Source of the DNA: Chryseobacterium indicum
GTDB taxonomy: Bacteria; Bacteroidota; Bacteroidia; Flavobacteriales; Weeksellaceae
Reading direction: 5' to 3'
Length of the DNA stretch: 64,000 bases
Assembly (NCBI RefSeq): GCF_021504595.1
Contig: NZ_JACSGT010000001.1
Location: forward strand, 1,178,001-1,242,000
Shown here: positions 1-64,000 of the stretch, piece by piece
Position numbering within the stretch: position 1 is the first letter of the stretch
How the letters are laid out: each line of letters starts with the position of its first letter
Notes under the pieces: model-generated
The model's database searches: none
Told to the model about the DNA's origin: nothing
Seen by the model: only the letters and a program-made list of their open reading frames with translations
Position numbers and translations under genes: made by a program

Positions 1-2674
1 TAATCAATTCTGTGTAGAAAAATTCATCAATAGTTTTTGTAAGATATTCTATAAGATTATCTTTTTCAATATTCAATTGTCCCTCTGCATTATCTAATTT
101 CTTCAAACCCTCCAGATTTTTTTTAATCTTATCTTGAATTTTTTGAGAAACAGTTACATTAAGACAATCATCTTTTAGTATTTCAATAATTTTATACTTT
201 TCGATTTTATCTTCTATAATCTTTTGAGTCTGTTTTTGCTTTTCAATCAAATCAAAAAACTCTTTTTCAATTTGAGATTTATCCTTATCGGTCAATTCTA
301 TCTTAAACTCTGATTTTATAAAACTTTCGTAACTTTCATACACCCTCAATATCAAATTTTTTGCATCGTTAACTTGCTGAATTCTATTGCCATATTCTTG
401 TTTAGATAAATTATGATTGGATAATTCTATGTTTAAATGATTTAAAGAATCCTCATATTTCTTTTTTTCAGTTATAAATTCAGAGATAATTTTCTCTATT
501 TCAGACTTATCTTTTAATAAAATAGCCTTATCAACCTGATTGTGGTTTAACACGAGGTTAAAATAATCAATAACAATTTTATAATCTTCCGATTTTTGCT
601 GTACTTCAATATTATCATTTAATCGCTTAATATTATCATTATTACCGTTAATAATAACTAGAAGTTCACCAGTCTTTTTATTATTTGTATTTATAAGCTC
701 GGTATTATCATTAATTCCTTTTAGAATCTTTGAAATCTCTTTTTGTATTGTCTTCGCTAAATCATCAGGAGTCTGTTCATTACCAAAAAACACTAATATC
801 TCGTTTGTGCTTTCAAGATTATTTTTAAGTTCTTGTTTTTTTTCTTCTCTCTGTAAATTCAATTTTCCTATTTCTTTTTCCAGAGTGTTATAATCATTAG
901 AAAAAGGTTGTTTCAATAAAGCAAAAGATTTTTTAATATTATCATTTCCGGAAATTATTTTTTCTTTCAATTCATTAATTCCCGTTTCAATGGAAATTTT
1001 ATTTTCCAGATTTTCTTTTAGCTGGTTATCAAAAAACTTGTTTTCTACAATATTATTAGACAGCTCCTCAAACGAATTATAGTGATGATTACAAAGAGGG
1101 CAATCTGAAGTATGGGTTTGTGAAATTATTTCCAAACCACGATTTACAAATTCCTTCAGTTCATTATTAAATTGATTTTGATTATTTATTTTACTTTGTA
1201 TTTCAACTAATTGTTTATCTTTTATTTCAAGATTAATTTTAAAGTCAAGCTGTTGTGTAATTAAATCCTGATGCTTGGTAAACTGAGCAAATTCTGACAA
1301 AAGCTCTAAGTCTTCATCAATTTTAGTTTCATAATATCCAAACTGTTCTAAAATCCTTTTTAATTCTATTAATTTTAGTTCTTTATCTTCAATTAATTTA
1401 GATAAATCTTCAATTGATTTTTTAATGAATTGATGACTTTTAGATAATTGATCTAATTTAGCTTTTTGATTCGGAATTTGTTCTATCTTAATTTGATTTA
1501 GCTTCAAAGATTCTTGCAGTTGGTCGTTTTTACTCTTTAGCAAGTTGATTTCTTCTTCGATCAAAGATTTTTCACTTTCTTTTACTCCATTTTCATTTTT
1601 AAATTCACCAATTCTTTTTTCCTGTTCTTCTATCTCTTTCTGTAGAATTAAATATTCTTCAATTTTCTTTTCAATACTAAGAACCTCTTCTAAACGTTTA
1701 CGATGCTCTAAAAGGCTTCTATCTGTATTTTCTATTCCTCGTTGAGCCTTATCTTTACTTTCTATTAAAGTAATAATTCGGTTTAGTTCTTTTATTTGAT
1801 CGTCAAAATTTTCTAACTTCTTTCTATTATCAACATATTCTAAAACACCTCCTTTCAGTTTATTATCTCCATTTTCTTCACCGTCTTTCGCTAATCTAAT
1901 ATTATCAATCTGTAATCCAACTTTAGTAAATTCCTCTTCTAAAGTTAATAATCTGACTTTAACATTTCTAGATAAATTGTCGTGCAGTGTTTCGTCAAAT
2001 GATTCTCTATTAACATAATCAAGAATTTCTTCGTTCTTTTTAAGAAAGCTTATTAATTCATTAATTTCATCAAATTTCTTAAATTCTTGATCGTAATCAA
2101 TTTCTAACTGAAGTGATTTTTTCTGTTTTTCTATTTCTCCATCAATTCGTACTTTTTCCTGTTTTATATAGTCTAAAACCCGTACTGCTTTTTTATAGAT
2201 AGAATCGTAATTTTTTAAATCAGAATCTATTTCCAAAAATCTTTCATACCTTTTGTCTGCTCTATCTTCTTTTATGAACGTATCTATCAAATCCTGACTT
2301 AATATTTGATTACGGAAATATTCGTTCTCGGGTTTAGTTTTTGTACTGTAAACCTTCCTTTTATTGATTGTATTTTCAAAAGTATTTGAATCAGTTTCAA
2401 CAATTACTTTACCAGAACTCGATGAATTATTCAATAACAAAGGAAGACTATTTTCTTTTCTCATTTTTTCAAAATCATCCATTCTATCGAACCTTTGAAT
2501 CTGGTGAGTAACACCCCATTCTACAGCATCATAAAAAGAAGTTTTACCAAATCCATTAGGTGCATAAATAGACGCAAAGTCCATTATCTCACCATTGGAT
2601 GTGAAATCAAAAGTTGAGTTTTCTTCTTTTTCAAATGCTCTAAAACCAGTTATTTTTACACTTTTTATTTTCAT
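1..2674 (-). CDS. Rad50/SbcC-like ABC ATPase, partial (ABC-3C type)
   Basis: The reading frame is open from an ATG at 2674 to the left edge, at least 891 codons, so the C-terminal part lies outside. Residues 38-46 form a Walker A motif (APNGFGKTS) after a short beta strand, as in SMC/RecF/SbcC proteins. Most of the rest is charged, coiled-coil-like sequence rich in Lys, Glu and Asn. A CPLC motif near residues 525-528 sits in the middle of the coiled coil, where Rad50/SbcC proteins carry their zinc hook. The start overlaps the stop of the upstream gene by 4 bp (ATGA). It is the last gene of a four-gene operon; a DNA-bound ATPase sensor in an ABC three-component conflict system is my inference. 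Walker B and signature motifs would be beyond the window. Confidence 0.85.
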   Translation of the reverse strand, partial: MKIKSVKITGFRAFEKEENSTFDFTSNGEIMDFASIYAPNGFGKTSFYDAVEWGVTHQIQRFDRMDDFEKMRKENSLPLLLNNSSSSGKVIVETDSNTFENTINKRKVYSTKTKPENEYFRNQILSQDLIDTFIKEDRADKRYERFLEIDSDLKNYDSIYKKAVRVLDYIKQEKVRIDGEIEKQKKSLQLEIDYDQEFKKFDEINELISFLKKNEEILDYVNRESFDETLHDNLSRNVKVRLLTLEEEFTKVGLQIDNIRLAKDGEENGDNKLKGGVLEYVDNRKKLENFDDQIKELNRIITLIESKDKAQRGIENTDRSLLEHRKRLEEVLSIEKKIEEYLILQKEIEEQEKRIGEFKNENGVKESEKSLIEEEINLLKSKNDQLQESLKLNQIKIEQIPNQKAKLDQLSKSHQFIKKSIEDLSKLIEDKELKLIELKRILEQFGYYETKIDEDLELLSEFAQFTKHQDLITQQLDFKINLEIKDKQLVEIQSKINNQNQFNNELKEFVNRGLEIISQTHTSDCPLCNHHYNSFEELSNNIVENKFFDNQLKENLENKISIETGINELKEKIISGNDNIKKSFALLKQPFSNDYNTLEKEIGKLNLQREEKKQELKNNLESTNEILVFFGNEQTPDDLAKTIQKEISKILKGINDNTELINTNNKKTGELLVIINGNNDNIKRLNDNIEVQQKSEDYKIVIDYFNLVLNHNQVDKAILLKDKSEIEKIISEFITEKKKYEDSLNHLNIELSNHNLSKQEYGNRIQQVNDAKNLILRVYESYESFIKSEFKIELTDKDKSQIEKEFFDLIEKQKQTQKIIEDKIEKYKIIEILKDDCLNVTVSQKIQDKIKKNLEGLKKLDNAEGQLNIEKDNLIEYLTKTIDEFFYTELI

Positions 2675-3216
2675 TTCTTATTCAATTCTTTAACAATAAA
2701 TTCTTGAGCTTCTTTATCTCCAATAACTTTATCATCTGTATCAAGAAGTTTCCATAAATCAGGATTTACAGGAACATATTTAGAAATATTCACTTCTATG
2801 GTTGCATCGACAATTTCTTTTAAATCAGTATTTGTAATATGTTTAATTATTAGTTTGTTTGCTTCTTGTTCATTAAATTTTTGCGAAAAGTTATCTTCAA
2901 CTATTTTCCTACTTGAGAATTTATCATTTTCTATTTTGTTCTTCAACTCTTTGGAGGTTTTATCATTTGTCACATAAATAATATACAAATTCCATTTTTC
3001 ATATACTGACTCTAATTTGGGCTGATATTTCAATGCTATTTCTTCAGAAATTTTTTGCCACAAATTATTTTCCTCTAGTACTGAAGAATTTGCTAAAACA
3101 AAAAATACTGATATACATACATTTAATTCTACCAATTGAAAATCAAAAGTACAGTTTGTATATTTATTGGATAATTCCTGTAAAATTTCTTGGCTATATT
3201 CCGAATATTTTCCCAT
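2671..3216 (-). CDS. ABC-3C-like middle component, hypothetical
   Basis: A 181-residue protein without a signal peptide or membrane segment. No catalytic motif is visible. It lies between a protease-fusion gene (23-bp overlap upstream) and the coiled-coil ATPase gene (4-bp overlap downstream), so it is surely co-translated with both. In ABC three-component systems a small middle component of this kind links the ATPase to the effector-bearing subunit; this protein fits by size and position only. Part of the sequence (about residues 20-100) looks like an alpha/beta fold used by such middle components. The family assignment is inference and needs a profile search. Confidence 0.6.
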   Translation of the reverse strand: MGKYSEYSQEILQELSNKYTNCTFDFQLVELNVCISVFFVLANSSVLEENNLWQKISEEIALKYQPKLESVYEKWNLYIIYVTNDKTSKELKNKIENDKFSSRKIVEDNFSQKFNEQEANKLIIKHITNTDLKEIVDATIEVNISKYVPVNPDLWKLLDTDDKVIGDKEAQEFIVKELNKK

Positions 3217-4573
3217 ATTCTTCTTTAAGTTTTATTAATAATTCATTTTCATTAGATTTTTTAAAATTCTTATAGTTCTCACTATTTTCAACCAACATAA
3301 AATGTTTCAAATATTCAAAATGGATAAAGTTATATTTATCAAATACAAATTCTTTTAATTCAGAAAGGGCATTTGTGATATTATTGACATCAGAGTTGAG
3401 TGTTCCATTTTCGTAATTGCTTTTTAAAGAATCAATTCGAGGAACAATACTACCTTTATTTAGTCTATAATGTTTTATATTTTGCTTGGACGGAAGTTTA
3501 TTGGTTTTGATAAAAACGGTCCCATTTTCTTCTAAACCATCATAATTAGAAACCAGACAATCCTTTAAAAAATCCGTCTCCAACCAATCCGTGTCAGTTT
3601 TTCTGTATAATAATCTCAAATAACAAAAGATATCTTCCAAATCACTGATATTACAAGTTTTATCTTTTACAATATTTATTAAAGTCAAAAACTCCAGCCA
3701 GGTAATATAAATCAACTCGTCATTTAACTTTAGCATATTCTTGTCATTAATCAGCAATCTATCCGTAAAATAATCTTTAATAAATCGAGGAGTAATATCA
3801 CTTGAAAGAACCTCTTCTGTTTTTTGTTTTAAAAATAGCCTTGTAAAAGAAATATCATCATCATCTATACTCGCATTAAAATTAAAAGCATCTTGTTGCA
3901 AAAATTTGAAATTGACCAAAAATGATGGAAGTAATTCTGGGAGATTGTGCTGTTTAGCTATTTCAATAAAACGCATAATTGGAACAACTGAAATTTCCCC
4001 ATTGCAGTCCTCTTCAGGAGTTCTACTTTGTATTCCACATATAGTAAGATAATCCTCGTTAAATTTAATAATACCTCCTCCGGAAAATCCAGAAATGTCA
4101 CTATGTGACAAGTGAGCTACTTCAAGTCGGAGACTTAAAATATTCTCGTCGGAAGAAATAATATCTGATATTTTGTATTTATTATATTTATCGTCAAATA
4201 CCCGTCTACTTTGAGGGAATCCTGCCATATTATATCTATTAGAAGAAGTATTATTGTCAATAAAAATCTGATTATATCCTACTATATCTGGAAACAATAA
4301 TATAGCAGCATCAATTGATGATTCGGAATGTTCAAAATAATTTTCTCCATTTTTGATTTCAATTACTTTTTCCTCATCTTGGGAATCAGAAAAACGTAAA
4401 GTAATTTCTTTTTTTACTTCGCTTTTCTTTCCGCCTCTTTCGTCTTCAATTTCATCATAGAAAACGTGTCTTGCAGACAATACATATGTTTTATCTGAAT
4501 CAGCAGGCTGAAAGAGAACTCCACTTCCTTCTCCTAAAATAACTGAGTATTTTTTTATATCATTTTCGGTCAT
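3194..4573 (-). CDS. trypsin-like serine protease fused to C-terminal partner domain
   Basis: A 459-residue protein. The first 200 residues form a trypsin-like (S1/HtrA-type) protease with a visible triad: His36 in SARHVF, Asp88 in IDAAILLF and Ser164 in GFSGGG. No signal peptide precedes it, so it acts in the cytoplasm. Residues from about 220 to the end form a separate alpha-helical domain with no motif that I recognise; in ABC three-component systems the effector domain sits N-terminal to a system-specific C-terminal domain, which matches this layout. Its ATG shares one base with the stop of the MBL gene (TAATG). A peptidase effector released by the ATPase sensor is the inferred role. Confidence 0.75.
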   Translation of the reverse strand: MTENDIKKYSVILGEGSGVLFQPADSDKTYVLSARHVFYDEIEDERGGKKSEVKKEITLRFSDSQDEEKVIEIKNGENYFEHSESSIDAAILLFPDIVGYNQIFIDNNTSSNRYNMAGFPQSRRVFDDKYNKYKISDIISSDENILSLRLEVAHLSHSDISGFSGGGIIKFNEDYLTICGIQSRTPEEDCNGEISVVPIMRFIEIAKQHNLPELLPSFLVNFKFLQQDAFNFNASIDDDDISFTRLFLKQKTEEVLSSDITPRFIKDYFTDRLLINDKNMLKLNDELIYITWLEFLTLINIVKDKTCNISDLEDIFCYLRLLYRKTDTDWLETDFLKDCLVSNYDGLEENGTVFIKTNKLPSKQNIKHYRLNKGSIVPRIDSLKSNYENGTLNSDVNNITNALSELKEFVFDKYNFIHFEYLKHFMLVENSENYKNFKKSNENELLIKLKEEYGKIFGI

Positions 4574-5631
4574 TAGTAATTAAATTCATTTTTAGAACTG
4601 ATTTTGAAATATTCAAAATCGTTAAAATCTTCATCTGTGATAATTTTTGTACTTATATCGTAATTAAAATGAATATTAGCATTTGGGTTATTCTTTATAA
4701 TCCTCGCAATTGTTCTTTTATTTGGCAAACCGTGTTGAGTGGCGTTTGAACTTATTAAATAATTATTAGTCTTAATCATTGACAGCAATTCTAAATCCGT
4801 GTTATGCTTACTTCCGTGATGTGAAATTTTTATTAGCTCAGTTTGTAAAGAATTTTCTTTATCAATTTCAAATTTATTTAATCCTTCAACTACTACTGAT
4901 GGATGTGCATCACCTAAAAATAAAAAGTTTTTATCTTCATATTCCATTATAAAAGCAATGGAACTACCATTAGGAATGCTTTTATCTTCTTTAAACTTAA
5001 ATTTTGGTTTAGATTCTTCTTCTATAAAATCTTTCAAAGATGTTTCAAAATCAAACTCTCCGCCACTTGTAAAATAGTCTACCTCTTTTTTATATAATTC
5101 TAATAAGTTTTTTAGACTTTCTATATTTGGGGATAATATTTTAAACTTTAATCCTAGAAGGTCAATTTCATTACCTTGTTTAATTATTTTACCGTCCCAT
5201 AATTGATTTTTTGACAGATATTCTTCAAACTTAATCCCTTGTTTGGTACTTGTATAAAAATCGTCTTCACCTTCTTTAATTTCAATATTCAAATCTTGAT
5301 TTTCTTCAATAGCTAATTCTTTAGCTATTTTTTTTCCAGAGTTAAACCAAACTTTCTTAATAAGCATTGGGGCTTCTTTATCTTTATTCAACCATCTTAA
5401 TAATCCACCAATATGGTCGTCATCGAAATGTGTCATTACTAAAAGGTCAATCTTCTGCTCATTGTTTTTTATATGCTCAATCACCTTAAATAAATCACCT
5501 TTTCTCTTCAAATTATTTTCATAAGTATCCCCAATTCCTCCATCTATAATTATATTTCGAGGAATATCATTTTCTAAAAATGAAATCCATATAGAATCTC
5601 CATTATATGCTTGTAAAAATTTAATTTTCAT
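4573..5631 (-). CDS. ComEC-like MBL-fold metallo-hydrolase
   Basis: A 352-residue metallo-beta-lactamase-fold protein. The metal-binding motif HFDDDH lies at residues 68-73, a GDAH motif near residue 240, and SHHGSKHN near residue 270, the pattern of the soluble ComEC/Rec2 hydrolase domain. There is no membrane segment, unlike full ComEC. It is the first gene of the operon that continues with the protease fusion and the ATPase. Nuclease or phosphodiesterase activity against nucleic acid or nucleotide is the usual role of this family; the exact substrate is unknown. In conflict operons such stand-alone MBL proteins often pair with trypsin-like proteases. Confidence 0.8.
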   Translation of the reverse strand: MKIKFLQAYNGDSIWISFLENDIPRNIIIDGGIGDTYENNLKRKGDLFKVIEHIKNNEQKIDLLVMTHFDDDHIGGLLRWLNKDKEAPMLIKKVWFNSGKKIAKELAIEENQDLNIEIKEGEDDFYTSTKQGIKFEEYLSKNQLWDGKIIKQGNEIDLLGLKFKILSPNIESLKNLLELYKKEVDYFTSGGEFDFETSLKDFIEEESKPKFKFKEDKSIPNGSSIAFIMEYEDKNFLFLGDAHPSVVVEGLNKFEIDKENSLQTELIKISHHGSKHNTDLELLSMIKTNNYLISSNATQHGLPNKRTIARIIKNNPNANIHFNYDISTKIITDEDFNDFEYFKISSKNEFNY

Positions 5632-6500
5632 AGTTTTGGAATTTAGTTTTTTTTCATCGTATTCAATTACGAAAATCCATAATTTCTAATAAAATTTATT
5701 AAAAAACTATAAAATTAATCAAAAATGACTTATTCAGAAATAATTTTAGAAAAAAAATATTAATGAATTTTGTAGGCTTATCTGCAAAATGCTAATTTTT
5801 GAACATTTGAATTTTCATGTAGCAAAAAATTCGATAATTGTTAGAAAATTCTTGGATTATACTTTTTTTTACTGAAATTTTGAAGAATAAAGCTTGCTAA
5901 AAAGAGACTATAATTATCCATCTCCTAAAATTTCAAAGATTTCCATATTCAGTTTTTTTTCATCCATCTTTCTTTAGAAAGATACATTTTGATGTTGTCT
6001 AGACCAATTTGGTTAGCTTTCATCTATCAGCATAACACAACGTTATCGCTCAATTAAAGTATCAGTCAATATGTTGTTTCAAATTATTCACCATTACTTT
6101 AGTTTATATATAAGATTGGCAAATATCATAAATGTTGACGGAGTTAAATCATAAATATAAATCTGTTAAATCAAAACCAATTTATTTGGTGAAAAAAAAT
6201 TTTTCTGCTCTAAGAACAACCGAAAATCAAAATTATCAAATGACATTTATTAAACAACAACGATTTGCATAAATTGTTTAACGAATTTCCTCAACAGAAT
6301 ACAATTATGCAAAACTACAAAATCAATATATCAGAAGTTTATCTATTAACATTTGAAGTTCCGAAATTGTATTTTTACAGGATTAGGTAATATTTTCCAT
6401 CCAATCCAATGATTCTGTATCATTAACAATTGTAAATTTCTCAACATTAATAATCAAAAATAAGCCTATAAATCACTATCTTTGAAAAGCATCAAATCCT
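5632..6500. other. AT-rich intergenic region between two divergent operons
   Basis: An 869-bp stretch separating the minus-strand MBL/protease/ATPase operon from the plus-strand jet operon. It is very AT-rich with stop codons in all frames; I see no gene, tRNA or long repeat. It must hold the promoters of both operons; only a -7-like box next to jetA is convincing. Confidence 0.6.
6477..6484 (+). promoter_or_regulatory. putative -7 box for the jet operon
   Basis: TATCTTTG matches the Bacteroidota -7 consensus TAnnTTTG and ends 16 bp before the jetA ATG. No TTTG box is found at the expected 19-20 bp upstream, so the leader would be very short and the call is tentative. Confidence 0.35.
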
Positions 6501-7697
6501 ATGAACACATTTTCCAACATAAAAGAAGTATTACTGGCACTCAAACGCGAGGAAGAGCTTCTTACGGAAATGTTTAAGAGGCGGAAAACCGCTAATTACA
6601 AATATGAATACGCACTTGAATTGGTAGATGATAATGATGCAAGACTCCAATACTTAATAGACAGATCTGTAATTCGGCAAAATGGGAGCACATTAGAAAT
6701 TGACGATTTATATCTGCAGTTTTTCGAGCAAGTTTTGGAAGCAAATGAAGAGATAAATACTTCGTATATCAATGAAAATCTTGAAAAGGTAAAGCAGAAT
6801 ATCGAGTACTACTTCAACGAGCAGAATGAGCAACGAAAGTATGAGTATTTACGAACCATCAAAAATACGCTAAGGAAAATTGGCATCATCACATTGCGAA
6901 ATGTGGTAGATTTAAAACGTAACATCGACAATACTTTCAAAAGCGAACCCAACTACAAAAACAAGAAAGCAAAACTCATCAATCTCGACAATAAACGGAA
7001 AGATATTACTAAACTCATTGAACAAACTGAACAATTAGTTACACACGATAATATCACCTTTTTCAAAACTGCAACAGACGAAGAATTAAGTAGAATTATT
7101 GTTCAATTGAAACTGCAATTACATAAATGCACACACAATCTGATAGAAATTCAACGGCAAATAATTGATTTTTTAAACCAAATAAAACATCAAAGTGGCA
7201 TTATTGAAAAATTGAGAAAAGTAAAATATTTGAAAGACCAATTCATCTTAGAATCATCGACGGATATTAAACAAGTCTTAGCAAAAAACAATGCCGTTGT
7301 TTTCGAACCAAACCCAAGTTATCCACTCAAGCTTTCGTTGGAATATTTACAGACGGATGAGGAAGCCTTTGTAAGCATCAAAAAAATTGCAGAAAGAAAA
7401 AAAATCGGCGAAAAACTAAAACAACCCATTGCAGAAAGGATATCTGACGAATATTTAGAAACACAAATAGTTGAAGAGGTACAAATTAATTTAGAGGAAG
7501 TGAAAAACGGTTTTGTGGCAGGAAGTAATAATTTATTCGACTTTGTGATGAACTTCAATTTTTCAAAAATGGTTTCTTTTGAAGAGCGTGTTACCATTTA
7601 TTGCCAAATGGTTTCTTTATACGACACTGCTTTTGAAATCACAGAACAAGTTGATGAAAGAAATGATGTTGAATTTGCAATGATTTACCCAAAATAA
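6501..7697 (+). CDS. jetA: Wadjet/Mks kleisin-like subunit JetA
   Basis: A 398-residue cytosolic protein. The N-terminal 90 residues look like a winged-helix domain, followed by long amphipathic helices and a C-terminal helical/winged region, the layout of MukF/MksF-type kleisins. It is the first of four tightly packed genes, followed after 6 bp by the MukE-like gene and then by the SMC and Toprim genes, which is the diagnostic order of Wadjet/EptABCD/MksBEFG systems. In this family the kleisin bridges the SMC heads and contacts the JetD nuclease. It is shorter than many JetA proteins (about 450-500 residues). The call rests mainly on operon context. Confidence 0.75.
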   Translation: MNTFSNIKEVLLALKREEELLTEMFKRRKTANYKYEYALELVDDNDARLQYLIDRSVIRQNGSTLEIDDLYLQFFEQVLEANEEINTSYINENLEKVKQNIEYYFNEQNEQRKYEYLRTIKNTLRKIGIITLRNVVDLKRNIDNTFKSEPNYKNKKAKLINLDNKRKDITKLIEQTEQLVTHDNITFFKTATDEELSRIIVQLKLQLHKCTHNLIEIQRQIIDFLNQIKHQSGIIEKLRKVKYLKDQFILESSTDIKQVLAKNNAVVFEPNPSYPLKLSLEYLQTDEEAFVSIKKIAERKKIGEKLKQPIAERISDEYLETQIVEEVQINLEEVKNGFVAGSNNLFDFVMNFNFSKMVSFEERVTIYCQMVSLYDTAFEITEQVDERNDVEFAMIYPK

Positions 7698-7703
7698 TGA
7701 TTT

Positions 7704-8276
7704 ATGGAAGTACCTGTACAAACCGCAGAAATATTCAAAATACTTAGCAAAGGACAATTTATAAGTTCCAACAGTTCTGATAAAAACATCAGCAATCTCT
7801 ATAACATTATAGAAGATGAGCAAAATTTTGAGCAATTAGCAGATTATTTTAGTAACATCAATTTCTCATTAGAGAAAGGCGATGAATATTTTTATTTTTG
7901 CAGACCTGAAACAAAGGTTGACCTCGAAAAGAAAATAGAAAAAGCCTTTGAATGGATTGATACTATTGATTTTCTCAAAACTTATGATAATTCTTTTAGT
8001 TCAGGTTATCGTTTTGGTCCTTCCGAAATATTGGTAAGAATAAAAACAGATGCTGAATTAGAGACAAAGTTGGACGCCCTGAAAAAACACACGGAGAAAA
8101 CTAAACATCAAGAAATTTTAGATAAAGTATTGAAAAAATTGTCGGATGACACTTTTATTGAATTGGAAAACGAAATCACCAATCAATATAAAGTTTTGGC
8201 TTCATTCAAATACCTTGAACAACTTATTTTAACAATCAATATCCCAGAAGAAGTAAGCAATGAGATACCTGAGTAA
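7704..8276 (+). CDS. jetB: Wadjet/Mks MukE-like subunit JetB
   Basis: A 190-residue protein with a winged-helix-like N-terminal region (PVQTAEIFKILSKGQFI) and acidic helical C-terminal half, as expected for the KITE-type MukE/MksE/JetB subunit. It begins 6 bp after jetA and overlaps the start of jetC by 17 bp, indicating translational coupling. In known systems two copies bind the kleisin and stabilise the SMC complex on DNA. No catalytic residues are expected or seen. Assigned by size, position and predicted fold rather than by a signature motif. Confidence 0.75.
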   Translation: MEVPVQTAEIFKILSKGQFISSNSSDKNISNLYNIIEDEQNFEQLADYFSNINFSLEKGDEYFYFCRPETKVDLEKKIEKAFEWIDTIDFLKTYDNSFSSGYRFGPSEILVRIKTDAELETKLDALKKHTEKTKHQEILDKVLKKLSDDTFIELENEITNQYKVLASFKYLEQLILTINIPEEVSNEIPE

Positions 8277-11200
8277 AATTGTCTTCATCAATAGTGCCGA
8301 CAAATCTTTGAAATATTCCGAAGTAGATTTAGACGGGAATGTGCATTTTATTGGTACGCAAGGTGTTGGGAAAAGCACATTGCTTAGATCCATACTTTTC
8401 TTTTATAATGCGGATATACAAAAATTAGGAATTTCTAGAGAAAAGAAAAATTATAATGAATATTATTTTCCCTATCAAAATTCATACATCGTTTATGAAA
8501 TACAAACCGAAACTGGGAAATATTGTGTTTTAAGTTTTAAATCACAAGGTAGAGTTGCATTTCGATTCATAAATTCTGGTTATGACAAAAATTTCTTCAT
8601 TGATAATGAAGGAAAAGCTTATGAAACATTCGACAAAATCAGAGTTGCTCTTGGAAAAACTGATATCACAAGAATTGTAAACAATTACGAAGAATACAGA
8701 AATATCCTCTACGGAAACAATAAAGGTTTGCAAAGCGAATTTCGAAAATATGCATTGATGGAAAGCAAACAATTTCAAAACATCCCGAGAACAATTGCCA
8801 ATGTATTTCTAAATACCAAATTGGATGCAGAATTTGTAAAAGAAACCATCATAAAGTCTTTAAATGAAGATGAAGTTAAAATTGACCTTACCACTTATTC
8901 ACAGACACATCTTCGTGATTTTGAAACTAACCTTAACGACATCAAAAAATGGACAGAAGACAGAATAGATAAACAAGCAGAAAAAGTTTCAATAACTTAT
9001 TCTGCATTGAGATTTTTGGAACAAAAGAAAAAGGAGTTGGCTCATCAATTGGGTTATGCTTTAAATAGTGTAAAAGAGCAACAGCCAAAAGTTGAAGAGC
9101 AACTGAATGCCGAAACATTGAAACAAGACAGAGTAAAAGAAAAACTCAGCAATCTTGATAAAGATTTTGGAAAAAGGAAAGATGATATTTTGAAACAAAT
9201 GGGCGAAGTTTCAAGCAAACTGAAAGATATAAAAACAAAGCGAGATGAATATGCTATTTTGAATATAGAATCTATCCTTCACCGTGTTTCCCAAAAGCCA
9301 AATTTAGATTTGGAAGAAAAAAAATTATTGGAAGAAAAAAACATTCTGACCTCAAAATTTCTTGAAATTCAGCAACGTTTTGAAGCACAACTACGACAAT
9401 TGGAAAATCAATTATCAGCATTTGAAAACAACAAACTGGCAGAAAAAAATAAAATAGAAAAGAATTTCAATGATTTTGAAAAAGAAATCAATCGACAGTT
9501 CGATTTAATTTATGATGACATTAGCAAACAAAATAAGGAAGCATTAGCAACTGCAAATAACAAAGTAAAAGATAAAACCAATGCAATTACTAATCAAAAA
9601 ATAAAACTATCAGAAGCAAAACACAAACGCTTTTTTGAAAAAGAAATTGCGAATTGTAAAACAGATATTGAAAAGGTAAAGTCTATTATTTCTAAAGCCG
9701 AGATCGAAATTCAACAATCTAATGATAAGATAAAATCTTTTCAAAAGGATTCGGAGTTTGAAGAAAAAAATAACAAAGCCGATACCGAAAGGAATATTGA
9801 GAGATATTTAGAAGAAATTGAAAAATTAAGCAAAAAAATTGCTGATATTGATGCTAAAATTGAGAACAGTAGAGATTCTTTTTACGGTTGGTTAAATGAA
9901 AATATATCTGATTGGGAACACTCAATTGGAAAAGTAATTGACGAAGAAAATGTATTGTTTAAAAAAGGTTTAAACCCTAAAAAATCTGATGACAATAGTC
10001 GGAGTTTCTACGGAATAAATATTGACACAAACGAAATAAGTAAGAATGTAAAAACTGTTGCTGAATTACAAAATGAACAAAAGGAAATTAATGAAAAAAT
10101 TCAAGGAATTAAGCAATCAATTCAGAAACTTCAGACAGATTTGATTGACGATTTGGATAAATTGAAAAGAAGATTTCATCCAAAAATAAAGGAATTAAAA
10201 GAGAACATTTTACAAAATGAATACAACCTACAAACTGGAAAATCAAAATTAGATGAACTTTCTGTACAACTTACTGAATGGGAAAGCAAAGCTAAAAGTG
10301 AGCAAAAATCAGTAATTAAAAATATTGAAGAAAATATTGCTCAACTAAATGAAGAAAAAATAAAATCGGAAGAGGAAGTTTTAAAAATAGAAACAAGTAT
10401 TACCAAAACGATTGATGCGAAAAAGAAAGAAAAAGCTTCAAAAATAAAAGAAGAACAGAAAATCTTAGTTGATATTTCACAAAATTTGGATGCTCAAATT
10501 CAGGAGGAGAAGAAAAATATTCATAAAAAATTTGAATCAATAAAAACAGATCAAAAGAATGAATTGAAAGCTAAAGGAGCGGATACTATAAGAGTTGACG
10601 CTATAGATTTGCGATTATCTGAACTTCAATCTGAATTGATTTTTATTGAGAATAATCGTGATAAAGTTGCAGAATACAACAAAGACAAAAGGGAATTATT
10701 TGACAAAGAAGGCGAATTCAAAACTAACAAAACGTTATTAGATAAAAAATTAGAAACCGAGCAAGAAAAACATCAACAACAAAAAGAAAAATTTGTACAT
10801 CAAATAGGCATCTATAAATCAGAAATTGAAGCACTTCGTAAAACTTTAGAAAATTTCAAAGAAGATGTAACGGCTTTTGAAAATTTCACAAAAACAGAAA
10901 CATATCAAAGTGTTGAAAGTTTTATATCTAACTTTACAGAATGCCATACAACAGGACAAAATTGTGCTTCACTAACTTCCGAACTTCAAACTACAGATTT
11001 TAGGATTATAAAACGGTATAACGAATTACAGGAAAACATCAATAGATTTACAGGAAATTTTCAAGAAAATAACCTGTTTAGTTTCAAAGTAAAATTTACA
11101 GATAAAACTGAATACTTTGAATTTTCTGAAATGCTTAAAGAATTTGTAGAAGAAAACAAAATCGAGGAATACAAGCAACGAGTAGAAGAGCGATTTGCAC

Positions 11201-11928
11201 ATATCATCCGCCAAATAGGTCGAGAAACCAATTCTCTGATTGAAAAAGAAGGCGAAATAAGTAAAATAATCACTGAAATCAACAATGACTTTGTAGCAAG
11301 AAATTTTGTTGGAGCCATCAAAAGTATGGAACTCAAAACCATTGAAAGTAAAAACAAAATTTTCAATTTATTGGTTGAAATAAAAAACTTTAATGATGAA
11401 AATATTTTCAACTTGGGCAAACCTGATTTGTTTTCTACTGATGACCAAAGCGATAAAAATAAGATGGCCATTTCATTGCTAATTCAGCTCATTAAAGAGA
11501 TGTCCATTTCTAAAGAAAAAGAAATTACACTATCCGATTCGTTTGAATTGCTATTCAAAATTGTGGAAAACGACAACGATACAGGTTGGGTAGAAAAATT
11601 AACAAATGTAGGTTCTGAAGGAACCGACGTACTTGTAAAAGCAATGATAAACATTATGCTTCTCAACGTTTTTAAAGAAAAAGCAACCAAAAAGATGAAA
11701 GGTGATTTTCGATTGCATTGTATGATGGATGAGATTGGAAAACTGCATCCCAACAACGTTAAAGGCATTTTGAAATTTGCTAATGACCGAAATATTTTGC
11801 TCATCAATAGTTCGCCAACATCACTAAATGCAATGGATTACAGATATACTTATTTATTAACCAAAGACAGCAAAAATGTAACAAGCATCAAACGGTTAGT
11901 AAAGAAAATTATAAAAGCAGAAACATAA
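8260..11928 (+). CDS. jetC: Wadjet/Mks SMC-like ATPase JetC
   Basis: A 1222-residue SMC/MukB-type ATPase. A Walker A motif, GTQGVGKST, lies at residues 32-40; a Walker B-like segment with MMDEIGKL lies near residue 1150, followed by the switch region LLINSSPTS. Between them are roughly 900 residues of Lys/Glu-rich coiled coil with a short less-charged hinge region in the middle. This head-coil-hinge-coil-head arrangement and the ending are typical of MksB/JetC. The complex is known in other bacteria to extrude plasmid DNA loops and trigger cleavage of small circular DNA. It overlaps jetB by 17 bp and is followed by jetD after 5 bp. Confidence 0.9.
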   Translation: MRYLSKIVFINSADKSLKYSEVDLDGNVHFIGTQGVGKSTLLRSILFFYNADIQKLGISREKKNYNEYYFPYQNSYIVYEIQTETGKYCVLSFKSQGRVAFRFINSGYDKNFFIDNEGKAYETFDKIRVALGKTDITRIVNNYEEYRNILYGNNKGLQSEFRKYALMESKQFQNIPRTIANVFLNTKLDAEFVKETIIKSLNEDEVKIDLTTYSQTHLRDFETNLNDIKKWTEDRIDKQAEKVSITYSALRFLEQKKKELAHQLGYALNSVKEQQPKVEEQLNAETLKQDRVKEKLSNLDKDFGKRKDDILKQMGEVSSKLKDIKTKRDEYAILNIESILHRVSQKPNLDLEEKKLLEEKNILTSKFLEIQQRFEAQLRQLENQLSAFENNKLAEKNKIEKNFNDFEKEINRQFDLIYDDISKQNKEALATANNKVKDKTNAITNQKIKLSEAKHKRFFEKEIANCKTDIEKVKSIISKAEIEIQQSNDKIKSFQKDSEFEEKNNKADTERNIERYLEEIEKLSKKIADIDAKIENSRDSFYGWLNENISDWEHSIGKVIDEENVLFKKGLNPKKSDDNSRSFYGINIDTNEISKNVKTVAELQNEQKEINEKIQGIKQSIQKLQTDLIDDLDKLKRRFHPKIKELKENILQNEYNLQTGKSKLDELSVQLTEWESKAKSEQKSVIKNIEENIAQLNEEKIKSEEEVLKIETSITKTIDAKKKEKASKIKEEQKILVDISQNLDAQIQEEKKNIHKKFESIKTDQKNELKAKGADTIRVDAIDLRLSELQSELIFIENNRDKVAEYNKDKRELFDKEGEFKTNKTLLDKKLETEQEKHQQQKEKFVHQIGIYKSEIEALRKTLENFKEDVTAFENFTKTETYQSVESFISNFTECHTTGQNCASLTSELQTTDFRIIKRYNELQENINRFTGNFQENNLFSFKVKFTDKTEYFEFSEMLKEFVEENKIEEYKQRVEERFAHIIRQIGRETNSLIEKEGEISKIITEINNDFVARNFVGAIKSMELKTIESKNKIFNLLVEIKNFNDENIFNLGKPDLFSTDDQSDKNKMAISLLIQLIKEMSISKEKEITLSDSFELLFKIVENDNDTGWVEKLTNVGSEGTDVLVKAMINIMLLNVFKEKATKKMKGDFRLHCMMDEIGKLHPNNVKGILKFANDRNILLINSSPTSLNAMDYRYTYLLTKDSKNVTSIKRLVKKIIKAET

Positions 11929-11933
11929 AAACT

Positions 11934-12788
11934 ATGAAAATACCTGTACATATCGCACAAAAAATTCTACAACTGTCAAAAGGAGATACACTTAATTCAA
12001 GTGTGGCAAGACATACTGTAATAGATGAACTGATAGAAGAAAGAATCGTAGAAAGAACAGGTAGAATACAGAAGAAACTACAACTTGTGAATCGCAATGC
12101 ATTGTTGCTTTTTCTTCAAAATAAATATGGAATCAATGACTTAGAAAAATATGTTGAAATTTCTTCAAAAAATAATGTCCAGAGAAGTGATTTGGTGGAA
12201 GTTTCATCCTACTCAAAACTCAAAAATATAAGGACTTTTAAAGGTTTTCTTATAAACAGCTATGTTCCTACAAATGTAATATTGAATGGAAATGAGATTA
12301 CGATGAATTTTACCGAAGGAATATTTCAATTTATTTACGACTTTGAGAATTTTATCCCCAATGAAAATGCTACAATAATAGGAATTGAAAATGCAGAAAA
12401 TTTTCGATGGATAGCCAAACAAAAATACTTATTCGAAGATATTGAACCGCTTTTTGTAAGTCGCTATCCTCAAAGTCAGAGTAAAGATTTAGTGAAATGG
12501 TTACAATCAATTCCCAACAATTACTTACATTTTGGCGATTTTGATTTTGCAGGAATCGGAATTTATCTGAACGAATTCAAAAAGCATCTTTTAGATAAGG
12601 CAACTTTCTTTATTCCTGAAAATATAGAAAAACTTGTTGTCAAACACGGTAATAAAACCAATTACGACCGTCAAAAAATAAATTTTAAAATTGAAAATAT
12701 ATCTGAAGAGAAACTGATTAAACTTGTGAAAAACCTACATCAATATAAATGTGGCTTAGAGCAAGAAATTTTTATAAAAAAATTATAA
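11934..12788 (+). CDS. jetD: Wadjet Toprim nuclease subunit JetD
   Basis: A 284-residue protein, the last gene of the jet operon. The N-terminal third is a winged-helix-like domain. A Toprim domain follows: a conserved acidic residue in GIENAENF near residue 150 and the paired acidic residues of GDFDFAG near residues 200-205. This is the topoisomerase VI A-like fold used by JetD/MksG to cut plasmid DNA. It is shorter than many JetD proteins (about 380-400 residues), so an N-terminal arm may be reduced. It converges with the large polyvalent gene, 46 bp away. All catalytic positions that I can recognise are present, so the system appears intact. Confidence 0.85.
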   Translation: MKIPVHIAQKILQLSKGDTLNSSVARHTVIDELIEERIVERTGRIQKKLQLVNRNALLLFLQNKYGINDLEKYVEISSKNNVQRSDLVEVSSYSKLKNIRTFKGFLINSYVPTNVILNGNEITMNFTEGIFQFIYDFENFIPNENATIIGIENAENFRWIAKQKYLFEDIEPLFVSRYPQSQSKDLVKWLQSIPNNYLHFGDFDFAGIGIYLNEFKKHLLDKATFFIPENIEKLVVKHGNKTNYDRQKINFKIENISEEKLIKLVKNLHQYKCGLEQEIFIKKL

Positions 12789-12834
12789 TAAATTCACTAT
12801 CTCTATCTAAAGGGCATTCAAAAAATCTACTATT

Positions 12835-15800
12835 TTATCTCTTGTTATAGTATTTTTTATTTACATCATCAATTTTCATTAATTTAATTTCTTTTTCAAT
12901 CAGTCCTAACTTCGAGCCACTAAATAACACAGAATTTTCTACCTTTCTCTCTTCCACATAGTCTTTCCTTTCATTAATCTTCAACTGTATTTCCTTTTCT
13001 TCTCGGTACTTAGAAACCAATCCCTCTCGAACATTAGCTAAATCCTCCAACTTTTTATCCAATTCCGCAATCTTATCTTCAGTAATTTTTGTCTGCTGTG
13101 CAATCTCCATCACATTCACGCCTTTTTGTGAAAGAATATCAACTTCCTCTTGTACTTTTTCTTTAGCTAAATGAATTGTCTTTTGATAAAACGGTAATTG
13201 GTTTTTCCAATATTCTGCATTATCGCCTTCTTCTTTTGAGTAACCAAGAATCCTGTTATAATTATGCTGAGCTTTGGTGACTTCTTCTTGTACCTTTAAA
13301 AAATCCTGATGTTTTCTCAAGACAAAAGCAATATCAGCAAGGTGTTTATTTTTTTCGCTTTCAATTCTCTTTTTCATCAACTCAATTTCAATATTAGCTC
13401 TGGTTTCAGGATTGGTGATAATAGCAGTTTTCAATTCCTGAGTACTAATGTCAGAAACATCCAAAACATCAGCACCTTTTTTCATTGCTTCTAAATATCT
13501 TGCCTGTTTAGATTGCAATTTTTGAAGCATAAACACATCAATACTGTCATTTGTCAGCATAAAATTAACCCGCACATTTTCGTTTTTATTCCCTTGTCTC
13601 CACGCTCGACCTTCTACTTGTCGTAAAGATGTAAAATTATAAGGCAAAGAAAGCATATAAACATCCGTAGTATTTTCTTGAAGATTCATTCCTTCCTGAA
13701 TAGCCTCACTTCCAATCACTACCTTTATTTTTCCAGCATTAAAATCATTTTGAATAGAGATTCTTTGATTTTTATTTGTTGCTCCTGTAATAATTCCGAT
13801 TTCTTCGGATTTATAACCTATTTCTTGAATAAGATATTCTTTGAGTTTTGGAAACTCTGCCACCGCCAATTCAGAATAAATAATTTGTCCAGACTCTGGA
13901 ATGTCTTTTTTATTCTGATGAATTAAATCCATTGTTTGTTTCAGTTTTGGAGAATTTTCAATAAATTCTTTCATTGAAGGGTTTTCACCATTATAATAAG
14001 GCGATAAATAAGGCGAAATCGCAATAAGTCTCGCATTCAGGATATGGGTGAGAATTGCCCCTTTTTGAGTTTCATTAAAACTTTCATTAAGTAATTCATA
14101 TTGCTCCTTGGTTAAATCATTCTGCTCAATTTTATATTTTTTATTGATTTTATGAGGTCGTTTCAGTTCGGGATTATCCTCTTCGCCTTTAATGTCGATA
14201 AATTCGGATAGAAGCTGTTGAAACAAAGAATTATTCTTGAATCTTCTGACATTGGCTTTAAATTTCACATCACCTTTAGCATCAATTTCCATATCATTAT
14301 CCGCCTCCATAAAAGTCTCAAAGAAAGTATTCACATTGAAATATCCCGATTCTTCCAAACGCTTATTGGCTATTAAAGAAAGTATAGAATAATATTCTAA
14401 AGGCTTATTGGTAAAAGGAGTTGCAGAAAGTAGCGTAACATTTCTGCCATCGTTTCTGTCTTGAATGTATTGAGCAGCCATCCAAGTATTGATACCCAGT
14501 TTTGAAGTCTGTTGGTTCTGACTTCTAAAATCTGAAGCAAACCTGCGGTCTTCGATCTTTACTTTTCCAACAATATGGTTGGCGTTGTGAACTTCATCAT
14601 AAGTGAGATGATCAAAACCAAAATCTTCCCAATCATAGATTTTCCCACGTTTCATCTTTCCCTCTGTTTCCTTAACTTTTTCGAGTTCCTTTTGGAAATC
14701 TCTTTCGCTGATAGAGTTTACACTTTTTAATTCACTTTCAGAAATGTAGGAAAATTTGGAAGCCAGATTTTGGGTAATATTTTCTGAAAAGCCAATATTA
14801 TTGAACCCCTCGTAAGTTACAATGGTAATTTCCCCGTCCTTATTATCAAATTTTGATAAGTCGTAATCTTTCCCAAGATTGCCAAGAACATTTACTTTTG
14901 CATTAGGAATGGTTTCAAAAATGGTTTCCACCCATTGTTTCAAAATGCTGTCATTTGGAACTACAATCAGAGGTCTTCTCGCATTTCCTCTTTCCATTGC
15001 TTCATGCATTGAAAGAATTCCTGATAAAGTTTTTCCAAAGCCAACTTCGTGAGCTAATAAACTAACGCCTTTCGTAGTACATCTTCCTACACCAGATTTT
15101 TGAACATCGGTCAAACAAAGTTCTTTTCCTTTAAAGTTTTTATGAATTTTTGAAAATAATGGAAATTTAGAATAATCAGGAACGTGAATGTTATTGTAAT
15201 TCCTGTTAAATTCTTTTACAAAACGATTCCTAATATTATCGGATAATTCTTCCCTAACAAACTTGTAAAACAAATCATTTGCAGCCGCTTTTCTTCTTTC
15301 TCTTACTAATGCATTTCTTTCTTTGTCGCTTCCAGTAACCGTTTCGTTATCTACAAAACTTCGCACTTCCCAAGCAGATGAACCTGCAAAAGCCTCACTT
15401 GATAAAGTGCCTACAAAATCTTTGAATTTTTCTGCAAGATTGTAATTTTCTGTAACGGATTCAGTTTGTCTTGTATTTGGATTCCAACGGTCTTTCTCTA
15501 TTGTTCCCAAGCCAAATTGGTGTACAAATTCGTGATTTGGACTAATAAAGATTTCGTCTAAAGATTTTGGTTTTGGAAGAACTTTGAGGAGTAGTTCCCT
15601 TTGCTTTTCATATTGGTTTATTGTTCCACCAACTGAAAATTTATCTTTGAAATCTAGCTCTAACTGTTCTAATTTTTTATAAATATTTCCTTCAGCATAA
15701 TAAAAATCATGAACCCAATTTCCATCAATATAGTTCGCAAACTGAGAATGTTTTTCGTGATTATTAAGCGTTCCATCATAAGAAGTATCTCTGAAGGCTT

Positions 15801-17976
15801 CAATTTGTTCTTTGGTAATATCTGAACTGTTTTGTAAAGAAGTATTGACAATTTCATCTTGTTTAGAAAACTGATATTTTAGAATTCCTTTCTTGAGTTC
15901 AGGTTTGGTTTGAATTTTATATTCGTTCTGATTTTTGGTGTTGTGAATAGAAATTATCCTGTCACTTTTTTCAATGAGTTCTTTTAAATTCTCCTCTGAA
16001 AACGATGTTGGTTTTGTGATTAAATCTTCACGAAGATTTTCATATTTTCTTATCTCTGAAATAATTGTAGGAGATTTAAATTTGATATTATTGAGTTGAG
16101 AAATTACCGTTTCAACTTTATCTTGAGCCTCATTTAAGCCCTGTTCTTTTTCATTGATTTGATTTTTATTTTCGGCTTTAGCTTCAATTTTTGCATCAAC
16201 TTTCTTTTCAATTTCTAGTTCAGAATTTTCTAAAAATAAATCTTCAAAAAGATTTCCAATTCTTGCGGTTTCTTTTTTGTTTTTAAACTGTTGAATTTTT
16301 GATAGTGCTTCTTCTAAACTTCCGTGAACATAGTTTTCTAAACGTCCAAAACGATTGGTTTTTTCTCGTGTTTCTCCTAAAATTTTTGAAGGATTCACTT
16401 CAAAGTATTTGGAAATATCTGTAGAAATTTTCTGATTGTTTTTTTTGAGAATAATAATATCTGTTCCGATTTGAGTTCCTGCAAAAGTACCGTTTGGCAA
16501 ACGAAAGCCTTCAACTAGAGTGGCATTTTGCAGATTCTTTTGTCGGTTCAACCAACCCGAAGGAAGCACCATCGCTAAAATTCCATCTGCTCTTAAAGAA
16601 TCCAAAGATCGTTTTACAAAATAATCTTCATATTTTGAAATTTTTGGTTCTTCGCCCAAACCTTTGTACAAGCCACGATGTTCGCCATAAGGTGGGTTTC
16701 CGACGACTAAATCATATAGCAAATATTCATCTTTTTTATTTCCTTTTTCATCAATAAATTCGGTTTCAAAAGAGCGAAGATGAATATCGGCTTCAGGATG
16801 TAGGATTTTTGCAATCTTTGCGGTGGTTTCGTTGATTTCAAATGCCGTAATAATCAATTTTAATGCTAAATCTTTTGTAGCATAAAGGAAATTACCCATT
16901 CCAACGCTTGGCTCTAAAACCGAAATTTCTACTTTATTTTGTAACTGGTCTTTGATTAAGTTGCGAACGGCATTTACAATTGTAGAATCGGTGTAATATT
17001 CATCTAAAATCCCTCTACCTTCTTTTGCCGTTCCGCCACTTTGATATTGGTTGCAAATTTCTTTTAAGTCATCAGTAATTTTGAGATTTTCATTAAGAAA
17101 TACCTTGTGATTATTAGAAACAAAACAAGCTGCAGAAACGACTTCTGCAACTTGTTCATTGGTCAAATTTTGACCTTTATATTTTGAAATAAGAATATCT
17201 AATTCCTCATAATTTGTAGAATTAGAATTTAGTTCTCTTTCTGATTTATTGGATACAGTTCTCCTGGATACGATTCCGCCCAAGGAATCTTCTCTTCCTT
17301 CATTTTTTTCATCATCATTCTGTTGTGGATGGTCATTGAATCTTCGTTCTCTGTCTCCGACCAAATGCTTCCAGATTGTGTCTGCAAGTCCATTTCCAGC
17401 ATCGTTGCCGCCCAATCTTTGTCCGCTTGTGTGATTTCCGTTTTGCTTGGATTGGCTGTTTTCGCCAAATTTTCCAATATTTCTTCCAGTAGATTCGGAT
17501 CCCAAGTGCTCAACGTTGGAAATTCCTTCGGATTGAGTTCTGTCTTTTTCATTTTGTGCTTTTTTTGATTCAACTAAAGTAACATTTTTATCTTTATTTT
17601 GAAGTTTATTTTTTAAATATTCTTCCAAATTTTGATTTCCGTTTTCAGAAATTCCATACAATGTTCTGATATCCTTGATGTTTTTGTTTTTAAATTCCGT
17701 AAGAATTTTGAGTGTTTGCATATTTCCTGTTCTATCTCCCTCCAAACAAAGAAATATTTTACCCTCATAGTTTTGAAATCTGTTGATGAATCTTTTGGTA
17801 TTTTCGTCGGCATTGAGTGTTACTAGGGTTCTATTGTTGTTTTGATTATTTAATTTCAAAAGTTCTAAAAACGATTCTTTGTCTTTACGATTCTTAAAGA
17901 CAATCAATTCATTTTTATTTCCCTGCTCAACGGAAATATCCTCCATAAAAGGACTCAAAGTTTCTTTCTCACTCAC
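12835..17976 (-). CDS. polyvalent protein: Toprim + N6-adenine methylase + SNF2-type helicase
   Basis: A 1713-residue multidomain protein of the kind found on conjugative elements. Around residue 77 a Toprim-like segment (LEGDRTGN) is seen. Residues about 320-560 form an adenine-N6 methyltransferase with motif I-like EPSVGMGNF and the catalytic NPPYG near residue 428. From about residue 970 comes a superfamily 2 helicase: EVGFGKT (Walker A), DEVH near 1129, LSATPF near 1180, QEGMNL near 1428 and RAWRQGN near 1460. The last 150 residues are coiled coil. Established knowledge is that such polyvalent proteins are carried by elements to modify or protect their DNA on entry. It overlaps the next upstream lipoprotein gene by 8 bp and heads away from the jet operon. 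Confidence 0.85.
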   Translation of the reverse strand: MSEKETLSPFMEDISVEQGNKNELIVFKNRKDKESFLELLKLNNQNNNRTLVTLNADENTKRFINRFQNYEGKIFLCLEGDRTGNMQTLKILTEFKNKNIKDIRTLYGISENGNQNLEEYLKNKLQNKDKNVTLVESKKAQNEKDRTQSEGISNVEHLGSESTGRNIGKFGENSQSKQNGNHTSGQRLGGNDAGNGLADTIWKHLVGDRERRFNDHPQQNDDEKNEGREDSLGGIVSRRTVSNKSERELNSNSTNYEELDILISKYKGQNLTNEQVAEVVSAACFVSNNHKVFLNENLKITDDLKEICNQYQSGGTAKEGRGILDEYYTDSTIVNAVRNLIKDQLQNKVEISVLEPSVGMGNFLYATKDLALKLIITAFEINETTAKIAKILHPEADIHLRSFETEFIDEKGNKKDEYLLYDLVVGNPPYGEHRGLYKGLGEEPKISKYEDYFVKRSLDSLRADGILAMVLPSGWLNRQKNLQNATLVEGFRLPNGTFAGTQIGTDIIILKKNNQKISTDISKYFEVNPSKILGETREKTNRFGRLENYVHGSLEEALSKIQQFKNKKETARIGNLFEDLFLENSELEIEKKVDAKIEAKAENKNQINEKEQGLNEAQDKVETVISQLNNIKFKSPTIISEIRKYENLREDLITKPTSFSEENLKELIEKSDRIISIHNTKNQNEYKIQTKPELKKGILKYQFSKQDEIVNTSLQNSSDITKEQIEAFRDTSYDGTLNNHEKHSQFANYIDGNWVHDFYYAEGNIYKKLEQLELDFKDKFSVGGTINQYEKQRELLLKVLPKPKSLDEIFISPNHEFVHQFGLGTIEKDRWNPNTRQTESVTENYNLAEKFKDFVGTLSSEAFAGSSAWEVRSFVDNETVTGSDKERNALVRERRKAAANDLFYKFVREELSDNIRNRFVKEFNRNYNNIHVPDYSKFPLFSKIHKNFKGKELCLTDVQKSGVGRCTTKGVSLLAHEVGFGKTLSGILSMHEAMERGNARRPLIVVPNDSILKQWVETIFETIPNAKVNVLGNLGKDYDLSKFDNKDGEITIVTYEGFNNIGFSENITQNLASKFSYISESELKSVNSISERDFQKELEKVKETEGKMKRGKIYDWEDFGFDHLTYDEVHNANHIVGKVKIEDRRFASDFRSQNQQTSKLGINTWMAAQYIQDRNDGRNVTLLSATPFTNKPLEYYSILSLIANKRLEESGYFNVNTFFETFMEADNDMEIDAKGDVKFKANVRRFKNNSLFQQLLSEFIDIKGEEDNPELKRPHKINKKYKIEQNDLTKEQYELLNESFNETQKGAILTHILNARLIAISPYLSPYYNGENPSMKEFIENSPKLKQTMDLIHQNKKDIPESGQIIYSELAVAEFPKLKEYLIQEIGYKSEEIGIITGATNKNQRISIQNDFNAGKIKVVIGSEAIQEGMNLQENTTDVYMLSLPYNFTSLRQVEGRAWRQGNKNENVRVNFMLTNDSIDVFMLQKLQSKQARYLEAMKKGADVLDVSDISTQELKTAIITNPETRANIEIELMKKRIESEKNKHLADIAFVLRKHQDFLKVQEEVTKAQHNYNRILGYSKEEGDNAEYWKNQLPFYQKTIHLAKEKVQEEVDILSQKGVNVMEIAQQTKITEDKIAELDKKLEDLANVREGLVSKYREEKEIQLKINERKDYVEERKVENSVLFSGSKLGLIEKEIKLMKIDDVNKKYYNKR

Positions 17977-18646
17977 TTTTTCTGTTTTTCACGAAATGGT
18001 TAAACTCAAAAATTTCTTTAGCGGTGTCGTCCCACTTTTTTCTAGGAATTAACTGAAGGGTTACAAAAATGTCCTTCTTTTTATCGTAGGAATCTATTCT
18101 TTCAATTCTACCATGATAATCCTTGCCAACTTCTTTGTATAGAGAATAAGGCAGAATTGTATCCGTCGGATAAATGTAATATCGGGTATAATTCCAAGGG
18201 GAATTGATTTCAAAACGTTTGTAATTCTTCTTGAAAAGGACAGTATCGTTTAATTTCCTGCGGTTTTTGTAATTGAGAAGTGGTTCTTTTGTAAAGACAG
18301 CACCAATAGTTTTGGCATACACCGAAGTTGGTTTTTGCTTTTTTTGCAGTTCTGATAAAACGGTTGAAGTGTTATTATTCAAATCATAAAAAACAGAATC
18401 TTTGATGAAATAAGTAGCAGTCGTCATTTCTGGAAATTCTAAATCAGGAACCAATTCAATGATGGAATCATTCTGATAGTTGAGCCTAGAAATGTGAAAA
18501 TTCTGCATCTTATTTAATCCTTTGGAAGCATCAAAATACACATTGGAAATGAGGTCGATGCCACCTTTCTCTGCCTTGATTTCATTGTGACAAGAAATCA
18601 AAACAACAAGCAGAATAAAAAATGGTAGTATTAAAAAATTTTTCAT
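17969..18646 (-). CDS. putative lipoprotein of the transfer region
   Basis: A 225-residue exported protein. The N-terminus is hydrophobic and ends in a lipobox (LISC, Cys near residue 19), so it should be a lipoprotein. The mature part contains no motif that I recognise. The stop overlaps the start of the polyvalent methylase/helicase by 8 bp, so the two genes are coupled. An entry-exclusion or envelope role is possible for a lipoprotein encoded in a conjugation module, but nothing in the sequence proves it. Confidence 0.7.
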   Translation of the reverse strand: MKNFLILPFFILLVVLISCHNEIKAEKGGIDLISNVYFDASKGLNKMQNFHISRLNYQNDSIIELVPDLEFPEMTTATYFIKDSVFYDLNNNTSTVLSELQKKQKPTSVYAKTIGAVFTKEPLLNYKNRRKLNDTVLFKKNYKRFEINSPWNYTRYYIYPTDTILPYSLYKEVGKDYHGRIERIDSYDKKKDIFVTLQLIPRKKWDDTAKEIFEFNHFVKNRKSE

Positions 18647-18714
18647 TTTTGATAGATTAAAAAAGCGGCAAATAATTAAGACCTACCGCTTTCAGATTAG
18701 GGTCAGGTATTATT

Positions 18715-19467
18715 TTATCGTTTAATGCTTTGTTCTTTCACATTGCTTTTTTCGTGCTTGTTGTCTTGCTCAATGCCTTCCAATGGTTTGTTGGTATTGA
18801 TTCGGGTCATATCAGTATCATACAACTTTAAGTTTCTGTTTTGAGGATTAAGTATGGCTTTTCCTTCTATAACTTTATCATCTTGCTCAAATTTCACCTT
18901 TACGATGTTTCCTTTTTCTAAAGATTTGATGGTATTTTCTTTGTATTCGGGCTTATCAAAAATAAGATTGGATTTTTCTACAATTTTGTCAGTCTCCACA
19001 CCATAATTTTTATAGAAATTTTGGAACAAATAATTCCCTTTTTCTGTTTTAGGTTCGTCAAAATTGAACTGGACAAATGCGGTTTCCTGCTGGTCACTTT
19101 TCGGATTGTGAAATTCAATTTTTACGCTCCTGCCTTCCAAAAGATTGATGGCTTCTTTTGCCGTAAAAGTATTTTCTCGGTTTACTGGGAAATTATGAGA
19201 AATTTCCTCATTTTTTTCGTTCGTCAATTTTGCGTTGTACGAATTAAGAAAAATGCCACCACTATCAGTTTTGTTAAATTTCAAAGTAAAATCTACCTTG
19301 TTTCCGGGCAAAGCTTTGTCGGAAGTGGTCTTGATTTCAAATTGTTGATTTTTGGAATTGATGCCTTTTTCTAAATCTTTGTGAAGTTTGTCTCCTTCGC
19401 CGAAACCGAGGTATTTCATCTGGTTTTTTAGATACTCTACTTGGTCGAATTCTTTTTGTGTTTCCAT
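18715..19467 (-). CDS. DUF3945-like conjugative-element protein
   Basis: A 250-residue soluble, charged protein without a signal peptide. The first 200 residues have an alternating beta pattern with a motif like NRENTFTAKEAINLLEGRSV, which resembles the repeat unit of DUF3945-type proteins of Bacteroidota conjugative elements. The C-terminal 50 residues are Lys/Glu/Asn-rich. It sits between the lipoprotein gene and the small methylase gene on the same strand. The biochemical role is unknown; such proteins are often fused to topoisomerase or polyvalent proteins in related elements. Confidence 0.65.
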   Translation of the reverse strand: METQKEFDQVEYLKNQMKYLGFGEGDKLHKDLEKGINSKNQQFEIKTTSDKALPGNKVDFTLKFNKTDSGGIFLNSYNAKLTNEKNEEISHNFPVNRENTFTAKEAINLLEGRSVKIEFHNPKSDQQETAFVQFNFDEPKTEKGNYLFQNFYKNYGVETDKIVEKSNLIFDKPEYKENTIKSLEKGNIVKVKFEQDDKVIEGKAILNPQNRNLKLYDTDMTRINTNKPLEGIEQDNKHEKSNVKEQSIKR

Positions 19468-19607
19468 AATGTTTGGGGTTTGATTGTTAATATTATATTT
19501 TGTAGTTTACTTTTTTCTCGATTCACCAGACAAGTGAATTGTCTCCTCTTGATAAACATCATATATAAGATTACGTACTTATTATTATGCTGCTCTATAA
19601 AAAAAAG

Positions 19608-20141
19608 CTATTCTTTAAGGATGGTTTTTGTTGTGTCAATTGTCTCCATTATTATTTGCTTTGGTAAAAAATTCCAACAGTAATAGCTGCTGCTAAATGT
19701 TATTTTATTGTTTACTATTCCATTACAACTGAATCTGATTCTTTTATCAAACATCAGTAATTGTAAATCTTTTTGCATAAAAAGTTGTTTTGGAGCAGAA
19801 TCATTTAACCACGTATTTGACATCAGTAATGCAAAAGGCTTATTGAAAGCCAAACATCTTTCAAAAATTTTTCTTTTATTTGTATAGGGCGGGTTTGATA
19901 TGATAATATCCCACGTCTTGGGTTCATATTTGTAAAAATCCTGACCATTATTGATATGCGAAAACTCGACTTGATTTGTTTTCGCTATCTCTTTTACAAA
20001 TCTGCTGTCTTGTGTGTCAAAAGGGCACCAGACAACGGCATCTTTGGGTATATATTCCATAATTGGAATAACTGCATAATCTGGTGTATGACATTCATCA
20101 TTATTTCCGTTTGAATATAAAATTTCGTTACTTTTCATCAT
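19608..20141 (-). CDS. adenine-N6 methyltransferase-like protein
   Basis: A 177-residue protein with the methylase motif IV NPPYTNKRK near residue 84 and a motif I-like region (VVWCPFDTQDSRF) near residues 36-50. It belongs to the compact methylase-like proteins of phages and mobile elements that recognise a CHTPxYAVIPI N-terminal signature; these are often misnamed nucleotidyltransferases. It starts with two adjacent ATG codons. A role in modifying the element's DNA, together with the large polyvalent methylase, is the likely job. Target sequence is unknown. Confidence 0.75.
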   Translation of the reverse strand: MMKSNEILYSNGNNDECHTPDYAVIPIMEYIPKDAVVWCPFDTQDSRFVKEIAKTNQVEFSHINNGQDFYKYEPKTWDIIISNPPYTNKRKIFERCLAFNKPFALLMSNTWLNDSAPKQLFMQKDLQLLMFDKRIRFSCNGIVNNKITFSSSYYCWNFLPKQIIMETIDTTKTILKE

Positions 20142-20159
20142 TATTGTTCAAATAAAAAT

Positions 20160-20879
20160 TTATCTTCCTCTGCTTTTGGTTCTATGTGATGTTTCTTCTT
20201 GTTCTTCTTGCTCCTCTCGATTTCGATTGGCATCTTCGTATAGATCTCTGTCATTAACATTCAGCTGAACATCAGAATTATTTTCTTTTGCAATTTGTTT
20301 TTCGTCTGGCGCAATGCTGTTCACAGAATCAATTTCTCGGGAAATAATATTCAGGTCGTTTGTAATTCTCTTGGCGATTTCTGGATATAGCTCAATTTTG
20401 TCCTGTAAAAAATTTTTCAGCTTTTCAAGTTCCAATTTGTATTGATTGATTTCCTTTGGATTTTTTCTTTCCGTAATAAGTTTGGTAAGTTCAGGAGCAT
20501 TTTTGATAAAGTCCAATTCCTTTACGGTACTCGTTTCTTTGTCAAAAACAAATGCCTGTTTTGAAAAACCCAATTGAGCAGAATTCCGATTGTCATTAAC
20601 ATCATATCGTGCTTTTGATTCAGAATACTGAATTTTTTCTTTGCTCTTTTCCAGTATTTCTGATAGGTTTTTGTCTCTTTCCAAAAAGATAACTTTTAGC
20701 TTGGTATTATTTTCAGTGAGTTGAAAAGTCGCCCTGTTTTTGTCGTTGTCCGCAACGATAGTATATCCTTGTAGGAATTTCTGAATATCATCTGCATTTA
20801 GTTTTTTGGAGAATGATAAATCTTCATTGATAATACCGAATTTTTTCAGTTCTTCGGTTGGTAAATTTTCATTTTGCAT
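20160..20879 (-). CDS. DUF3945/DUF4099-like element protein
   Basis: A 239-residue soluble protein. The N-terminal part starts with an LPTEELKKFGI segment typical of Bacteroidota conjugative-element proteins in which short helical DUF4099/DUF3945 units occur. The middle is charged helix, and the last 40 residues are very rich in Glu, Arg and Gln, suggesting a disordered nucleic-acid-interacting tail. It overlaps the M23 peptidase gene by 11 bp and so belongs to the same transcript. No catalytic motif is visible. Confidence 0.6.
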   Translation of the reverse strand: MQNENLPTEELKKFGIINEDLSFSKKLNADDIQKFLQGYTIVADNDKNRATFQLTENNTKLKVIFLERDKNLSEILEKSKEKIQYSESKARYDVNDNRNSAQLGFSKQAFVFDKETSTVKELDFIKNAPELTKLITERKNPKEINQYKLELEKLKNFLQDKIELYPEIAKRITNDLNIISREIDSVNSIAPDEKQIAKENNSDVQLNVNDRDLYEDANRNREEQEEQEETSHRTKSRGR

Positions 20880-21708
20880 AATGGGTAGCGATTAATTGGT
20901 TTACTTTTATGAGGTCATTTAAAAAATGGGTAGGGTTGATATTTTGTCCGAATTCTTTCACGGAAAAGTGCAAATGTGGTCCAGTAGAATTTCCAGAATT
21001 TCCGCTTTTGGCGATGATAAATCCCGCTTTTATAAACTCTCCGACACGATAATAAATTTCAGAAAGATGGAGATAAGCCGTTTCAAAACGGTTAAAGTGA
21101 TTGACTTTGATATAATTCCCACCACCATTATTGTCCCAGCCTGTTTCCGTAACGATTCCGTCAAGAACCGAATATACATTTTCGTAATTCGCAGCCAAAT
21201 CAATTCCGTTATGAAATTTAGATGCTCCGAAAATCGGATGCATTCTTGTTCCATAAGGTGATGTAATGGAGATTTCTCTATTCAATGGCATTACGATTTT
21301 TGAAAAATTCTTCTCTCTTGGTTTATTTACAAAATCGTATTGAGTCAATTGGTTCTTACCATTTTGAGAATGAATGAGCATTTTAGTTTGGGCAACTAAA
21401 ATCAGGGAATCCTGCATTTTTTGTCTATCCCATTTTTTGTTGTTGGCGGATGAATTTTCTTTAAGTATCGCTTTCAAGGAATCTAGTTCATTTTTTAGTT
21501 TGGCTTTTGAGGTAATGTTAAAAAAATCCTTCCACGACTTTCTTTCTTTTTTTAGCTTCGGATTGTCTGTTTCTTTTACTTGCTCTATTGCTTTTGCAGA
21601 TTCCGTTTTCTTCGGCAGTGTAGGTGTTAGTGTATTGAACTGTCCGAAAATTGTTATCTGAAAAGACAATATTAACACTGCTATAAAATATTTTTCTATG
21701 GTTTTCAT
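20869..21708 (-). CDS. M23-family (LytM) peptidoglycan endopeptidase
   Basis: A 279-residue exported protein with an N-terminal hydrophobic signal ending near AQF/GQF, a coiled-coil stretch at about 60-110, and a C-terminal lysostaphin-type M23 domain. Zinc ligands are visible in HNGIDL (about residues 164-169) and HLHF (about residues 243-246). In a transfer operon such an enzyme locally opens the cell wall for the conjugation machine. It begins right next to the stop of the coupling-protein gene. All M23 ligands are present, so it should be active. Confidence 0.85.
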   Translation of the reverse strand: MKTIEKYFIAVLILSFQITIFGQFNTLTPTLPKKTESAKAIEQVKETDNPKLKKERKSWKDFFNITSKAKLKNELDSLKAILKENSSANNKKWDRQKMQDSLILVAQTKMLIHSQNGKNQLTQYDFVNKPREKNFSKIVMPLNREISITSPYGTRMHPIFGASKFHNGIDLAANYENVYSVLDGIVTETGWDNNGGGNYIKVNHFNRFETAYLHLSEIYYRVGEFIKAGFIIAKSGNSGNSTGPHLHFSVKEFGQNINPTHFLNDLIKVNQLIATHYAK

Positions 21709-23700
21709 TTATGCTGTTTTTATATTTTCATTGACGATGAGTTCTATTTCATTATTGATTTTTCTGAAATTGGTCATCAAAACTTCTTCTTTGCGATTGT
21801 TTCCTGCTTTGTCTATAAATGAATAGTAAACTGGCATCGGAACGTAATTTTGTTCTTCTTGCTTAATGGCTTTCATATCCAAGTTGATTTTTCCATTAAT
21901 TGCTGATGTCTTGTATTCATCAGTATCGTTTTCTTCTCCTTGCGCAATCATTCCTACCATTTCTCCTGTTCTCAATGCTGCAATTTTTCCTGCGGGAATC
22001 ATAAAATCCATCTTTTCATTGATGCTGGTTGTAGTTCCTTGTTGCGAAATGGACTGGGAAAACGATTTCTGCTTGATTTTTCCGAATAGTTTTTCAAGCC
22101 ACTCCAAGGTATTTTTATCTCTTGCTGAACCAGAAAGAATATTCCCAACAATGGCAGAAATAGTATCAGCCACTTCTTTTTTATAAAATTGACGTAATTG
22201 CGGAATTTCCTGAAGTCCAAGCAGAACGGCAACTCTGTTACTTCTTGCGGTTGCCACCACATTGTCAATTTTATGAATGTAAATGGTTGGAAACTCATCG
22301 GCGATAATTCCTCCTGGCAAATTATGTTTGGAATTAACCAAACGCAATGTTCTGTTCAGAACTGCAGAATACAGCGCCGAATTAATATCCTGTGTTCCTG
22401 GGTCGGAAGCGAGAATGAGAATGGAAGGATTTTTTCTGTCGGTAATTTTCAATTCCACTTCATCTCCCGAGAATACCCAAAAGCTTTCTTTAGTCGCAAG
22501 TCGGGAAAGGAATATTTTCAATGTTCCGATTTGTCCTTCCAACTGGTCAAAAGCTTTATTATCATACGCAGTTTTGAACGGTGAAAGCAAAGAACCAATC
22601 TCTTCGTTCTTAAATAATGAATCAAAAATTTCTTGATAGCTGCGATTCATAAAGGAAAGAATATGGGGCAAGTCTGAATACTTTCCATTTTCTAGTTTTG
22701 CAAAATAATAAATGCTGGAAGCCAGAAAATTAATGGCTGATTGGGTGAAGAACGCTTCTGAACCGCCTCCCGAACTCGAACCTCCTTTTTGCAATGATGA
22801 CACCATTGATTCTGCCATTTCCTGTGCTTCTGCCAATGTTTGGATATACTTTTTATGAAACGGATTGACTCTTCTTGATTTTTCAACTTCATTTAAGTTA
22901 ATGACATTGAAACTATAGTTGTAATCTGATTCTTTACTTTTTTTAAACAGATAATGGTAATACGCAATCTGTGCCAAATCGGGAAATTTAAAATCATAGA
23001 TACAGAGGCAAAAACCTTTCACAATCATCTGTCGGATGGCAGGATTAATGACTCCAAAAGATTTTCCAGAGCCAGGTGTCCCGATAACCATTGTTCCACG
23101 AAAAGGATTCAGGTTAATCCAGCCCTTATTGCTTTTGCCTTTGTATCTGAATAAATAAGGAATGTTGATATTAGTGTCAGATTTTATCAATTCCTGATTT
23201 TGGTCAAAAGATTCTTCCTCTACGTTCCATCGGTCTTTTCCCATTTTTTGCTGCATCAATTTTGAAATGCTGTCTGCTCCCATCTGAAGAATAACCGCTC
23301 CTAAAAATGAAAGAACCGCATAAATAATCTGATAGAGATTGATTCCAGGAAATACTTTTGGAAGCTTGCTATTTGCGGCTTCGTTTTGCCAGATCAGTGA
23401 AGAAAAAATCATCAGCAATCCCATAACCATAGGAACTACTATTTCTATCGCAATATTTAAGTCCTTCTTTTTCTTGGCTTTTGTTCCAATGGCAACTAGT
23501 CCTATCAAAATCAATGTCGCAAACTTGGCATTAATCGGAGGATAAATAAAACTCATTTTTGAAAAGTTCTTCAATAAATTGGAGACTACAGGAATATTAG
23601 CATTCAGATAAAAGAGCGCCGCACAATCCAATACAACAACGGCATAGACTGCTTTTTGCAGGAATCCATAGATTTTTATTTGATGTTGTTGCTCTTGCAT
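21709..23700 (-). CDS. mobC/traG-like: type IV coupling protein (VirD4/TraG-like)
   Basis: A 663-residue inner-membrane ATPase. Four hydrophobic segments occupy the first 160 residues, then the cytoplasmic VirD4/TraG ATPase follows: Walker A GTPGSGKS near residue 202 and a Walker B-like GGIIADEFPTIY near residue 463. It links the relaxase-DNA complex to the mating channel. The ATG shares a base with the stop of the preceding small gene (TAATG). In CTnDOT-type nomenclature this protein is called MobC, while TraG there denotes the VirB4-type ATPase; I therefore give no firm symbol. Confidence 0.9.
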   Translation of the reverse strand: MQEQQHQIKIYGFLQKAVYAVVVLDCAALFYLNANIPVVSNLLKNFSKMSFIYPPINAKFATLILIGLVAIGTKAKKKKDLNIAIEIVVPMVMGLLMIFSSLIWQNEAANSKLPKVFPGINLYQIIYAVLSFLGAVILQMGADSISKLMQQKMGKDRWNVEEESFDQNQELIKSDTNINIPYLFRYKGKSNKGWINLNPFRGTMVIGTPGSGKSFGVINPAIRQMIVKGFCLCIYDFKFPDLAQIAYYHYLFKKSKESDYNYSFNVINLNEVEKSRRVNPFHKKYIQTLAEAQEMAESMVSSLQKGGSSSGGGSEAFFTQSAINFLASSIYYFAKLENGKYSDLPHILSFMNRSYQEIFDSLFKNEEIGSLLSPFKTAYDNKAFDQLEGQIGTLKIFLSRLATKESFWVFSGDEVELKITDRKNPSILILASDPGTQDINSALYSAVLNRTLRLVNSKHNLPGGIIADEFPTIYIHKIDNVVATARSNRVAVLLGLQEIPQLRQFYKKEVADTISAIVGNILSGSARDKNTLEWLEKLFGKIKQKSFSQSISQQGTTTSINEKMDFMIPAGKIAALRTGEMVGMIAQGEENDTDEYKTSAINGKINLDMKAIKQEEQNYVPMPVYYSFIDKAGNNRKEEVLMTNFRKINNEIELIVNENIKTA

Positions 23701-24065
23701 TACGAATAGTTTTCAAAGTATTCATTTAATAATTCGTGTTCTTTCAGTAGATTGCTGTGCAGCTTCTGTTGCTCTTCCTGTAATTTTTTTTGCTTTTCCT
23801 GTATTTCAATAAAATTGGAATTCAACTTATCCAATTGATTAATTACTTCGTGTCCTCTTTTTTCAACACTCTCGATAATGTAGGAGCGATTTGCTTCTTC
23901 TGATACTTTTTCATACCAATCTTTTAAGATGAGTAGCTGTTCATAATCCTTTACAAATTGCTTCTGTATTCTTTCAAAAATGATTATCAGGGTAACAAGC
24001 AGTAAAATGAGTGCAAAACCCGCGATAGATATGATCATTGTATAATTGTCCATTGTATTGGTCAT
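23700..24065 (-). CDS. small membrane coiled-coil protein of the transfer operon
   Basis: A 121-residue protein with one transmembrane segment at about residues 9-29, followed by a long Glu/Gln/Lys-rich coiled coil. It is locked between traN and the coupling protein by one-base TAATG overlaps on both sides, so it belongs to the conjugation operon. No family is recognised. A scaffold or stabiliser of the mating channel is possible but unproven. Confidence 0.65.
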   Translation of the reverse strand: MTNTMDNYTMIISIAGFALILLLVTLIIIFERIQKQFVKDYEQLLILKDWYEKVSEEANRSYIIESVEKRGHEVINQLDKLNSNFIEIQEKQKKLQEEQQKLHSNLLKEHELLNEYFENYS

Positions 24066-24934
24066 TAGATTGTGTCTGCTTTTAAAATGTCTGAATAGTT
24101 AATCTTCATTTCGATGTTTCTGCCTGATAGCTGTTCCTCAATCAACCTGATCATCATAACCTTAGAATTGGGATACGTGAATTTTTTAAAAACATAAATA
24201 TTTCTGAAATTTTTTCTGAAATGCTTATTCTGATTCAACTGGAAAAGCGGAGTCAACTCAATGCTCTGATTGTTGGTAGCCTTATGGATTTTCTTATCTT
24301 CTATTGAAAATTTCAAATCTTCAATATTATAGCTCAGATTAGAGTTGTTCTTAAAGGTCATATCTAAAAATATGTAATCACTCATCACATATACATTATT
24401 GAGCTGGACATTAAGTTTGAGATTTTTTTCTTTTCTGATTGGATTTTTTTCTGTTTTTTTCTGAACAATATCCATGGCAAATTTTCTGAGTTCAAGATTG
24501 GAAAAAACCATTTTCTCAAATTCTATGGGCTGCATTGCTTCAGGCTGAATATGAATATTAGTAATCGTATTGAGATTTTCCTGATTCCTGTAAACTGCTT
24601 TGTATTGAGCAATAAAGGATTGTCCGACTACGGTGATAATCCCAATCTGATCTCCATTAAAAAATACAACAGGCTTTTTTACTTTCTCTTTCCCGTCAGA
24701 ATCAAGAGTATCGGTGATTTTAATTCTGGCAATATTGGTGGTGGGCATATCTCCTGTAAGTTTATAAGTAGATAAGTCCACATATTGAATTGGTTCTGGT
24801 GAAATAATATGCAGGTTGATGCCTTCAGTAATCTCAATCTCAGGTAAATCGGAAATGATTTGTTCTTTGGTTGCCGTTTGTGCGGTTAAAAATTGAGCTG
24901 TAAATAGTAACAGACTATATAATATCGTTCTCAT
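24065..24934 (-). CDS. traN: conjugative transfer protein TraN
   Basis: A 289-residue exported protein with a signal peptide ending at LTAQ. The mature protein has the all-beta pattern of Bacteroidota TraN (DUF4138), including the YVDLSTYKLTGD segment early and a FSNLELRKFAMDI helix in the middle. TraN is thought to be an outer-envelope component, VirB9-like in role, working with TraM. It lies between traM (3-bp gap) and a small coiled-coil gene. The size is close to that of family members (about 300 residues). Confidence 0.85.
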   Translation of the reverse strand: MRTILYSLLLFTAQFLTAQTATKEQIISDLPEIEITEGINLHIISPEPIQYVDLSTYKLTGDMPTTNIARIKITDTLDSDGKEKVKKPVVFFNGDQIGIITVVGQSFIAQYKAVYRNQENLNTITNIHIQPEAMQPIEFEKMVFSNLELRKFAMDIVQKKTEKNPIRKEKNLKLNVQLNNVYVMSDYIFLDMTFKNNSNLSYNIEDLKFSIEDKKIHKATNNQSIELTPLFQLNQNKHFRKNFRNIYVFKKFTYPNSKVMMIRLIEEQLSGRNIEMKINYSDILKADTI

Positions 24935-24937
24935 TTT

Positions 24938-26149
24938 TTATTTTTTTTGTTGGTTTTGTGAATCTTTCAGTTGTTTTTCGTCAATCAGGAATACATAAGA
25001 ATTGTATTTCAATTTGGCTTTGTTGGTTTTAATCAGGTTGGCAATGGACTTGGAAGTGGATGTAAATAATTTAGAACCAAGACTGGTAAAAAATCCTTGT
25101 CCGCCCATATCCATTGAAGTTCCTTGTACAGAATTGCTTCCCATTTCTCTTATCATATCTCTGAAAACACTTTGGGGTACATACAATCCTTTCATTCCAT
25201 CTACATCATAGATAGAAAGATTGACAGGAAAAATTTCTCCTTTTGTGAATACTGATACAATTGTAAGATCAACTCTTTGCATTGAAAATCCTGAAATTTG
25301 TCCGTATAAAATGGAGCCTTTGCTTATTTTTCTGTAGCTTACGAAGATGTCTTCCAACAATCGAAATCTAATCCTGCTTCCAAGAAAACCTTTGTTATTT
25401 TCATCTATCACTGCTTTTATAAAGCTGTTTTCCTTTTCTTTATAAAAAGCATTGAAATCGTTATTAATGCCTGATTTACTGACATTGAAAGTGGAGTTAA
25501 GAAACTCGTTCATTTTTTCTTTACTGGCTTTAAGTTTTTGTTCTGCTGCAAGTTTGCTTTGGTATTCAGGATCTCTAGCTTTTTCTAAAGAATCCATTAC
25601 CAGCATTTGCTGTTTCAGATATTTTACTGGATCTTGTGGCTCATTTTTAGATGTAACTTTCGAACTTTCTGAATCATATCCATTTTCTTGTTTTCCGTAA
25701 GATTTATCATTCAGCATTCTGATAATTTCCGAAGATCTTTGGTAATCTTTATCTTCTCTCTGAGATGAATTAGGGTTATAGTAAGAAGATGGATTTCCTT
25801 TTTCACGATATTGGTTTTGTCTTGAAGAAACGGCTTTTAATGAATCAATTTTTCTTTTCTGTGCTAATGACAATTGGTCATCGTAGTTGTATAAGCTGTC
25901 CTCTTCTTTGTCCAGACCTTCCAACATGGTTCTGTTGTCGTCTTTTTTGAAAAATGCATCATACGCATCATTCTTCGTCATAATAGAATCTTGTGTTTCA
26001 CCGAGTGAAAGAGACAATTCTTTAGGTTGATCTTTTTCCGAAGTATCTTCTTTGGTAAACTGTGCTCCTACATATACAAATAGCATCAAAAAAGGCAATG
26101 CTAAAAGTGGCAAAACGTATTTTTTCTGTTTGAAATCTAGTTTTTTCAT
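24938..26149 (-). CDS. traM: conjugative transfer protein TraM
   Basis: A 403-residue protein with one N-terminal membrane anchor (about residues 10-28), a long charged periplasmic linker and a C-terminal domain of about 180 residues that resembles VirB10/TraM: segments GSRIRFRLLEDI, KGSILYGQISGF and GLYVPQSVFRDM are typical. It would span the periplasm and connect inner- and outer-membrane parts of the channel. Flanked by traN and a TraL-like gene in the usual CTnDOT order. Confidence 0.85.
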   Translation of the reverse strand: MKKLDFKQKKYVLPLLALPFLMLFVYVGAQFTKEDTSEKDQPKELSLSLGETQDSIMTKNDAYDAFFKKDDNRTMLEGLDKEEDSLYNYDDQLSLAQKRKIDSLKAVSSRQNQYREKGNPSSYYNPNSSQREDKDYQRSSEIIRMLNDKSYGKQENGYDSESSKVTSKNEPQDPVKYLKQQMLVMDSLEKARDPEYQSKLAAEQKLKASKEKMNEFLNSTFNVSKSGINNDFNAFYKEKENSFIKAVIDENNKGFLGSRIRFRLLEDIFVSYRKISKGSILYGQISGFSMQRVDLTIVSVFTKGEIFPVNLSIYDVDGMKGLYVPQSVFRDMIREMGSNSVQGTSMDMGGQGFFTSLGSKLFTSTSKSIANLIKTNKAKLKYNSYVFLIDEKQLKDSQNQQKK

Positions 26150-26183
26150 TTATTTTTGATTTTTAGATAAATTACCTCTGGTG

Positions 26184-26537
26184 CTACCGGCCATTTCGCA
26201 ATTTTTGGTATTGGTTAAACAAGTAGTCAATTCGTAAACTGTCTTCTTTTTGTAATTCTTTACGGTCGCTTTTCACTTTTAGTGACTTAAGTTCATTCAC
26301 TATTTTTTCCATTTCTTTTTCATTGTTTACGGTAGTATTTAGTTCCATCTTACTTTTGGAATAAAGTAAGGGAGATCTTATTTTAAAAGCATTATCGGAA
26401 GGAAAAAAGATGCCTTGAATGAGAGAGCCAATAAAGGAAACCGATAAAAACACCATCGAATAGTTGAAAATTTTTTTTGGATGTTGACTTGCCCAATTCA
26501 GCCATTTTTGTCCAGTTTGTTTTAGTGTAGTATTCAT
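26184..26537 (-). CDS. small membrane protein, TraL position
   Basis: A 117-residue protein with one membrane segment at about residues 26-44 and a charged C-terminal tail. It lies between traK (2-bp gap) and traM, exactly the place of traL in CTnDOT-like operons. The sequence itself carries no clear TraL signature, so the name is left off. It is probably an inner-membrane part of the mating apparatus. Confidence 0.65.
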   Translation of the reverse strand: MNTTLKQTGQKWLNWASQHPKKIFNYSMVFLSVSFIGSLIQGIFFPSDNAFKIRSPLLYSKSKMELNTTVNNEKEMEKIVNELKSLKVKSDRKELQKEDSLRIDYLFNQYQKLRNGR

Positions 26538-26539
26538 TT

Positions 26540-27154
26540 TTAGTACGAGTTTTTGGTTTGGTTAGAGATTTCTTCGTTGTCTAGGATTCGCCAGTTTTTA
26601 AGCATTACGCCATGAGGATTATTAGGACTTCGGATAATGTCATCGAAATAACCTTCAGTAATGAGTTTTCTTGTAATGACGGAAGATTTTCTGGTAATCA
26701 TCTGCTTTCCGAAAAAAGAAAATTTCTTCTGTTCCATATTCAGTGCAATAGAATCAGCGTGAATACTGACCATTGAACTAGAAGCGATGATCTGATTGTA
26801 AAACCCTTTTTCTTTCAGATTGGTGTATTCTTTTTTTCCGCTGTCATCAATGAGATATAATGACTTTTGAATATTGTCCTTAATATAGGCATCATCTGGA
26901 GCAAGCGTAAAAAACAATCGATGGAAAAGCTCAATTTGTGCTTTGTACTCCACAGGACGATTCAATAAAACATCTGTTTGCTTTGCCAGCACCGGAACTC
27001 CATTATCTAGGATGTAAATGGACTTTCGGGAATCCTCAATCATTCTGTATGCAAAGAAGAAACCTGCTATAACGATGAAGACGGCAAATACTATGGCGGA
27101 GATGGAAACCACCTTGTTGATTTTAATTCTTTGTTCTATATTTTTAATAAGCAT
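26540..27154 (-). CDS. traK: conjugative transfer protein TraK
   Basis: A 204-residue protein with a single N-terminal membrane anchor (about residues 15-36) and a periplasmic domain that carries the typical TraK features, including AQIELFHRLFFTLAPDD and a C-terminal GYFDDIIRSPNNPHG segment. TraK is VirB8-like, an inner-membrane nucleation factor of the type IV secretion channel. It follows traJ and precedes the TraL-like gene in the canonical order. Confidence 0.9.
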   Translation of the reverse strand: MLIKNIEQRIKINKVVSISAIVFAVFIVIAGFFFAYRMIEDSRKSIYILDNGVPVLAKQTDVLLNRPVEYKAQIELFHRLFFTLAPDDAYIKDNIQKSLYLIDDSGKKEYTNLKEKGFYNQIIASSSMVSIHADSIALNMEQKKFSFFGKQMITRKSSVITRKLITEGYFDDIIRSPNNPHGVMLKNWRILDNEEISNQTKNSY

Positions 27155-27198
27155 TTTTATTGGGTAATTGGTATTTGGTGAATAGATAGTTAAGTTTT

Positions 27199-28446
27199 TT
27201 ACTTTCCGTTTTTCATGGCTTCCTGAACTCTTCCTGATGCTGAACCTGCTGATGCAGATTTGGTTGCTGCTGCGACTGTAGAAGCTCCTCCTGTTTTTGC
27301 AGTTAATATTGCTGTTTTCGCACTGCTCGTCATTTTTCCTACTGCACTTTTCATTTTGGTCATTGCACCAGCTCCTCCTGCAGTAACAATGGTGTCAGCA
27401 ATGGTGGGTGTCATCAGAACTCCAATTCCTGTAACGATATAGGCAACGCAAGTAAAGAGTTGGTTGTAAATCATCCCGGAATTACTTACATAGACCATTA
27501 AAGCATCCAAATTGATGATGGTACCATTGGATAGAAGGGTGTCGTATCGTTCTATTTCCATGGTATAGCCAGAAGCAATGAGTTGCTGTCCGATATTGAT
27601 AATGGTATATGCTACAAAAGTGTAGAGATTGATATTGATAAATTTGGATACCCAGCTGTACAAGGAATTTTCAAATCCTGGAACTAATGCCATTCCAACT
27701 GCGATAGGTCCTAAAATAATTAGAATGTATGCCCAAATTTTTTGGATGAAGAAAATGAGATACACACAAATTCTCAAGATGGAAAGGCAGACAAATTCAA
27801 TGACTTCGGCGACTAATTTTTGCATCTGAAATTGCATTCTGATCTGCCATTCTTTGATGGGTTGAATCAGTTTGTCTAATCCTTCACTTACATCAAACCA
27901 AGAATCATCAGCGTTTTGACTGGTGTTATTGATGACTTCCTGTTTTGCATCTTCTTCCGCATTGAGTTTGATGACGGCATCTAATAGTTGTTGCTGCTTT
28001 TTGAATCTTTGCACTCGTAAATCATTGACTTCAGATTCTATGTCGCTGAAGATGGCAATTCCTGGTTGGGCAATGGCTTCAAAAGGAGCTTGAATCAAAT
28101 TGACAAATCCTGTCCAATACACAAGCGTAAATCCAATCAGAATTGGTTTTAGCATAGGTGTGATTTCCCATTCTCTGTCTCCAGCCGCCATTTGCCATCC
28201 CATATATCCGAGATACATCAAAGCTCCTAATCCGCCAATGGCTTTTCCTACCAAAGCTGAACCTTGTGCGCTATCTTGCACACTATTGTCCAGCTTGGTA
28301 AAGACTTCCATAAACCATTTTTCAAAGGCTCCGTCGCCTTTTAAAAACTGGAGCAGATTGCTGTAATCGCTGTCTGTTTGGGAAAATCCAATAATTGGTA
28401 GCAATATTGCCAAAAGGCAAAATAATAAGGGGATTTTTTTATTCAT
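27199..28446 (-). CDS. traJ: conjugative transfer protein TraJ
   Basis: A 415-residue polytopic membrane protein. It has a signal-like N-terminus ending at GFSQ, then about six hydrophobic segments at roughly 60-80, 95-115, 205-230, 235-260, 270-290 and 325-350, and a small-residue-rich C-terminal tail with many Ala, Thr and Lys. This matches Bacteroidota TraJ, a VirB6-like pore component. It is next to traK. An extended sequence KPILIGFTLVYWTGFVNLI is a family hallmark. Confidence 0.85.
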   Translation of the reverse strand: MNKKIPLLFCLLAILLPIIGFSQTDSDYSNLLQFLKGDGAFEKWFMEVFTKLDNSVQDSAQGSALVGKAIGGLGALMYLGYMGWQMAAGDREWEITPMLKPILIGFTLVYWTGFVNLIQAPFEAIAQPGIAIFSDIESEVNDLRVQRFKKQQQLLDAVIKLNAEEDAKQEVINNTSQNADDSWFDVSEGLDKLIQPIKEWQIRMQFQMQKLVAEVIEFVCLSILRICVYLIFFIQKIWAYILIILGPIAVGMALVPGFENSLYSWVSKFININLYTFVAYTIINIGQQLIASGYTMEIERYDTLLSNGTIINLDALMVYVSNSGMIYNQLFTCVAYIVTGIGVLMTPTIADTIVTAGGAGAMTKMKSAVGKMTSSAKTAILTAKTGGASTVAAATKSASAGSASGRVQEAMKNGK

Positions 28447-28448
28447 TT

Positions 28449-29276
28449 TTAAAATCGGTGTTTATATTGTTGCATGGTGCTTTGGACAATTTGTTTATCT
28501 GAAGTAGGTGTCCATTGGTTGGGTAAAGCAGTAGATAAATGATTTTTCAGGATATTTTTATAATCTAATAGAGCTGTAGTCCTGTCATTGTACTTCCTTA
28601 ACTCCTGAACAAATGCTCTCCATCGGATAAGGGTTTCATGATACATGATGAACCGTTTTCCTCTCGGCATATCCATACTTCTGGACATCGCATATTTTTC
28701 TTTGATGAGATTCAATTCTTCCTGCAATCTTTTTAATGTGCCTGTAGTATTGAGCGTTTCATACGTTTGCTGATCTTTCAGTCTCCATTCCATAAAATTT
28801 TGAGGGGTGTTTGGAAACTCGGTAATGGGTTTCAGCATTCGTTTGTAATACAATAGCCACAAAGGATCTGCATCAACGGTGGCAGAAGTCCAATGTGCAA
28901 AATCCTGAACGCTTCTTTTGTAAATCGTATCAGAAGATGCCTTGATTTTCTTCGCTTCCTCTTCCTGAAATTGGAGTTGTGCAAGTCTTAAGTTCTGTTC
29001 TCCAGTTGGCTTTAATGGTCGGATATCTTCACCATTCTTATAGTCTCTATTGATGCTTGGTGCCCACATTCCCCAAACTGTGGCATAGGCAAAATTGGTC
29101 TGAATGCCTAAAAAATATTTCGGGTAAGGTCGCCAATCTCCCCAGCTTTCAAAAGTCATTCTTTTATGTTGGGCTACTATTGAAGGATCGTTCAATTTCT
29201 TTATGCTTTGTCCATATGCTGAAGTCGCAATAAATAGTAAGAGGAAAAATTTTCCTTTTTTAACTATATTTTTCAT
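28449..29276 (-). CDS. secreted protein of the transfer operon, C-terminal tail motif
   Basis: A 275-residue protein with a signal peptide ending at AYGQ. The mature region starts with a Trp/Tyr-rich stretch and continues as helices. I recognise no named family. Its last 16 residues, DKQIVQSTMQQYKHRF, match the ends of the next three genes upstream (a D-[KR]-x-[IV]-V-x3-[MI]-x2-[YI]-K pattern). It is 3 bp from traJ and 16 bp from its neighbour, so it belongs to the channel operon. It is probably an envelope component specific to flavobacterial elements. Confidence 0.7.
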   Translation of the reverse strand: MKNIVKKGKFFLLLFIATSAYGQSIKKLNDPSIVAQHKRMTFESWGDWRPYPKYFLGIQTNFAYATVWGMWAPSINRDYKNGEDIRPLKPTGEQNLRLAQLQFQEEEAKKIKASSDTIYKRSVQDFAHWTSATVDADPLWLLYYKRMLKPITEFPNTPQNFMEWRLKDQQTYETLNTTGTLKRLQEELNLIKEKYAMSRSMDMPRGKRFIMYHETLIRWRAFVQELRKYNDRTTALLDYKNILKNHLSTALPNQWTPTSDKQIVQSTMQQYKHRF

Positions 29277-29292
29277 CTGTTATCAATTTGTT

Positions 29293-29958
29293 TTAATTAA
29301 TGATGTATTTATATTTTGTGATAATATCTCCGACGATTGCCCTGTCTATATTGATATAGTTCCGAAGCTTGGGAACTTGGTACAGATAAGGGATTTTCTT
29401 GGCGTTCTCCAACCTCAAGATGATGTAGAGAATGTTTCCATTGATATTTCTTACTCGTGTGAATACTTTTTCAATCAGCATTTCTCTATCACTGGCATCC
29501 ATCAAGAAATCTTTATTTTCATTGAGAATATCCTGCGAGACTTCCTGTTTAAGCTTCATGGATTGATTTCCGATTTCTACATAATATTTGGAAACCAAAA
29601 CAGCATATTCAGGGTGTTGTGCTGATAAATCCAACATTCTGTTCGAGTTGGTCACAACCTTCCCTAAATACTGATATAGATATATCAATTTTTTGCTTTG
29701 AGTAAGCGCTGAATTGACATTTTTGAGTTGCTGATAAATATATTCCTGAATGGCAATTACTTGTGCGGTTTTGTTTTTAATATCATCATACAGTTGTTTT
29801 TGCTTTTCATAGGAACTTAAAAATGTTTGTTCGCTTGCCAATCTTACCGCATGATCTTTCGTCATTTGTGCAAAAAGCTTGTCATTGAATACAATCTGTT
29901 GGCTTTTGATTAAAATTCCAAAAAATGTCAATAATCCAAAAATTACTATTTTCTTCAT
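29293..29958 (-). CDS. secreted helical protein, paralogue of 30654-31322
   Basis: A 221-residue exported protein with a signal peptide ending near SQQ, all-helical and coiled-coil-like. It shares SAQHPEYAVLVSKYYV-type and NIDRAIVGDIITKYK segments at equivalent places with the 222-residue protein encoded at 30654-31322, so the two are paralogues. A gene of similar length lies between them. The shared C-terminal tail motif is present. The function is unknown; the position between VirB4-type TraG and TraJ suggests a TraI-like periplasmic or lumen component (VirB5-like by position). Confidence 0.7.
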   Translation of the reverse strand: MKKIVIFGLLTFFGILIKSQQIVFNDKLFAQMTKDHAVRLASEQTFLSSYEKQKQLYDDIKNKTAQVIAIQEYIYQQLKNVNSALTQSKKLIYLYQYLGKVVTNSNRMLDLSAQHPEYAVLVSKYYVEIGNQSMKLKQEVSQDILNENKDFLMDASDREMLIEKVFTRVRNINGNILYIILRLENAKKIPYLYQVPKLRNYINIDRAIVGDIITKYKYIIN

Positions 29959-29959
29959 T

Positions 29960-30643
29960 TTAAAAAGATTTAATATTTTTCATAATGCTTTCTACCACTT
30001 GTTTATCTCTATTCACGTAATATTGAAAAGCTCTTTTGTTGCGTAAAACTTTGGCTTTGATATCTCTAATTTTTAAGAGCATATGCGTGGAATTTCTGCT
30101 TAAGGTTTTGACTTCTCCCAATGCATAATCCAATAAAATTTTACGTTCTGATTTCTCCATTTGATTGATAGCTCCATAAGAAATAACAATCCCCATGATG
30201 AGCCTCGTTGCCATTTGCAAATCGTCCACAAACTGTACTTGGGAAGGCAATACTGCAATTATGGAATAAGGCGCTGTATTGATTTCATTGATAATAGCTG
30301 TCTGATTTTGAGTGATTTTATTAACTTCTCTACTCATCGCTATTCCCGTAGGTATTGCCTGAATAGCAAATGAAACAATCCTCAATCTGTCTTGAACTTT
30401 GGTTATCTTATCTTTAAAGTTGTTCCATTGAGTTCTATTGGTGGTTTCTATGGTAGCATTGGCTGTTTGTTTTTGCCTCATTGCTATTTGTCGGTCATGC
30501 TCTTTCATGGTGGCATTGATTTCGATGTTCATCATGGGAAATGATACATTTTCTTGTTGCCAAGCTGGCGTAGAACCACCACTGGAAGAAGTAATAATAA
30601 GATAGATGGTAGGAATTAACAGAATTTGAAAAATCTTCTTCAT
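29960..30643 (-). CDS. exported protein of the transfer operon
   Basis: A 227-residue protein with an N-terminal hydrophobic signal followed by a Ser/Gly-rich stretch. The rest is helical with one hydrophobic patch near residue 140-160. It starts 10 bp after one helical secreted gene and ends 1 bp before the next. The last residues, NRDKQVVESIMKNIKSF, repeat the tail motif of its three neighbours although the rest of the protein does not obviously align with them. I cannot name a family. Confidence 0.7.
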   Translation of the reverse strand: MKKIFQILLIPTIYLIITSSSGGSTPAWQQENVSFPMMNIEINATMKEHDRQIAMRQKQTANATIETTNRTQWNNFKDKITKVQDRLRIVSFAIQAIPTGIAMSREVNKITQNQTAIINEINTAPYSIIAVLPSQVQFVDDLQMATRLIMGIVISYGAINQMEKSERKILLDYALGEVKTLSRNSTHMLLKIRDIKAKVLRNKRAFQYYVNRDKQVVESIMKNIKSF

Positions 30644-30653
30644 CTTATGATAT

Positions 30654-31322
30654 TTAAAAATTTCTTTTGTATCGGTTCATTATATTTTCCACAATGCCTT
30701 TATCAGTATTAATGTAGCCAGCAAACGGATTAATGGAATTCCAGAAGCCTAATCTATTGGCTTTTTCCAATCTTAATTTAATTGCCAAAAGCCACAACTT
30801 TAGATTTTTTACATTCTCAGAAATATTATGCAGTATTTTGTATCGGTCTCCTGCAGTAGCCAAATTAAGTTCGCCTGATGCCAAAATATCAGAAACATCG
30901 GTAACAATTTTCAAGCTTTGCTCGTAGGTTTTTTGCGAAGCTTTCACTCCAAATATGGCATATTGCGGATGTTGCGATGCTAATTGTACTACTTGAGAGG
31001 AATAGGTATAACATTTATTCAATTCAGAATAAATTTCTTTTACCTGAATTCCGTTTTGTAAGGTTCCTGAAACTTCTTTCAATCCTTTCAATATTTTATT
31101 CTGAATATCATTAGCTGCCACCATCTGTGTTCCTACCCATGCTTGTGCATCTTTCAATTTGGAGGTTTCGTCTATGACTTCATTCTGTTTGGCTTTCAAA
31201 TTTTCTGAATACAAAATCATAGCAGCCGTTACCGTTGGGTCGATGTAAGTATTTTGGGAAAAGCTCATCATTCCCCAAAAAGAGAAAAGCAGCATTACAA
31301 TTTTTAGACTAAACTTTTTCAT
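30654..31322 (-). CDS. secreted helical protein, TraI-like position
   Basis: A 222-residue exported protein with a clean signal peptide ending at SFSQ. It is helical, with an ASQHPQYAIFG segment in the centre and the tail NTDKGIVENIMNRYKRNF at the end. Both segments recur in the protein at 29293-29958, so this looks like an old tandem duplication. The start overlaps the end of the VirB4-type traG by 14 bp. CTnDOT-like operons carry TraI-type proteins here; that relation is likely but not proven. Confidence 0.7.
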   Translation of the reverse strand: MKKFSLKIVMLLFSFWGMMSFSQNTYIDPTVTAAMILYSENLKAKQNEVIDETSKLKDAQAWVGTQMVAANDIQNKILKGLKEVSGTLQNGIQVKEIYSELNKCYTYSSQVVQLASQHPQYAIFGVKASQKTYEQSLKIVTDVSDILASGELNLATAGDRYKILHNISENVKNLKLWLLAIKLRLEKANRLGFWNSINPFAGYINTDKGIVENIMNRYKRNF

Positions 31323-34300
31323 ATAGCTCTTGTTTTTGATTGATTAATTCTGAAAAACTGATGTTTTGGTCTTCTAATTCCTGTAAAATAATTTTGAACA
31401 CATTTTTTCCTTTATTTTTTTTCTTGAGCCTATGGTAATAGGTTACAACCTTACCGTCTAAAGGTTTTTGGTATAAATTCACGAGTGAAACCAAGTTTTC
31501 AAGGTTGTCCCCGAAACTTTTTAAATCAGCAACAATCTTGCGCAAGGCTTCATCATAGTTGCCATACTTTTGTACATAGTATTCAACCGCAGATTTTTCA
31601 GGTTTTTCAGTGGTGTAGGTTAAATATTGCTCTAATGACACTTCATTTCCATAGACTTCTCCTTTAGAACCTCTTTTCAAGTAAAATTCTTTGAATCGGC
31701 TTCTTCCGAATTTGTTGTTCAAATTATTGATGGTGAAAATTTTGTTCTGTTCCACTTTATTTAAAGAAAGTAAAGCTGCAATACGATCAAAATTGTCCTT
31801 AAACTTGGTCTGATCCAACAATATGAAAGTATCAGAATTGTTGATGATGGAATCTTTTACCACTGCATTGCCAATAATATCATCGAGTTCCTGAGTTACC
31901 ACGACTGCCTCTCCCCAAAATTTTCTAACCGTTTTGTAGAGATAGAGAATATAACCTCCCATTAATTTACTGGCAATGGCTTTCCACGCTTCCTCAATTA
32001 TTAAGGCTTTTCTTCGGTCTTTTCTCAATCTCATTTTCTGAATGAAGGTGTCCATAATAATGAGTGTTACAATTGGAAAAAGCTTCGGATTATCTTTTAC
32101 ATTGTCTATTTCAAAAACAATAAATGGTTCATCAAAAAGACTCTCGTCTGCTTTATTATTTAAGGTGGTTCCATATCTTCCGCCTTTGTAAAAGTCCTTC
32201 AGAACAAATAAAAAAGTACGCAGGTTGAATTCTTTTTCGTTGATTTTGTGCTTTTTATTGTTTAAGTAAACCGGTAGGAACCGGTCGCAATACTCATAGA
32301 ATCCATTGAAAGAAAGTTCTTTGGTGATTAACTTTTCTTCAAGTTCCTTAATTTTTTTAACAATGGCTTTTCTGAACGATTCATTCCATTCTTCTGTCGT
32401 TTTCGGTTGCCTGATGATTTCATTAGATTTGATGAGAATCAGTTGTGTATCGTTATAAATTTTTCGCTTTTCTTCATCATTTAAAGTTTCATACGCTTCA
32501 TAGACTTTATAAAATTTTTCGCTGTCATAGTCAGGATTGTTCAGGTTTTTATCAGGATGATACTCAATAGCCAATTTTCTGAAGGCTTCTTTAATCTCAT
32601 CAGATTTGGCATCGAATGCAATTCCTAAAATATCATAATAGCTTCTTTGCTTAATGGCTTCATTCTCATATTCTGAAAATAAATCTTCTTCATGAATGTT
32701 ATATTTATTCAGATAGAGAATCAATTCTTCCGAACTTTTATGTTCATACCACTCGGTTCCCGAATTGAAATACTGGTGATAATAAGACATCAACACATTG
32801 TCCAATATGGATTTTTGTGCGGATGACATCATCGCATCGGGACCTTGCCAAATCAAGAATATTAAATTGGTTAAAAACTCAATTTTCTCAATATTGAACT
32901 CTTCTTTATTCATCAGAAAAGGGTTCATCGTAATGGGTTTTTCTTCAGTGTACTGAATGTATCTGCCTCCCTTATATTTGCAGGTTCCTGAATAGGAATC
33001 TCCCGTGTCCACAATAACCACATCATAATTGTACGTGAGATATTGTTCAATAATATTGTTCATCAGAAATGATTTTCCTGAACCAGATGGTCCCAAAACG
33101 AATTTGTTTCTGTTGTTGATTCTACCTGTTTTCATTGGTAAATCTGAAGGATCTACTTTCAGTGGAACGCCTTGTCTGTCGGTAAATCTCAGATAGAAGT
33201 TCGATTCTTCGTTCACGGGGTAACTTTCTTTAAAAAAAAAACACAACGCTGCTTCGCTTGTCGTCATAAATAAATCATACTCCCTTAATTCCGTGGCATT
33301 TCCTGGAATAGCAGAGCGAAAGAGTTCCAACTGATTGTAGGCATTTTTGGAAACAATGATACCTTTGGTAAAGAGTTTATTTTCAATCAGGGATTGTGTC
33401 CCCTCCATTTCTTCCAGAGTATTTGTTGAAAACAAAATCGAAAAATGGGCGTTCACAACGAGTTGTCCATCAATAGCGATATTGTGAAGTAGCGTTTGAA
33501 TTTCTTCTGCAATGATGGCATTACTCGGAGAATTATTGGCTGCTCCTTCGTGCTTTTTCTTTTTCTTGTCGAGTTCCCTTTGCTGTGGTGCTTGAAGAGG
33601 AATCGTAATAATCTGATTATAGACAATCGTTTCATAATCTTCCAGCTCGTTGATGAAGGTGAAATTATCGACGGCTGTTTCTGAAGCAGCTCCGTTTCCT
33701 CCCAATATTGAATATGGCTCTATCTCTGATGGTAAATCAATATTTTCTACATCTACATAAGATATATTTTTGACAAAACGATTTCCAATTTGTAGATATT
33801 CGTTGGTACTTTTGATATTATCATAGGTTGGAACCTCTGAAAATTTCATCGATAAAACTCCAGAAATGTAATATTCAAAGTCTTTCTCAAATAGAAATTG
33901 AGGTTCGCAATCGCTCTGTTTTAAAAGCATAAAAACTTTCTGGCATTTATCGCGAAGTTCTTTGTAGCCTTTTTCCGAGTGGTTGTACTGCTTGTTTTTC
34001 TTTTTCAGTTTGTCATCCACAATATCGGTAAACAGCAATACCGTTTCAATGGTCTTAAAAAGCCTTCCATCAAAATGTTCTGAATATTTTTGTTGAAGAA
34101 ATTGATGAGATGGTTCTGCGGTATATTTCTTTTTTGAAAAAATATCAAGCTTTTGTACAATTCTTCCTTCACCGATAATCGAAACAACTTGATTTAAAAT
34201 CGTATGAAAATGGAGATAATTATCAGGATCAGCGGAATATTGCTCAACCATATTTTTTATCTTAATTCCAATAATAGGGTTTCCATATTGTCCGAAAAGA

Positions 34301-34383
34301 ACATCAAAATCCCAATTAAAATCTTTCCCGTAATCGTATCCGATAAATGGAATATCAAATGCTTGTTTCTTTTTTGTTGCCAT
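31309..34383 (-). CDS. traG: TraG-type VirB4 conjugation ATPase with an inserted DnaJ domain
   Basis: A VirB4-family ATPase of 1024 residues from the ATG at 34383. An in-frame start 38 codons upstream would run far into traF, so MATKKKQAF is preferred. Walker A (GPSGSGKS) is at about residues 431-438 and a Walker B-like ALIIEEAWKAI near residue 790. Between them, at about residues 581-645, lies a complete J domain: SYYDILGI, the diagnostic HPD at 609-611, and KVYEAYETLNDEEKR. Bacteroidota TraG proteins are normally about 800-900 residues and lack this. The J domain would be cytoplasmic and could recruit DnaK to the transfer machine; that is inference. The frame is continuous through the insert. 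Confidence 0.88.
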   Translation of the reverse strand: MATKKKQAFDIPFIGYDYGKDFNWDFDVLFGQYGNPIIGIKIKNMVEQYSADPDNYLHFHTILNQVVSIIGEGRIVQKLDIFSKKKYTAEPSHQFLQQKYSEHFDGRLFKTIETVLLFTDIVDDKLKKKNKQYNHSEKGYKELRDKCQKVFMLLKQSDCEPQFLFEKDFEYYISGVLSMKFSEVPTYDNIKSTNEYLQIGNRFVKNISYVDVENIDLPSEIEPYSILGGNGAASETAVDNFTFINELEDYETIVYNQIITIPLQAPQQRELDKKKKKHEGAANNSPSNAIIAEEIQTLLHNIAIDGQLVVNAHFSILFSTNTLEEMEGTQSLIENKLFTKGIIVSKNAYNQLELFRSAIPGNATELREYDLFMTTSEAALCFFFKESYPVNEESNFYLRFTDRQGVPLKVDPSDLPMKTGRINNRNKFVLGPSGSGKSFLMNNIIEQYLTYNYDVVIVDTGDSYSGTCKYKGGRYIQYTEEKPITMNPFLMNKEEFNIEKIEFLTNLIFLIWQGPDAMMSSAQKSILDNVLMSYYHQYFNSGTEWYEHKSSEELILYLNKYNIHEEDLFSEYENEAIKQRSYYDILGIAFDAKSDEIKEAFRKLAIEYHPDKNLNNPDYDSEKFYKVYEAYETLNDEEKRKIYNDTQLILIKSNEIIRQPKTTEEWNESFRKAIVKKIKELEEKLITKELSFNGFYEYCDRFLPVYLNNKKHKINEKEFNLRTFLFVLKDFYKGGRYGTTLNNKADESLFDEPFIVFEIDNVKDNPKLFPIVTLIIMDTFIQKMRLRKDRRKALIIEEAWKAIASKLMGGYILYLYKTVRKFWGEAVVVTQELDDIIGNAVVKDSIINNSDTFILLDQTKFKDNFDRIAALLSLNKVEQNKIFTINNLNNKFGRSRFKEFYLKRGSKGEVYGNEVSLEQYLTYTTEKPEKSAVEYYVQKYGNYDEALRKIVADLKSFGDNLENLVSLVNLYQKPLDGKVVTYYHRLKKKNKGKNVFKIILQELEDQNISFSELINQKQELYEKV

Positions 34384-34669
34384 GTTGCAAAAGTCTTTTG
34401 TTGTTAAATCTTTTTGGAAAAATGAATATCTGATTGAAATTTTTGGTTTTGTCGTACAAACCGTACTTGTCCTGCCTTTTGAAGATGAGATAAACACCTC
34501 CTGCAGTAACTGCCAATCCTAATAATGAACCTAGTAAGCCGAATTTGGATAATACTAATGCGGCAATGACTCCGCCTCCGATGACACCAACTGCATAAAA
34601 AATGTATTTCCCTTTGAGTCCGAAGAAAACAAGGGGTTTTTTAAGCCCCTTGTAAAGGTAAAATCCCAT
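34355..34669 (-). CDS. traF: conjugative transfer protein TraF (DUF4133)
   Basis: A protein of 104 residues from the ATG at 34669, which lies one base after the traE stop; an in-frame start 13 codons earlier would sit inside traE. The start MGFYLYKGLKKPLVFFGLKG is the typical DUF4133 opening, followed by two membrane segments at about residues 22-62. DUF4133/TraF is VirB3-like, and it is followed by the VirB4-type ATPase with a 29-bp overlap, the usual VirB3-VirB4 pairing. Confidence 0.85.
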   Translation of the reverse strand: MGFYLYKGLKKPLVFFGLKGKYIFYAVGVIGGGVIAALVLSKFGLLGSLLGLAVTAGGVYLIFKRQDKYGLYDKTKNFNQIFIFPKRFNNKRLLQHGNKKETSI

Positions 34670-34670
34670 T

Positions 34671-34964
34671 TTAGGCAAAGAATGCAGTGACAAATTCTGG
34701 AACGACAATGAGGAAAATCATTGCGCCTCCATAACCAAGGATTTCTTTGTTGACATCTTGGTCTCCATTCGTCCATTTGTTGTACACTCGAAGACCACCA
34801 ATGAATCCTACTAGTCCGCCGACTGCTTTCAGAATCAGCTTGATCGGATCCCAGTAATCTTTGATGTCACTTGCTGCATTGGAGATGGCTGTTGCACCTC
34901 CTTGTGCAAAGGCTGGAGTAATGGCTAAAAGTAAAATGAAAGCAGTGAATACTTTTTTCATCAT
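34671..34964 (-). CDS. traE: conjugative transfer protein TraE (DUF4134)
   Basis: A protein of 97 residues from the ATG at 34964; an in-frame ATG nine codons upstream is possible. It has a signal peptide (FILLLAITPAFAQ), then two membrane segments around a GLVGFIGGLRVYNKW motif, as in DUF4134/TraE, the VirB2-like pilin or pore subunit. It lies directly before traF. The RBS region is A-rich, as usual in this phylum. Confidence 0.88.
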   Translation of the reverse strand: MMKKVFTAFILLLAITPAFAQGGATAISNAASDIKDYWDPIKLILKAVGGLVGFIGGLRVYNKWTNGDQDVNKEILGYGGAMIFLIVVPEFVTAFFA

Positions 34965-35114
34965 TTGGTTTTTTTTGAATTTTTGATTCATAATAAATAA
35001 GGTTTTTTTTAAGGTTAATATTGAATTGATTTTTAAGTTTAAAGCAAAAAATACCCTGCAACGGTTTTTTAATCCGTTGTTAATTAAATTGTTAATTATT
35101 TTTATGGATAAGGA

Positions 35115-35651
35115 TTACATAATGGAATGATATATCTTATATCCGTCATTATGGGAAATCATCTGCACACTGGTTTCTGCCAGATTGAGCAATTGATACC
35201 ATTTGTTTTTATTTGATTTTTGGATGGATGAAGCTGGTTCTTCTTGAATATGGTTTTGATAATTTTCGTTATTTTTTGATTGAATAACTTCTGTATTTTC
35301 AGTTGTATTTTTTACTGGTTCTTCGTCGTTATCAAAACCATCAATATCTTGTTCGGATTCAAATCTTCTTCTTAATACTTCCAAATCGGGGTTTTCTTGA
35401 AAAGTATTTTGAACTTGAGATATCGGAATCTTACTTTTCAAAAAAGATTTTGGAGTACGAATATTTTCTACATCTTCAATTTCGATTGAACTTGGAGGAA
35501 GGCTCTCTGACTGTGCAAAATCAGCAAGTGAAAATTCTTCTGTAGCATCGGTATGCACTATTTTATCTTTTTTCAAAAAAAGGTCGTAAACTATGTTTCC
35601 AGCATAGTACAGGAAATAAGCTCCTAGAAGGATAAGTGAGTATTTTAACAT
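35115..35651 (-). CDS. membrane-anchored hypothetical of the transfer operon
   Basis: A 178-residue protein with one N-terminal membrane segment (about residues 4-22) and a long acidic, low-complexity region rich in Glu, Asp, Asn and Ser. It starts 12 bp after the ParA-like gene and precedes traE. Genes at this place in CTnDOT-like elements are called traB to traD, but these are poorly conserved and I see no signature. The conserved features are only the anchor and the acidic linker. Confidence 0.6.
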   Translation of the reverse strand: MLKYSLILLGAYFLYYAGNIVYDLFLKKDKIVHTDATEEFSLADFAQSESLPPSSIEIEDVENIRTPKSFLKSKIPISQVQNTFQENPDLEVLRRRFESEQDIDGFDNDEEPVKNTTENTEVIQSKNNENYQNHIQEEPASSIQKSNKNKWYQLLNLAETSVQMISHNDGYKIYHSIM

Positions 35652-35663
35652 TTGTATTTTTAT

Positions 35664-36314
35664 TTAAAGAGTTATTTTTAAAAGGCTGTTTATTTGGTCA
35701 ATAATTTCATTAAAAGGCTTTTTTATAGCGTATTTTTGTTCGTAGGTTAGCTTTCTGGTATCTATGGTTTGAAGGCTGTTTCTTTTGAATACAGGATTCT
35801 CTATAAGTGTTCCATATTTTGAGATTTCTTCGTCCATTTCCTTTTGGTTAGGGTATTTGTAGCCTTTGTCGTATTTGGAGCGGATAAAGATTCGTTCTGC
35901 TTCGCTTTCTAGTAAACCCAACAGATTTTTGAATACCAAAGTCGATTTTACTGATACATCGGAATATTCAAAAGGAATGATGATAAAATCACTATAAATC
36001 AACAAGTCACTGTATTTTTGGTCGAGTGTCCCTGCTAAATCAAAAAGATTGATTTCTTCACTTTCCTTCATATTAATGAGGGTTTCAAAATCGGAAAATG
36101 GTTGCTCCTTATCTTCGCCAATGGTTTCTACTTCATACAATTTTGGAAGGTCTGACTGTTCGTCTTCTTTCCATTTGTAGTAAAAGGATTTTTGAAAATC
36201 AAAATCATAAACCTTAATTTTCCTTTCTGATAGCCCAGAAATGTAATTAGCAAATGCAATGGCAAGTGTCGTTTTTCCTGTTCCTCCTTTTTGTGTGGCA
36301 AATGTGATAATCAT
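35664..36314 (-). CDS. traA: ParA-family ATPase (TraA-like)
   Basis: A 216-residue ParA/Soj-type ATPase from the ATG at 36314, which overlaps the relaxase stop by 4 bp; a longer frame upstream is a Lys-rich overlap and not used. The deviant Walker A is KGGTGKTT within the first 20 residues, followed by a DFDFQKS switch I and NLFDLAGT Walker B region. TraA proteins of Bacteroidota conjugative elements have this form. It may help to partition or position the element or its relaxosome. Confidence 0.88.
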   Translation of the reverse strand: MIITFATQKGGTGKTTLAIAFANYISGLSERKIKVYDFDFQKSFYYKWKEDEQSDLPKLYEVETIGEDKEQPFSDFETLINMKESEEINLFDLAGTLDQKYSDLLIYSDFIIIPFEYSDVSVKSTLVFKNLLGLLESEAERIFIRSKYDKGYKYPNQKEMDEEISKYGTLIENPVFKRNSLQTIDTRKLTYEQKYAIKKPFNEIIDQINSLLKITL

Positions 36315-37783
36315 AATTTCTTTCTTTTTTTTCTTTTTCTGAGTTCTTCTTCCGCAGGGTCTTTTGATGTTCCTGAATGTTTTGTCCATTCAATCAGCAT
36401 TTCATTTACTGCTCTTGATAATTCTTTTGCTTCATTACTTTCAGTCTGGTTTACTATTCTGGTTTCGTTGGCTTGATTTGGATTTAGAAATTTTTGATAT
36501 TCCTTTTCTCCAATTAATGATTGAAGTTCTCCTATATAATGCAACTTGGTATGAACTGCGTAATAGATTCCTTCTTCCGATTTTATAATTTTAACACTAT
36601 TATTGTTTTGTGTTTTGAGATAGTTTCTTATCTCATTTTTCACCATATTGAATACTTCCTTGTTTTTTCTTTTCTTGTTCTCAAAAAGCATAAAGTCTTT
36701 TGGTACATTTTCAAGATTCTGGTGTTTCAGATATTCTATCAATACTTGTTTAGAAATTTCATCTGATAAATTGTAATCCTTTAAGCTTTCAAATAGTTTC
36801 TTGTCCATGACTTCGGAAGTAAATTCAAACAAATTATTCATTTTCAGAATTTCGCTTCCTTTATAAATCGTTCCAGTTTTATGGTCAATTAAAGTATAAC
36901 CAAAAGGGTGGAGTTCGTCTTTATGATGAAAAACCACATCGATTCCAAACACCTCTTTGAGCTTTTTCTGAAGTTCGCTTTCAAATTCAATCTTTGGCTT
37001 CCATTCCTCTTTTTGTTTTTCTTCAGGAAGCATTTTTTCTAAATGTCTTCGTTCTTCCACTTTGAAAACCTTATTGGAATACAATTCTTTATATTTATTC
37101 AATATAGCCTTGATTTGCTTTCCTCTATTGTCATTTTTAACATTGCTGAAAATGAGTTGATTTCCATAAATCGTTTTCTCTCGAACTCCGTTTTTCAGAA
37201 TATCTAAAGCGTTTTCATCATTTTTGTTCTTTACCAACTTGAATCCGTTTCTTTCCATCAAGATTTCTAGCTGCTTCAACGAACTCATTTTGTAATTCAA
37301 AAGGTTGTTGATGATTTCTTCGTTACTTTTATCATAAATCCTTTCTTTTATATTAATCATCGCCTTTTGGGCTTTCAGTTTTTCGTAACTGTCATTGAGC
37401 TTTTTCCCAGTCGATTTATTAACTCTCGTAGAAACAATATGCACATGATTGTTTTCGGTATCGTTATGAAAAACCACAATAAATGGCTGATTTCCGTAAC
37501 CCATTTCTTGCATAAAATCTTCTGCAACTTTTGTCAATTCTTCTTTGCTGTGCTGTTGAAATTTTGTGGAAATCACAGCGTGGAATTGAGGTTTCTTTAC
37601 TTTTTCATTTTTTGAAATAGATTTGAGGTAATTTCTGACTGCTTCCTGACTGCTTTTTTCATTAATGAATGAAGGAAAATTTTTCATCAGCATCAACTCG
37701 CCAGTCCCTTTTTCTACTTTTTTATCGTTATACTGTACTCCGTGAAAATTGGAACTTGCTGAGCCTAAAATCTTAACTATCAT
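36311..37783 (-). CDS. mobB: relaxase, MobA/VirD2 family
   Basis: A 490-residue conjugative relaxase; the start at 37783 gives the typical MIVKILGSASSNFHGVQYND opening. The three-His-like metal site is seen in NNHVHIVSTRVN near residues 108-120 with the preceding PFIVVFHND strand. The C-terminal part is charged and helical. It nicks oriT and pilots the strand. It overlaps the accessory gene mobC upstream by 11 bp and parA downstream by 4 bp. In CTnDOT nomenclature this is MobB. Confidence 0.88.
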   Translation of the reverse strand: MIVKILGSASSNFHGVQYNDKKVEKGTGELMLMKNFPSFINEKSSQEAVRNYLKSISKNEKVKKPQFHAVISTKFQQHSKEELTKVAEDFMQEMGYGNQPFIVVFHNDTENNHVHIVSTRVNKSTGKKLNDSYEKLKAQKAMINIKERIYDKSNEEIINNLLNYKMSSLKQLEILMERNGFKLVKNKNDENALDILKNGVREKTIYGNQLIFSNVKNDNRGKQIKAILNKYKELYSNKVFKVEERRHLEKMLPEEKQKEEWKPKIEFESELQKKLKEVFGIDVVFHHKDELHPFGYTLIDHKTGTIYKGSEILKMNNLFEFTSEVMDKKLFESLKDYNLSDEISKQVLIEYLKHQNLENVPKDFMLFENKKRKNKEVFNMVKNEIRNYLKTQNNNSVKIIKSEEGIYYAVHTKLHYIGELQSLIGEKEYQKFLNPNQANETRIVNQTESNEAKELSRAVNEMLIEWTKHSGTSKDPAEEELRKRKKRKKL

Positions 37784-38129
37784 CAGCAATTAAGGAGTAG
37801 ATTTTTGTAAAAATTTCATTTTGCTTTTCTTTCAGTTCAGTGATGGCTTTCAGTTGGTTTTGGAAATGATTTAATTCCTTACTGCTGATAAATTTTTGAG
37901 CGTTTGCAATTCTGGCAATCTGATTGATATTGGTTTCAATTTTTATGAAGATGTTGTCTTGCTTTTCAATGAACATCAATATCTTTTTCCTTTCATCTTC
38001 TAAAATTCTGTTCTCAACTGATGCTATGATTAAATTGGTTAGGGTAATATTTTTTTCTTTGCAAATTTTTTTCCAGTGTTGTTTTCTTGTTTTGGATATC
38101 CTAATTTTTATATAGTCTCTTTTTTCCAT
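37773..38129 (-). CDS. mobilisation accessory protein MobA/MobC-like
   Basis: A 118-residue protein with an N-terminal ribbon-helix-helix-like segment (IKIRISKTRKQHWKKICKEK) and a helical C-terminus that includes NINQIARIAN, the hallmark of the MobC/MobA relaxosome accessory family. It would bind oriT and load the relaxase, whose gene overlaps its 3' end. oriT would be expected just upstream, at 38130-39400, unless it lies elsewhere. Confidence 0.85.
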   Translation of the reverse strand: MEKRDYIKIRISKTRKQHWKKICKEKNITLTNLIIASVENRILEDERKKILMFIEKQDNIFIKIETNINQIARIANAQKFISSKELNHFQNQLKAITELKEKQNEIFTKIYSLIADDS

Positions 38130-38157
38130 TTTTTATCAAACTCCTTGTAGCTATTTT

Positions 38158-38952
38158 CTATGGCAAATAAGGTTTCCTCCAGTTGGAGTATCCCTGAACT
38201 TCTCCATAAGTATAGTAAGAGGTGGACATTGCATTTAAAGATGTCTGCGGAATTTGTATGGCATAATTTTCGAGTAAGGCAGGAAAATATTGCGTGGAAT
38301 TTTCGGTATGCAACAATACAATCTGATTCGGAATATAGCCTATATCGCTGTATATATTAGCAATGCTGATAAAAGCATCTCCAGTGATGGGGGAAGAATC
38401 TGAGGATCTGTAGATTTGAAAATGAACATTGACAATACCTTGAATTTTTCTGAATGTTATAGCTCCCTTTAATCCTCCGAAATTTTTGGTTCCGATGGTA
38501 TAGGATTTTGAGGCGGTCAGATAGGTATTGGTATTTCCCCAATAGTTCACTGGTGCTGACCATGCCGAAGTTGCTGTTAGTCCAGCTGTGCTGTTTGAAT
38601 CTAATGTTAATACGATATAGTATTCAATAGGAGCTATTTCTTTTGAAAAAGACTGCCATGAAGTTCCATCAAAATAATAAGGGGCTACTTCGGTAATATT
38701 TTTGACCTGACCTGTCAAATTTGAAGAAGGAGATGTTACATAAACCACTGCTCCTTTTTTTGTGGATGAATATGTTTTTGCAGAAAGTTGATTTCCTGTA
38801 ATACGTGGTGGAATAATTCCATCATAATGACTAATATCGTTTGGTTTTCCTACAACTTCTAAAGTAGTCTCTGGAGTTTGGGTGTTAATCCCGACTTGTC
38901 CGTAAATTAAAGTTGTACATAATACGAATAAAAGATAGCCCGATTTTTTCAT
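38158..38952 (-). CDS. secreted protein with VGINT / PPR module
   Basis: A 264-residue exported protein from the ATG at 38952 (a start nine codons upstream is possible). The signal peptide ends at LIYGQ. It begins with VGINTQTPETTLEVVG and later IPPRITGNQLSAK, the pattern often seen at the N-terminus of flavobacterial secreted and surface proteins. The C-terminal half is beta-rich with no catalytic motif. The same N-terminal module opens the DGR target protein at 45341. It stands alone between mobC and a long non-coding region; a surface role is likely. Confidence 0.7.
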   Translation of the reverse strand: MKKSGYLLFVLCTTLIYGQVGINTQTPETTLEVVGKPNDISHYDGIIPPRITGNQLSAKTYSSTKKGAVVYVTSPSSNLTGQVKNITEVAPYYFDGTSWQSFSKEIAPIEYYIVLTLDSNSTAGLTATSAWSAPVNYWGNTNTYLTASKSYTIGTKNFGGLKGAITFRKIQGIVNVHFQIYRSSDSSPITGDAFISIANIYSDIGYIPNQIVLLHTENSTQYFPALLENYAIQIPQTSLNAMSTSYYTYGEVQGYSNWRKPYLP

Positions 38953-39041
38953 CTCTTTTTGATTAAAATTCTGAGGCAAAATTGAGCGTTAAAAATCTTT
39001 AAAACAATAGTATTCAAAGGGTTTGGGCTAAATAAGAATAG

Positions 39042-39098
39042 TTTGGATTAATCTGGATTCTCTAAAGATTAAAAAAGAATATTTTGGACTAATCTGGA
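39042..39098 (+). repeat. two 16-bp direct repeats, operator-like
   Basis: TTTGGATTAATCTGGA (39042-39057) and TTTGGACTAATCTGGA (39083-39098) differ at one base and start 41 bp apart. A weaker half-copy, TTTGGGCTAA, starts at 39022, 20 bp before the first. Spacing of 20 and 41 bp keeps the sites on one face of the helix. They lie upstream of the secreted gene ending at 38158 and could be operators. Confidence 0.5.
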
Positions 39099-39150
39099 AA
39101 ATTAAATCCGATTTGTTAAGAAAAGAAAAACAAGTTCCGCAGTTTTTTCC

Positions 39151-39199
39151 CCTTTTTGCAAAAAAGGCAAGAGAGTCTTTGGACGCAAAACTTGAAAAG
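39151..39199. other. paired small hairpins, possible oriT-type structure
   Basis: CCTTTTTGCAAAAAAGG (39151-39167) forms a 7-bp stem, and AAACTTGAAAAGTTT (about 39185-39199) a 6-bp stem with a 3-nt loop. The surrounding 39130-39235 is less AT-rich than its flanks. Position upstream of mobC/mobB makes an oriT possible, but no nick consensus is known to me here. Confidence 0.3.
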
Positions 39200-39379
39200 T
39201 TTGTGGGTACAAAGACACATCTTGCCGTTACTTTGTTATAAATAAATACAAATATTTTACAGTTCTAAAATATTAAAACACTATTATTTAAATTGCTAAT
39301 AATCAATATTTTAAATTTTATTTAAATAATCTTTGCTGTTGAAAGGAAAAAAATCTGAGTAAAATATTTTGAACCTGCG

Positions 39380-39690
39380 TATTTTTTATATAGGTTAGAA
39401 GAATGGAAAGGGATTAATTTATGCAGGTATATATTATAAATGTGTAGAAGTTACGCAACTTCTTGTAAATACTTGTGTATATTTTATATAGGTTTAGGAG
39501 TAGAATGTGTCTTTTTTACACAGGGGTAAAATTATTGGGACACCTTCAAGATTTTTACTCAGGTAGCTGTTTGTAACTTTATTACTCAGGTACAGCAAAA
39601 ATCTGTGTCTTTTTTGTGCAGGTTGAGTAATGAAAAATGTTTAATTTATGATAGGTAAAATAATAACCTGTATAGAATTTACTCTTATTT
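39380..39690 (+). repeat. iteron-like array, about 32-33 bp period
   Basis: Ten degenerate direct repeats of the form TTTTTTnnn[C/T]AGGT. The [C/T]AGGT-type cores start at 39391, 39424, 39456 (CAACT), 39489, 39521, 39560, 39587, 39619, 39652 and a decayed 39684. Spacing is 33, 32, 33, 32, 39, 27, 32, 33, 32 bp, averaging about three helical turns. The best units share TGTGTCTTTTTT before the core. It is non-coding and looks like an array of protein-binding sites; which protein is unknown. Confidence 0.6.
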
Positions 39691-39826
39691 TTATAATAGC
39701 TGGGTTTATGGTAATGTAAAATTTTTTGTGCAATAATCTTTATATAAAGATTGGTTTGAGCTATAAAAAAATATTTCTTATTTTTGCTGAAAATTAACAC
39801 CTTATAGTTGTAGTAATCTTGCTTAT

Positions 39827-40194
39827 ATGAAAAACCTAATTATAGTATATGATGATTGGTGTCCTTATTGTATTCGTTTTTCAAAGTTGATAAAGAAATT
39901 TGATATTTTGAGAAAAATATCTTTTTTTAAGTTGAGAAAAGACAGTATTGATATTGAGAATTTTGATAATAATCTAGCACTAAAAAAATGGCTTCTTATA
40001 AAAATGGTATATGGATGTATGGTTTTGAATCCATTTATAGAATACTCAAAGAAATTCCTTTATTCTGGTTTTTCATTCCACTATTTTACTTTTTAAAGAT
40101 TACCAGAATAGGTGATTTTTTGTATGATGAATTTGCAATTAAAAGAAAAATTATTCCAATTCATTGTGATGAAAATTGTAAAATAAATTATTAG
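39827..40194 (+). pseudogene. DCC-family thiol-disulfide oxidoreductase, frameshifted
   Basis: The first frame (ATG at 39827) gives MKNLIIVYDDWCPYC, with the DxxCxxC active site of DUF393/DCC proteins, and the second frame (from 39988) continues the family with SYKNGIWMYGFESIYRIL and a hydrophobic helix, ending at 40194. Joined they give about 121 residues, the family's normal length. The switch is at a run of seven A (39982-39988) which in the first frame reads CTA AAA AAA, a perfect A_AAA_AAA slippery site; a -1 shift restores the protein. A lost A, a sequencing error or programmed frameshifting would all explain it. Confidence 0.75.
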
Positions 40195-40203
40195 TTCAAC
40201 ATT

Positions 40204-40525
40204 TTATAGCCAATAATTCAATTTGTTTTTATCAAAAGGTAAATTGAATTTATTGTAGTCATCAAAAATTTTAAGGTTATTAATCTCATTATGGGTAATA
40301 ATTTTAAGCCTTTCTATTAGATTAAAAATAGTCTTATCATCATTAAAAGTAAATTTTCTTTCTTTTAATTTTTTAGACTTTTTATATGCGTCTAAAAAAT
40401 TATCATTTTTATTTTTAATCATAATCCCGTCACAATAAAAATTAACGGTTCCTTCTTTTATAGAATTTTCGAAATTTAAATTAGGTTTATTAAGTTTTTT
40501 TAATACTTTAAAATTATTATTTGAA
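40204..40525 (-). pseudogene. RNA ligase, C-terminal fragment (split by IS982)
   Basis: The frame is open from the IS edge at 40525 to the stop at 40204. It encodes NFKVLKKLN...KEGTVNFYCDGIMIKNKND and continues with a helical C-terminus ending KNKLNYWL. The EGTV and IMIKNKN segments look like nucleotidyltransferase motifs IV and V of T4 Rnl1-type ligases. It joins in frame to the N-terminal fragment at 41502 when the IS and one copy of the 8-bp duplication are removed, giving the continuous sequence YTSNNNFKVLKK. It has lost its start and is surely not functional on its own. Confidence 0.8.
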
Positions 40526-41501
40526 ACTCGTAGTGCATTATCAAACGAGATTTATTTTTAGGTTGTTTATATTTCTATCAAAAATAAATCTATTCAAAAA
40601 CTGAATAGTTGTAAGGGTTGTAATTTTAGCCAAAATTCTTGTTTTAAAACCTTCAAAAGTTTTGGCGTAGTTTCTTCTAATCATAAATTGGTCACAAAGT
40701 TGAGAAAATAATGTTTCTATTCTCTTGCGATATTTTTTGAACTGATAGAACTGTGGTTTGTAGTCTTTTTGATTTTTCCTTTTAGGGGTTTCCAACTCTA
40801 TATTTACCTCATTGAATAAGTCTAATTGAATGCTTTGGGACAAATAACCTTTATCACCAAGCAACACACAATCAGACATTTGATGTTTTATATCCTGTAG
40901 AAAATGGATGTCGTGAACAGATGCAGGAGAAATGTCAAAACTCTGAAAAACCCCAGAAATAGAACAAACTGCATGTAATTTATAGCCATAAAAATGGAGA
41001 TTCTGCGAAGCGCAAAATCCTTTGCTGGGATAAGCGTAATCTACATCTTTACAAATCTTGCTTCTGGAACAACGGGATATTTTACATACTTCCAAAGGCA
41101 TGCTATCTACTACGAAGTAGTTTTCAAATTCATTAAATTTATCCACCATTTTCTTTCTTATTTCTTCAATAAAAGGAAATAGTTTTCGCTTTCTCCTATT
41201 GTAAACACTTCTATCAATTTTTGGTTCAATTTCAAAACCCTTTATATCTCTAAAAAGTTGATGTTCGGAATCAATGGACTTAAATTCAGCCAAAATAATC
41301 AAACTAATTAACTCTATATCAGACAGTTTTGGTTTTATTGGTTTAAAATAAAAATTTTCAATTTCTGATATTTCTCTTAAATTATCTAAAATTAAATTGT
41401 AACTTGCTTCAAGGTTGCTCATAATCGTATTTGATTGGTAGTCAATACAATATACTAATTTCTAGTTATTTGAGCAACCTTTTTTATAATGCACTGCGAG
41501 T
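40526..41501 (-). mobile_element. complete IS982-family insertion sequence
   Basis: A 976-bp element with imperfect terminal inverted repeats ACTCGTAGTGCATTAT (40526-40541) and, on the other strand, ACTCGCAGTGCATTAT (41486-41501). It is flanked by the 8-bp direct repeat TATTTGAA (40518-40525 and 41502-41509). It carries one intact transposase gene. It inserted into an RNA ligase gene. The clean ends and duplication point to a recent insertion. Confidence 0.92.
40541..41422 (-). CDS. IS982-family transposase
   Basis: A 293-residue DDE transposase, full length for IS982. The catalytic Asp is in VVDSMPLEVCK and the second in LLGDKGYLSQS; the C-terminal KKYRKRIETLFSQLCDQF carries the Glu. KSIDSEHQLFRDIKGFEIEPKIDRSVYNRRKRKL is typical of the family's N-terminus. 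No frameshift is seen, so it should be active. Two decayed relatives lie at 42160-42906 and 56742-57425. Confidence 0.93.
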   Translation of the reverse strand: MSNLEASYNLILDNLREISEIENFYFKPIKPKLSDIELISLIILAEFKSIDSEHQLFRDIKGFEIEPKIDRSVYNRRKRKLFPFIEEIRKKMVDKFNEFENYFVVDSMPLEVCKISRCSRSKICKDVDYAYPSKGFCASQNLHFYGYKLHAVCSISGVFQSFDISPASVHDIHFLQDIKHQMSDCVLLGDKGYLSQSIQLDLFNEVNIELETPKRKNQKDYKPQFYQFKKYRKRIETLFSQLCDQFMIRRNYAKTFEGFKTRILAKITTLTTIQFLNRFIFDRNINNLKINLV

Positions 41502-42165
41502 TATTTGAAGTATATTTGTTAACAGCTCCAATAGGATAAATTATGTCTTTACTATAATAGTTTAGAGTAAAAGGAACTTTTAAAGATATAATTTCAAAAA
41601 GTACAGTATGCTTTTCAATATCTTGTAGCTGATTAAAATAAAGTGTGTTGTATAATATGTCGGTTGCAATAGTGCCAGAGTAATGCTTGAAATTATTTTT
41701 ACAACATACGTAATAATTGCCTTTATATTTATATGAAATACCTAAGGCTCCATCAAGTTTTTCAGTTACAATTTTTTCCATTGGAAGTAAATCTATTATT
41801 TCTGGATAGACATCTTTTCTCTCGAAAAATTTTTTAAATGGTCGAACAATAATTTTACCAGCCTCATCTAATATTAGTCCCCTGCAAGAGAGAGTTGTAT
41901 AATTCCAATTTTTGTGTATTTTACATTTAGTTGTAAAATTGTATAACCATAGCGGAAATATTGGATGCTTAGTTTTATAGATATATCCCAACTCAATTAA
42001 AAGTTCTAATTCATCCAAACAGAAACTGTCTTGTTTTAAAAAATTAAATACTGATTGTTGCTTCCAATAAATCTTTTTTCTCCCCTCTCTAAACGAAAAA
42101 AAATTAAATGATTCGATTTCAGAAGAATCTATAGAATTACTTTTTTTAAATTCTATGTATTCGTC
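41502..42165 (-). pseudogene. T4 Rnl1-like RNA ligase, N-terminal fragment (split and truncated)
   Basis: The frame encodes the adenylyltransferase core: SCRGLILDEAGKIIVRPFKKFF followed by the nucleotidyl-lysine motif I TEKLDGALG, and YVCCKNN-type motif III-like strands, a pattern of RNA ligase 1 (RNA repair). Only a TTG lies at the apparent start (42018), and the frame stays open, without Met, to about 42165, where sequence of an IS982 remnant begins; so the 5' end is lost. The 3' end is cut by the complete IS982 at 41501 and continues at 40525. The gene is therefore dead at both sides. It was probably cargo in tRNA repair or defence. Confidence 0.8.
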
Positions 42166-42906
42166 ATCAGAATTACAGTTATTTAGATGTATTTCAGGAA
42201 CCGATTTGGACGGAAAAATTGAAAGAAGTGTCTATAATAAAAGAAAGAGAAAACTTTTACCTTACATTGAAAAGATCAGAGAAACTTTAAGCAACAAGTT
42301 TTCGGATTTTACCGATGTGTTTATTGTAGATTCAACGCCAATTGAAATATGCAAAATCAGTAGAGCAAATCGCTCGGCAATCTGCGCAACAGATGAAATT
42401 AAACCTTCTTTTGGATATTGTGCCGCACAGAAATCAAGATATTTTGGCTATAAACTTCATGCAGTTTGCGACAAGAATGGAATTTTTCATTCTTTCGATT
42501 TTTCACATGCAAACGTTCATGATGTTAATTACCTTAATGACATTAAAGAAAATTTTCAGAATTGCCTGTTAATAGGAGATAGAGGATATATCAGCAAAGA
42601 AATTCAGATGGATTTATTCAACTATTCTAGGATTAATCTTTCAGTTCCGATGCGTAAAAACCAACATGATTTTGTAGAGTTTTCAAGAACAAAATCAAAA
42701 ATCAGGAAGAGGATTGAAACCAATATCTCGCAATTGTGCGGACAGTTCACAATCAACACCAACTTTGCAAAAACATTTCAAGGTTTAGCAACAAGAATAG
42801 TGTCTAAAATAACTTCTTTTACGATGATTCAATACCTAAATTTCTTCGTATTTAAGAGAAGTTAGAACAAGCTAAAAGTTAATTTGTGCTAAATGCACAA
42901 CAGGTT
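42160..42906 (+). mobile_element. IS982-family remnant, 5' truncated
   Basis: The frame from about 42167 to the stop at 42865 encodes most of an IS982 transposase (LQLFRCISG, VDSTPIEICK, GDRGYISKEIQ, RKRIETNISQLCGQF) but lacks the first roughly 75 residues found in the intact copy. The right end at about 42890-42906 resembles the terminal repeat (AAATGCACAACAGG). The left end is missing, replaced by the ligase fragment. The protein is diverged from the neighbour, so it is an older insertion. Confidence 0.85.
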
Positions 42907-42960
42907 TTCAATAATATATTTTTGCACAATTTTTTGCAACTTGATTATCTATTATTAAAG

Positions 42961-43016
42961 TTTCGTCATAACGAAATTATACTATTTCATATAGGTCGTA
43001 AATGCGGTTATATTTG
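42961..43016 (+). promoter_or_regulatory. putative promoter with operator-like palindrome
   Basis: TATATTTG (43009-43016) matches the Bacteroidota -7 box, with TTTC (42985-42988) about 20 bp upstream as a weak -33. TTTCGT CATA ACGAAA (42961-42976) is a 6-bp inverted repeat just upstream. It would drive the secreted small gene at 43142. Confidence 0.4.
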
Positions 43017-43141
43017 CTGTGGTTTTACTAGACTGTTTTACTTTTACATAGATTAAACCGACAAATGTAGATGATGCTTCTCAAAAATGAGAAGTTGCTT
43101 CGTAAATTTTTATCCGCAATCAATCATTAAAAAACACCGCA

Positions 43142-43551
43142 ATGAAAAACAAACTATTTCTTTTGGCACTAAGTTTTTGTTTTGTAGGGACTTTTGCGCA
43201 ATCACAAAAATGTAACAAAACAATAGAGGCTTCTGACAGCATTGAAGTAATCAATGTAAAGGACGGAAATACCTACTGTGTCACAAAAAACATCACCGTC
43301 AAGGAGATTATGCTTAATGGTGGCAACCTTCTCATTAATGAGGCGTTACGGTACTGCATACCGGCACATTTACCGGCAGAAAAGACAAAGTTACTAATGT
43401 GTTGATTTACGGAAAACTAGAAACACGTAATTTGGTGATGAACCAACTTCTTGCTACTTTCCAATTATTTGGAAAAGGAACTATGGCATTCGTTAATGCG
43501 CCAACTAAAGAGGTGGCAAAGGAAGTTGATGCAACATATTCCTCCCTCTAG
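43142..43551 (+). pseudogene. small secreted protein, frameshifted
   Basis: The start encodes a good signal peptide (KLFLLALSFCFVGTFAQ) and a mature part to about codon 67 that then goes out of frame; the first frame stops at 43405. In another frame from about 43345 the sequence continues in protein-like fashion (VTVLHTGTFTGRKDKVTNVL ... GTMAFVNAP) and ends at a TAG at 43549-43551. One indel near 43340-43350 would restore a single protein of about 136 residues. I do not recognise the family. It is probably decayed cargo. Confidence 0.6.
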
Positions 43552-43593
43552 AATATATCCCTTCTAAGATTAGAAAACTGCAGAAAAGAAATT

Positions 43594-44226
43594 TCAGTTT
43601 CTCCCAAAAACTTTGATGATTGCCTCAGTCTTGTTATTCACGTGCAGTTTCTGGTAAATATTGTAGCAGTGTGCTTTTAGGGTGTTGATGGATATTTCCA
43701 GTCGTTCTGCTATTTCTTTGTAAAGATTTCCTTCCGCCAAAAGTTTCATTATTTCGTGTTCTCGCTGTGTTAGTACCGATGCTCCGTTCGGTTTTTTGTT
43801 GTTGAATAGGCGGTTTACCAATATTCTTGCAATATCGGGATTCATCGGGCTTCCTCCTGTGTAGAGATCTTTCACGGCACTGATGATAAATTCCGGTTTG
43901 CTGCGCTTTAAAATGTAGGAGGAAGCTCCGGCTTCAAGGGCTTCGAAAACGGTTTTGTCGTCTTCAAAGGTGGTGTAAACCATAAATTCTATTTCCGGAA
44001 ATCTCGGTTTTAGCTCTTTGATACATTCTAGTCCGCTGCCATCGGGAAGACCAATATCCATAAGCACAATATCGGGCTTGGATAATGGCAGGTTTTTCAA
44101 GGCGGAAGTTTTGTTGTCGAATACTCCTGTAACGGAGAAGTTTTTTTGTGTGGTGAAGATATCCAACAACAACTCCTGTATGTCGGAATTGTCTTCTACA
44201 ATGGCTATTTTTATTAAGTTTTTCAT
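43594..44226 (-). CDS. NarL/LuxR-family response regulator
   Basis: A 210-residue response regulator from the ATG at 44226 (a longer in-frame start would overlap the kinase remnant). The receiver domain has the acidic pair EDN at the start, the phospho-acceptor Asp in DIVLMDIGLPDGSG, a conserved Thr in VYTTFED and Lys in YILKRS. A C-terminal LuxR-type helix-turn-helix follows (LTQREHEIMKLLAEG ... ISINTLKAHCYNIYQKL). Its natural partner, a histidine kinase, lies just upstream but has lost most of its length. The regulator itself is intact. Confidence 0.9.
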   Translation of the reverse strand: MKNLIKIAIVEDNSDIQELLLDIFTTQKNFSVTGVFDNKTSALKNLPLSKPDIVLMDIGLPDGSGLECIKELKPRFPEIEFMVYTTFEDDKTVFEALEAGASSYILKRSKPEFIISAVKDLYTGGSPMNPDIARILVNRLFNNKKPNGASVLTQREHEIMKLLAEGNLYKEIAERLEISINTLKAHCYNIYQKLHVNNKTEAIIKVFGRN

Positions 44227-44252
44227 TATAAAAATGGTTTCCTGTTGTACAA

Positions 44253-44520
44253 CTATCTTTTGGCAATTTTCGTTTTCAAGGTATAGCTCGTTCCGAAAGC
44301 CCCGGTTAAACAAGAGTATTCCGCGCCTACGTACGTCATTCTGTCGGTTATGTTTTTCAGTCCGTTGCCTTTGGATTGTTCAGCGTCATTTATTCCTTTT
44401 CCATCATCCGCTATTTTTATGCAGAGTTTGTCTTGTTCCACATAAAATTCCAGAAGAACTTGTTCAGCGTCGGAATGTTTTGCAGCATTGTTGATGATCT
44501 CTTTTGCCGCCAAATAAAGA
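44253..44520 (-). pseudogene. histidine kinase, C-terminal ATPase fragment
   Basis: The frame SLYLAAKEIINNAAKHSDA carries the N box, and DDGKGI (G1) and NGLKNI (G2) follow, so this is the HATPase end of a NarX-type kinase. Everything upstream, including the dimerisation His, is missing. The frame changes at about 44520 into the sequence of MgtE. The stop is 26 bp before the response regulator start, the normal arrangement of a kinase-regulator pair. Confidence 0.85.
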
Positions 44521-44857
44521 CTTCTTCTTTTTTACCTTCGGAAAGTTCTGAAATGATATCAGCAGCATCATCGGAATCCATTTCCTGAATCATTTCTTCT
44601 GCTATTTCTTTGGCAGAAAAAGATTCTATTAGTTTTCCTCGCTCATCCTCATCAAGTTCTAGTAATACAGAGGAAGAAATATCGTTATCTATACAATCTA
44701 GTAAGAATTTTTGTTCAGTAACGGTAAATTCTTGTAGCAGTTCGGCTATATCAGCAGGGTAAAGTTCTTCCAACAACAGTTTAGACTGCATAATATTTCT
44801 TTCGGAAATACAGTTTTGCAAAGAAGGAATAATATGTTGGAAATTTTGCTCAGCCAT
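44521..44857 (-). pseudogene. mgtE: MgtE magnesium transporter, N-terminal fragment
   Basis: From the ATG at 44857 the protein reads as the cytosolic MgtE N domain: repeated helices such as ELYPADIAELLQEF, LDEDERGKLIESF and MDSDDAADIISELSEGKKEEV. At about residue 113 the similarity ends at a junction with the kinase fragment and the frame continues only as out-of-frame kinase sequence to 44417. The CBS and membrane domains are missing. A deletion joined two unrelated genes here. Confidence 0.85.
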
Positions 44858-44994
44858 GGGAATAATGCGAATTCTAAATGCTTCTGCGAAAGTACAAATT
44901 TAAAGCAAGTTAAACAAAATAGTATTGTTCTTACCTTAGTTTGTATATAAAACATCAATTCCACAATTCCACAATTCCAAAATAAATGTACTAA

Positions 44995-45029
44995 AACCAG
45001 AAACGCCGTAGTCTATTGTAGACTACTCC
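44995..45029 (+). repeat. 35-bp repeat with hairpin, copy 1
   Basis: Starts AACCAGAAACGCC, then the inverted repeat GTAGTCTA-TTG-TAGACTAC (45008-45026), then TCC. The same 35 bp recur at 45228-45262 except that the 3-nt centre is CAA instead of TTG, which is its reverse complement. The two copies bracket a 200-bp segment upstream of the DGR target gene. Confidence 0.75.
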
Positions 45030-45195
45030 TAGTGGTTTAAAATTCTAATAATGAGTTGTTTAGAAAAAAAAACTAACCAAAAGGGGCAAAAAATGGGGTG
45101 CAAAAAAAGCGATTATAGAGCCATATATTCAAGATATGGTAACTCTTTATAAAACAAAGACAAAAGGGTAAAATGTTGGTTATTAGTAAATTTTA

Positions 45196-45226
45196 TTTGC
45201 AGAAAAGAAATATGTACTTATATTTG
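45196..45226 (+). promoter_or_regulatory. Bacteroidota-type promoter of the DGR target gene
   Basis: TTTG (45196-45199), a 19-bp spacer and TATATTTG (45219-45226) match the phylum's -33/-7 consensus exactly. Transcription would begin near 45232, so the hairpin repeat at 45228-45262 would lie at the very 5' end of the mRNA, about 80 nt before the ATG. Confidence 0.75.
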
Positions 45227-45227
45227 C

Positions 45228-45262
45228 AACCAGAAACGCCGTAGTCTACAATAGACTACTCC
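45228..45262 (+). repeat. 35-bp repeat with hairpin, copy 2
   Basis: Same as the copy at 44995-45029, with palindrome GTAGTCTA-CAA-TAGACTAC at 45241-45259. It starts within two bases of the predicted -7 box and would form a hairpin at the 5' end of the target-gene transcript. Confidence 0.75.
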
Positions 45263-45340
45263 ATTTCTACCAAGGAAAAAAATTGAAGTAGAAACACACA
45301 AAATCTACAAAAAGTATTAATTAAAAAAACGTTTAAAAAA

Positions 45341-46573
45341 ATGAAAAAAAGAATTTTATGTATGAGTGCCTTGTTTATAGGTGCTTTATCTTTTGCACAA
45401 ACGGGCGTAGGTATAATGACCGAGAAACCACAAGGAACCTTCCACGTAGATGCCGTAGGTGATAACGCTACTACAGGCACACCGACCACCGCACAACAAG
45501 CTAATGACTTTATTGTTACCAATACAGGTAATGTGGGTATTGGTACTACGACGCCTAACGCAAGTGCTTTGCTACAAGTAGAAAGCACCACCAAAGGCTT
45601 TTTGCCTCCACGAATGACCAACGCCCAAATGAAGGCTATTGCCAGCCCAGTAGATGGGCTTATGGTGTACAACACTACTTTAAACTGTATGGCGTACCAT
45701 ACCAATGGTTCTTTTAACTGTACACACAATGCACCAAGCCTACCAGCACCTACTGCTCCACTTGGGAGTACTTATACCGCTCATTTTAATGGTATTACAG
45801 CAGGGGTTTCTGTAAACAATACTTTAGCTACTTACACTACTGGCGAAACTTTCGACCAAAATGCTACTTGTGCTAATAGTATGATATCTGCTCAGGGTTG
45901 TGGTGTATTGACTACCGTAACAGGTGCTAGTGGTACAGTTTACAATTTGGTAAACATCAACGGACAGTGCTGGATGACTACTAACTTAAAAGAAGTACCT
46001 ACCAACTTTTCTGGTTATACGGCAACCAGTTGGTTAGCTACCACCCCAGGCGACCAAGGCTATTGGGGGTATTACAACACCGCTACTACCAATGGTACTG
46101 CCGGTTGGGGAGTTGCCGAACCAGCTGCTAACGAAGGCTTATTATACCAATGGAGTGCTGCTATGAACAACTCTATTACCGAGCGTAGCCGTGGCGTTTG
46201 CCCACAAGGTTTTCATATACCCAGCGACTGTGAGTGGATGTACTTAGAGCACGGACAAGGAATGGCATTGAGTGAGCAAATACTAACAGGTTGGAGATCC
46301 AATACAGCAGACAACCAAGGTACCCCCGGTTACAAACTGCGTAGCCAAGGCGCTGGGCAAACCAACGCCTCTGGATTTTCTGCCCTGCTTGCAGGCAGCC
46401 GCAATACCTCTGGCACGTTCAGCAATCGTTCGTCTTACGGCCTCTGGTGGTCGTCATCGGCTTCGGGGACGTCTAATGCTTTCTTCCGCACCTTGGGCAC
46501 TGGCAGCCGTGGTGTGTACCGCTACGCCCTCAGTAGAGCGTACGGCTTTAGTGTTCGTTGTCTCAAGGATTAG
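45341..46573 (+). CDS. DGR target protein: secreted, C-type-lectin-like (FISUMP) with variable C-terminus
   Basis: A 410-residue exported protein. The signal peptide ends at LSFAQ; residues 21-110 hold a GVGIMTEKP and LPPRMTNAQ module also seen in the protein at 38158. Residues about 190-410 resemble the Fibrobacter-succinogenes-type paralogous (FISUMP) C-lectin fold: NINGQCWMTTNLK, CPQGFHIPSDCEWMYLE, WWSSSASGT and the final FSVRCLKD. The last 60 residues are the VR. Fourteen codons between residues 353 and 401 differ from the template: S353, S357, S361, Y366, L368, F382, T384, G386, S389, Y393, Y395, L397, S398, Y401. These form the expected ligand-binding face. No C-terminal sorting signal is visible. 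It is the diversified product of the DGR. Confidence 0.93.
   Translation: MKKRILCMSALFIGALSFAQTGVGIMTEKPQGTFHVDAVGDNATTGTPTTAQQANDFIVTNTGNVGIGTTTPNASALLQVESTTKGFLPPRMTNAQMKAIASPVDGLMVYNTTLNCMAYHTNGSFNCTHNAPSLPAPTAPLGSTYTAHFNGITAGVSVNNTLATYTTGETFDQNATCANSMISAQGCGVLTTVTGASGTVYNLVNINGQCWMTTNLKEVPTNFSGYTATSWLATTPGDQGYWGYYNTATTNGTAGWGVAEPAANEGLLYQWSAAMNNSITERSRGVCPQGFHIPSDCEWMYLEHGQGMALSEQILTGWRSNTADNQGTPGYKLRSQGAGQTNASGFSALLAGSRNTSGTFSNRSSYGLWWSSSASGTSNAFFRTLGTGSRGVYRYALSRAYGFSVRCLKD
46377..46569 (+). repeat. DGR variable repeat (VR)
   Basis: The 3' end of the target gene, aligned without gaps to the template at 47767-47959 (offset 1390). There are 19 differences in about 193 bp, and each is at a position that is A in the template (to T 8, G 6, C 5). 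The last 28 bp (46542-46569) are identical and would hold the initiation-of-homing site; immediately after it the copies diverge (T TAG in VR, C TAA in TR). Confidence 0.95.
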
Positions 46574-46619
46574 ATTTATTGGATATTTGATTTATTTAAG
46601 CGAAAATTTTTTATAAAAC

Positions 46620-46670
46620 AAAGAAGTAAAAAAATATAAGACATTTGTTTTTATGTTTTTTTGCTTCTTT
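46620..46670 (+). terminator. 19-bp hairpin downstream of VR
   Basis: AAAGAAGTAAAAAAATATA (46620-46638) pairs over 19 bp with TATGTTTTTTTGCTTCTTT (46652-46670), with two G-U pairs and a 13-nt loop. It begins 50 bp after the VR end. In known DGRs a hairpin or cruciform just after VR aids target recognition; this one is AT-rich and may instead, or also, be a terminator of the target gene. Confidence 0.55.
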
Positions 46671-46687
46671 TTATATACTCTGAAAAT

Positions 46688-47128
46688 ATGACACTAGCAG
46701 AAAAAATAGAGTTTCAAAATATTCATAAAGATAAAGTGTGTGTATTCAAAGAAGGCGTATTTTATAAGGTATATAATGAGGGTGTTTTTTTACTACAAAA
46801 GTTGAATTATAAAACCACAGTAAAACAATATCAAAAAACAAAAGAAAAGTATGTAAGTATAGGTTTTCCAGAGAGTGTGTTGGAAAAACTCAAACTTCAA
46901 TATAAAACTGTGGGGAATGAAAATACTAATAATCTTATGTTATACTATGGTAGTATATTTGATGAGTCTGATTTTAAAAATTGGAAAAATAAAATGCTAC
47001 TTACAGAAAACGCATCATCTAAAAGTGATATTTTAATTGAAATAAAAAATTATCCGTTGGCAAGTAAAACACCCATAGAAGTTTTTATGTGGGTAGCTGC
47101 AATGCAACAAAAACTAAAAGACCAATAA
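46688..47128 (+). CDS. DGR accessory protein, MutS-domain-I-like (MSL)
   Basis: A 146-residue protein from the ATG at 46688. The start has the pattern of MutS domain I: KDKVCVFKEGVFYKVYNEGV corresponds to the VLFRMGDFYELF-type mismatch-recognition strand of MutS, and alternating strands and helices follow. MutS-like (MSL) open frames are a reported class of accessory gene in DGR cassettes, and this gene sits in the cassette between target and avd. The Phe-x-Glu of MutS is not conserved, so its DNA binding may differ. The family call is moderate; the position is strong. Confidence 0.65.
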   Translation: MTLAEKIEFQNIHKDKVCVFKEGVFYKVYNEGVFLLQKLNYKTTVKQYQKTKEKYVSIGFPESVLEKLKLQYKTVGNENTNNLMLYYGSIFDESDFKNWKNKMLLTENASSKSDILIEIKNYPLASKTPIEVFMWVAAMQQKLKDQ

Positions 47129-47246
47129 ATATAAAGGATTTGATATTTTGACCATTTTGTCATCCGACGAAGGAGGAATCTCAAAAGTAAATCATCACAT
47201 CAACTATAAATAGAATATGCAAACAATATTAAGTTAATAAAAAAGT

Positions 47247-47606
47247 ATGGCAATCTACACCGAACTAAATGTATATAAAAGCACCTATAATTTACTTTAT
47301 GAACTGTTGGCAGCTTCTCGTAGTTTTAACCGAGATTTTAAATATACCTTGGGCGAAAACCTAAAAAATGAAATGATAAATGCGATGATGTATGTATGGC
47401 GTGCCAATAGTAATTATGATAAGATAAGCTACATAGATATGGCAAGAGAGAGTATAGAAAAGTGTAGGTTATACATTCGCTTATTATATGATTTACGACA
47501 AATAAGTATAGAAAATTATACCAAATGGAACATTGCCATTCAAAACATAAGCAAACAACTCAGCGGATGGAGCAAAAGTGAAACTGAAAAAGAAATAAAA
47601 ATTTAA
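47247..47606 (+). CDS. avd: accessory variability determinant (Avd-like four-helix protein)
   Basis: A 119-residue protein, all helical, basic, with VYKSTYNLLYELLAASRSFN at the start and YIDMARESIEKCRLYIRLLYDLRQI in the middle. This is the four-helix-bundle family (bAvd, S23-like) that binds DGR RNA and reverse transcriptase as a pentamer. The size agrees with known Avd (about 120-130). It precedes the TR by 160 bp, the usual order avd-TR-RT. All features expected for function are present. Confidence 0.9.
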   Translation: MAIYTELNVYKSTYNLLYELLAASRSFNRDFKYTLGENLKNEMINAMMYVWRANSNYDKISYIDMARESIEKCRLYIRLLYDLRQISIENYTKWNIAIQNISKQLSGWSKSETEKEIKI

Positions 47607-47766
47607 AAAAAAGTGTTCTGCCAGAGTTTCCATAACCAAGGTTATAGGAAAGCGTGCATTTTAATCCAGCAATCCACCGAAAATTTAGCAATAAAATCGG
47701 TAGTACAAAACTCTTTTATCTGAAATAGGATACTAGAGCAAGAAAAAAGAAGGAGTGATTGCTATA
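47607..47766 (+). other. TR RNA leader region between avd and TR
   Basis: A 160-bp non-coding stretch between avd and the template. It contains a short hairpin ATAACC-AA-GGTTAT (about 47632-47645). In studied DGRs the RNA that serves as template includes sequence between avd and TR, so this part is probably transcribed and structural. No promoter is seen. Confidence 0.45.
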
Positions 47767-47959
47767 TTTCTGCCCTGCTTGCAGGCAACCGCAATACCAA
47801 TGGCACGTTCAACAATCGTTCGTCTAACGGCAACTGGTGGTCGTCATCGGCTTCGGGGACGTCTAATGCTTTCAACCGCAACTTGAACACTGGCAACCGT
47901 GGTGTGAACCGCAACGCCAACAATAGAGCGAACGGCTTTAGTGTTCGTTGTCTCAAGGA
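47767..47959 (+). repeat. DGR template repeat (TR)
   Basis: A non-coding 193-bp copy of the target gene's 3' end. Read in the target frame it holds 12 AAC and 5 AAT codons; all 12 AAC and 2 of the 5 AAT are changed in VR. It lies between avd and the reverse transcriptase, as in the classic cassette, and ends 40 bp before the RT start codon. Confidence 0.95.
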
Positions 47960-48000
47960 CTAAAAATACGGAACACATTTTTTTTAATAAAACCCTAAAA

Positions 48001-49140
48001 ATGAAATACAAAGAAGATATACTACAAATGCTATTTAAAGCCTATTTTGATGCCAGAAAGCACAAAAGAAACAAACAAAGTCAACTTCTTTTTGAATTGC
48101 ACCTTGAGGATAATATATTTAATTTGTACCACGATATTGTAAACAAAACTTATACACCAGGTACTAGCATTTGTTTTGTGGTAAACAAACCTGTAAAAAG
48201 AGAAATTTTTGCAGCCAATTTTAGAGATAGAGTGGTGCATCATTTTATCTTTAATATCTTAAATCCTTTAGTAGAAAAAATATTGTTGCACGATGTATAT
48301 AGTTGTCGCAAAAATAAAGGCACATTATTTGGCATTAATAGAGCGTATAGCAAAATGCAATCTTGTTCTAATAATTTTAAAGAAAAAGCCTTCGTAATGA
48401 AATTAGATATTGCAGGATATTTTATGAATATTAATAAAAACCTGTTGTTTGATAAAATTGAGGCAATAATAGACCAAAACGAATTGTTTTTGCCCATTCA
48501 ATCTAATTTGTTAAAGTATTTGGTTTCAGAAAACATTTATCATAACCCCACAAAAGATTGTGTTTTTCAGTCGCACAAAAGCGAATGGTCAAATTTGCCT
48601 AAAAACAAAAGCTTGTTTGGCACAAATCAAAATTGTGGTTTGCCCATTGGCAACTTAACTTCACAATTATATGGCAATTTATACCTAAATGAATTTGACC
48701 ATTTTATAAAAAAAGAGTTAGGTATAAAACAGTATGGTAGGTATGTAGATGATTTTTATTTAATGCACACCGATAAATCCGTTTTAATAGGAGTTATCGA
48801 AAAAATAAAACTTCGTTTATTACACATAGATAAATTAAAATTGCACCCAAAAAAAATATACCTGCAAAACATATACAACGGTTTTGGTTTTTTGGGCATA
48901 TATATTTTACCTTATCGCAAATATATAGGCAAGCGTATAAAAACTGGTTTGTATAACGCTTTAGCAAAAATAAACAATGGTTTTTTTACTTCATTGCAAG
49001 TAGAATTAGAAAGATTACAGTCCTATACAAGTATGCTAAAGCACCACAACTGTTTTGCATTACAAAAACAAATAGATTTATTACTTGAGTTTGCTTTATC
49101 AAAGCACAAATATTCACCTTTAAAACTTCAAAATGTATGA
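48001..49140 (+). CDS. brt: DGR reverse transcriptase
   Basis: A 379-residue group II intron-like reverse transcriptase from the ATG at 48001; upstream in-frame GTG lies in the TR and is not used. Motifs visible: MKLDIAGYF (motif 3, catalytic Asp), GLPIGNLTSQLYGN near residue 215-222 with the DGR-type IGxxxSQ in motif 4, YGRYVDDFYLM with the YVDD box at about 248-251, and HPKKIYLQ plus a GFLGI segment in the thumb. There is no maturase or endonuclease domain. SQ in motif 4 and the context mark it as an error-prone DGR enzyme. The stop overlaps the next gene by 4 bp. Confidence 0.95.
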   Translation: MKYKEDILQMLFKAYFDARKHKRNKQSQLLFELHLEDNIFNLYHDIVNKTYTPGTSICFVVNKPVKREIFAANFRDRVVHHFIFNILNPLVEKILLHDVYSCRKNKGTLFGINRAYSKMQSCSNNFKEKAFVMKLDIAGYFMNINKNLLFDKIEAIIDQNELFLPIQSNLLKYLVSENIYHNPTKDCVFQSHKSEWSNLPKNKSLFGTNQNCGLPIGNLTSQLYGNLYLNEFDHFIKKELGIKQYGRYVDDFYLMHTDKSVLIGVIEKIKLRLLHIDKLKLHPKKIYLQNIYNGFGFLGIYILPYRKYIGKRIKTGLYNALAKINNGFFTSLQVELERLQSYTSMLKHHNCFALQKQIDLLLEFALSKHKYSPLKLQNV

Positions 49141-50525
49141 AAATAAAATTAGTAGCAATTGCGTTGTTTATCACAATCTCCACATTTGCCCAAACCACGA
49201 AAGACAGCATTGTTATTAGTGGGCATTTAAAAAACAACACTCGCTTTGCTAAAGTAGTGGTACAAAAATTTGGCGTAGGCAGTTTTGCTATTGCAGCGGT
49301 GCCTATAAAAGACGGAAAATTCAGCATTACAGCCCCTGCAAATTTAGAATCTGGCGTTTATAGATTTCAGTATAGCCAAAGCAGCTTAACCGATTATATA
49401 GACCTTATTATTGACGGCAAAGAAAAAAACATAACTTTTGAATTAGATGTTTTGCAACCTAAAGAAAGCAGAATACCTGTTTTTACCGCATCGGAACTAA
49501 ACAAAAAATGGTACAGTTACCAAAAAGAAAGCAACTTACAGCTCCAAAAAATAGAATTACTAAATGGGGTGCTGGCACAATATCCCAATCCTAAAGACAA
49601 AATTGTTACGCAAATAGAAAAAGCAGCAGCCAAGGAAATAAAGGATTTTAATAAAAATTTTAAACAATTTTGCCAAGAAAACCAAAACAACTGGGCGGGT
49701 GCAATGGTGCAAAACAAGCCCTACTATTTTACCAGCCCCAAAGAAGATTACCGTTTGCAGAATTTTGAACGCAGAGCGCACTACTGGGATAATGTAAACA
49801 CCAATGACCCAAAATTGATAAACTCACCCCTCTATACCGATAGAATTTTGCAGTATATACAGTATTATATGAACCCCGAAATGCAGTATGGCGAAGAAGA
49901 AATGAATGAAGGGTTTAAAAATAGTGTGGATACCATAATGCAAAAATTTGGCACTAATGAAGAAACCAAAAAATTTGCCATAAAATACTTACAATTGGGT
50001 TTTAAAGAAATAGGCAACGAAAGCGTATTGCAATACATAGATGAAAAATATGCTTCTGTTTTAGCACAATGCAACGATGCTAACCTTGACAAAGCCGCCT
50101 TTGAAAAGAGAATGGAAGGCTATGCCGCTATGAAAATAGGAAACCAAGCACCGGATATTGAGTTGAAAATGGAAAGTGAAAAGTGGAAAGTAAAAAGTTT
50201 GTATGAAATAAAAACCGAGCAAACTATAGTTGTTTTTTGGGCGAGTTGGTGTCTGCATTGTATGGAAGAAATGCCTAAACTAAATGAATGGGCAAAACAA
50301 CACCCCAACACTACCGTACTTGCCATAAGCCTTGACGAAGACGCTACTGCCTACAAAAACGCAATAAGAAATTATCCCAATATGGTACATAGCTGCGATT
50401 TCAAAAAATGGGAAAGCAAACCAATTCAAGAGTATTATATCGTAGCTACTCCTACTTTTATAATGTTGGATAAGGATAAAAAGATAGTCGGTAAATACGT
50501 AAACATTAATCAAATAGTAGAATAA
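49137..50525 (+). CDS. TlpA-like thiol-disulfide oxidoreductase
   Basis: A 462-residue exported protein with a signal peptide ending at TFAQ. Residues about 20-120 fit the DUF4369 beta domain, a helical spacer follows, and the C-terminal 140 residues are a thioredoxin fold with the active site WCLHC near residue 370 (VVFWASWCLHCMEEMPKL) and a cis-Pro loop ATPTF. It would work in the periplasm. It overlaps the reverse transcriptase stop (ATGA), so it may be transcribed with the DGR. The active-site dipeptide is Leu-His rather than Gly-Pro or Pro-Pro. Whether it serves the disulphide-containing target protein is only a guess. Confidence 0.88.
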   Translation: MKIKLVAIALFITISTFAQTTKDSIVISGHLKNNTRFAKVVVQKFGVGSFAIAAVPIKDGKFSITAPANLESGVYRFQYSQSSLTDYIDLIIDGKEKNITFELDVLQPKESRIPVFTASELNKKWYSYQKESNLQLQKIELLNGVLAQYPNPKDKIVTQIEKAAAKEIKDFNKNFKQFCQENQNNWAGAMVQNKPYYFTSPKEDYRLQNFERRAHYWDNVNTNDPKLINSPLYTDRILQYIQYYMNPEMQYGEEEMNEGFKNSVDTIMQKFGTNEETKKFAIKYLQLGFKEIGNESVLQYIDEKYASVLAQCNDANLDKAAFEKRMEGYAAMKIGNQAPDIELKMESEKWKVKSLYEIKTEQTIVVFWASWCLHCMEEMPKLNEWAKQHPNTTVLAISLDEDATAYKNAIRNYPNMVHSCDFKKWESKPIQEYYIVATPTFIMLDKDKKIVGKYVNINQIVE

Positions 50526-50600
50526 TTTACTTTTTATTATAAAATAAAAACAATATTTAAAATTCAACATTTAAAATTTAAAATTTAAAATATAATTAAA

Positions 50601-50879
50601 ATGGCATTTGAAAACTTAATCAGCATACAATTTACCGAAGCAGAATTGTCTCAGTTAGATGCTGCTATGGCCAGCATTGCGCAGGTATTGCAGGGCAAAA
50701 CCATCAACCTTACCCCTGCGCAGCGGCAGCAGTACGGCAGCATTGCCGAACAGAACAAACTCTTTGTGAATAAGGCTAAGGAGTTTATGGAGCAGTACCC
50801 ACAACATATACCCGCTTTTCTAAACAGGTGGCAGCAAGTTGGGAAGCAGCCAACACCCAGCTTGAAAGGTGCAAAATAA
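50601..50879 (+). CDS. conserved small protein, unknown family
   Basis: A 92-residue soluble protein, helical, with NLTPAQRQQYGSIAEQNKLF in the middle. It is more GC-rich than neighbours. I believe this kind of short protein recurs in Bacteroidota genomes but know no function. Preceded by an AT-rich spacer; no neighbour overlap. The start fits a short leader region with AATTAAA. Confidence 0.65.
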   Translation: MAFENLISIQFTEAELSQLDAAMASIAQVLQGKTINLTPAQRQQYGSIAEQNKLFVNKAKEFMEQYPQHIPAFLNRWQQVGKQPTPSLKGAK

Positions 50880-51145
50880 ACCGTTCCATAGAAAATTAGG
50901 ATGCCACGGGTAAATACACGCTCCCCTCCAAATAGCGAAAAAGATTTAGATGAACTACTGCTTTTTTTTTGCATTAAGAAAAAAATATGCAGATTAGTAT
51001 ATTGATTTACAGTTTTTTACCGATTTTTTTTGACCAGATACTGCCTACACCAATTTCCTCTGTTTATTGGAAAATATCATGTTGAGGTAACGAAAAAATC
51101 TTATTTTGAGGCGGTGAAGCCCCACCTATCTTTGCAGTCAGAATT
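50880..51145. other. intergenic region before a promoter
   Basis: 266 bp, GC-richer at first, then AT-rich. The only signal is the promoter-like pair at 51105-51134. Confidence 0.5.
51105..51134 (+). promoter_or_regulatory. putative Bacteroidota-type promoter
   Basis: TTTG (51105-51108) and TATCTTTG (51127-51134) with an 18-bp spacer match the phylum consensus. It would transcribe the open frame at 51187 and the hairpin at 51206. Confidence 0.55.
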
Positions 51146-51186
51146 TTGCATCTGAAAACACACATGATGAGAGAAGGTTCCACCAA

Positions 51187-51738
51187 GTGGGTAACCGCCC
51201 AAAATGCAATCCCCCCGAAAAAAAAAACTTCGGGAGGGATTTGCTTTTGGCAATGCTTCTTAGCTTACCCTCGCTATTTTTTTCCGAAGAACCTGCCCAT
51301 CTTGAAAATGCGGATGCAGCACCTTCCCAAATCATCTCCGGCATCAGCAATGTATATGTAGCGGATAATGCAGTACTAACAGTACAAACCGACACCAATA
51401 AAGTCCCACAGGAAGAAGCAACACAAAAAAAATCTAAAACCCCCGTCGCGAAAATTTGGCAAAATAAGGAGAAAAAGATCCTTCCCAAAAAAGTGGAAGC
51501 GCCTGTTTCGAAATGGGCATCCAACGACCCGGAAAGCACGCAGTCTCTGTACAGCTCACCACTTTCAAAATTATCCGTCAGTAGCAATAGCTTTCAGTAC
51601 CACTTTTCCATTATACACTATTATCCTTACATCAATAAAAAATTCAGCTCGGCAAAGGACAAAACACCCCTTTCGGAAAACCTTTTCAACATCATCTTTA
51701 GTGGCGGTATTTCAGGCAGGGCTCCACCGCTGCTATAA
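51187..51738 (+). CDS. possible secreted hypothetical, start unclear
   Basis: An open frame whose only nearby start is GTG at 51187. Residues about 18-33 are hydrophobic (LLLAMLLSLPSLFF), and the rest is polar, Lys/Ser-rich and ends in a Tyr/Phe-rich part. A different frame beginning ATG at 51164 (MMREGSTKW) runs into it across a run of ten A (51218-51227) at the top of a hairpin. Thus the gene may be frameshifted, or the 5' part may be a hairpin regulator. No family is recognised and coding status is uncertain. Confidence 0.4.
   Translation: MGNRPKCNPPEKKNFGRDLLLAMLLSLPSLFFSEEPAHLENADAAPSQIISGISNVYVADNAVLTVQTDTNKVPQEEATQKKSKTPVAKIWQNKEKKILPKKVEAPVSKWASNDPESTQSLYSSPLSKLSVSSNSFQYHFSIIHYYPYINKKFSSAKDKTPLSENLFNIIFSGGISGRAPPLL
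51206..51244. other. strong hairpin with A10 loop
   Basis: GCAATCCCCCCGAA (51206-51219) faces TTCGGGAGGGATTTGC (51229-51244) with one mismatch and one bulge; the loop is a run of A. On the minus strand the loop would be a T run. It resembles a terminator stem, yet no gene ends here. Confidence 0.5.
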
Positions 51739-51910
51739 AACTTTCCAAAAAAACTTTTGCCATCCCAATTACTATTTCATAAAAAAATAAACATGGTCTA
51801 TTCCGTTCAAGGAGATGATTTTGATTTACCTCCTTTGTTTTTGATGAAGGCATAATTTGAAAATCAGTATTTACGTAATCAATATCTCACTGTACAGATA
51901 GATCTATATA

Positions 51911-53350
<1,440 letters not shown>

Positions 53351-53373
<23 letters not shown>

Positions 53374-53770
53374 TAACTAAAAAGGAAAATCTTGGCCCTG
53401 CTTGTACAAACAAATAATTTTGTTCATTATATTTTATAGGATAAGTCTTAAAGTATATTGGGATGCTCAAAAAATTATTTGCATAAAGTGTATTTTTTCC
53501 TCCCTTTTCACCAGTTTGAATATATTCTATTTGCGGTTGAATATAGAAAATAGGATTTTCGCATGAACAAAAAATACCTACTGGGATCCTAGTAAAAGCC
53601 CCCATAAAAAAAGAATATCTAGGAGAAGAAGGATTATGTGCATGATGTATTTGAGATAAATTTGGACCTAATATAAAACCAAATTTTGCTCTTCGAAAAT
53701 CTAGTTGAGCTTTTAAATTTGTAGATAAGATTGTAATAAAAATCAAAAAAAAATTTAATGTTAATTTCAT
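53351..53770 (-). pseudogene. outer-membrane beta-barrel protein, 3' truncated by IS
   Basis: The signal peptide ends at NLKAQ, followed by FGFILGPNLSQIHH and alternating beta strands ending QAGPRFSFLV, typical of PorT-family/OMP_b-brl proteins. The native frame runs into the IS at about 53373, and the last seven codons are IS sequence. About 60-80 C-terminal residues, including the last strands, are missing, and I find no matching piece beyond the other end of the IS. Probably non-functional. Confidence 0.75.
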
Positions 53771-53813
53771 TTTTTATATTGTTTATTTTAGGTTATTTTA
53801 AAGTTTTATATAT

Positions 53814-54299
53814 TTAATACCCCCATATTGTTTGTGAAATTCTACTTTCAAGACTTAAAATATCTTTCTCATTAAAATATTCTAATGATATATTGATTTT
53901 ATTTATACACCCATTTTTTTTAAAATAAATAATACACAATAAGTTCGATGAATAATCGACGTAAACATTATGCATGTAGATAAAATCAACATTAACTTTT
54001 TTTCCTCTTTTTTTCAAAAAAGATTCAAAAATTGATTGATAATAGCAGTTAATCCCATTTTTACCAATTAAAAAACTTGTATATTTTATTTTATAATAAG
54101 GTAGAGAAATAAAAAATATTAAGAAAAGAAAATAAAAGACAAATGAAGGATACGAGACAAAATTATATTTAATATTAACTAATAAAACCAACAGAATTAG
54201 AGTTAATACTATATTACAAATTATTAAAAAATATTTTATTTTATTAATTTTTATTTTATTGTTAATATTCATATTTTTTATAAGAAAATCTTTAGACAT
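53814..54299 (-). CDS. two-transmembrane hypothetical protein
   Basis: A 161-residue protein with two adjacent membrane segments (about residues 24-45 and 50-68) and a soluble C-terminal half of about 90 residues with alternating strands. It resembles small PH-domain-like or immunity-type membrane proteins, but I cannot name a family. It is very AT-rich. Neighbours are short genes on the same strand with 60-bp gaps, consistent with a cluster of small immunity-like genes. Confidence 0.6.
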   Translation of the reverse strand: MSKDFLIKNMNINNKIKINKIKYFLIICNIVLTLILLVLLVNIKYNFVSYPSFVFYFLFLIFFISLPYYKIKYTSFLIGKNGINCYYQSIFESFLKKRGKKVNVDFIYMHNVYVDYSSNLLCIIYFKKNGCINKINISLEYFNEKDILSLESRISQTIWGY

Positions 54300-54361
54300 T
54301 AGAGATATTTAACTACATCTACACTATTGCTTAACATACTTTAATTGGATAGCCATATTTA

Positions 54362-54562
54362 TTAAAACCATTTCGCCTTAATAAGAACCTTGACTAAAAT
54401 ATTATCCTCAAAAAATAAAAAAAGAATGTTTTTTCTGAAATACCATTTTTTTCTTAAATGATAAGACCAAATGGTAGAAGGATAAAAATTAAATTCATCA
54501 CCAAGTTCAGCAAGTATTTCTTTTTTTGATTTTCCAATTAAATTCTGGTAATCTTTTTCCAT
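54362..54562 (-). CDS. BamE/SmpA-like small domain protein
   Basis: A 66-residue protein: IGKSKKEILAELGDEF then a strand-turn-strand SYHLRKKWYFRKNILFLFFEDN and VKVLIK. This is the alpha-alpha-beta-beta pattern of SmpA/BamE-like domains, without a signal peptide. Function unknown. It lies in a run of small minus-strand genes. Confidence 0.5.
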   Translation of the reverse strand: MEKDYQNLIGKSKKEILAELGDEFNFYPSTIWSYHLRKKWYFRKNILFLFFEDNILVKVLIKAKWF

Positions 54563-54614
54563 AATTTCTGTAAAAGAATCTAATTAAGGAGTAACATCTA
54601 AGCTTAAAATTATT

Positions 54615-54995
54615 CTAATGTTTACATTGGACGGTAATAAATTTTTGATCATTCCAATATTTATTTGGGTTAGGGGCAAAACACCAACATTTAAGATTCA
54701 TTATTTCATCTGCAAAAATTTCCCATTTGTCTATATCATAATTGTAATAACCAATATTAAAATAACTTGAATCATCCTTATCATAAACAATTACTAAAAC
54801 AGAAAAAGGTTCATTGTTAGTTCTTGGTGGCAACATGTTCATAGGATAAAAAATATCAGTCCTAAAATTTGATGGTAATTGAATTATATCATCAAATAAG
54901 TTAATTGCTTTATGTCTTTCCTCTTCACAATTTTCCAATGGATTCTGACTTTCGTTTTGTCTATTTTCCTTATAGCGCTTAAAAATTTTAAACAT
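54615..54995 (-). CDS. hypothetical protein, DUF551-like
   Basis: A 126-residue soluble acidic protein. The centre, LPPRTNNEPFSVLVIVYDKDD and KWEIFADEIMNLKCWCFAPNP, follows the pattern of DUF551-like proteins (LP....VLV..... W....H W.P.P). It is in a group of short AT-rich genes. No function is known; such small proteins often act as immunity factors, which is only a guess here. Confidence 0.55.
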   Translation of the reverse strand: MFKIFKRYKENRQNESQNPLENCEEERHKAINLFDDIIQLPSNFRTDIFYPMNMLPPRTNNEPFSVLVIVYDKDDSSYFNIGYYNYDIDKWEIFADEIMNLKCWCFAPNPNKYWNDQKFITVQCKH

Positions 54996-55061
54996 TGTCT
55001 TTCCCTATTAAAAATTAATTATTTAAGTTTAAAACTCAATTTTTTTTAAAAACAAAAACAT

Positions 55062-55120
55062 CCTCCGTGAAATAAATACAATAAAAAGAAAATTACTAAT
55101 TAACTTAAAAAGTACGGAGG
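55062..55120. repeat. inverted repeat 1, 7-bp stem
   Basis: CCTCCGT (55062-55068) and ACGGAGG (55114-55120), with a 45-nt AT-rich loop. The GC-rich arms stand out in an otherwise AT-rich region. On the minus strand it is followed by a T-rich tract. Confidence 0.45.
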
Positions 55121-55513
55121 CTTTAAAACAAAGTATGAAATTAATTTACAGCAACAAATACAACTCAAACAAATTATTATTGTACTATAAGTAAAATCAT
55201 ACATTTGAAGCAAAAAATATTATTGTTAAATATTTTTAAAAGTTTATTTATAACATTCTTTTTTATCAATACATTCTAAAATTTTCATTAAATTCTATAA
55301 TCGATTTTATATGATATGGTGTAATACTTATACACTCTTCTTTCAAAAAAAAACTCCGATCATATAAAAGGTCTAATAAAATATAAGTGTAAATGAAAAT
55401 AACCGAAGAAAAACATAAAACAAGATTTTAATATAAATTTTTAACATGTGTCTTGAGAAAAAAATATATTCAATGTTTTTAAATTTTTTAAATTTACTAC
55501 TATTTCTTTAAAA

Positions 55514-55571
55514 GCCTCTGGTATAGCCTAAAAACACAATAAGGGAAGAAAAAACTTCAAATACCAGAGGC
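55514..55571. repeat. inverted repeat 2, 11-bp stem
   Basis: GCCTCTGGTAT (55514-55524) and ATACCAGAGGC (55561-55571), perfectly complementary with a 36-nt loop. The minus-strand copy is followed by TTTTAAAG, so it could terminate minus transcripts. Confidence 0.5.
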
Positions 55572-55629
55572 CAAGAATTACTACTTTTTTAATTTTATCT
55601 AGACTATTAAAAACTATTTATTTTTAGAA

Positions 55630-55679
55630 TCTCCGGCTATAAAAAATGATTATAACACAAATAAAAATCAAGCCGGAGA
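55630..55679. repeat. inverted repeat 3, 9-bp stem
   Basis: TCTCCGGCT (55630-55638) and AGCCGGAGA (55671-55679) with a 32-nt loop. It lies 50 bp after the stop of the Skp-like gene on the minus strand. Confidence 0.45.
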
Positions 55680-55729
55680 ATCATTACAACAAACTAATAA
55701 TTTAAAAGCTAGAACAAATGATTGTATAT

Positions 55730-56527
55730 CTATTTTCTATTAATAAAAAGTTTATTATTGATCTTTTCAACTATTTCTTTTGTTAAATCTATTTTTTTAT
55801 TATAGTAAAATAAGTCTTTATTGATATCTTGTAGATTATACAGTATCTTTATCTTCTTTTTTTTACAATATTTTGAGATTTCTAAATCAATAAAATTAAT
55901 TATAGGCATTATTTCTACTACATATATATCATTTAATAATAAATTATACCTTTCTGCTTTTTTAATATTTTCTTCTTGTATCTTTTGTAAATCCTCGAGC
56001 AATAAAATGTCACTTAAATTCATTTTATTTTTTATGCTATCAGTTAGATCTGTAGATTTTAAAGAATATTTACTCAATAAGTCTTTCAGTCTTTCTTGTA
56101 AACTATTATTTCTTTGTTCAATATCACCATTTATTATCACTTTAATGCTATCTAAACAACTGGTTTTGCTAATAACATGTGCTCTATAGCTAGTAGCAGC
56201 GTAATGAGCAATTGTTTTTTTTACAGATATTTTTTGGCTAGTTATTGCTTTTTTAGTATTATCTGTAGTTTTAGCATATAATTGCTTTGGAGCGCAATTA
56301 TATTTTTTATTATCTGCAATAATAATTGCATTTTTAGAAGCGTAGATTTCGTTAAGATTCTTGCTGACTAGAGAATCATTATTGCTATTTGTAGAGATTT
56401 CATTTACTACCAAAGCATTTTTAGAAACATACAACTGTGCATTAATGCTTATCTGCGCCAAACAAAAAACAACAAGAACTAAAACTTTGGCGCGTATGCA
56501 CCAAAGTTTTTTGTAACTTGCTTTCAT
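55730..56527 (-). CDS. exported Skp/OmpH-like protein
   Basis: A 265-residue protein from the ATG at 56527. It has a signal peptide (VLVLVVFCLAQISINAQ) and a middle part with two similar units, YVSKNALVV and YASKNAIII. From about residue 120 it is a long coiled coil, and its end (ILYNLQDINKDLFYYNKKID ... EIVEKINN) corresponds to the tip and C-terminal strand of OmpH/Skp periplasmic chaperones. The N-terminal extension is not part of normal Skp. It stands alone; an envelope function is likely. Confidence 0.65.
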   Translation of the reverse strand: MKASYKKLWCIRAKVLVLVVFCLAQISINAQLYVSKNALVVNEISTNSNNDSLVSKNLNEIYASKNAIIIADNKKYNCAPKQLYAKTTDNTKKAITSQKISVKKTIAHYAATSYRAHVISKTSCLDSIKVIINGDIEQRNNSLQERLKDLLSKYSLKSTDLTDSIKNKMNLSDILLLEDLQKIQEENIKKAERYNLLLNDIYVVEIMPIINFIDLEISKYCKKKKIKILYNLQDINKDLFYYNKKIDLTKEIVEKINNKLFINRK

Positions 56528-56741
56528 TGTTTGTGTTTTTATCATTATATTTTGTACATAAGTGATGTGGCAAAATTAGCAAGCAGACATCAGTATAGAA
56601 ATAGCACTTTTTAGTTATGTAAAAAGCTGGCATTTATAAAATAAGCCTTTATAAATTGGTGAAATCTAATTTTATTGGTTAATTTTAGCAAGTTTTACTA
56701 ATACTTTTTCATTATATTTAGAAAAACAATAAAAACATATA

Positions 56742-57425
56742 ACCCGTAGTTCATTTATGTGATAGAAATTTTTAAATTGTTAATATTTCGGTTATTTTGT
56801 TTGTTAATCAACTGTATGACGGTCAAAGCTGTTATTTTCGCCAAAATTCTGGTTTTAAAACCTACAAACGTTTTAGCATAATTATTTCTAATCTTGAATT
56901 GGTCGCAGAGTTGAGAAAATAAGGTCTCAATTCTCTTTCTGCTTTTTCTCAAAATATAGGCTTGTGGTTGATATTCTATTTGATTTTTCCTAAGAGGAAC
57001 CTCCAGTCTAATATTTTGATAATTAAATAAATCCATTTGTATTGATTGGCTTAAATAACCTTTATCACCAAGAATTACAACATCTTCAAATTTATTTTTC
57101 ACATCATTCAAATAATGAATATCATGAACAGAGGCTCTACTCAAATCGAAACTCCTAAAAACCCCTTGAATTGTACAGATTGCATGAAGTTTGTACCCAT
57201 AATAACGACTCTGTTGAGAAGCACAAAATCCTTCATTAGGGGAAGTATTGAAGGTTTCTTTACATATTTTCAGTCTTTTTTTTCTTTACATTTTACAAAT
57301 TTCCAAAGGCATACTGTCTATAATGTGGTATTCTTCATCAGAGATAATGGTGCGATATAATTTCTCTCGAATTCTTTCTATAAAAGGGAACAGTTTCCTT
57401 TTTATACGATTGTAGACACTTCTTT
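56742..57425 (-). mobile_element. IS982-family remnant, frameshifted
   Basis: Codes for the last two thirds of an IS982 transposase: ERSVYNRIKRKLFPFIERI at about 57420-57360, IDSMPLEICKM then a frameshift in a run of A (about 57278-57287), then GFCASQQSRYYGYKLHAI and on to the stop at 56755. The left terminal repeat ACCCGTAGTTCATTTA is preserved at 56742-56757. The 5' part is missing beyond 57425. Inactive. Confidence 0.85.
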
Positions 57426-57548
57426 CATTGTAAGCATTTTTCTGATTGTGAAATAATATACCTTTTCTATATAGAATTTTAGATTTATTGTAATTAATAT
57501 AGATTTCAAGATTTCGAAATTTTCCAAAATTTCTGTAAAATTTAATTG

Positions 57549-57556
57549 TATATTTG
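57549..57556 (+). promoter_or_regulatory. putative -7 box
   Basis: TATATTTG matches TAnnTTTG, 44 bp before the ATG of the secreted gene at 57601. No good -33 box is seen. Confidence 0.35.
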
Positions 57557-57600
57557 AGTATCTAATTAACACTTTAAATAGAACATGTAACAAAAACAAA

Positions 57601-58140
57601 ATGAAGAAATTATTAATATTATCTGCGCTTTCAATAACAACTCTAGGATTCAGCCAAACCAATTGCGAAAATCTAAAAAAAGAAAATGAAGCACTTCGAT
57701 CAACGAATAAAGTTTTGACTTCGGAAAATGAGTACCTGAAAAAAATAGTTGAAATTAATAAGGCAATTTTAGAAACAGAGAAAGATAACTCTTCATTTAA
57801 AATAACAAAAGTAACGGGGAATAAAGCCGAAAAAACTATTGCGATTACCTTTCTTTTGGAAACAAAAGACGAGAACAAAAAGATGACAATTGAGGACGTT
57901 TCCATTGTTGACATAGAAGGAAAAGAATATGAAATTGATTTTTACAAATCCAGCAGACCATATCCTGAATTGGATTTGAATACACCAATCAAACTGAATT
58001 TTTCGTTTAAAAATATAGAAAATCAACCTCTTTTTATAAAAATGTTTAGATTCAAAATAACTTCTCAACCTAAAAGAAACTTATTTGAAAATACAAAATC
58101 AAATTTAGAGTTTAAAGATTTGAAAGTAAATTGGAATTAA
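57601..58140 (+). CDS. exported coiled-coil protein, unknown
   Basis: A 179-residue protein with a signal peptide ending at LGFSQ. Residues 20-60 are a Leu/Asn/Glu heptad coiled coil; the rest is a beta-rich domain (KITKVTGNKAEKTIAITFLL). No family is recognised. It converges with the PRTRC operon, so it is a separate transcription unit and perhaps host-derived cargo. Confidence 0.65.
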   Translation: MKKLLILSALSITTLGFSQTNCENLKKENEALRSTNKVLTSENEYLKKIVEINKAILETEKDNSSFKITKVTGNKAEKTIAITFLLETKDENKKMTIEDVSIVDIEGKEYEIDFYKSSRPYPELDLNTPIKLNFSFKNIENQPLFIKMFRFKITSQPKRNLFENTKSNLEFKDLKVNWN

Positions 58141-58245
58141 TTTTCCAAAAAAAAATTATCAACAAATAACTCCGCAACCTCTTTTCAAAAACATCAAACA
58201 GATAAGAAAAGGCAATGTTTTAGAAATGTGGTTGCTTCTTTTTTC

Positions 58246-58308
58246 GCAAAAATGCGTTTCCGACCAAAGGAAGGAATTGCATTTTTGCCGCCCAAATTTT
58301 CATTGGGC
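58246..58308. terminator. two hairpins between convergent genes
   Basis: GCAAAAATGC (58246-58255) pairs with GCATTTTTGC (58279-58288); next GCCCAA (58290-58295) pairs with TTGGGC (58303-58308). They lie between a plus-strand gene and the end of the PRTRC operon and may act as a bidirectional terminator. T runs are weak. Confidence 0.4.
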
Positions 58309-58313
58309 AACTT

Positions 58314-59141
58314 TTACAGTTTTATGGGTTGAGATTGAAAATTTTTCAGATTAAGAAAAAAGCCTCTGTTTTCAATCAATCCATTGCGAAATAAGCTCCA
58401 AAGTAGTGAACTTCCCATTTGTGCTAATACAGAATTAATGAACAAATCCTGCTTTTCTAGTGCTTCTGCCAAACTGCAACTTGGTGTATCATCTTCCGTT
58501 TCGGAAATCTTTAAAAGTTCTCCAAATTCTTCGGTAATAAAAGGAAGACTTTCCACCGTTTCGTATTTCTTGGAATTAGGTTGTTTGATATTTCCGATGG
58601 TAGAAAGTAAAACTTGTCCTGTGAATTGACTGTTCCCAAAATCCATCCAGTATTTGCATTGGTTTCTGTAATAACTTTTATCCATCTTCAATTCATTTAA
58701 AATTTCTGCAATGTAAAAACGTGATTTTACGCTATCCACACAAGAAATATAAATTTCTGATTTCATATTGCTTTGCAATTGTACTAAATCATATTTCTCA
58801 AATCTTTGGGTTTCAGCTTTCCAATTCGTTCCAAAAAATCGGTTGGCTCTGTTGATTAATGCTACAGACTTAGACAATCCCAATTCACTTTCTGCAAAAA
58901 GTTGTCTGCCTAAATTCGCTTCGGAAATCACATCATCGTCCCATAATCTCACAGATAAACCGGCGTGATTGAGTTCTGATAAAGCGTGGTTCATTCTTGC
59001 CAATGCAGTTAGAACCTGCGAACCTGTTCCACCAGCTCCAATTAAATTCACTGTAATTGGATTGGTAGGATTAATTAGAGCATTGTCTGTGAAATGGACT
59101 TTAGTTTTGACTTCTTGGTATTTCGTTATTTCTGTATTCAT
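58314..59141 (-). CDS. PRTRC system ThiF family protein
   Basis: A 275-residue E1/ThiF-like protein from the ATG at 59141, which overlaps the previous gene by 4 bp. The Rossmann ATP loop is LIGAGGTGSQVL near residues 30-41, with DDDVISEANLGRQLF following as in ThiF/MoeB proteins. The PRTRC (ParB-related, ThiF-related cassette) set includes this with B, C and E proteins upstream. Adenylation of a small ubiquitin-like partner, such as PRTRC C, is the likely chemistry; no catalytic Cys is firmly placed. Confidence 0.88.
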   Translation of the reverse strand: MNTEITKYQEVKTKVHFTDNALINPTNPITVNLIGAGGTGSQVLTALARMNHALSELNHAGLSVRLWDDDVISEANLGRQLFAESELGLSKSVALINRANRFFGTNWKAETQRFEKYDLVQLQSNMKSEIYISCVDSVKSRFYIAEILNELKMDKSYYRNQCKYWMDFGNSQFTGQVLLSTIGNIKQPNSKKYETVESLPFITEEFGELLKISETEDDTPSCSLAEALEKQDLFINSVLAQMGSSLLWSLFRNGLIENRGFFLNLKNFQSQPIKL

Positions 59142-59869
59142 TTTAGTAGATTTTTTAAAGTTCTGTTTGCTTGTTTTAAGGCTTCTTTTGGGAATTGTTT
59201 TTCTGTATTGATAAGGCTTTTCCAAAGGCTTACACAATTTCCTTTAATGGGATTGTGTTCATTCATCAAATGGCTGAAATAAGAATTAAAAAAATAGTTT
59301 TCCCATTTTTCTGTAAATTCTTCCAACGAAGTTGAGTTTTGGAAATTTACGTCCACCGTTCCCATACAAACATTTCCATCTTCATACACATTAAAAAATG
59401 GAGCGTAAAAAAGCGGTGTTTTCTCTGTAGGTCTTCGGTTGTTTGGAAGAGAGAAGATCTTAAGTCTTCGTTGAGTTGCCAACCACAACATTGCAGGAAT
59501 TTCTGCTGTTCCATTGGAGATTTCTAAATTTTCAGTAAAATAGAGTTGTCGTTTCATTGATTTGGTGTACCAAATCGCACTTCCATTCTCCGCATTTGGA
59601 TTGATTTGCAGAATGTGGGTTGGTAAAATTCCTTTTGGTTTTAGAAAATCTTGACTTTTTTTCTTTTGGGTATTAGTGGTAAGTGCTTTAATCAATTCTT
59701 TTGCTTCTCGCTCTGTCAAAGGATGGGCATTGATTGGATTTCCGTTTTTATCCATATCAAAATGCTCTACATAAGTTTCTATGTTTCTTTCATCGTTTTG
59801 ATAAAATACCAATGCTGTTGTTGGGTGGTAGAGTGTACCAAAATCTTGGATAATATCTTTCATCTTCAA
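59138..59869 (-). CDS. PRTRC system protein B
   Basis: A 243-residue protein. It starts with YHPTTALVFYQ, has LTEREAKELIKAL in the first third, and PLFYAPFFNVYEDGNVCMGTV and NYFFNSYFSHLMNEHNPIKG in the last third, the hallmarks of PRTRC protein B. It is between a large helical gene and the ThiF gene. Function unknown beyond the cassette; the fold resembles E2/ubiquitin-conjugating-like proteins in some analyses, which I cannot confirm here. Confidence 0.85.
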   Translation of the reverse strand: MKMKDIIQDFGTLYHPTTALVFYQNDERNIETYVEHFDMDKNGNPINAHPLTEREAKELIKALTTNTQKKKSQDFLKPKGILPTHILQINPNAENGSAIWYTKSMKRQLYFTENLEISNGTAEIPAMLWLATQRRLKIFSLPNNRRPTEKTPLFYAPFFNVYEDGNVCMGTVDVNFQNSTSLEEFTEKWENYFFNSYFSHLMNEHNPIKGNCVSLWKSLINTEKQFPKEALKQANRTLKNLLK

Positions 59870-59874
59870 TTTAT

Positions 59875-61058
59875 TTAAAAGTTGTTCAAAATGTAAATAA
59901 GTTCTTCAATCAATGGAAACAATCGGTTTTCAAAATCGAGGTTGTTGTTTGTGATATTTCTTCCATCAAATTTCTTAATAACCCTTGGTTCTTCCATTGT
60001 TGCATATTCCTGTAAGTCGGAGTTTACTGCCTCAAAAAGTGTTTGAAACATCATACCTTTTGCTTCGGCACAAAAAGAAACGTATTTATCCATTGATACG
60101 ATGGTATCACTTTCATATTCCTCTGTATCTATAATAGATTGCAGGTTTTGATAAATGGTAGCATTTGAATATTGCTCATAAAGAGAAAATACTTTTCTCG
60201 CCAACATAAAACAATCATTATCAAATCTATCTTTGGCTTTAAAGTTTTTTAAATGGTCTTTAAATCGAGTTAAATTATGTTGATTGTAAATCTTTTGCTC
60301 CATAAAATCGCCGATATGTTCTGCCTGTTTGATTTCTGATAAATAAATAGGCGTTTCTTCATTTTCATCATCAGAAGTAATCCATTCTGTTACCATTTCG
60401 TACATCCAAAATAAGTAACTATCCTGTTTTCGATAATAGGAAACTTTGGCAATATGATACAGATAAGAACAAACTGATTGTAAAAGTTGTACGGCTTGTT
60501 TTCGTTTCGGATTTTTAGATAATCGGTACAACGGAACTATTGGAATATAATATAAAATTGCTCCTGTGTTGTAACGTTCCTCACTTGTAAAGTAGGTTTT
60601 CCCTTTTTCTTCTATCACTAGGATTTCTTTCCAATCCCTTACTTTATTTTTCAGTTGCTTCTGAATATCATCTAAAGCCAAAGCAATATTGTAAGGATAA
60701 CCCAAATGTATTGTTGTCATTGGATTTAATCTATAATGTTCTACTAATTGTGAAAGGGATTGATAGAAATCGCTTTCCGTTTTAGCATTTTTTCTTTGAA
60801 TTTGAATTAAATTTTGTTCGTCTGATGCCAATTTCTGAACATCATTTTCCTTTAATTTTGGAAGAAAAGTACATTTTAGAAAACCATTGGTAATTGATTT
60901 ATCGGAACTGATTTTCGTTGGTCTTTCAGAATTTCCGAAGCGTTTTTGTCCTGCTTCATCCACTCTACAAATTCTCCTAATTGTTTGTGCAGTTGTTTTT
61001 GTTTTTGTTCTTGTTCTTTGGGTGTTTTTATTTTTCCCGATATGATTTTTCGTTGCAT
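59875..61058 (-). pseudogene. PRTRC-cassette helical protein, frameshifted near the 5' end
   Basis: The main frame from 60890 to 59875 codes for about 338 residues of helical protein (NGFLKCTFLPKLKENDV ... ENRLFPLIEELIYIL). Its apparent start at 61065 gives an Arg/Thr-rich, low-quality leader. Another frame from ATG 61058 reads MQRKIISGKIKTPKEQEQ and LGEFVEWMKQDKNASEIL, which is protein-like, and ends at 60876 right where the main frame becomes good. One extra base near 60885 (CCAATGG) would join them as INQLP-NGFLKCTF. So it is either a real frameshift or an assembly error in a short gene run. The family is the unnamed member next to PRTRC B in Bacteroidota elements. Confidence 0.65.
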
Positions 61059-61104
61059 ATTTCATAGATGATGAATGATAAATGATTTTTTGGTTGTCAG
61101 TTGT

Positions 61105-61161
61105 TGGTTAATAGTTGTCAGTATTTAGTTTGTAACTCTATCAACCGACAACTATTAACCA
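61105..61161. repeat. 15-bp perfect inverted repeat
   Basis: TGGTTAATAGTTGTC (61105-61119) and GACAACTATTAACCA (61147-61161) are perfectly complementary with a 27-nt loop. It lies between the frameshifted PRTRC gene and PRTRC C. GTTGTCAGT also recurs nearby, so this may be a simple-sequence-derived hairpin or an attenuator. Confidence 0.5.
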
Positions 61162-61172
61162 TCAACCAAAAT

Positions 61173-61391
61173 TTATCCTTTCGTTCCCATTACACTTTCA
61201 AATTTGTACTGAATAGTATCTTCTTTGATTTGTGGTGCGGAAACTTTGGCGGTGGTTAGAATTGGATAAGTATTGGCGTAAAAATTCATTACGGCATCTA
61301 CGCTCCATTTTGGTTCTGGGTCGGGTAATTTTATATCCTGTCCATTATCTTTGAGTATAAAAACTCTTTCTAGTTGAGTTGCGATTAACAT
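61173..61391 (-). CDS. PRTRC system protein C (ubiquitin-like)
   Basis: A 72-residue protein, with LERVFILKDNGQDIKLPDP and a second strand MNFYANTYPILTTAKV, typical of PRTRC C, a small beta-grasp-like protein. It lies upstream of the B and ThiF genes, so a conjugation-like modification pair is plausible. The C-terminus ends in KG rather than a clear GG. Confidence 0.85.
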   Translation of the reverse strand: MLIATQLERVFILKDNGQDIKLPDPEPKWSVDAVMNFYANTYPILTTAKVSAPQIKEDTIQYKFESVMGTKG

Positions 61392-61417
61392 TTTTTTTAG
61401 TATTTGGTAGTTGGTAT

Positions 61418-61975
61418 TTAGTAATTTTCTTGATTTTCAGCCATATTATCCGTTGAATTTTCAGTAAAAAGGCTTGGTGCAAAATGTCTTTCATATTCGT
61501 CCTGTTTCTTGCGTATTGTTTCGGCAAAGTCGGGATATTCGGAAACCTTTGGTAATGCTGTCCAAGCTTCTTTGTATTTACCTTCTTTTTCTAATTCTTC
61601 GGCTTTCTGTAAGGCTTCATTGTACTTTTTCTCTTTGGCTTCCTTTTCCTTTTTCTCTTTTTCGGATTTTCCCTTTTCCATAGCGGATTTCTTTTTGGCT
61701 TCTTCGAGTTGTTTCATGAAACTTTCCATATCTACCATCAATCCCGATGCAGTTTGTAATGGTATAGAAATAGTTTCAAAAAATCCATTGTCTAATTCTT
61801 CGGCTGTACCACGAAGATTGAGTGGCGGAATGAGTTTTCTTGCTTCGTCACCGCATTGTTCGTTATTGAGCAATAAGGAAAGGACAAAACTATTTTCTGT
61901 GGTTGCTCTGAATGTGATTTGCAAATCGCCTGTAAGGTTCAAATTGGCAAGTTGTCTGAAAAAATTGGTTTGCAT
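61418..61975 (-). CDS. PRTRC system protein E
   Basis: A 185-residue protein. The first 80 residues carry the PRTRC E pattern (NFFRQLANLNLTGDLQI and KLIPPLNLRGTAEELD). A Lys/Glu-rich coiled coil follows, then a short acidic tail. It lies directly upstream of PRTRC C with a 26-bp gap. Function unknown. Confidence 0.85.
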   Translation of the reverse strand: MQTNFFRQLANLNLTGDLQITFRATTENSFVLSLLLNNEQCGDEARKLIPPLNLRGTAEELDNGFFETISIPLQTASGLMVDMESFMKQLEEAKKKSAMEKGKSEKEKKEKEAKEKKYNEALQKAEELEKEGKYKEAWTALPKVSEYPDFAETIRKKQDEYERHFAPSLFTENSTDNMAENQENY

Positions 61976-61979
61976 AATT

Positions 61980-62183
61980 TTAAATTTTTGATTTTTCTTT
62001 TTTTTGGGATTTTATTTTAAGTAGTTTTTCATATAAATCCGTCCAATATTGATTGAGTTTTTTGTCTAATTTTGAAAAACCTTTGTTTTCGTGTTCGTAT
62101 CTTTTGTATCTTCTAGTTATTTGAATTGCTTCATTGAGATTAGTAATTTCAATTGTACACCCATTTAAGTCTTTAATTTTCAT
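61980..62183 (-). CDS. small hypothetical of the PRTRC cluster
   Basis: A 67-residue basic protein: IKDLNGCTIEITNLNEAIQI then helix. It follows the DUF-type gene after about 30 bp and precedes PRTRC E by 4 bp. The pattern is common for small open frames in these clusters. No family known to me. Confidence 0.65.
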   Translation of the reverse strand: MKIKDLNGCTIEITNLNEAIQITRRYKRYEHENKGFSKLDKKLNQYWTDLYEKLLKIKSQKKEKSKI

Positions 62184-62214
62184 AATTTATAGTTTGTAAT
62201 TTTTACTGTTTTTA

Positions 62215-62706
62215 TCATACTAAAATTTGACTTTGAATTTTTTTAATTTTCCTTTTCAGTAAGATTTCTAAAATTTCATAATCACTTTCGTAGTTTTCTT
62301 CCTCAAAAGAGTAAGTGTCTGTCTCTTCGTGATAATCATATTGTTCAAAGTCTTCCTCTTCTAAATAGATTTCCGTGAGTTCGTTGTTTGAATAGACTGC
62401 AACACCATAGATTTGATTGCCTATTTCTTCATAATTGTAAATAAAATCTACTTTATAATGTTCGGCTATCTGTAATAAAATTTCGGTATTGGGAGACCAT
62501 CTTGTTTGGTAATTGAAAATACAGTCTCCATCTTCCAACAAAATATCAAAAAAATAACCTCTTTTTTTATCCGAAACAAATTCGGGAAGTTGTCCGCAGT
62601 TTTCTTTGTTTTCAAGGATTTGCATTTTTCTAAACTCTAATTTCACTTGTTCTATTGCTGTTTCGTTGCCCTCGAAAGCAACCGAATTGCTACACCAATT
62701 TGCCAT
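62215..62706 (-). CDS. YubB/DUF1281 ferredoxin-like domain protein
   Basis: A 163-residue protein starting MANWCSNSVAFEG, the hallmark of the Api92/YubB-like (DUF1281) proteins of plasmids and conjugative elements. Further segments, TRWSPNTEILLQIAEHY and YNYEEIGNQIYGVAVY, fit the same fold. The C-terminal 50 residues are acidic. Function unknown. It overlaps the gene upstream by 17 bp. Confidence 0.85.
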   Translation of the reverse strand: MANWCSNSVAFEGNETAIEQVKLEFRKMQILENKENCGQLPEFVSDKKRGYFFDILLEDGDCIFNYQTRWSPNTEILLQIAEHYKVDFIYNYEEIGNQIYGVAVYSNNELTEIYLEEEDFEQYDYHEETDTYSFEEENYESDYEILEILLKRKIKKIQSQILV

Positions 62707-62935
62707 AATTTCTAATTTTTAAAGGTTCTGTTTGTTCGTAAATGTATGTTCCGCTTGTTTTGAATGGCTCTTTTCCCTCTGTCAATCGGATTTCCGAATT
62801 GAATATTTTGGAAAGATTTCTTGCATAGCGTATTGCAGTAGTCCTATCGCAATGGGTTTGATAATACACCTCAATATCTTCCCATTCTCTTTTATCGTTT
62901 CGGTGTCTTAACTGAAAATTAAATTGTGCTTCCAT
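62690..62935 (-). CDS. small conjugative-element hypothetical
   Basis: An 81-residue protein, with FQLRHRNDKREWEDIEVYYQ, beta-rich at the start and a helix RTTAIRYARNLSKIFNSEIRL, found next to SSB and YubB-like genes in such elements. Overlaps the YubB-like gene by 17 bp. No function known. Confidence 0.7.
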   Translation of the reverse strand: MEAQFNFQLRHRNDKREWEDIEVYYQTHCDRTTAIRYARNLSKIFNSEIRLTEGKEPFKTSGTYIYEQTEPLKIRNYGKLV

Positions 62936-62953
62936 AATTTTTTTAAGATTGAA

Positions 62954-63358
62954 TTAAAATGGTAAATCATCATCAGTTTCATCTGAAAAAGGATTGCTAT
63001 TGTTGTTTTGTGGGTTTGCAATCGGTTCTTTGTTGAATTCAGATTTTTGCTTTCCACCGTGCAATTTGATGTTTGAAGTATGGAAGTTCAGTCCAGACTT
63101 TATTTCTCCATCTTTTCCTATCCAAGCACTACTGCTTATCCTGCCTGATAATTCCACCAAAGTACCTTTGGTAAGATATTCTGCTATTTTGGCATTTATC
63201 CAATAAGAGCAATTGTAATAGGTAGTTTGCTCTTTGCGTTCGCCTTGTTTGGTTTTGTAGCTGTCATTAATGGCTACTGAAAAGTTCACGACTTTTTTGT
63301 CATTTTTTAGGGTGTTGATTTTTGCGTTTTGAGTAATTCTACCTACGATAGTGTTCAT
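62954..63358 (-). CDS. ssb: single-stranded DNA-binding protein
   Basis: A 134-residue SSB with an OB fold: NTIVGRITQNAKI, VVNFSVAINDSY, TTYYNCSYWINAKIAEYL and LVELSGRISSSAW. The acidic tip DDDLPF is present at the C-terminus, so it should recruit host repair proteins. Element-encoded SSBs protect the transferred strand. It is the first gene of the PRTRC operon visible. Confidence 0.92.
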   Translation of the reverse strand: MNTIVGRITQNAKINTLKNDKKVVNFSVAINDSYKTKQGERKEQTTYYNCSYWINAKIAEYLTKGTLVELSGRISSSAWIGKDGEIKSGLNFHTSNIKLHGGKQKSEFNKEPIANPQNNNSNPFSDETDDDLPF

Positions 63359-63919
63359 AATGTTTCGATTTAATTTGTTAATTTTTTAGTTGATTTTTGT
63401 CTGCTATGGGTTGAAGTTTTCGAGTGAATTGATTTGGTATCGAGGACACTCGGCTTTTTTCTTTTTTTATTTAAGTTTTGAAAAACAGTTTTATTCGTTG
63501 TTTTTTTGATTTTTCTAATGATGTTAAAGAGCTACTGCTATTGAATTGATTCGTACAACTGAGGTTCCGGCTTTTTCTTTGCCGATGATTATTGGACAGC
63601 ATCAGGCACACAAAACCCGATTCAATTCCCATAATTGCTTACAAGTTTTGAATAGGGCTCGAAATTTTTTTGTCCGAAGGATTTAGGAGTGTCTGGAAAA
63701 ATTATTGGAACTTGTGGAAAGAATTTTTGGAGAAACCCAAAAAGATTTTTTTGAGTGAGTGATGCTGTCCTACATTTGCAAATGTAAAAGCCAAACCGCA
63801 GTTGGGATTGATTATATAGTGATATTTGACATAGGAAAAATTAAAAAACATTAAAATTATAGGGTTTTCTTTGATTGAATTATTTATAATGTCTTAAAAT
63901 GTTTATAAGTAAAGATATC
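63359..63919. other. non-coding region upstream of ssb
   Basis: 561 bp without a protein-like frame. It contains a GC-richer middle (about 63540-63640), T-rich runs and the 16-bp palindrome at 63771-63786. It must hold the ssb-operon promoter on the minus strand; I do not see a full -33/-7 pair. Confidence 0.5.
63771..63786. promoter_or_regulatory. 16-bp palindrome of two facing -7 boxes
   Basis: TACATTTGCAAATGTA is a perfect palindrome; each half is TAnnTTTG, a -7 box on each strand. TTTG at 63750-63753 (17 bp upstream) could be the plus-strand -33. It may be a repressor site or overlapping promoters. It lies 410 bp upstream of ssb. Confidence 0.45.
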
Positions 63920-64000
63920 TTATAAGTCTTCTTTTGAGCAAAACCACTCATTCAAATCTTTGAAGCCACGATAAATCAGCGAACAATCTTCCACATTTTC
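63920..64000 (-). CDS. 3' end of a minus-strand gene, partial
   Basis: The last 26 codons plus TAA of a gene entering from the right: ends ENVEDCSLIYRGFKDL then NEWFCSKEDL. Too short to assign. Its frame is open to the window edge. Confidence 0.55.
   Translation of the reverse strand, partial: ENVEDCSLIYRGFKDLNEWFCSKEDL

Follow-up and report, generated by a model that had tools for sequence, protein, structure and literature searches.

An intact diversity-generating retroelement in a conjugation-gene island of Chryseobacterium indicum

Diversity-generating retroelements (DGRs) have already been reported from plasmids and from conjugative elements, and the same source (PMC8867640) cites a Legionella DGR lipoprotein that is displayed at the surface. 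An accessory protein with the PF01624 profile, here termed MSL, is likewise named as a known DGR component in PMC10053308, and for phage DGRs a GC-rich stem of 7-10 bp with a GRNA loop is reported 4-34 bp after the variable repeat (VR) in PMC3240598. We analysed a stretch of 64,000 nucleotides from Chryseobacterium indicum (contig NZ_JACSGT010000001.1), referred to as the window. It carries an intact DGR in a chromosomal island that also bears conjugation genes. Our explanation, to which we give a probability of roughly 0.88, is that of a cassette whose error-prone reverse transcriptase (RT) is predicted to copy a template repeat (TR) with its adenines randomised, the copy then replacing the end of a gene for a likely secreted, lectin-like protein. 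Weighing against this reading are one TR/VR difference outside adenines, a hairpin unlike the phage type, an RNA score below the gathering cut-off, the lack of a Foldseek match at E 0.001, element ends that were not found and a flank unseen in two of five relatives. The covarying RNA before TR, the common frame of MSL and Avd and the missing glutamate of MSL go further than the parts known from earlier literature.

Table 1 Features of the window (positions in nucleotides of the window)
Feature	Position	Strand	Basis
Transfer block (MobC, TraM, TraJ, TraG and MobB relatives among its genes)	17969..38979	-	profiles, relatives
Cargo stretch holding the DGR	39226..57600	.	comparison with related elements
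Promoter-like motif 5' of target	45196..45226	+	motif read from sequence
Target gene (FISUMP protein)	45341..46573	+	profiles, predicted fold
VR	46377..46572	+	repeat search, BLAST, TR/VR comparison
AT-rich hairpin between target and MSL gene	46613..46674	+	weak folding signal
MSL, DGR accessory gene	46688..47128	+	profile, structure
avd, accessory variability determinant	47247..47606	+	profile matches
Structured RNA leader	47620..47769	+	model match, hairpin covariation
TR	47767..47962	+	repeat search, BLAST, TR/VR comparison
DGR reverse transcriptase	48001..49140	+	profiles, motifs, PDB match
PRTRC block (ThiF, B and E proteins, single-strand binding protein)	57601..63358	-	profiles, relatives

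Genes and repeats of the cassette

A preliminary description of this DNA had proposed a complete DGR without frameshifts, and all genes and repeats were found in the order and place it gave (Table 1); the target, MSL, avd and RT genes are open throughout, with neither internal stops nor frameshifts. The RT (379 aa) matches PF00078, phrog_1423 and the solved reverse transcriptase 8ub7 (3e-23), and its IGNLTSQ and YVDD motifs correspond to the proposed IGxxxSQ/YVDD signature and are intact. A group II intron or retron RT was rejected because the respective NCBIfam matches lie far under their cut-offs and the locus also has a TR, a VR and avd. The nearest full-length relatives in named genomes share about 49% identity, while metagenome proteins reach 87%. 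RT relatives in 94 phage and 61 plasmid records all remain below 60% identity, and the DGR stretch had no DNA-level match in any plasmid record; a phage origin and a plasmid DNA source were rejected. The avd assignment agrees with the bAvd profile PF22296 (44.4 bits, cut-off 40) and with phrog_3206; the NCBIfam Avd model scored 54.9, under its cut-off of 80. The thioredoxin gene at 49137-50525 was discarded as a DGR part, its weak relatives occurring non-recurrently in 3 of 86 locus sequences. A second RVT_1 gene is located 377 kb away in the genome.

The proposed TR and VR form a 196-nt repeat pair (identity 174/193 by BLAST). Over the 194 positions compared, 20 differences were counted, of which 19 are at a template adenine, read in VR as T (9), G (6) or C (4). 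Given 47 adenines in 194 positions, the hypergeometric probability of at least 19 of 20 differences at A is 1.2e-12, and a chance repeat is ruled out by this bias. All 19 adenine-site differences fall in missense codons; the sole other one, a C/T exchange in the last codon, is silent. Fourteen of the 17 AAY codons are altered, each to a different residue, and no stop is created. A comparison among related proteins showed the same codons to be hypervariable: the 17 AAY columns of 35 aligned targets have a mean entropy of 3.10 bits, compared to 0.75 bits in the domain preceding VR.

The target (410 aa) matches PF09603 (117.4 bits) and TIGR02145, has a signal-peptide-like N-terminus and carries VR at its C-terminus, in agreement with the FISUMP/C-lectin-like target of the earlier account; a lipid anchor was not identified. 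Modelling suggests that VR ends a C-lectin-type fold. A PDB sequence search with the target gave nothing, and Foldseek returned no match at E 0.001 for the models of target and MSL; the VIA-align comparison covers Foldseek candidates only, and folds missing from that list are possible. Searches of the genome with TR DNA and PF09603 yielded no further target. Upstream, TTTG (45196-45199), a 19-nt spacer and TATATTTG (45219-45226) form a TTTG-N19-TATATTTG motif that fits the Bacteroidota -33/-7 consensus and marks a putative promoter. The claimed hairpin does lie between target and MSL gene, but it is weak (z -1.9, with 5 of 200 shuffles equally good), and instead of a GC-rich stem with GRNA loop it is an AT-rich stem beginning about 40 nt past VR. 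Since the GC-rich hairpin has been reported for phage-related DGRs, its absence is no bar to DGR membership.

Mutagenic retrohoming is the activity predicted from these sequences. We assume that leader and TR would constitute a single transcript bound by Avd and RT, that the RT would copy TR with random bases at adenines and that the cDNA would be fixed into VR. MSL would act together with Avd at the template complex, perhaps by keeping hold of the mismatched cDNA:VR duplex, whose new bases host mismatch repair would then fail to erase. By the genetic code each of the 17 AAY codons could yield 15 residues, presumably on the binding face of the C-lectin fold, and ligand binding would be changed. 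The target is probably exported, and its diversity may be displayed on the envelope.

The RNA leader and MSL

The structured RNA directly 5' of TR is best called a relative, not a member, of Rfam RT-7 (RF03028): the full model is matched in the window with 51.9 bits (E 3e-11), compared to a gathering cut-off of 116.8. At an E-value threshold, full-length RT-7 matches were found directly 5' of TR in the window and in 9 of 14 other loci; scores range from 33 to 78 bits and none of the tested loci attains the gathering score, a search at that cut-off having hit 0 of 10 loci. The leader box was sought in 71 sequences (the window and 70 loci) and found in 48, of which two near-copies (L014, L033) and four that were doubtful at the box (L016, L041, L051, L068) were dropped, leaving 42 for alignment. 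The leader hairpin shows covariation, for a structure entered by hand that omits the RNAalifold pair 14-72 and with totals including pair 21-66, which is formed in 0 of 42. Applied to 44 further loci, a model of the leader (R1) recovered it in 18 at E 0.1 and in 14 at E 0.001; L012, L014 and L033 among these 44 resemble seed rows, and L016, L041 and L068 were recovered at other or shifted places. None of 25 other bacterial stretches was hit at E 0.01 (best 0.04), and among seven sources carrying other DGRs a partial match of 20 bits was obtained in two Bacteroides phages and no match in the remaining five.

In 52 of 60 leader-bearing loci the sequence 3' of the leader is repeated, and 1048 of the 1156 mismatches are at a template A. 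The leader structure is common to similar cassettes from several bacterial phyla; it offers a way to find templates whose target is not known beforehand and links an orphan Rfam family with a likely role. A helix closing TR was rejected, duplex energies being no better than those of shuffles (mean z -0.2 over the 22 loci scored out of 26). The best ungapped pairing between the 12 nt 5' of the leader box and the sequence 3' of TR is somewhat better than across loci (permutation P 0.0014; 38 of the 42 aligned given, 33 scored, near-copies still in).

The MutS-like accessory gene was recovered by PF01624 (MutS_I, 25.2 bits, cut-off 20.6), and its predicted structure comprises MutS domain I followed by two additional C-terminal helices; no NCBIfam or PHROGs model matched and a PDB sequence search gave nothing relevant. 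MSL is present in 27 of 87 locus rows. In 33 MSL sequences the phenylalanine of the mismatch motif FxE and a GFP motif are invariant, and the glutamate is never found (K 18, R 6, H 4, Q 3, V 1, I 1). Because of this missing glutamate we do not claim mismatch binding by MSL as shown. Its absence, in contrast to the FYE of the host MutS, and the occurrence of MSL and Avd in one reading frame in six DGR loci, where the fusions lack MSL's own C-terminal motif, point to a protein that keeps only the fold of MutS domain I and, without binding mismatches, partners Avd and the template RNA in a structural role. We give this reading slightly less than an even chance, as the phenylalanine and the GFP motif are kept throughout and MSH3, a protein without the FxE pair, is among the structural matches of MSL.

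A farther-reaching proposal, which we consider rather unlikely, is that the RT-7 RNA is the conserved 5' domain of the template RNA in this large DGR class and serves as docking site for Avd and for MSL, a captive MutS mismatch-recognition domain that some DGRs have fused with Avd in a single protein. MSL would then guard the mismatched duplex of cDNA and target from host mismatch repair, and RT mutations would survive. One assay strain was deleted for mutS, which was expected to help preserve DGR substitutions, and another, insertion-based assay showed no effect of mutS, as stated in PMC12875486. With the fusions and the absent glutamate, an accessory gene that was known but unexplained yields a testable idea of how DGR mutations could escape mismatch repair.

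Position on the island and fate of the cassette

The DGR lies in the cargo stretch of a Chryseobacterium-like element, between the transfer block and the PRTRC cassette as previously described. This stretch measures 18.4 kb here and 3.7, 11.6 and 26 kb in three relatives with both sides found; for G233 and G020, two of the five related elements, the PRTRC side was unseen in the fetched stretch. The TraG-type ATPase model TIGR03783 scored over its cut-off and the MobB, MobC, TraM and TraJ models matched under theirs, in agreement with the transfer genes and relaxase of a Bacteroidota integrative conjugative element. An integrase is encoded at window-equivalent 68757-69974, and about 90 kb are missing at the island site in all three congeners fetched; a search for attachment repeats found no convincing direct repeats and the element ends were not located. 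The cargo stretch also contains transposase genes of IS982 type (40541-41422), DDE type (42155-42865) and IS5 type (51919-53265) and truncated MgtE_N and HATPase pieces (44253-44857). In the related DGR of a congener (G171) the RT frame has only 275 aa and is followed by an IS5-type element. MSL was found in none of 97 other genomes sampled, of which 21 have the transfer-block TraG, and the idea that the DGR belongs to the core of the element is thus unsupported.

Such surroundings of transposases and gene fragments, and the shortened RT of the congener, would fit a once active DGR that has lost expression or homing and is now carried as silent cargo. We regard this as improbable: none of the four genes of the cassette is damaged, and a long-silent copy would also have collected changes outside adenines, where almost none are seen. 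That the target is a mating adhesin, by which the element varies a host surface fibre and widens its choice of recipients in the manner of phage tropism switching, is more doubtful still, since transfer does not need MSL, as judged from its absence in the 21 TraG-bearing genomes, and the DGR occupies a general cargo site and encodes a target on which no anchor was found. We retain the reading of an intact DGR, a cassette that could move with its element and may spread by conjugation; programmed evolution could in this way pass between Bacteroidota together with defence genes.

Comparison with known systems

The DGR of Bordetella phage BPP-1 has the same order of target (mtd), avd, TR and RT (brt) and the same adenine-directed variation of a C-lectin-type target, which the target modelled here appears to resemble in structural comparison. 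BPP-1 differs in its phage tail target, in the GC-rich hairpin after VR, in the absence of a match to leader model R1 and in that no MSL gene is annotated between mtd and avd. Compared to the DGRs described from plasmids, conjugative elements and Legionella, the present one resides on a Chryseobacterium-like element with PRTRC genes and has a FISUMP target without identified lipid anchor. Plasmid p1 of Chryseobacterium sp. JJR-5R (NZ_CP139138) matches a 7.7-kb part of the transfer block, fully covered and with 73% identity, but is a circular plasmid. With the Bacteroidota DGRs that contain MSL, as described in PMC10053308, the cassette has the PF01624 accessory protein in common.

Anatomy of the cassette and its variable repeat

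The DGR consists of a FISUMP (PF09603) target, MSL (a MutS domain I accessory protein), avd, the template repeat (TR) and the reverse transcriptase (RT), all in the same orientation and in this order. All four reading frames are open and a TR/VR pair of 196 nt is present, which bears out the preliminary description of an ordered cassette free of frameshifts. TR and variable repeat (VR) differ at 20 of the 194 positions compared. Nineteen of these are template adenines replaced by T (9), G (6) or C (4), so that the expected adenine-directed pattern was indeed found (P = 1.2e-12 for at least 19 of 20 differences at A); the remaining one is a silent C/T difference in the last codon. The A-site differences change the residue in 14 of 17 AAY codons. 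Searches of the genome with TR DNA matched only TR and VR, and those with PF09603 only the target and the translated TR. No second RT of DGR type was detected in the genome at E 1e-20; a distance of 377 kb separates the cassette from the genome's second RVT_1 gene.

The target was aligned with its 34 closest homologues (P0136-P0169), putative DGR targets. Among these 35 sequences, columns that are AAY in the window TR have a mean entropy of 3.10 bits and match the window protein at 11.5% identity, compared with 1.03 bits and 71% for the remaining VR columns and 0.75 bits and 77% for the domain preceding VR (204-346). In the aligned proteins, variation is located where the TR predicts it.

Positions of features (nt of the window; integrase, window-equivalent)
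Feature	Position	Strand
LmuA/LmuC matches (defence-type)	2671-5631	
Weak JetC and JetD matches (defence-type)	8260-12788	
TraG-family conjugation ATPase	31309-34497	-
Cargo-like stretch	39226-57600	
Partial T4 RNA ligase 1 family match	41455-42018	-
LuxR-type regulator and gene fragments	43594-44857	-
35-nt sequence, first copy	44995-45029	
35-nt sequence, second copy	45228-45262	
DGR	45196-49140	
VR	46377-46572	
Folded segment	47600-48010	
RT-7 match	47620-47769	
TR	47767-47962	
Thioredoxin-like gene	49137-50525	+
IS5-type element	51905-53316	
Integrase gene	68757-69974	

The leader preceding the template

The segment 47600-48010 folds with z -3.1, and a GCCRGAR box begins 13 nt past avd. DGRs of Bacteroidota, Patescibacteria and Omnitrophota, among others, likewise have this box before TR, together with a hairpin whose sequence varies, RAGYGNGC and an AATCC-like box. 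Across 42 leader sequences 87.4% of cells were paired, against 34-47% with the structure slid, and doubly changed cells numbered 90 against a shuffled mean of 22.3.

Sixty leader-bearing sequences, the window included, were scanned for repeats of the sequence following the leader. Such a repeat was present on the contig in 52, beginning 47-166 nt past the leader in 50 of them (median 83), and 1048 of 1156 mismatches fell on template A; one locus, L016, deviates (3 of 12). In three loci whose RT gene comes before avd (L057, L059, L069), TR is again preceded by the leader, which is thus tied to the template rather than to the RT gene.

Among Rfam families, RT-7 (RF03028) gives the window its best match, which covers the whole model (E 3e-11) and ends at the TR start. 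Judged by E-value threshold, and with every score below gathering, 7 of 8 loci and 2 of 6 further ones have an RT-7 match at this box; the four without one are two phages of Bacteroides, a Segatella plasmid and locus L066 of the second set. Among the papers listed by a literature search, whose reach did not extend to the first description of RT-7, none could be tied to RT-7 in DGRs. That description is reportedly by Weinberg and others in 2017.

The probable conjugative element and its cargo-like stretch

Three congeners, taken from 38 genomes with a match, all keep the order of the window genome on either flank of a ~90-kb segment (window-equivalent -17.9 to 72.2 kb); in place of this integrase-bearing island they carry 0.2, 0.4 and 1.9 kb. 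In five related elements from congeners the transfer side was always matched. The PRTRC side was located in three, 3.7 kb (G220), 11.6 kb (G222) and 26 kb (G201) from the transfer side, versus 18.4 kb in the window; in G233 and G020 it was not seen in the stretch compared. Because this length differs among relatives, the intervening segment, which holds the DGR just as had been proposed, behaves as cargo. Of 98 genomes, 45 have a TraG match at E 1e-50, which approaches full length in 22 (the window genome counted), and one, the window's own, has the MSL gene. Among 197 genomes of the family, 4 hold the RT, at 45-51% identity in the three besides the window's. A 7.7-kb part of the transfer block aligns at 73% and full coverage with a plasmid of Chryseobacterium sp. 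JJR-5R, which makes Chryseobacterium the probable genus.

Genome G171 of the same genus carries a related DGR (L119:7623-13187) with FISUMP-like target, MSL, Avd and TR; its RT frame spans 275 aa, and the IS5-type element that comes after it shares 85% DNA identity with the IS5-type element of the window.

Several neighbouring features were recorded. The 35-nt copies are 91% alike, the second directly following a promoter-like motif, and hold the palindrome GTAGTCTA-NNN-TAGACTAC, whose exact core pattern occurs twice in the genome. The LuxR-type response regulator is intact, but the 86-aa histidine-kinase ATPase fragment and the truncated MgtE_N piece beside it suggest that the DNA adjoining the DGR was rearranged long ago. 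The ATG of the thioredoxin-like gene overlaps the RT stop codon (ATGA), so the two are possibly translationally coupled; it was rejected as a DGR part, being no recurrent DGR neighbour. The RNA ligase match (PF09511, 31.2 bits) has transposase genes on either side. In the TraG-family ATPase a DnaJ-type J-domain (~residues 616-692) sits between two VirB4-like halves; since the protein is matched almost end to end in congeners, at 84-90% identity, this insertion seems common to the element family. Lamassu-type genes, including a metallo-beta-lactamase-fold subunit, precede a four-gene set that, by its two weak Jet matches, may represent a diverged Wadjet.

DGRs on conjugative elements are already mentioned in an earlier paper (PMC8867640). 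The cassette itself is of a kind described before; the leader of the template and the link between MSL and Avd were less expected.
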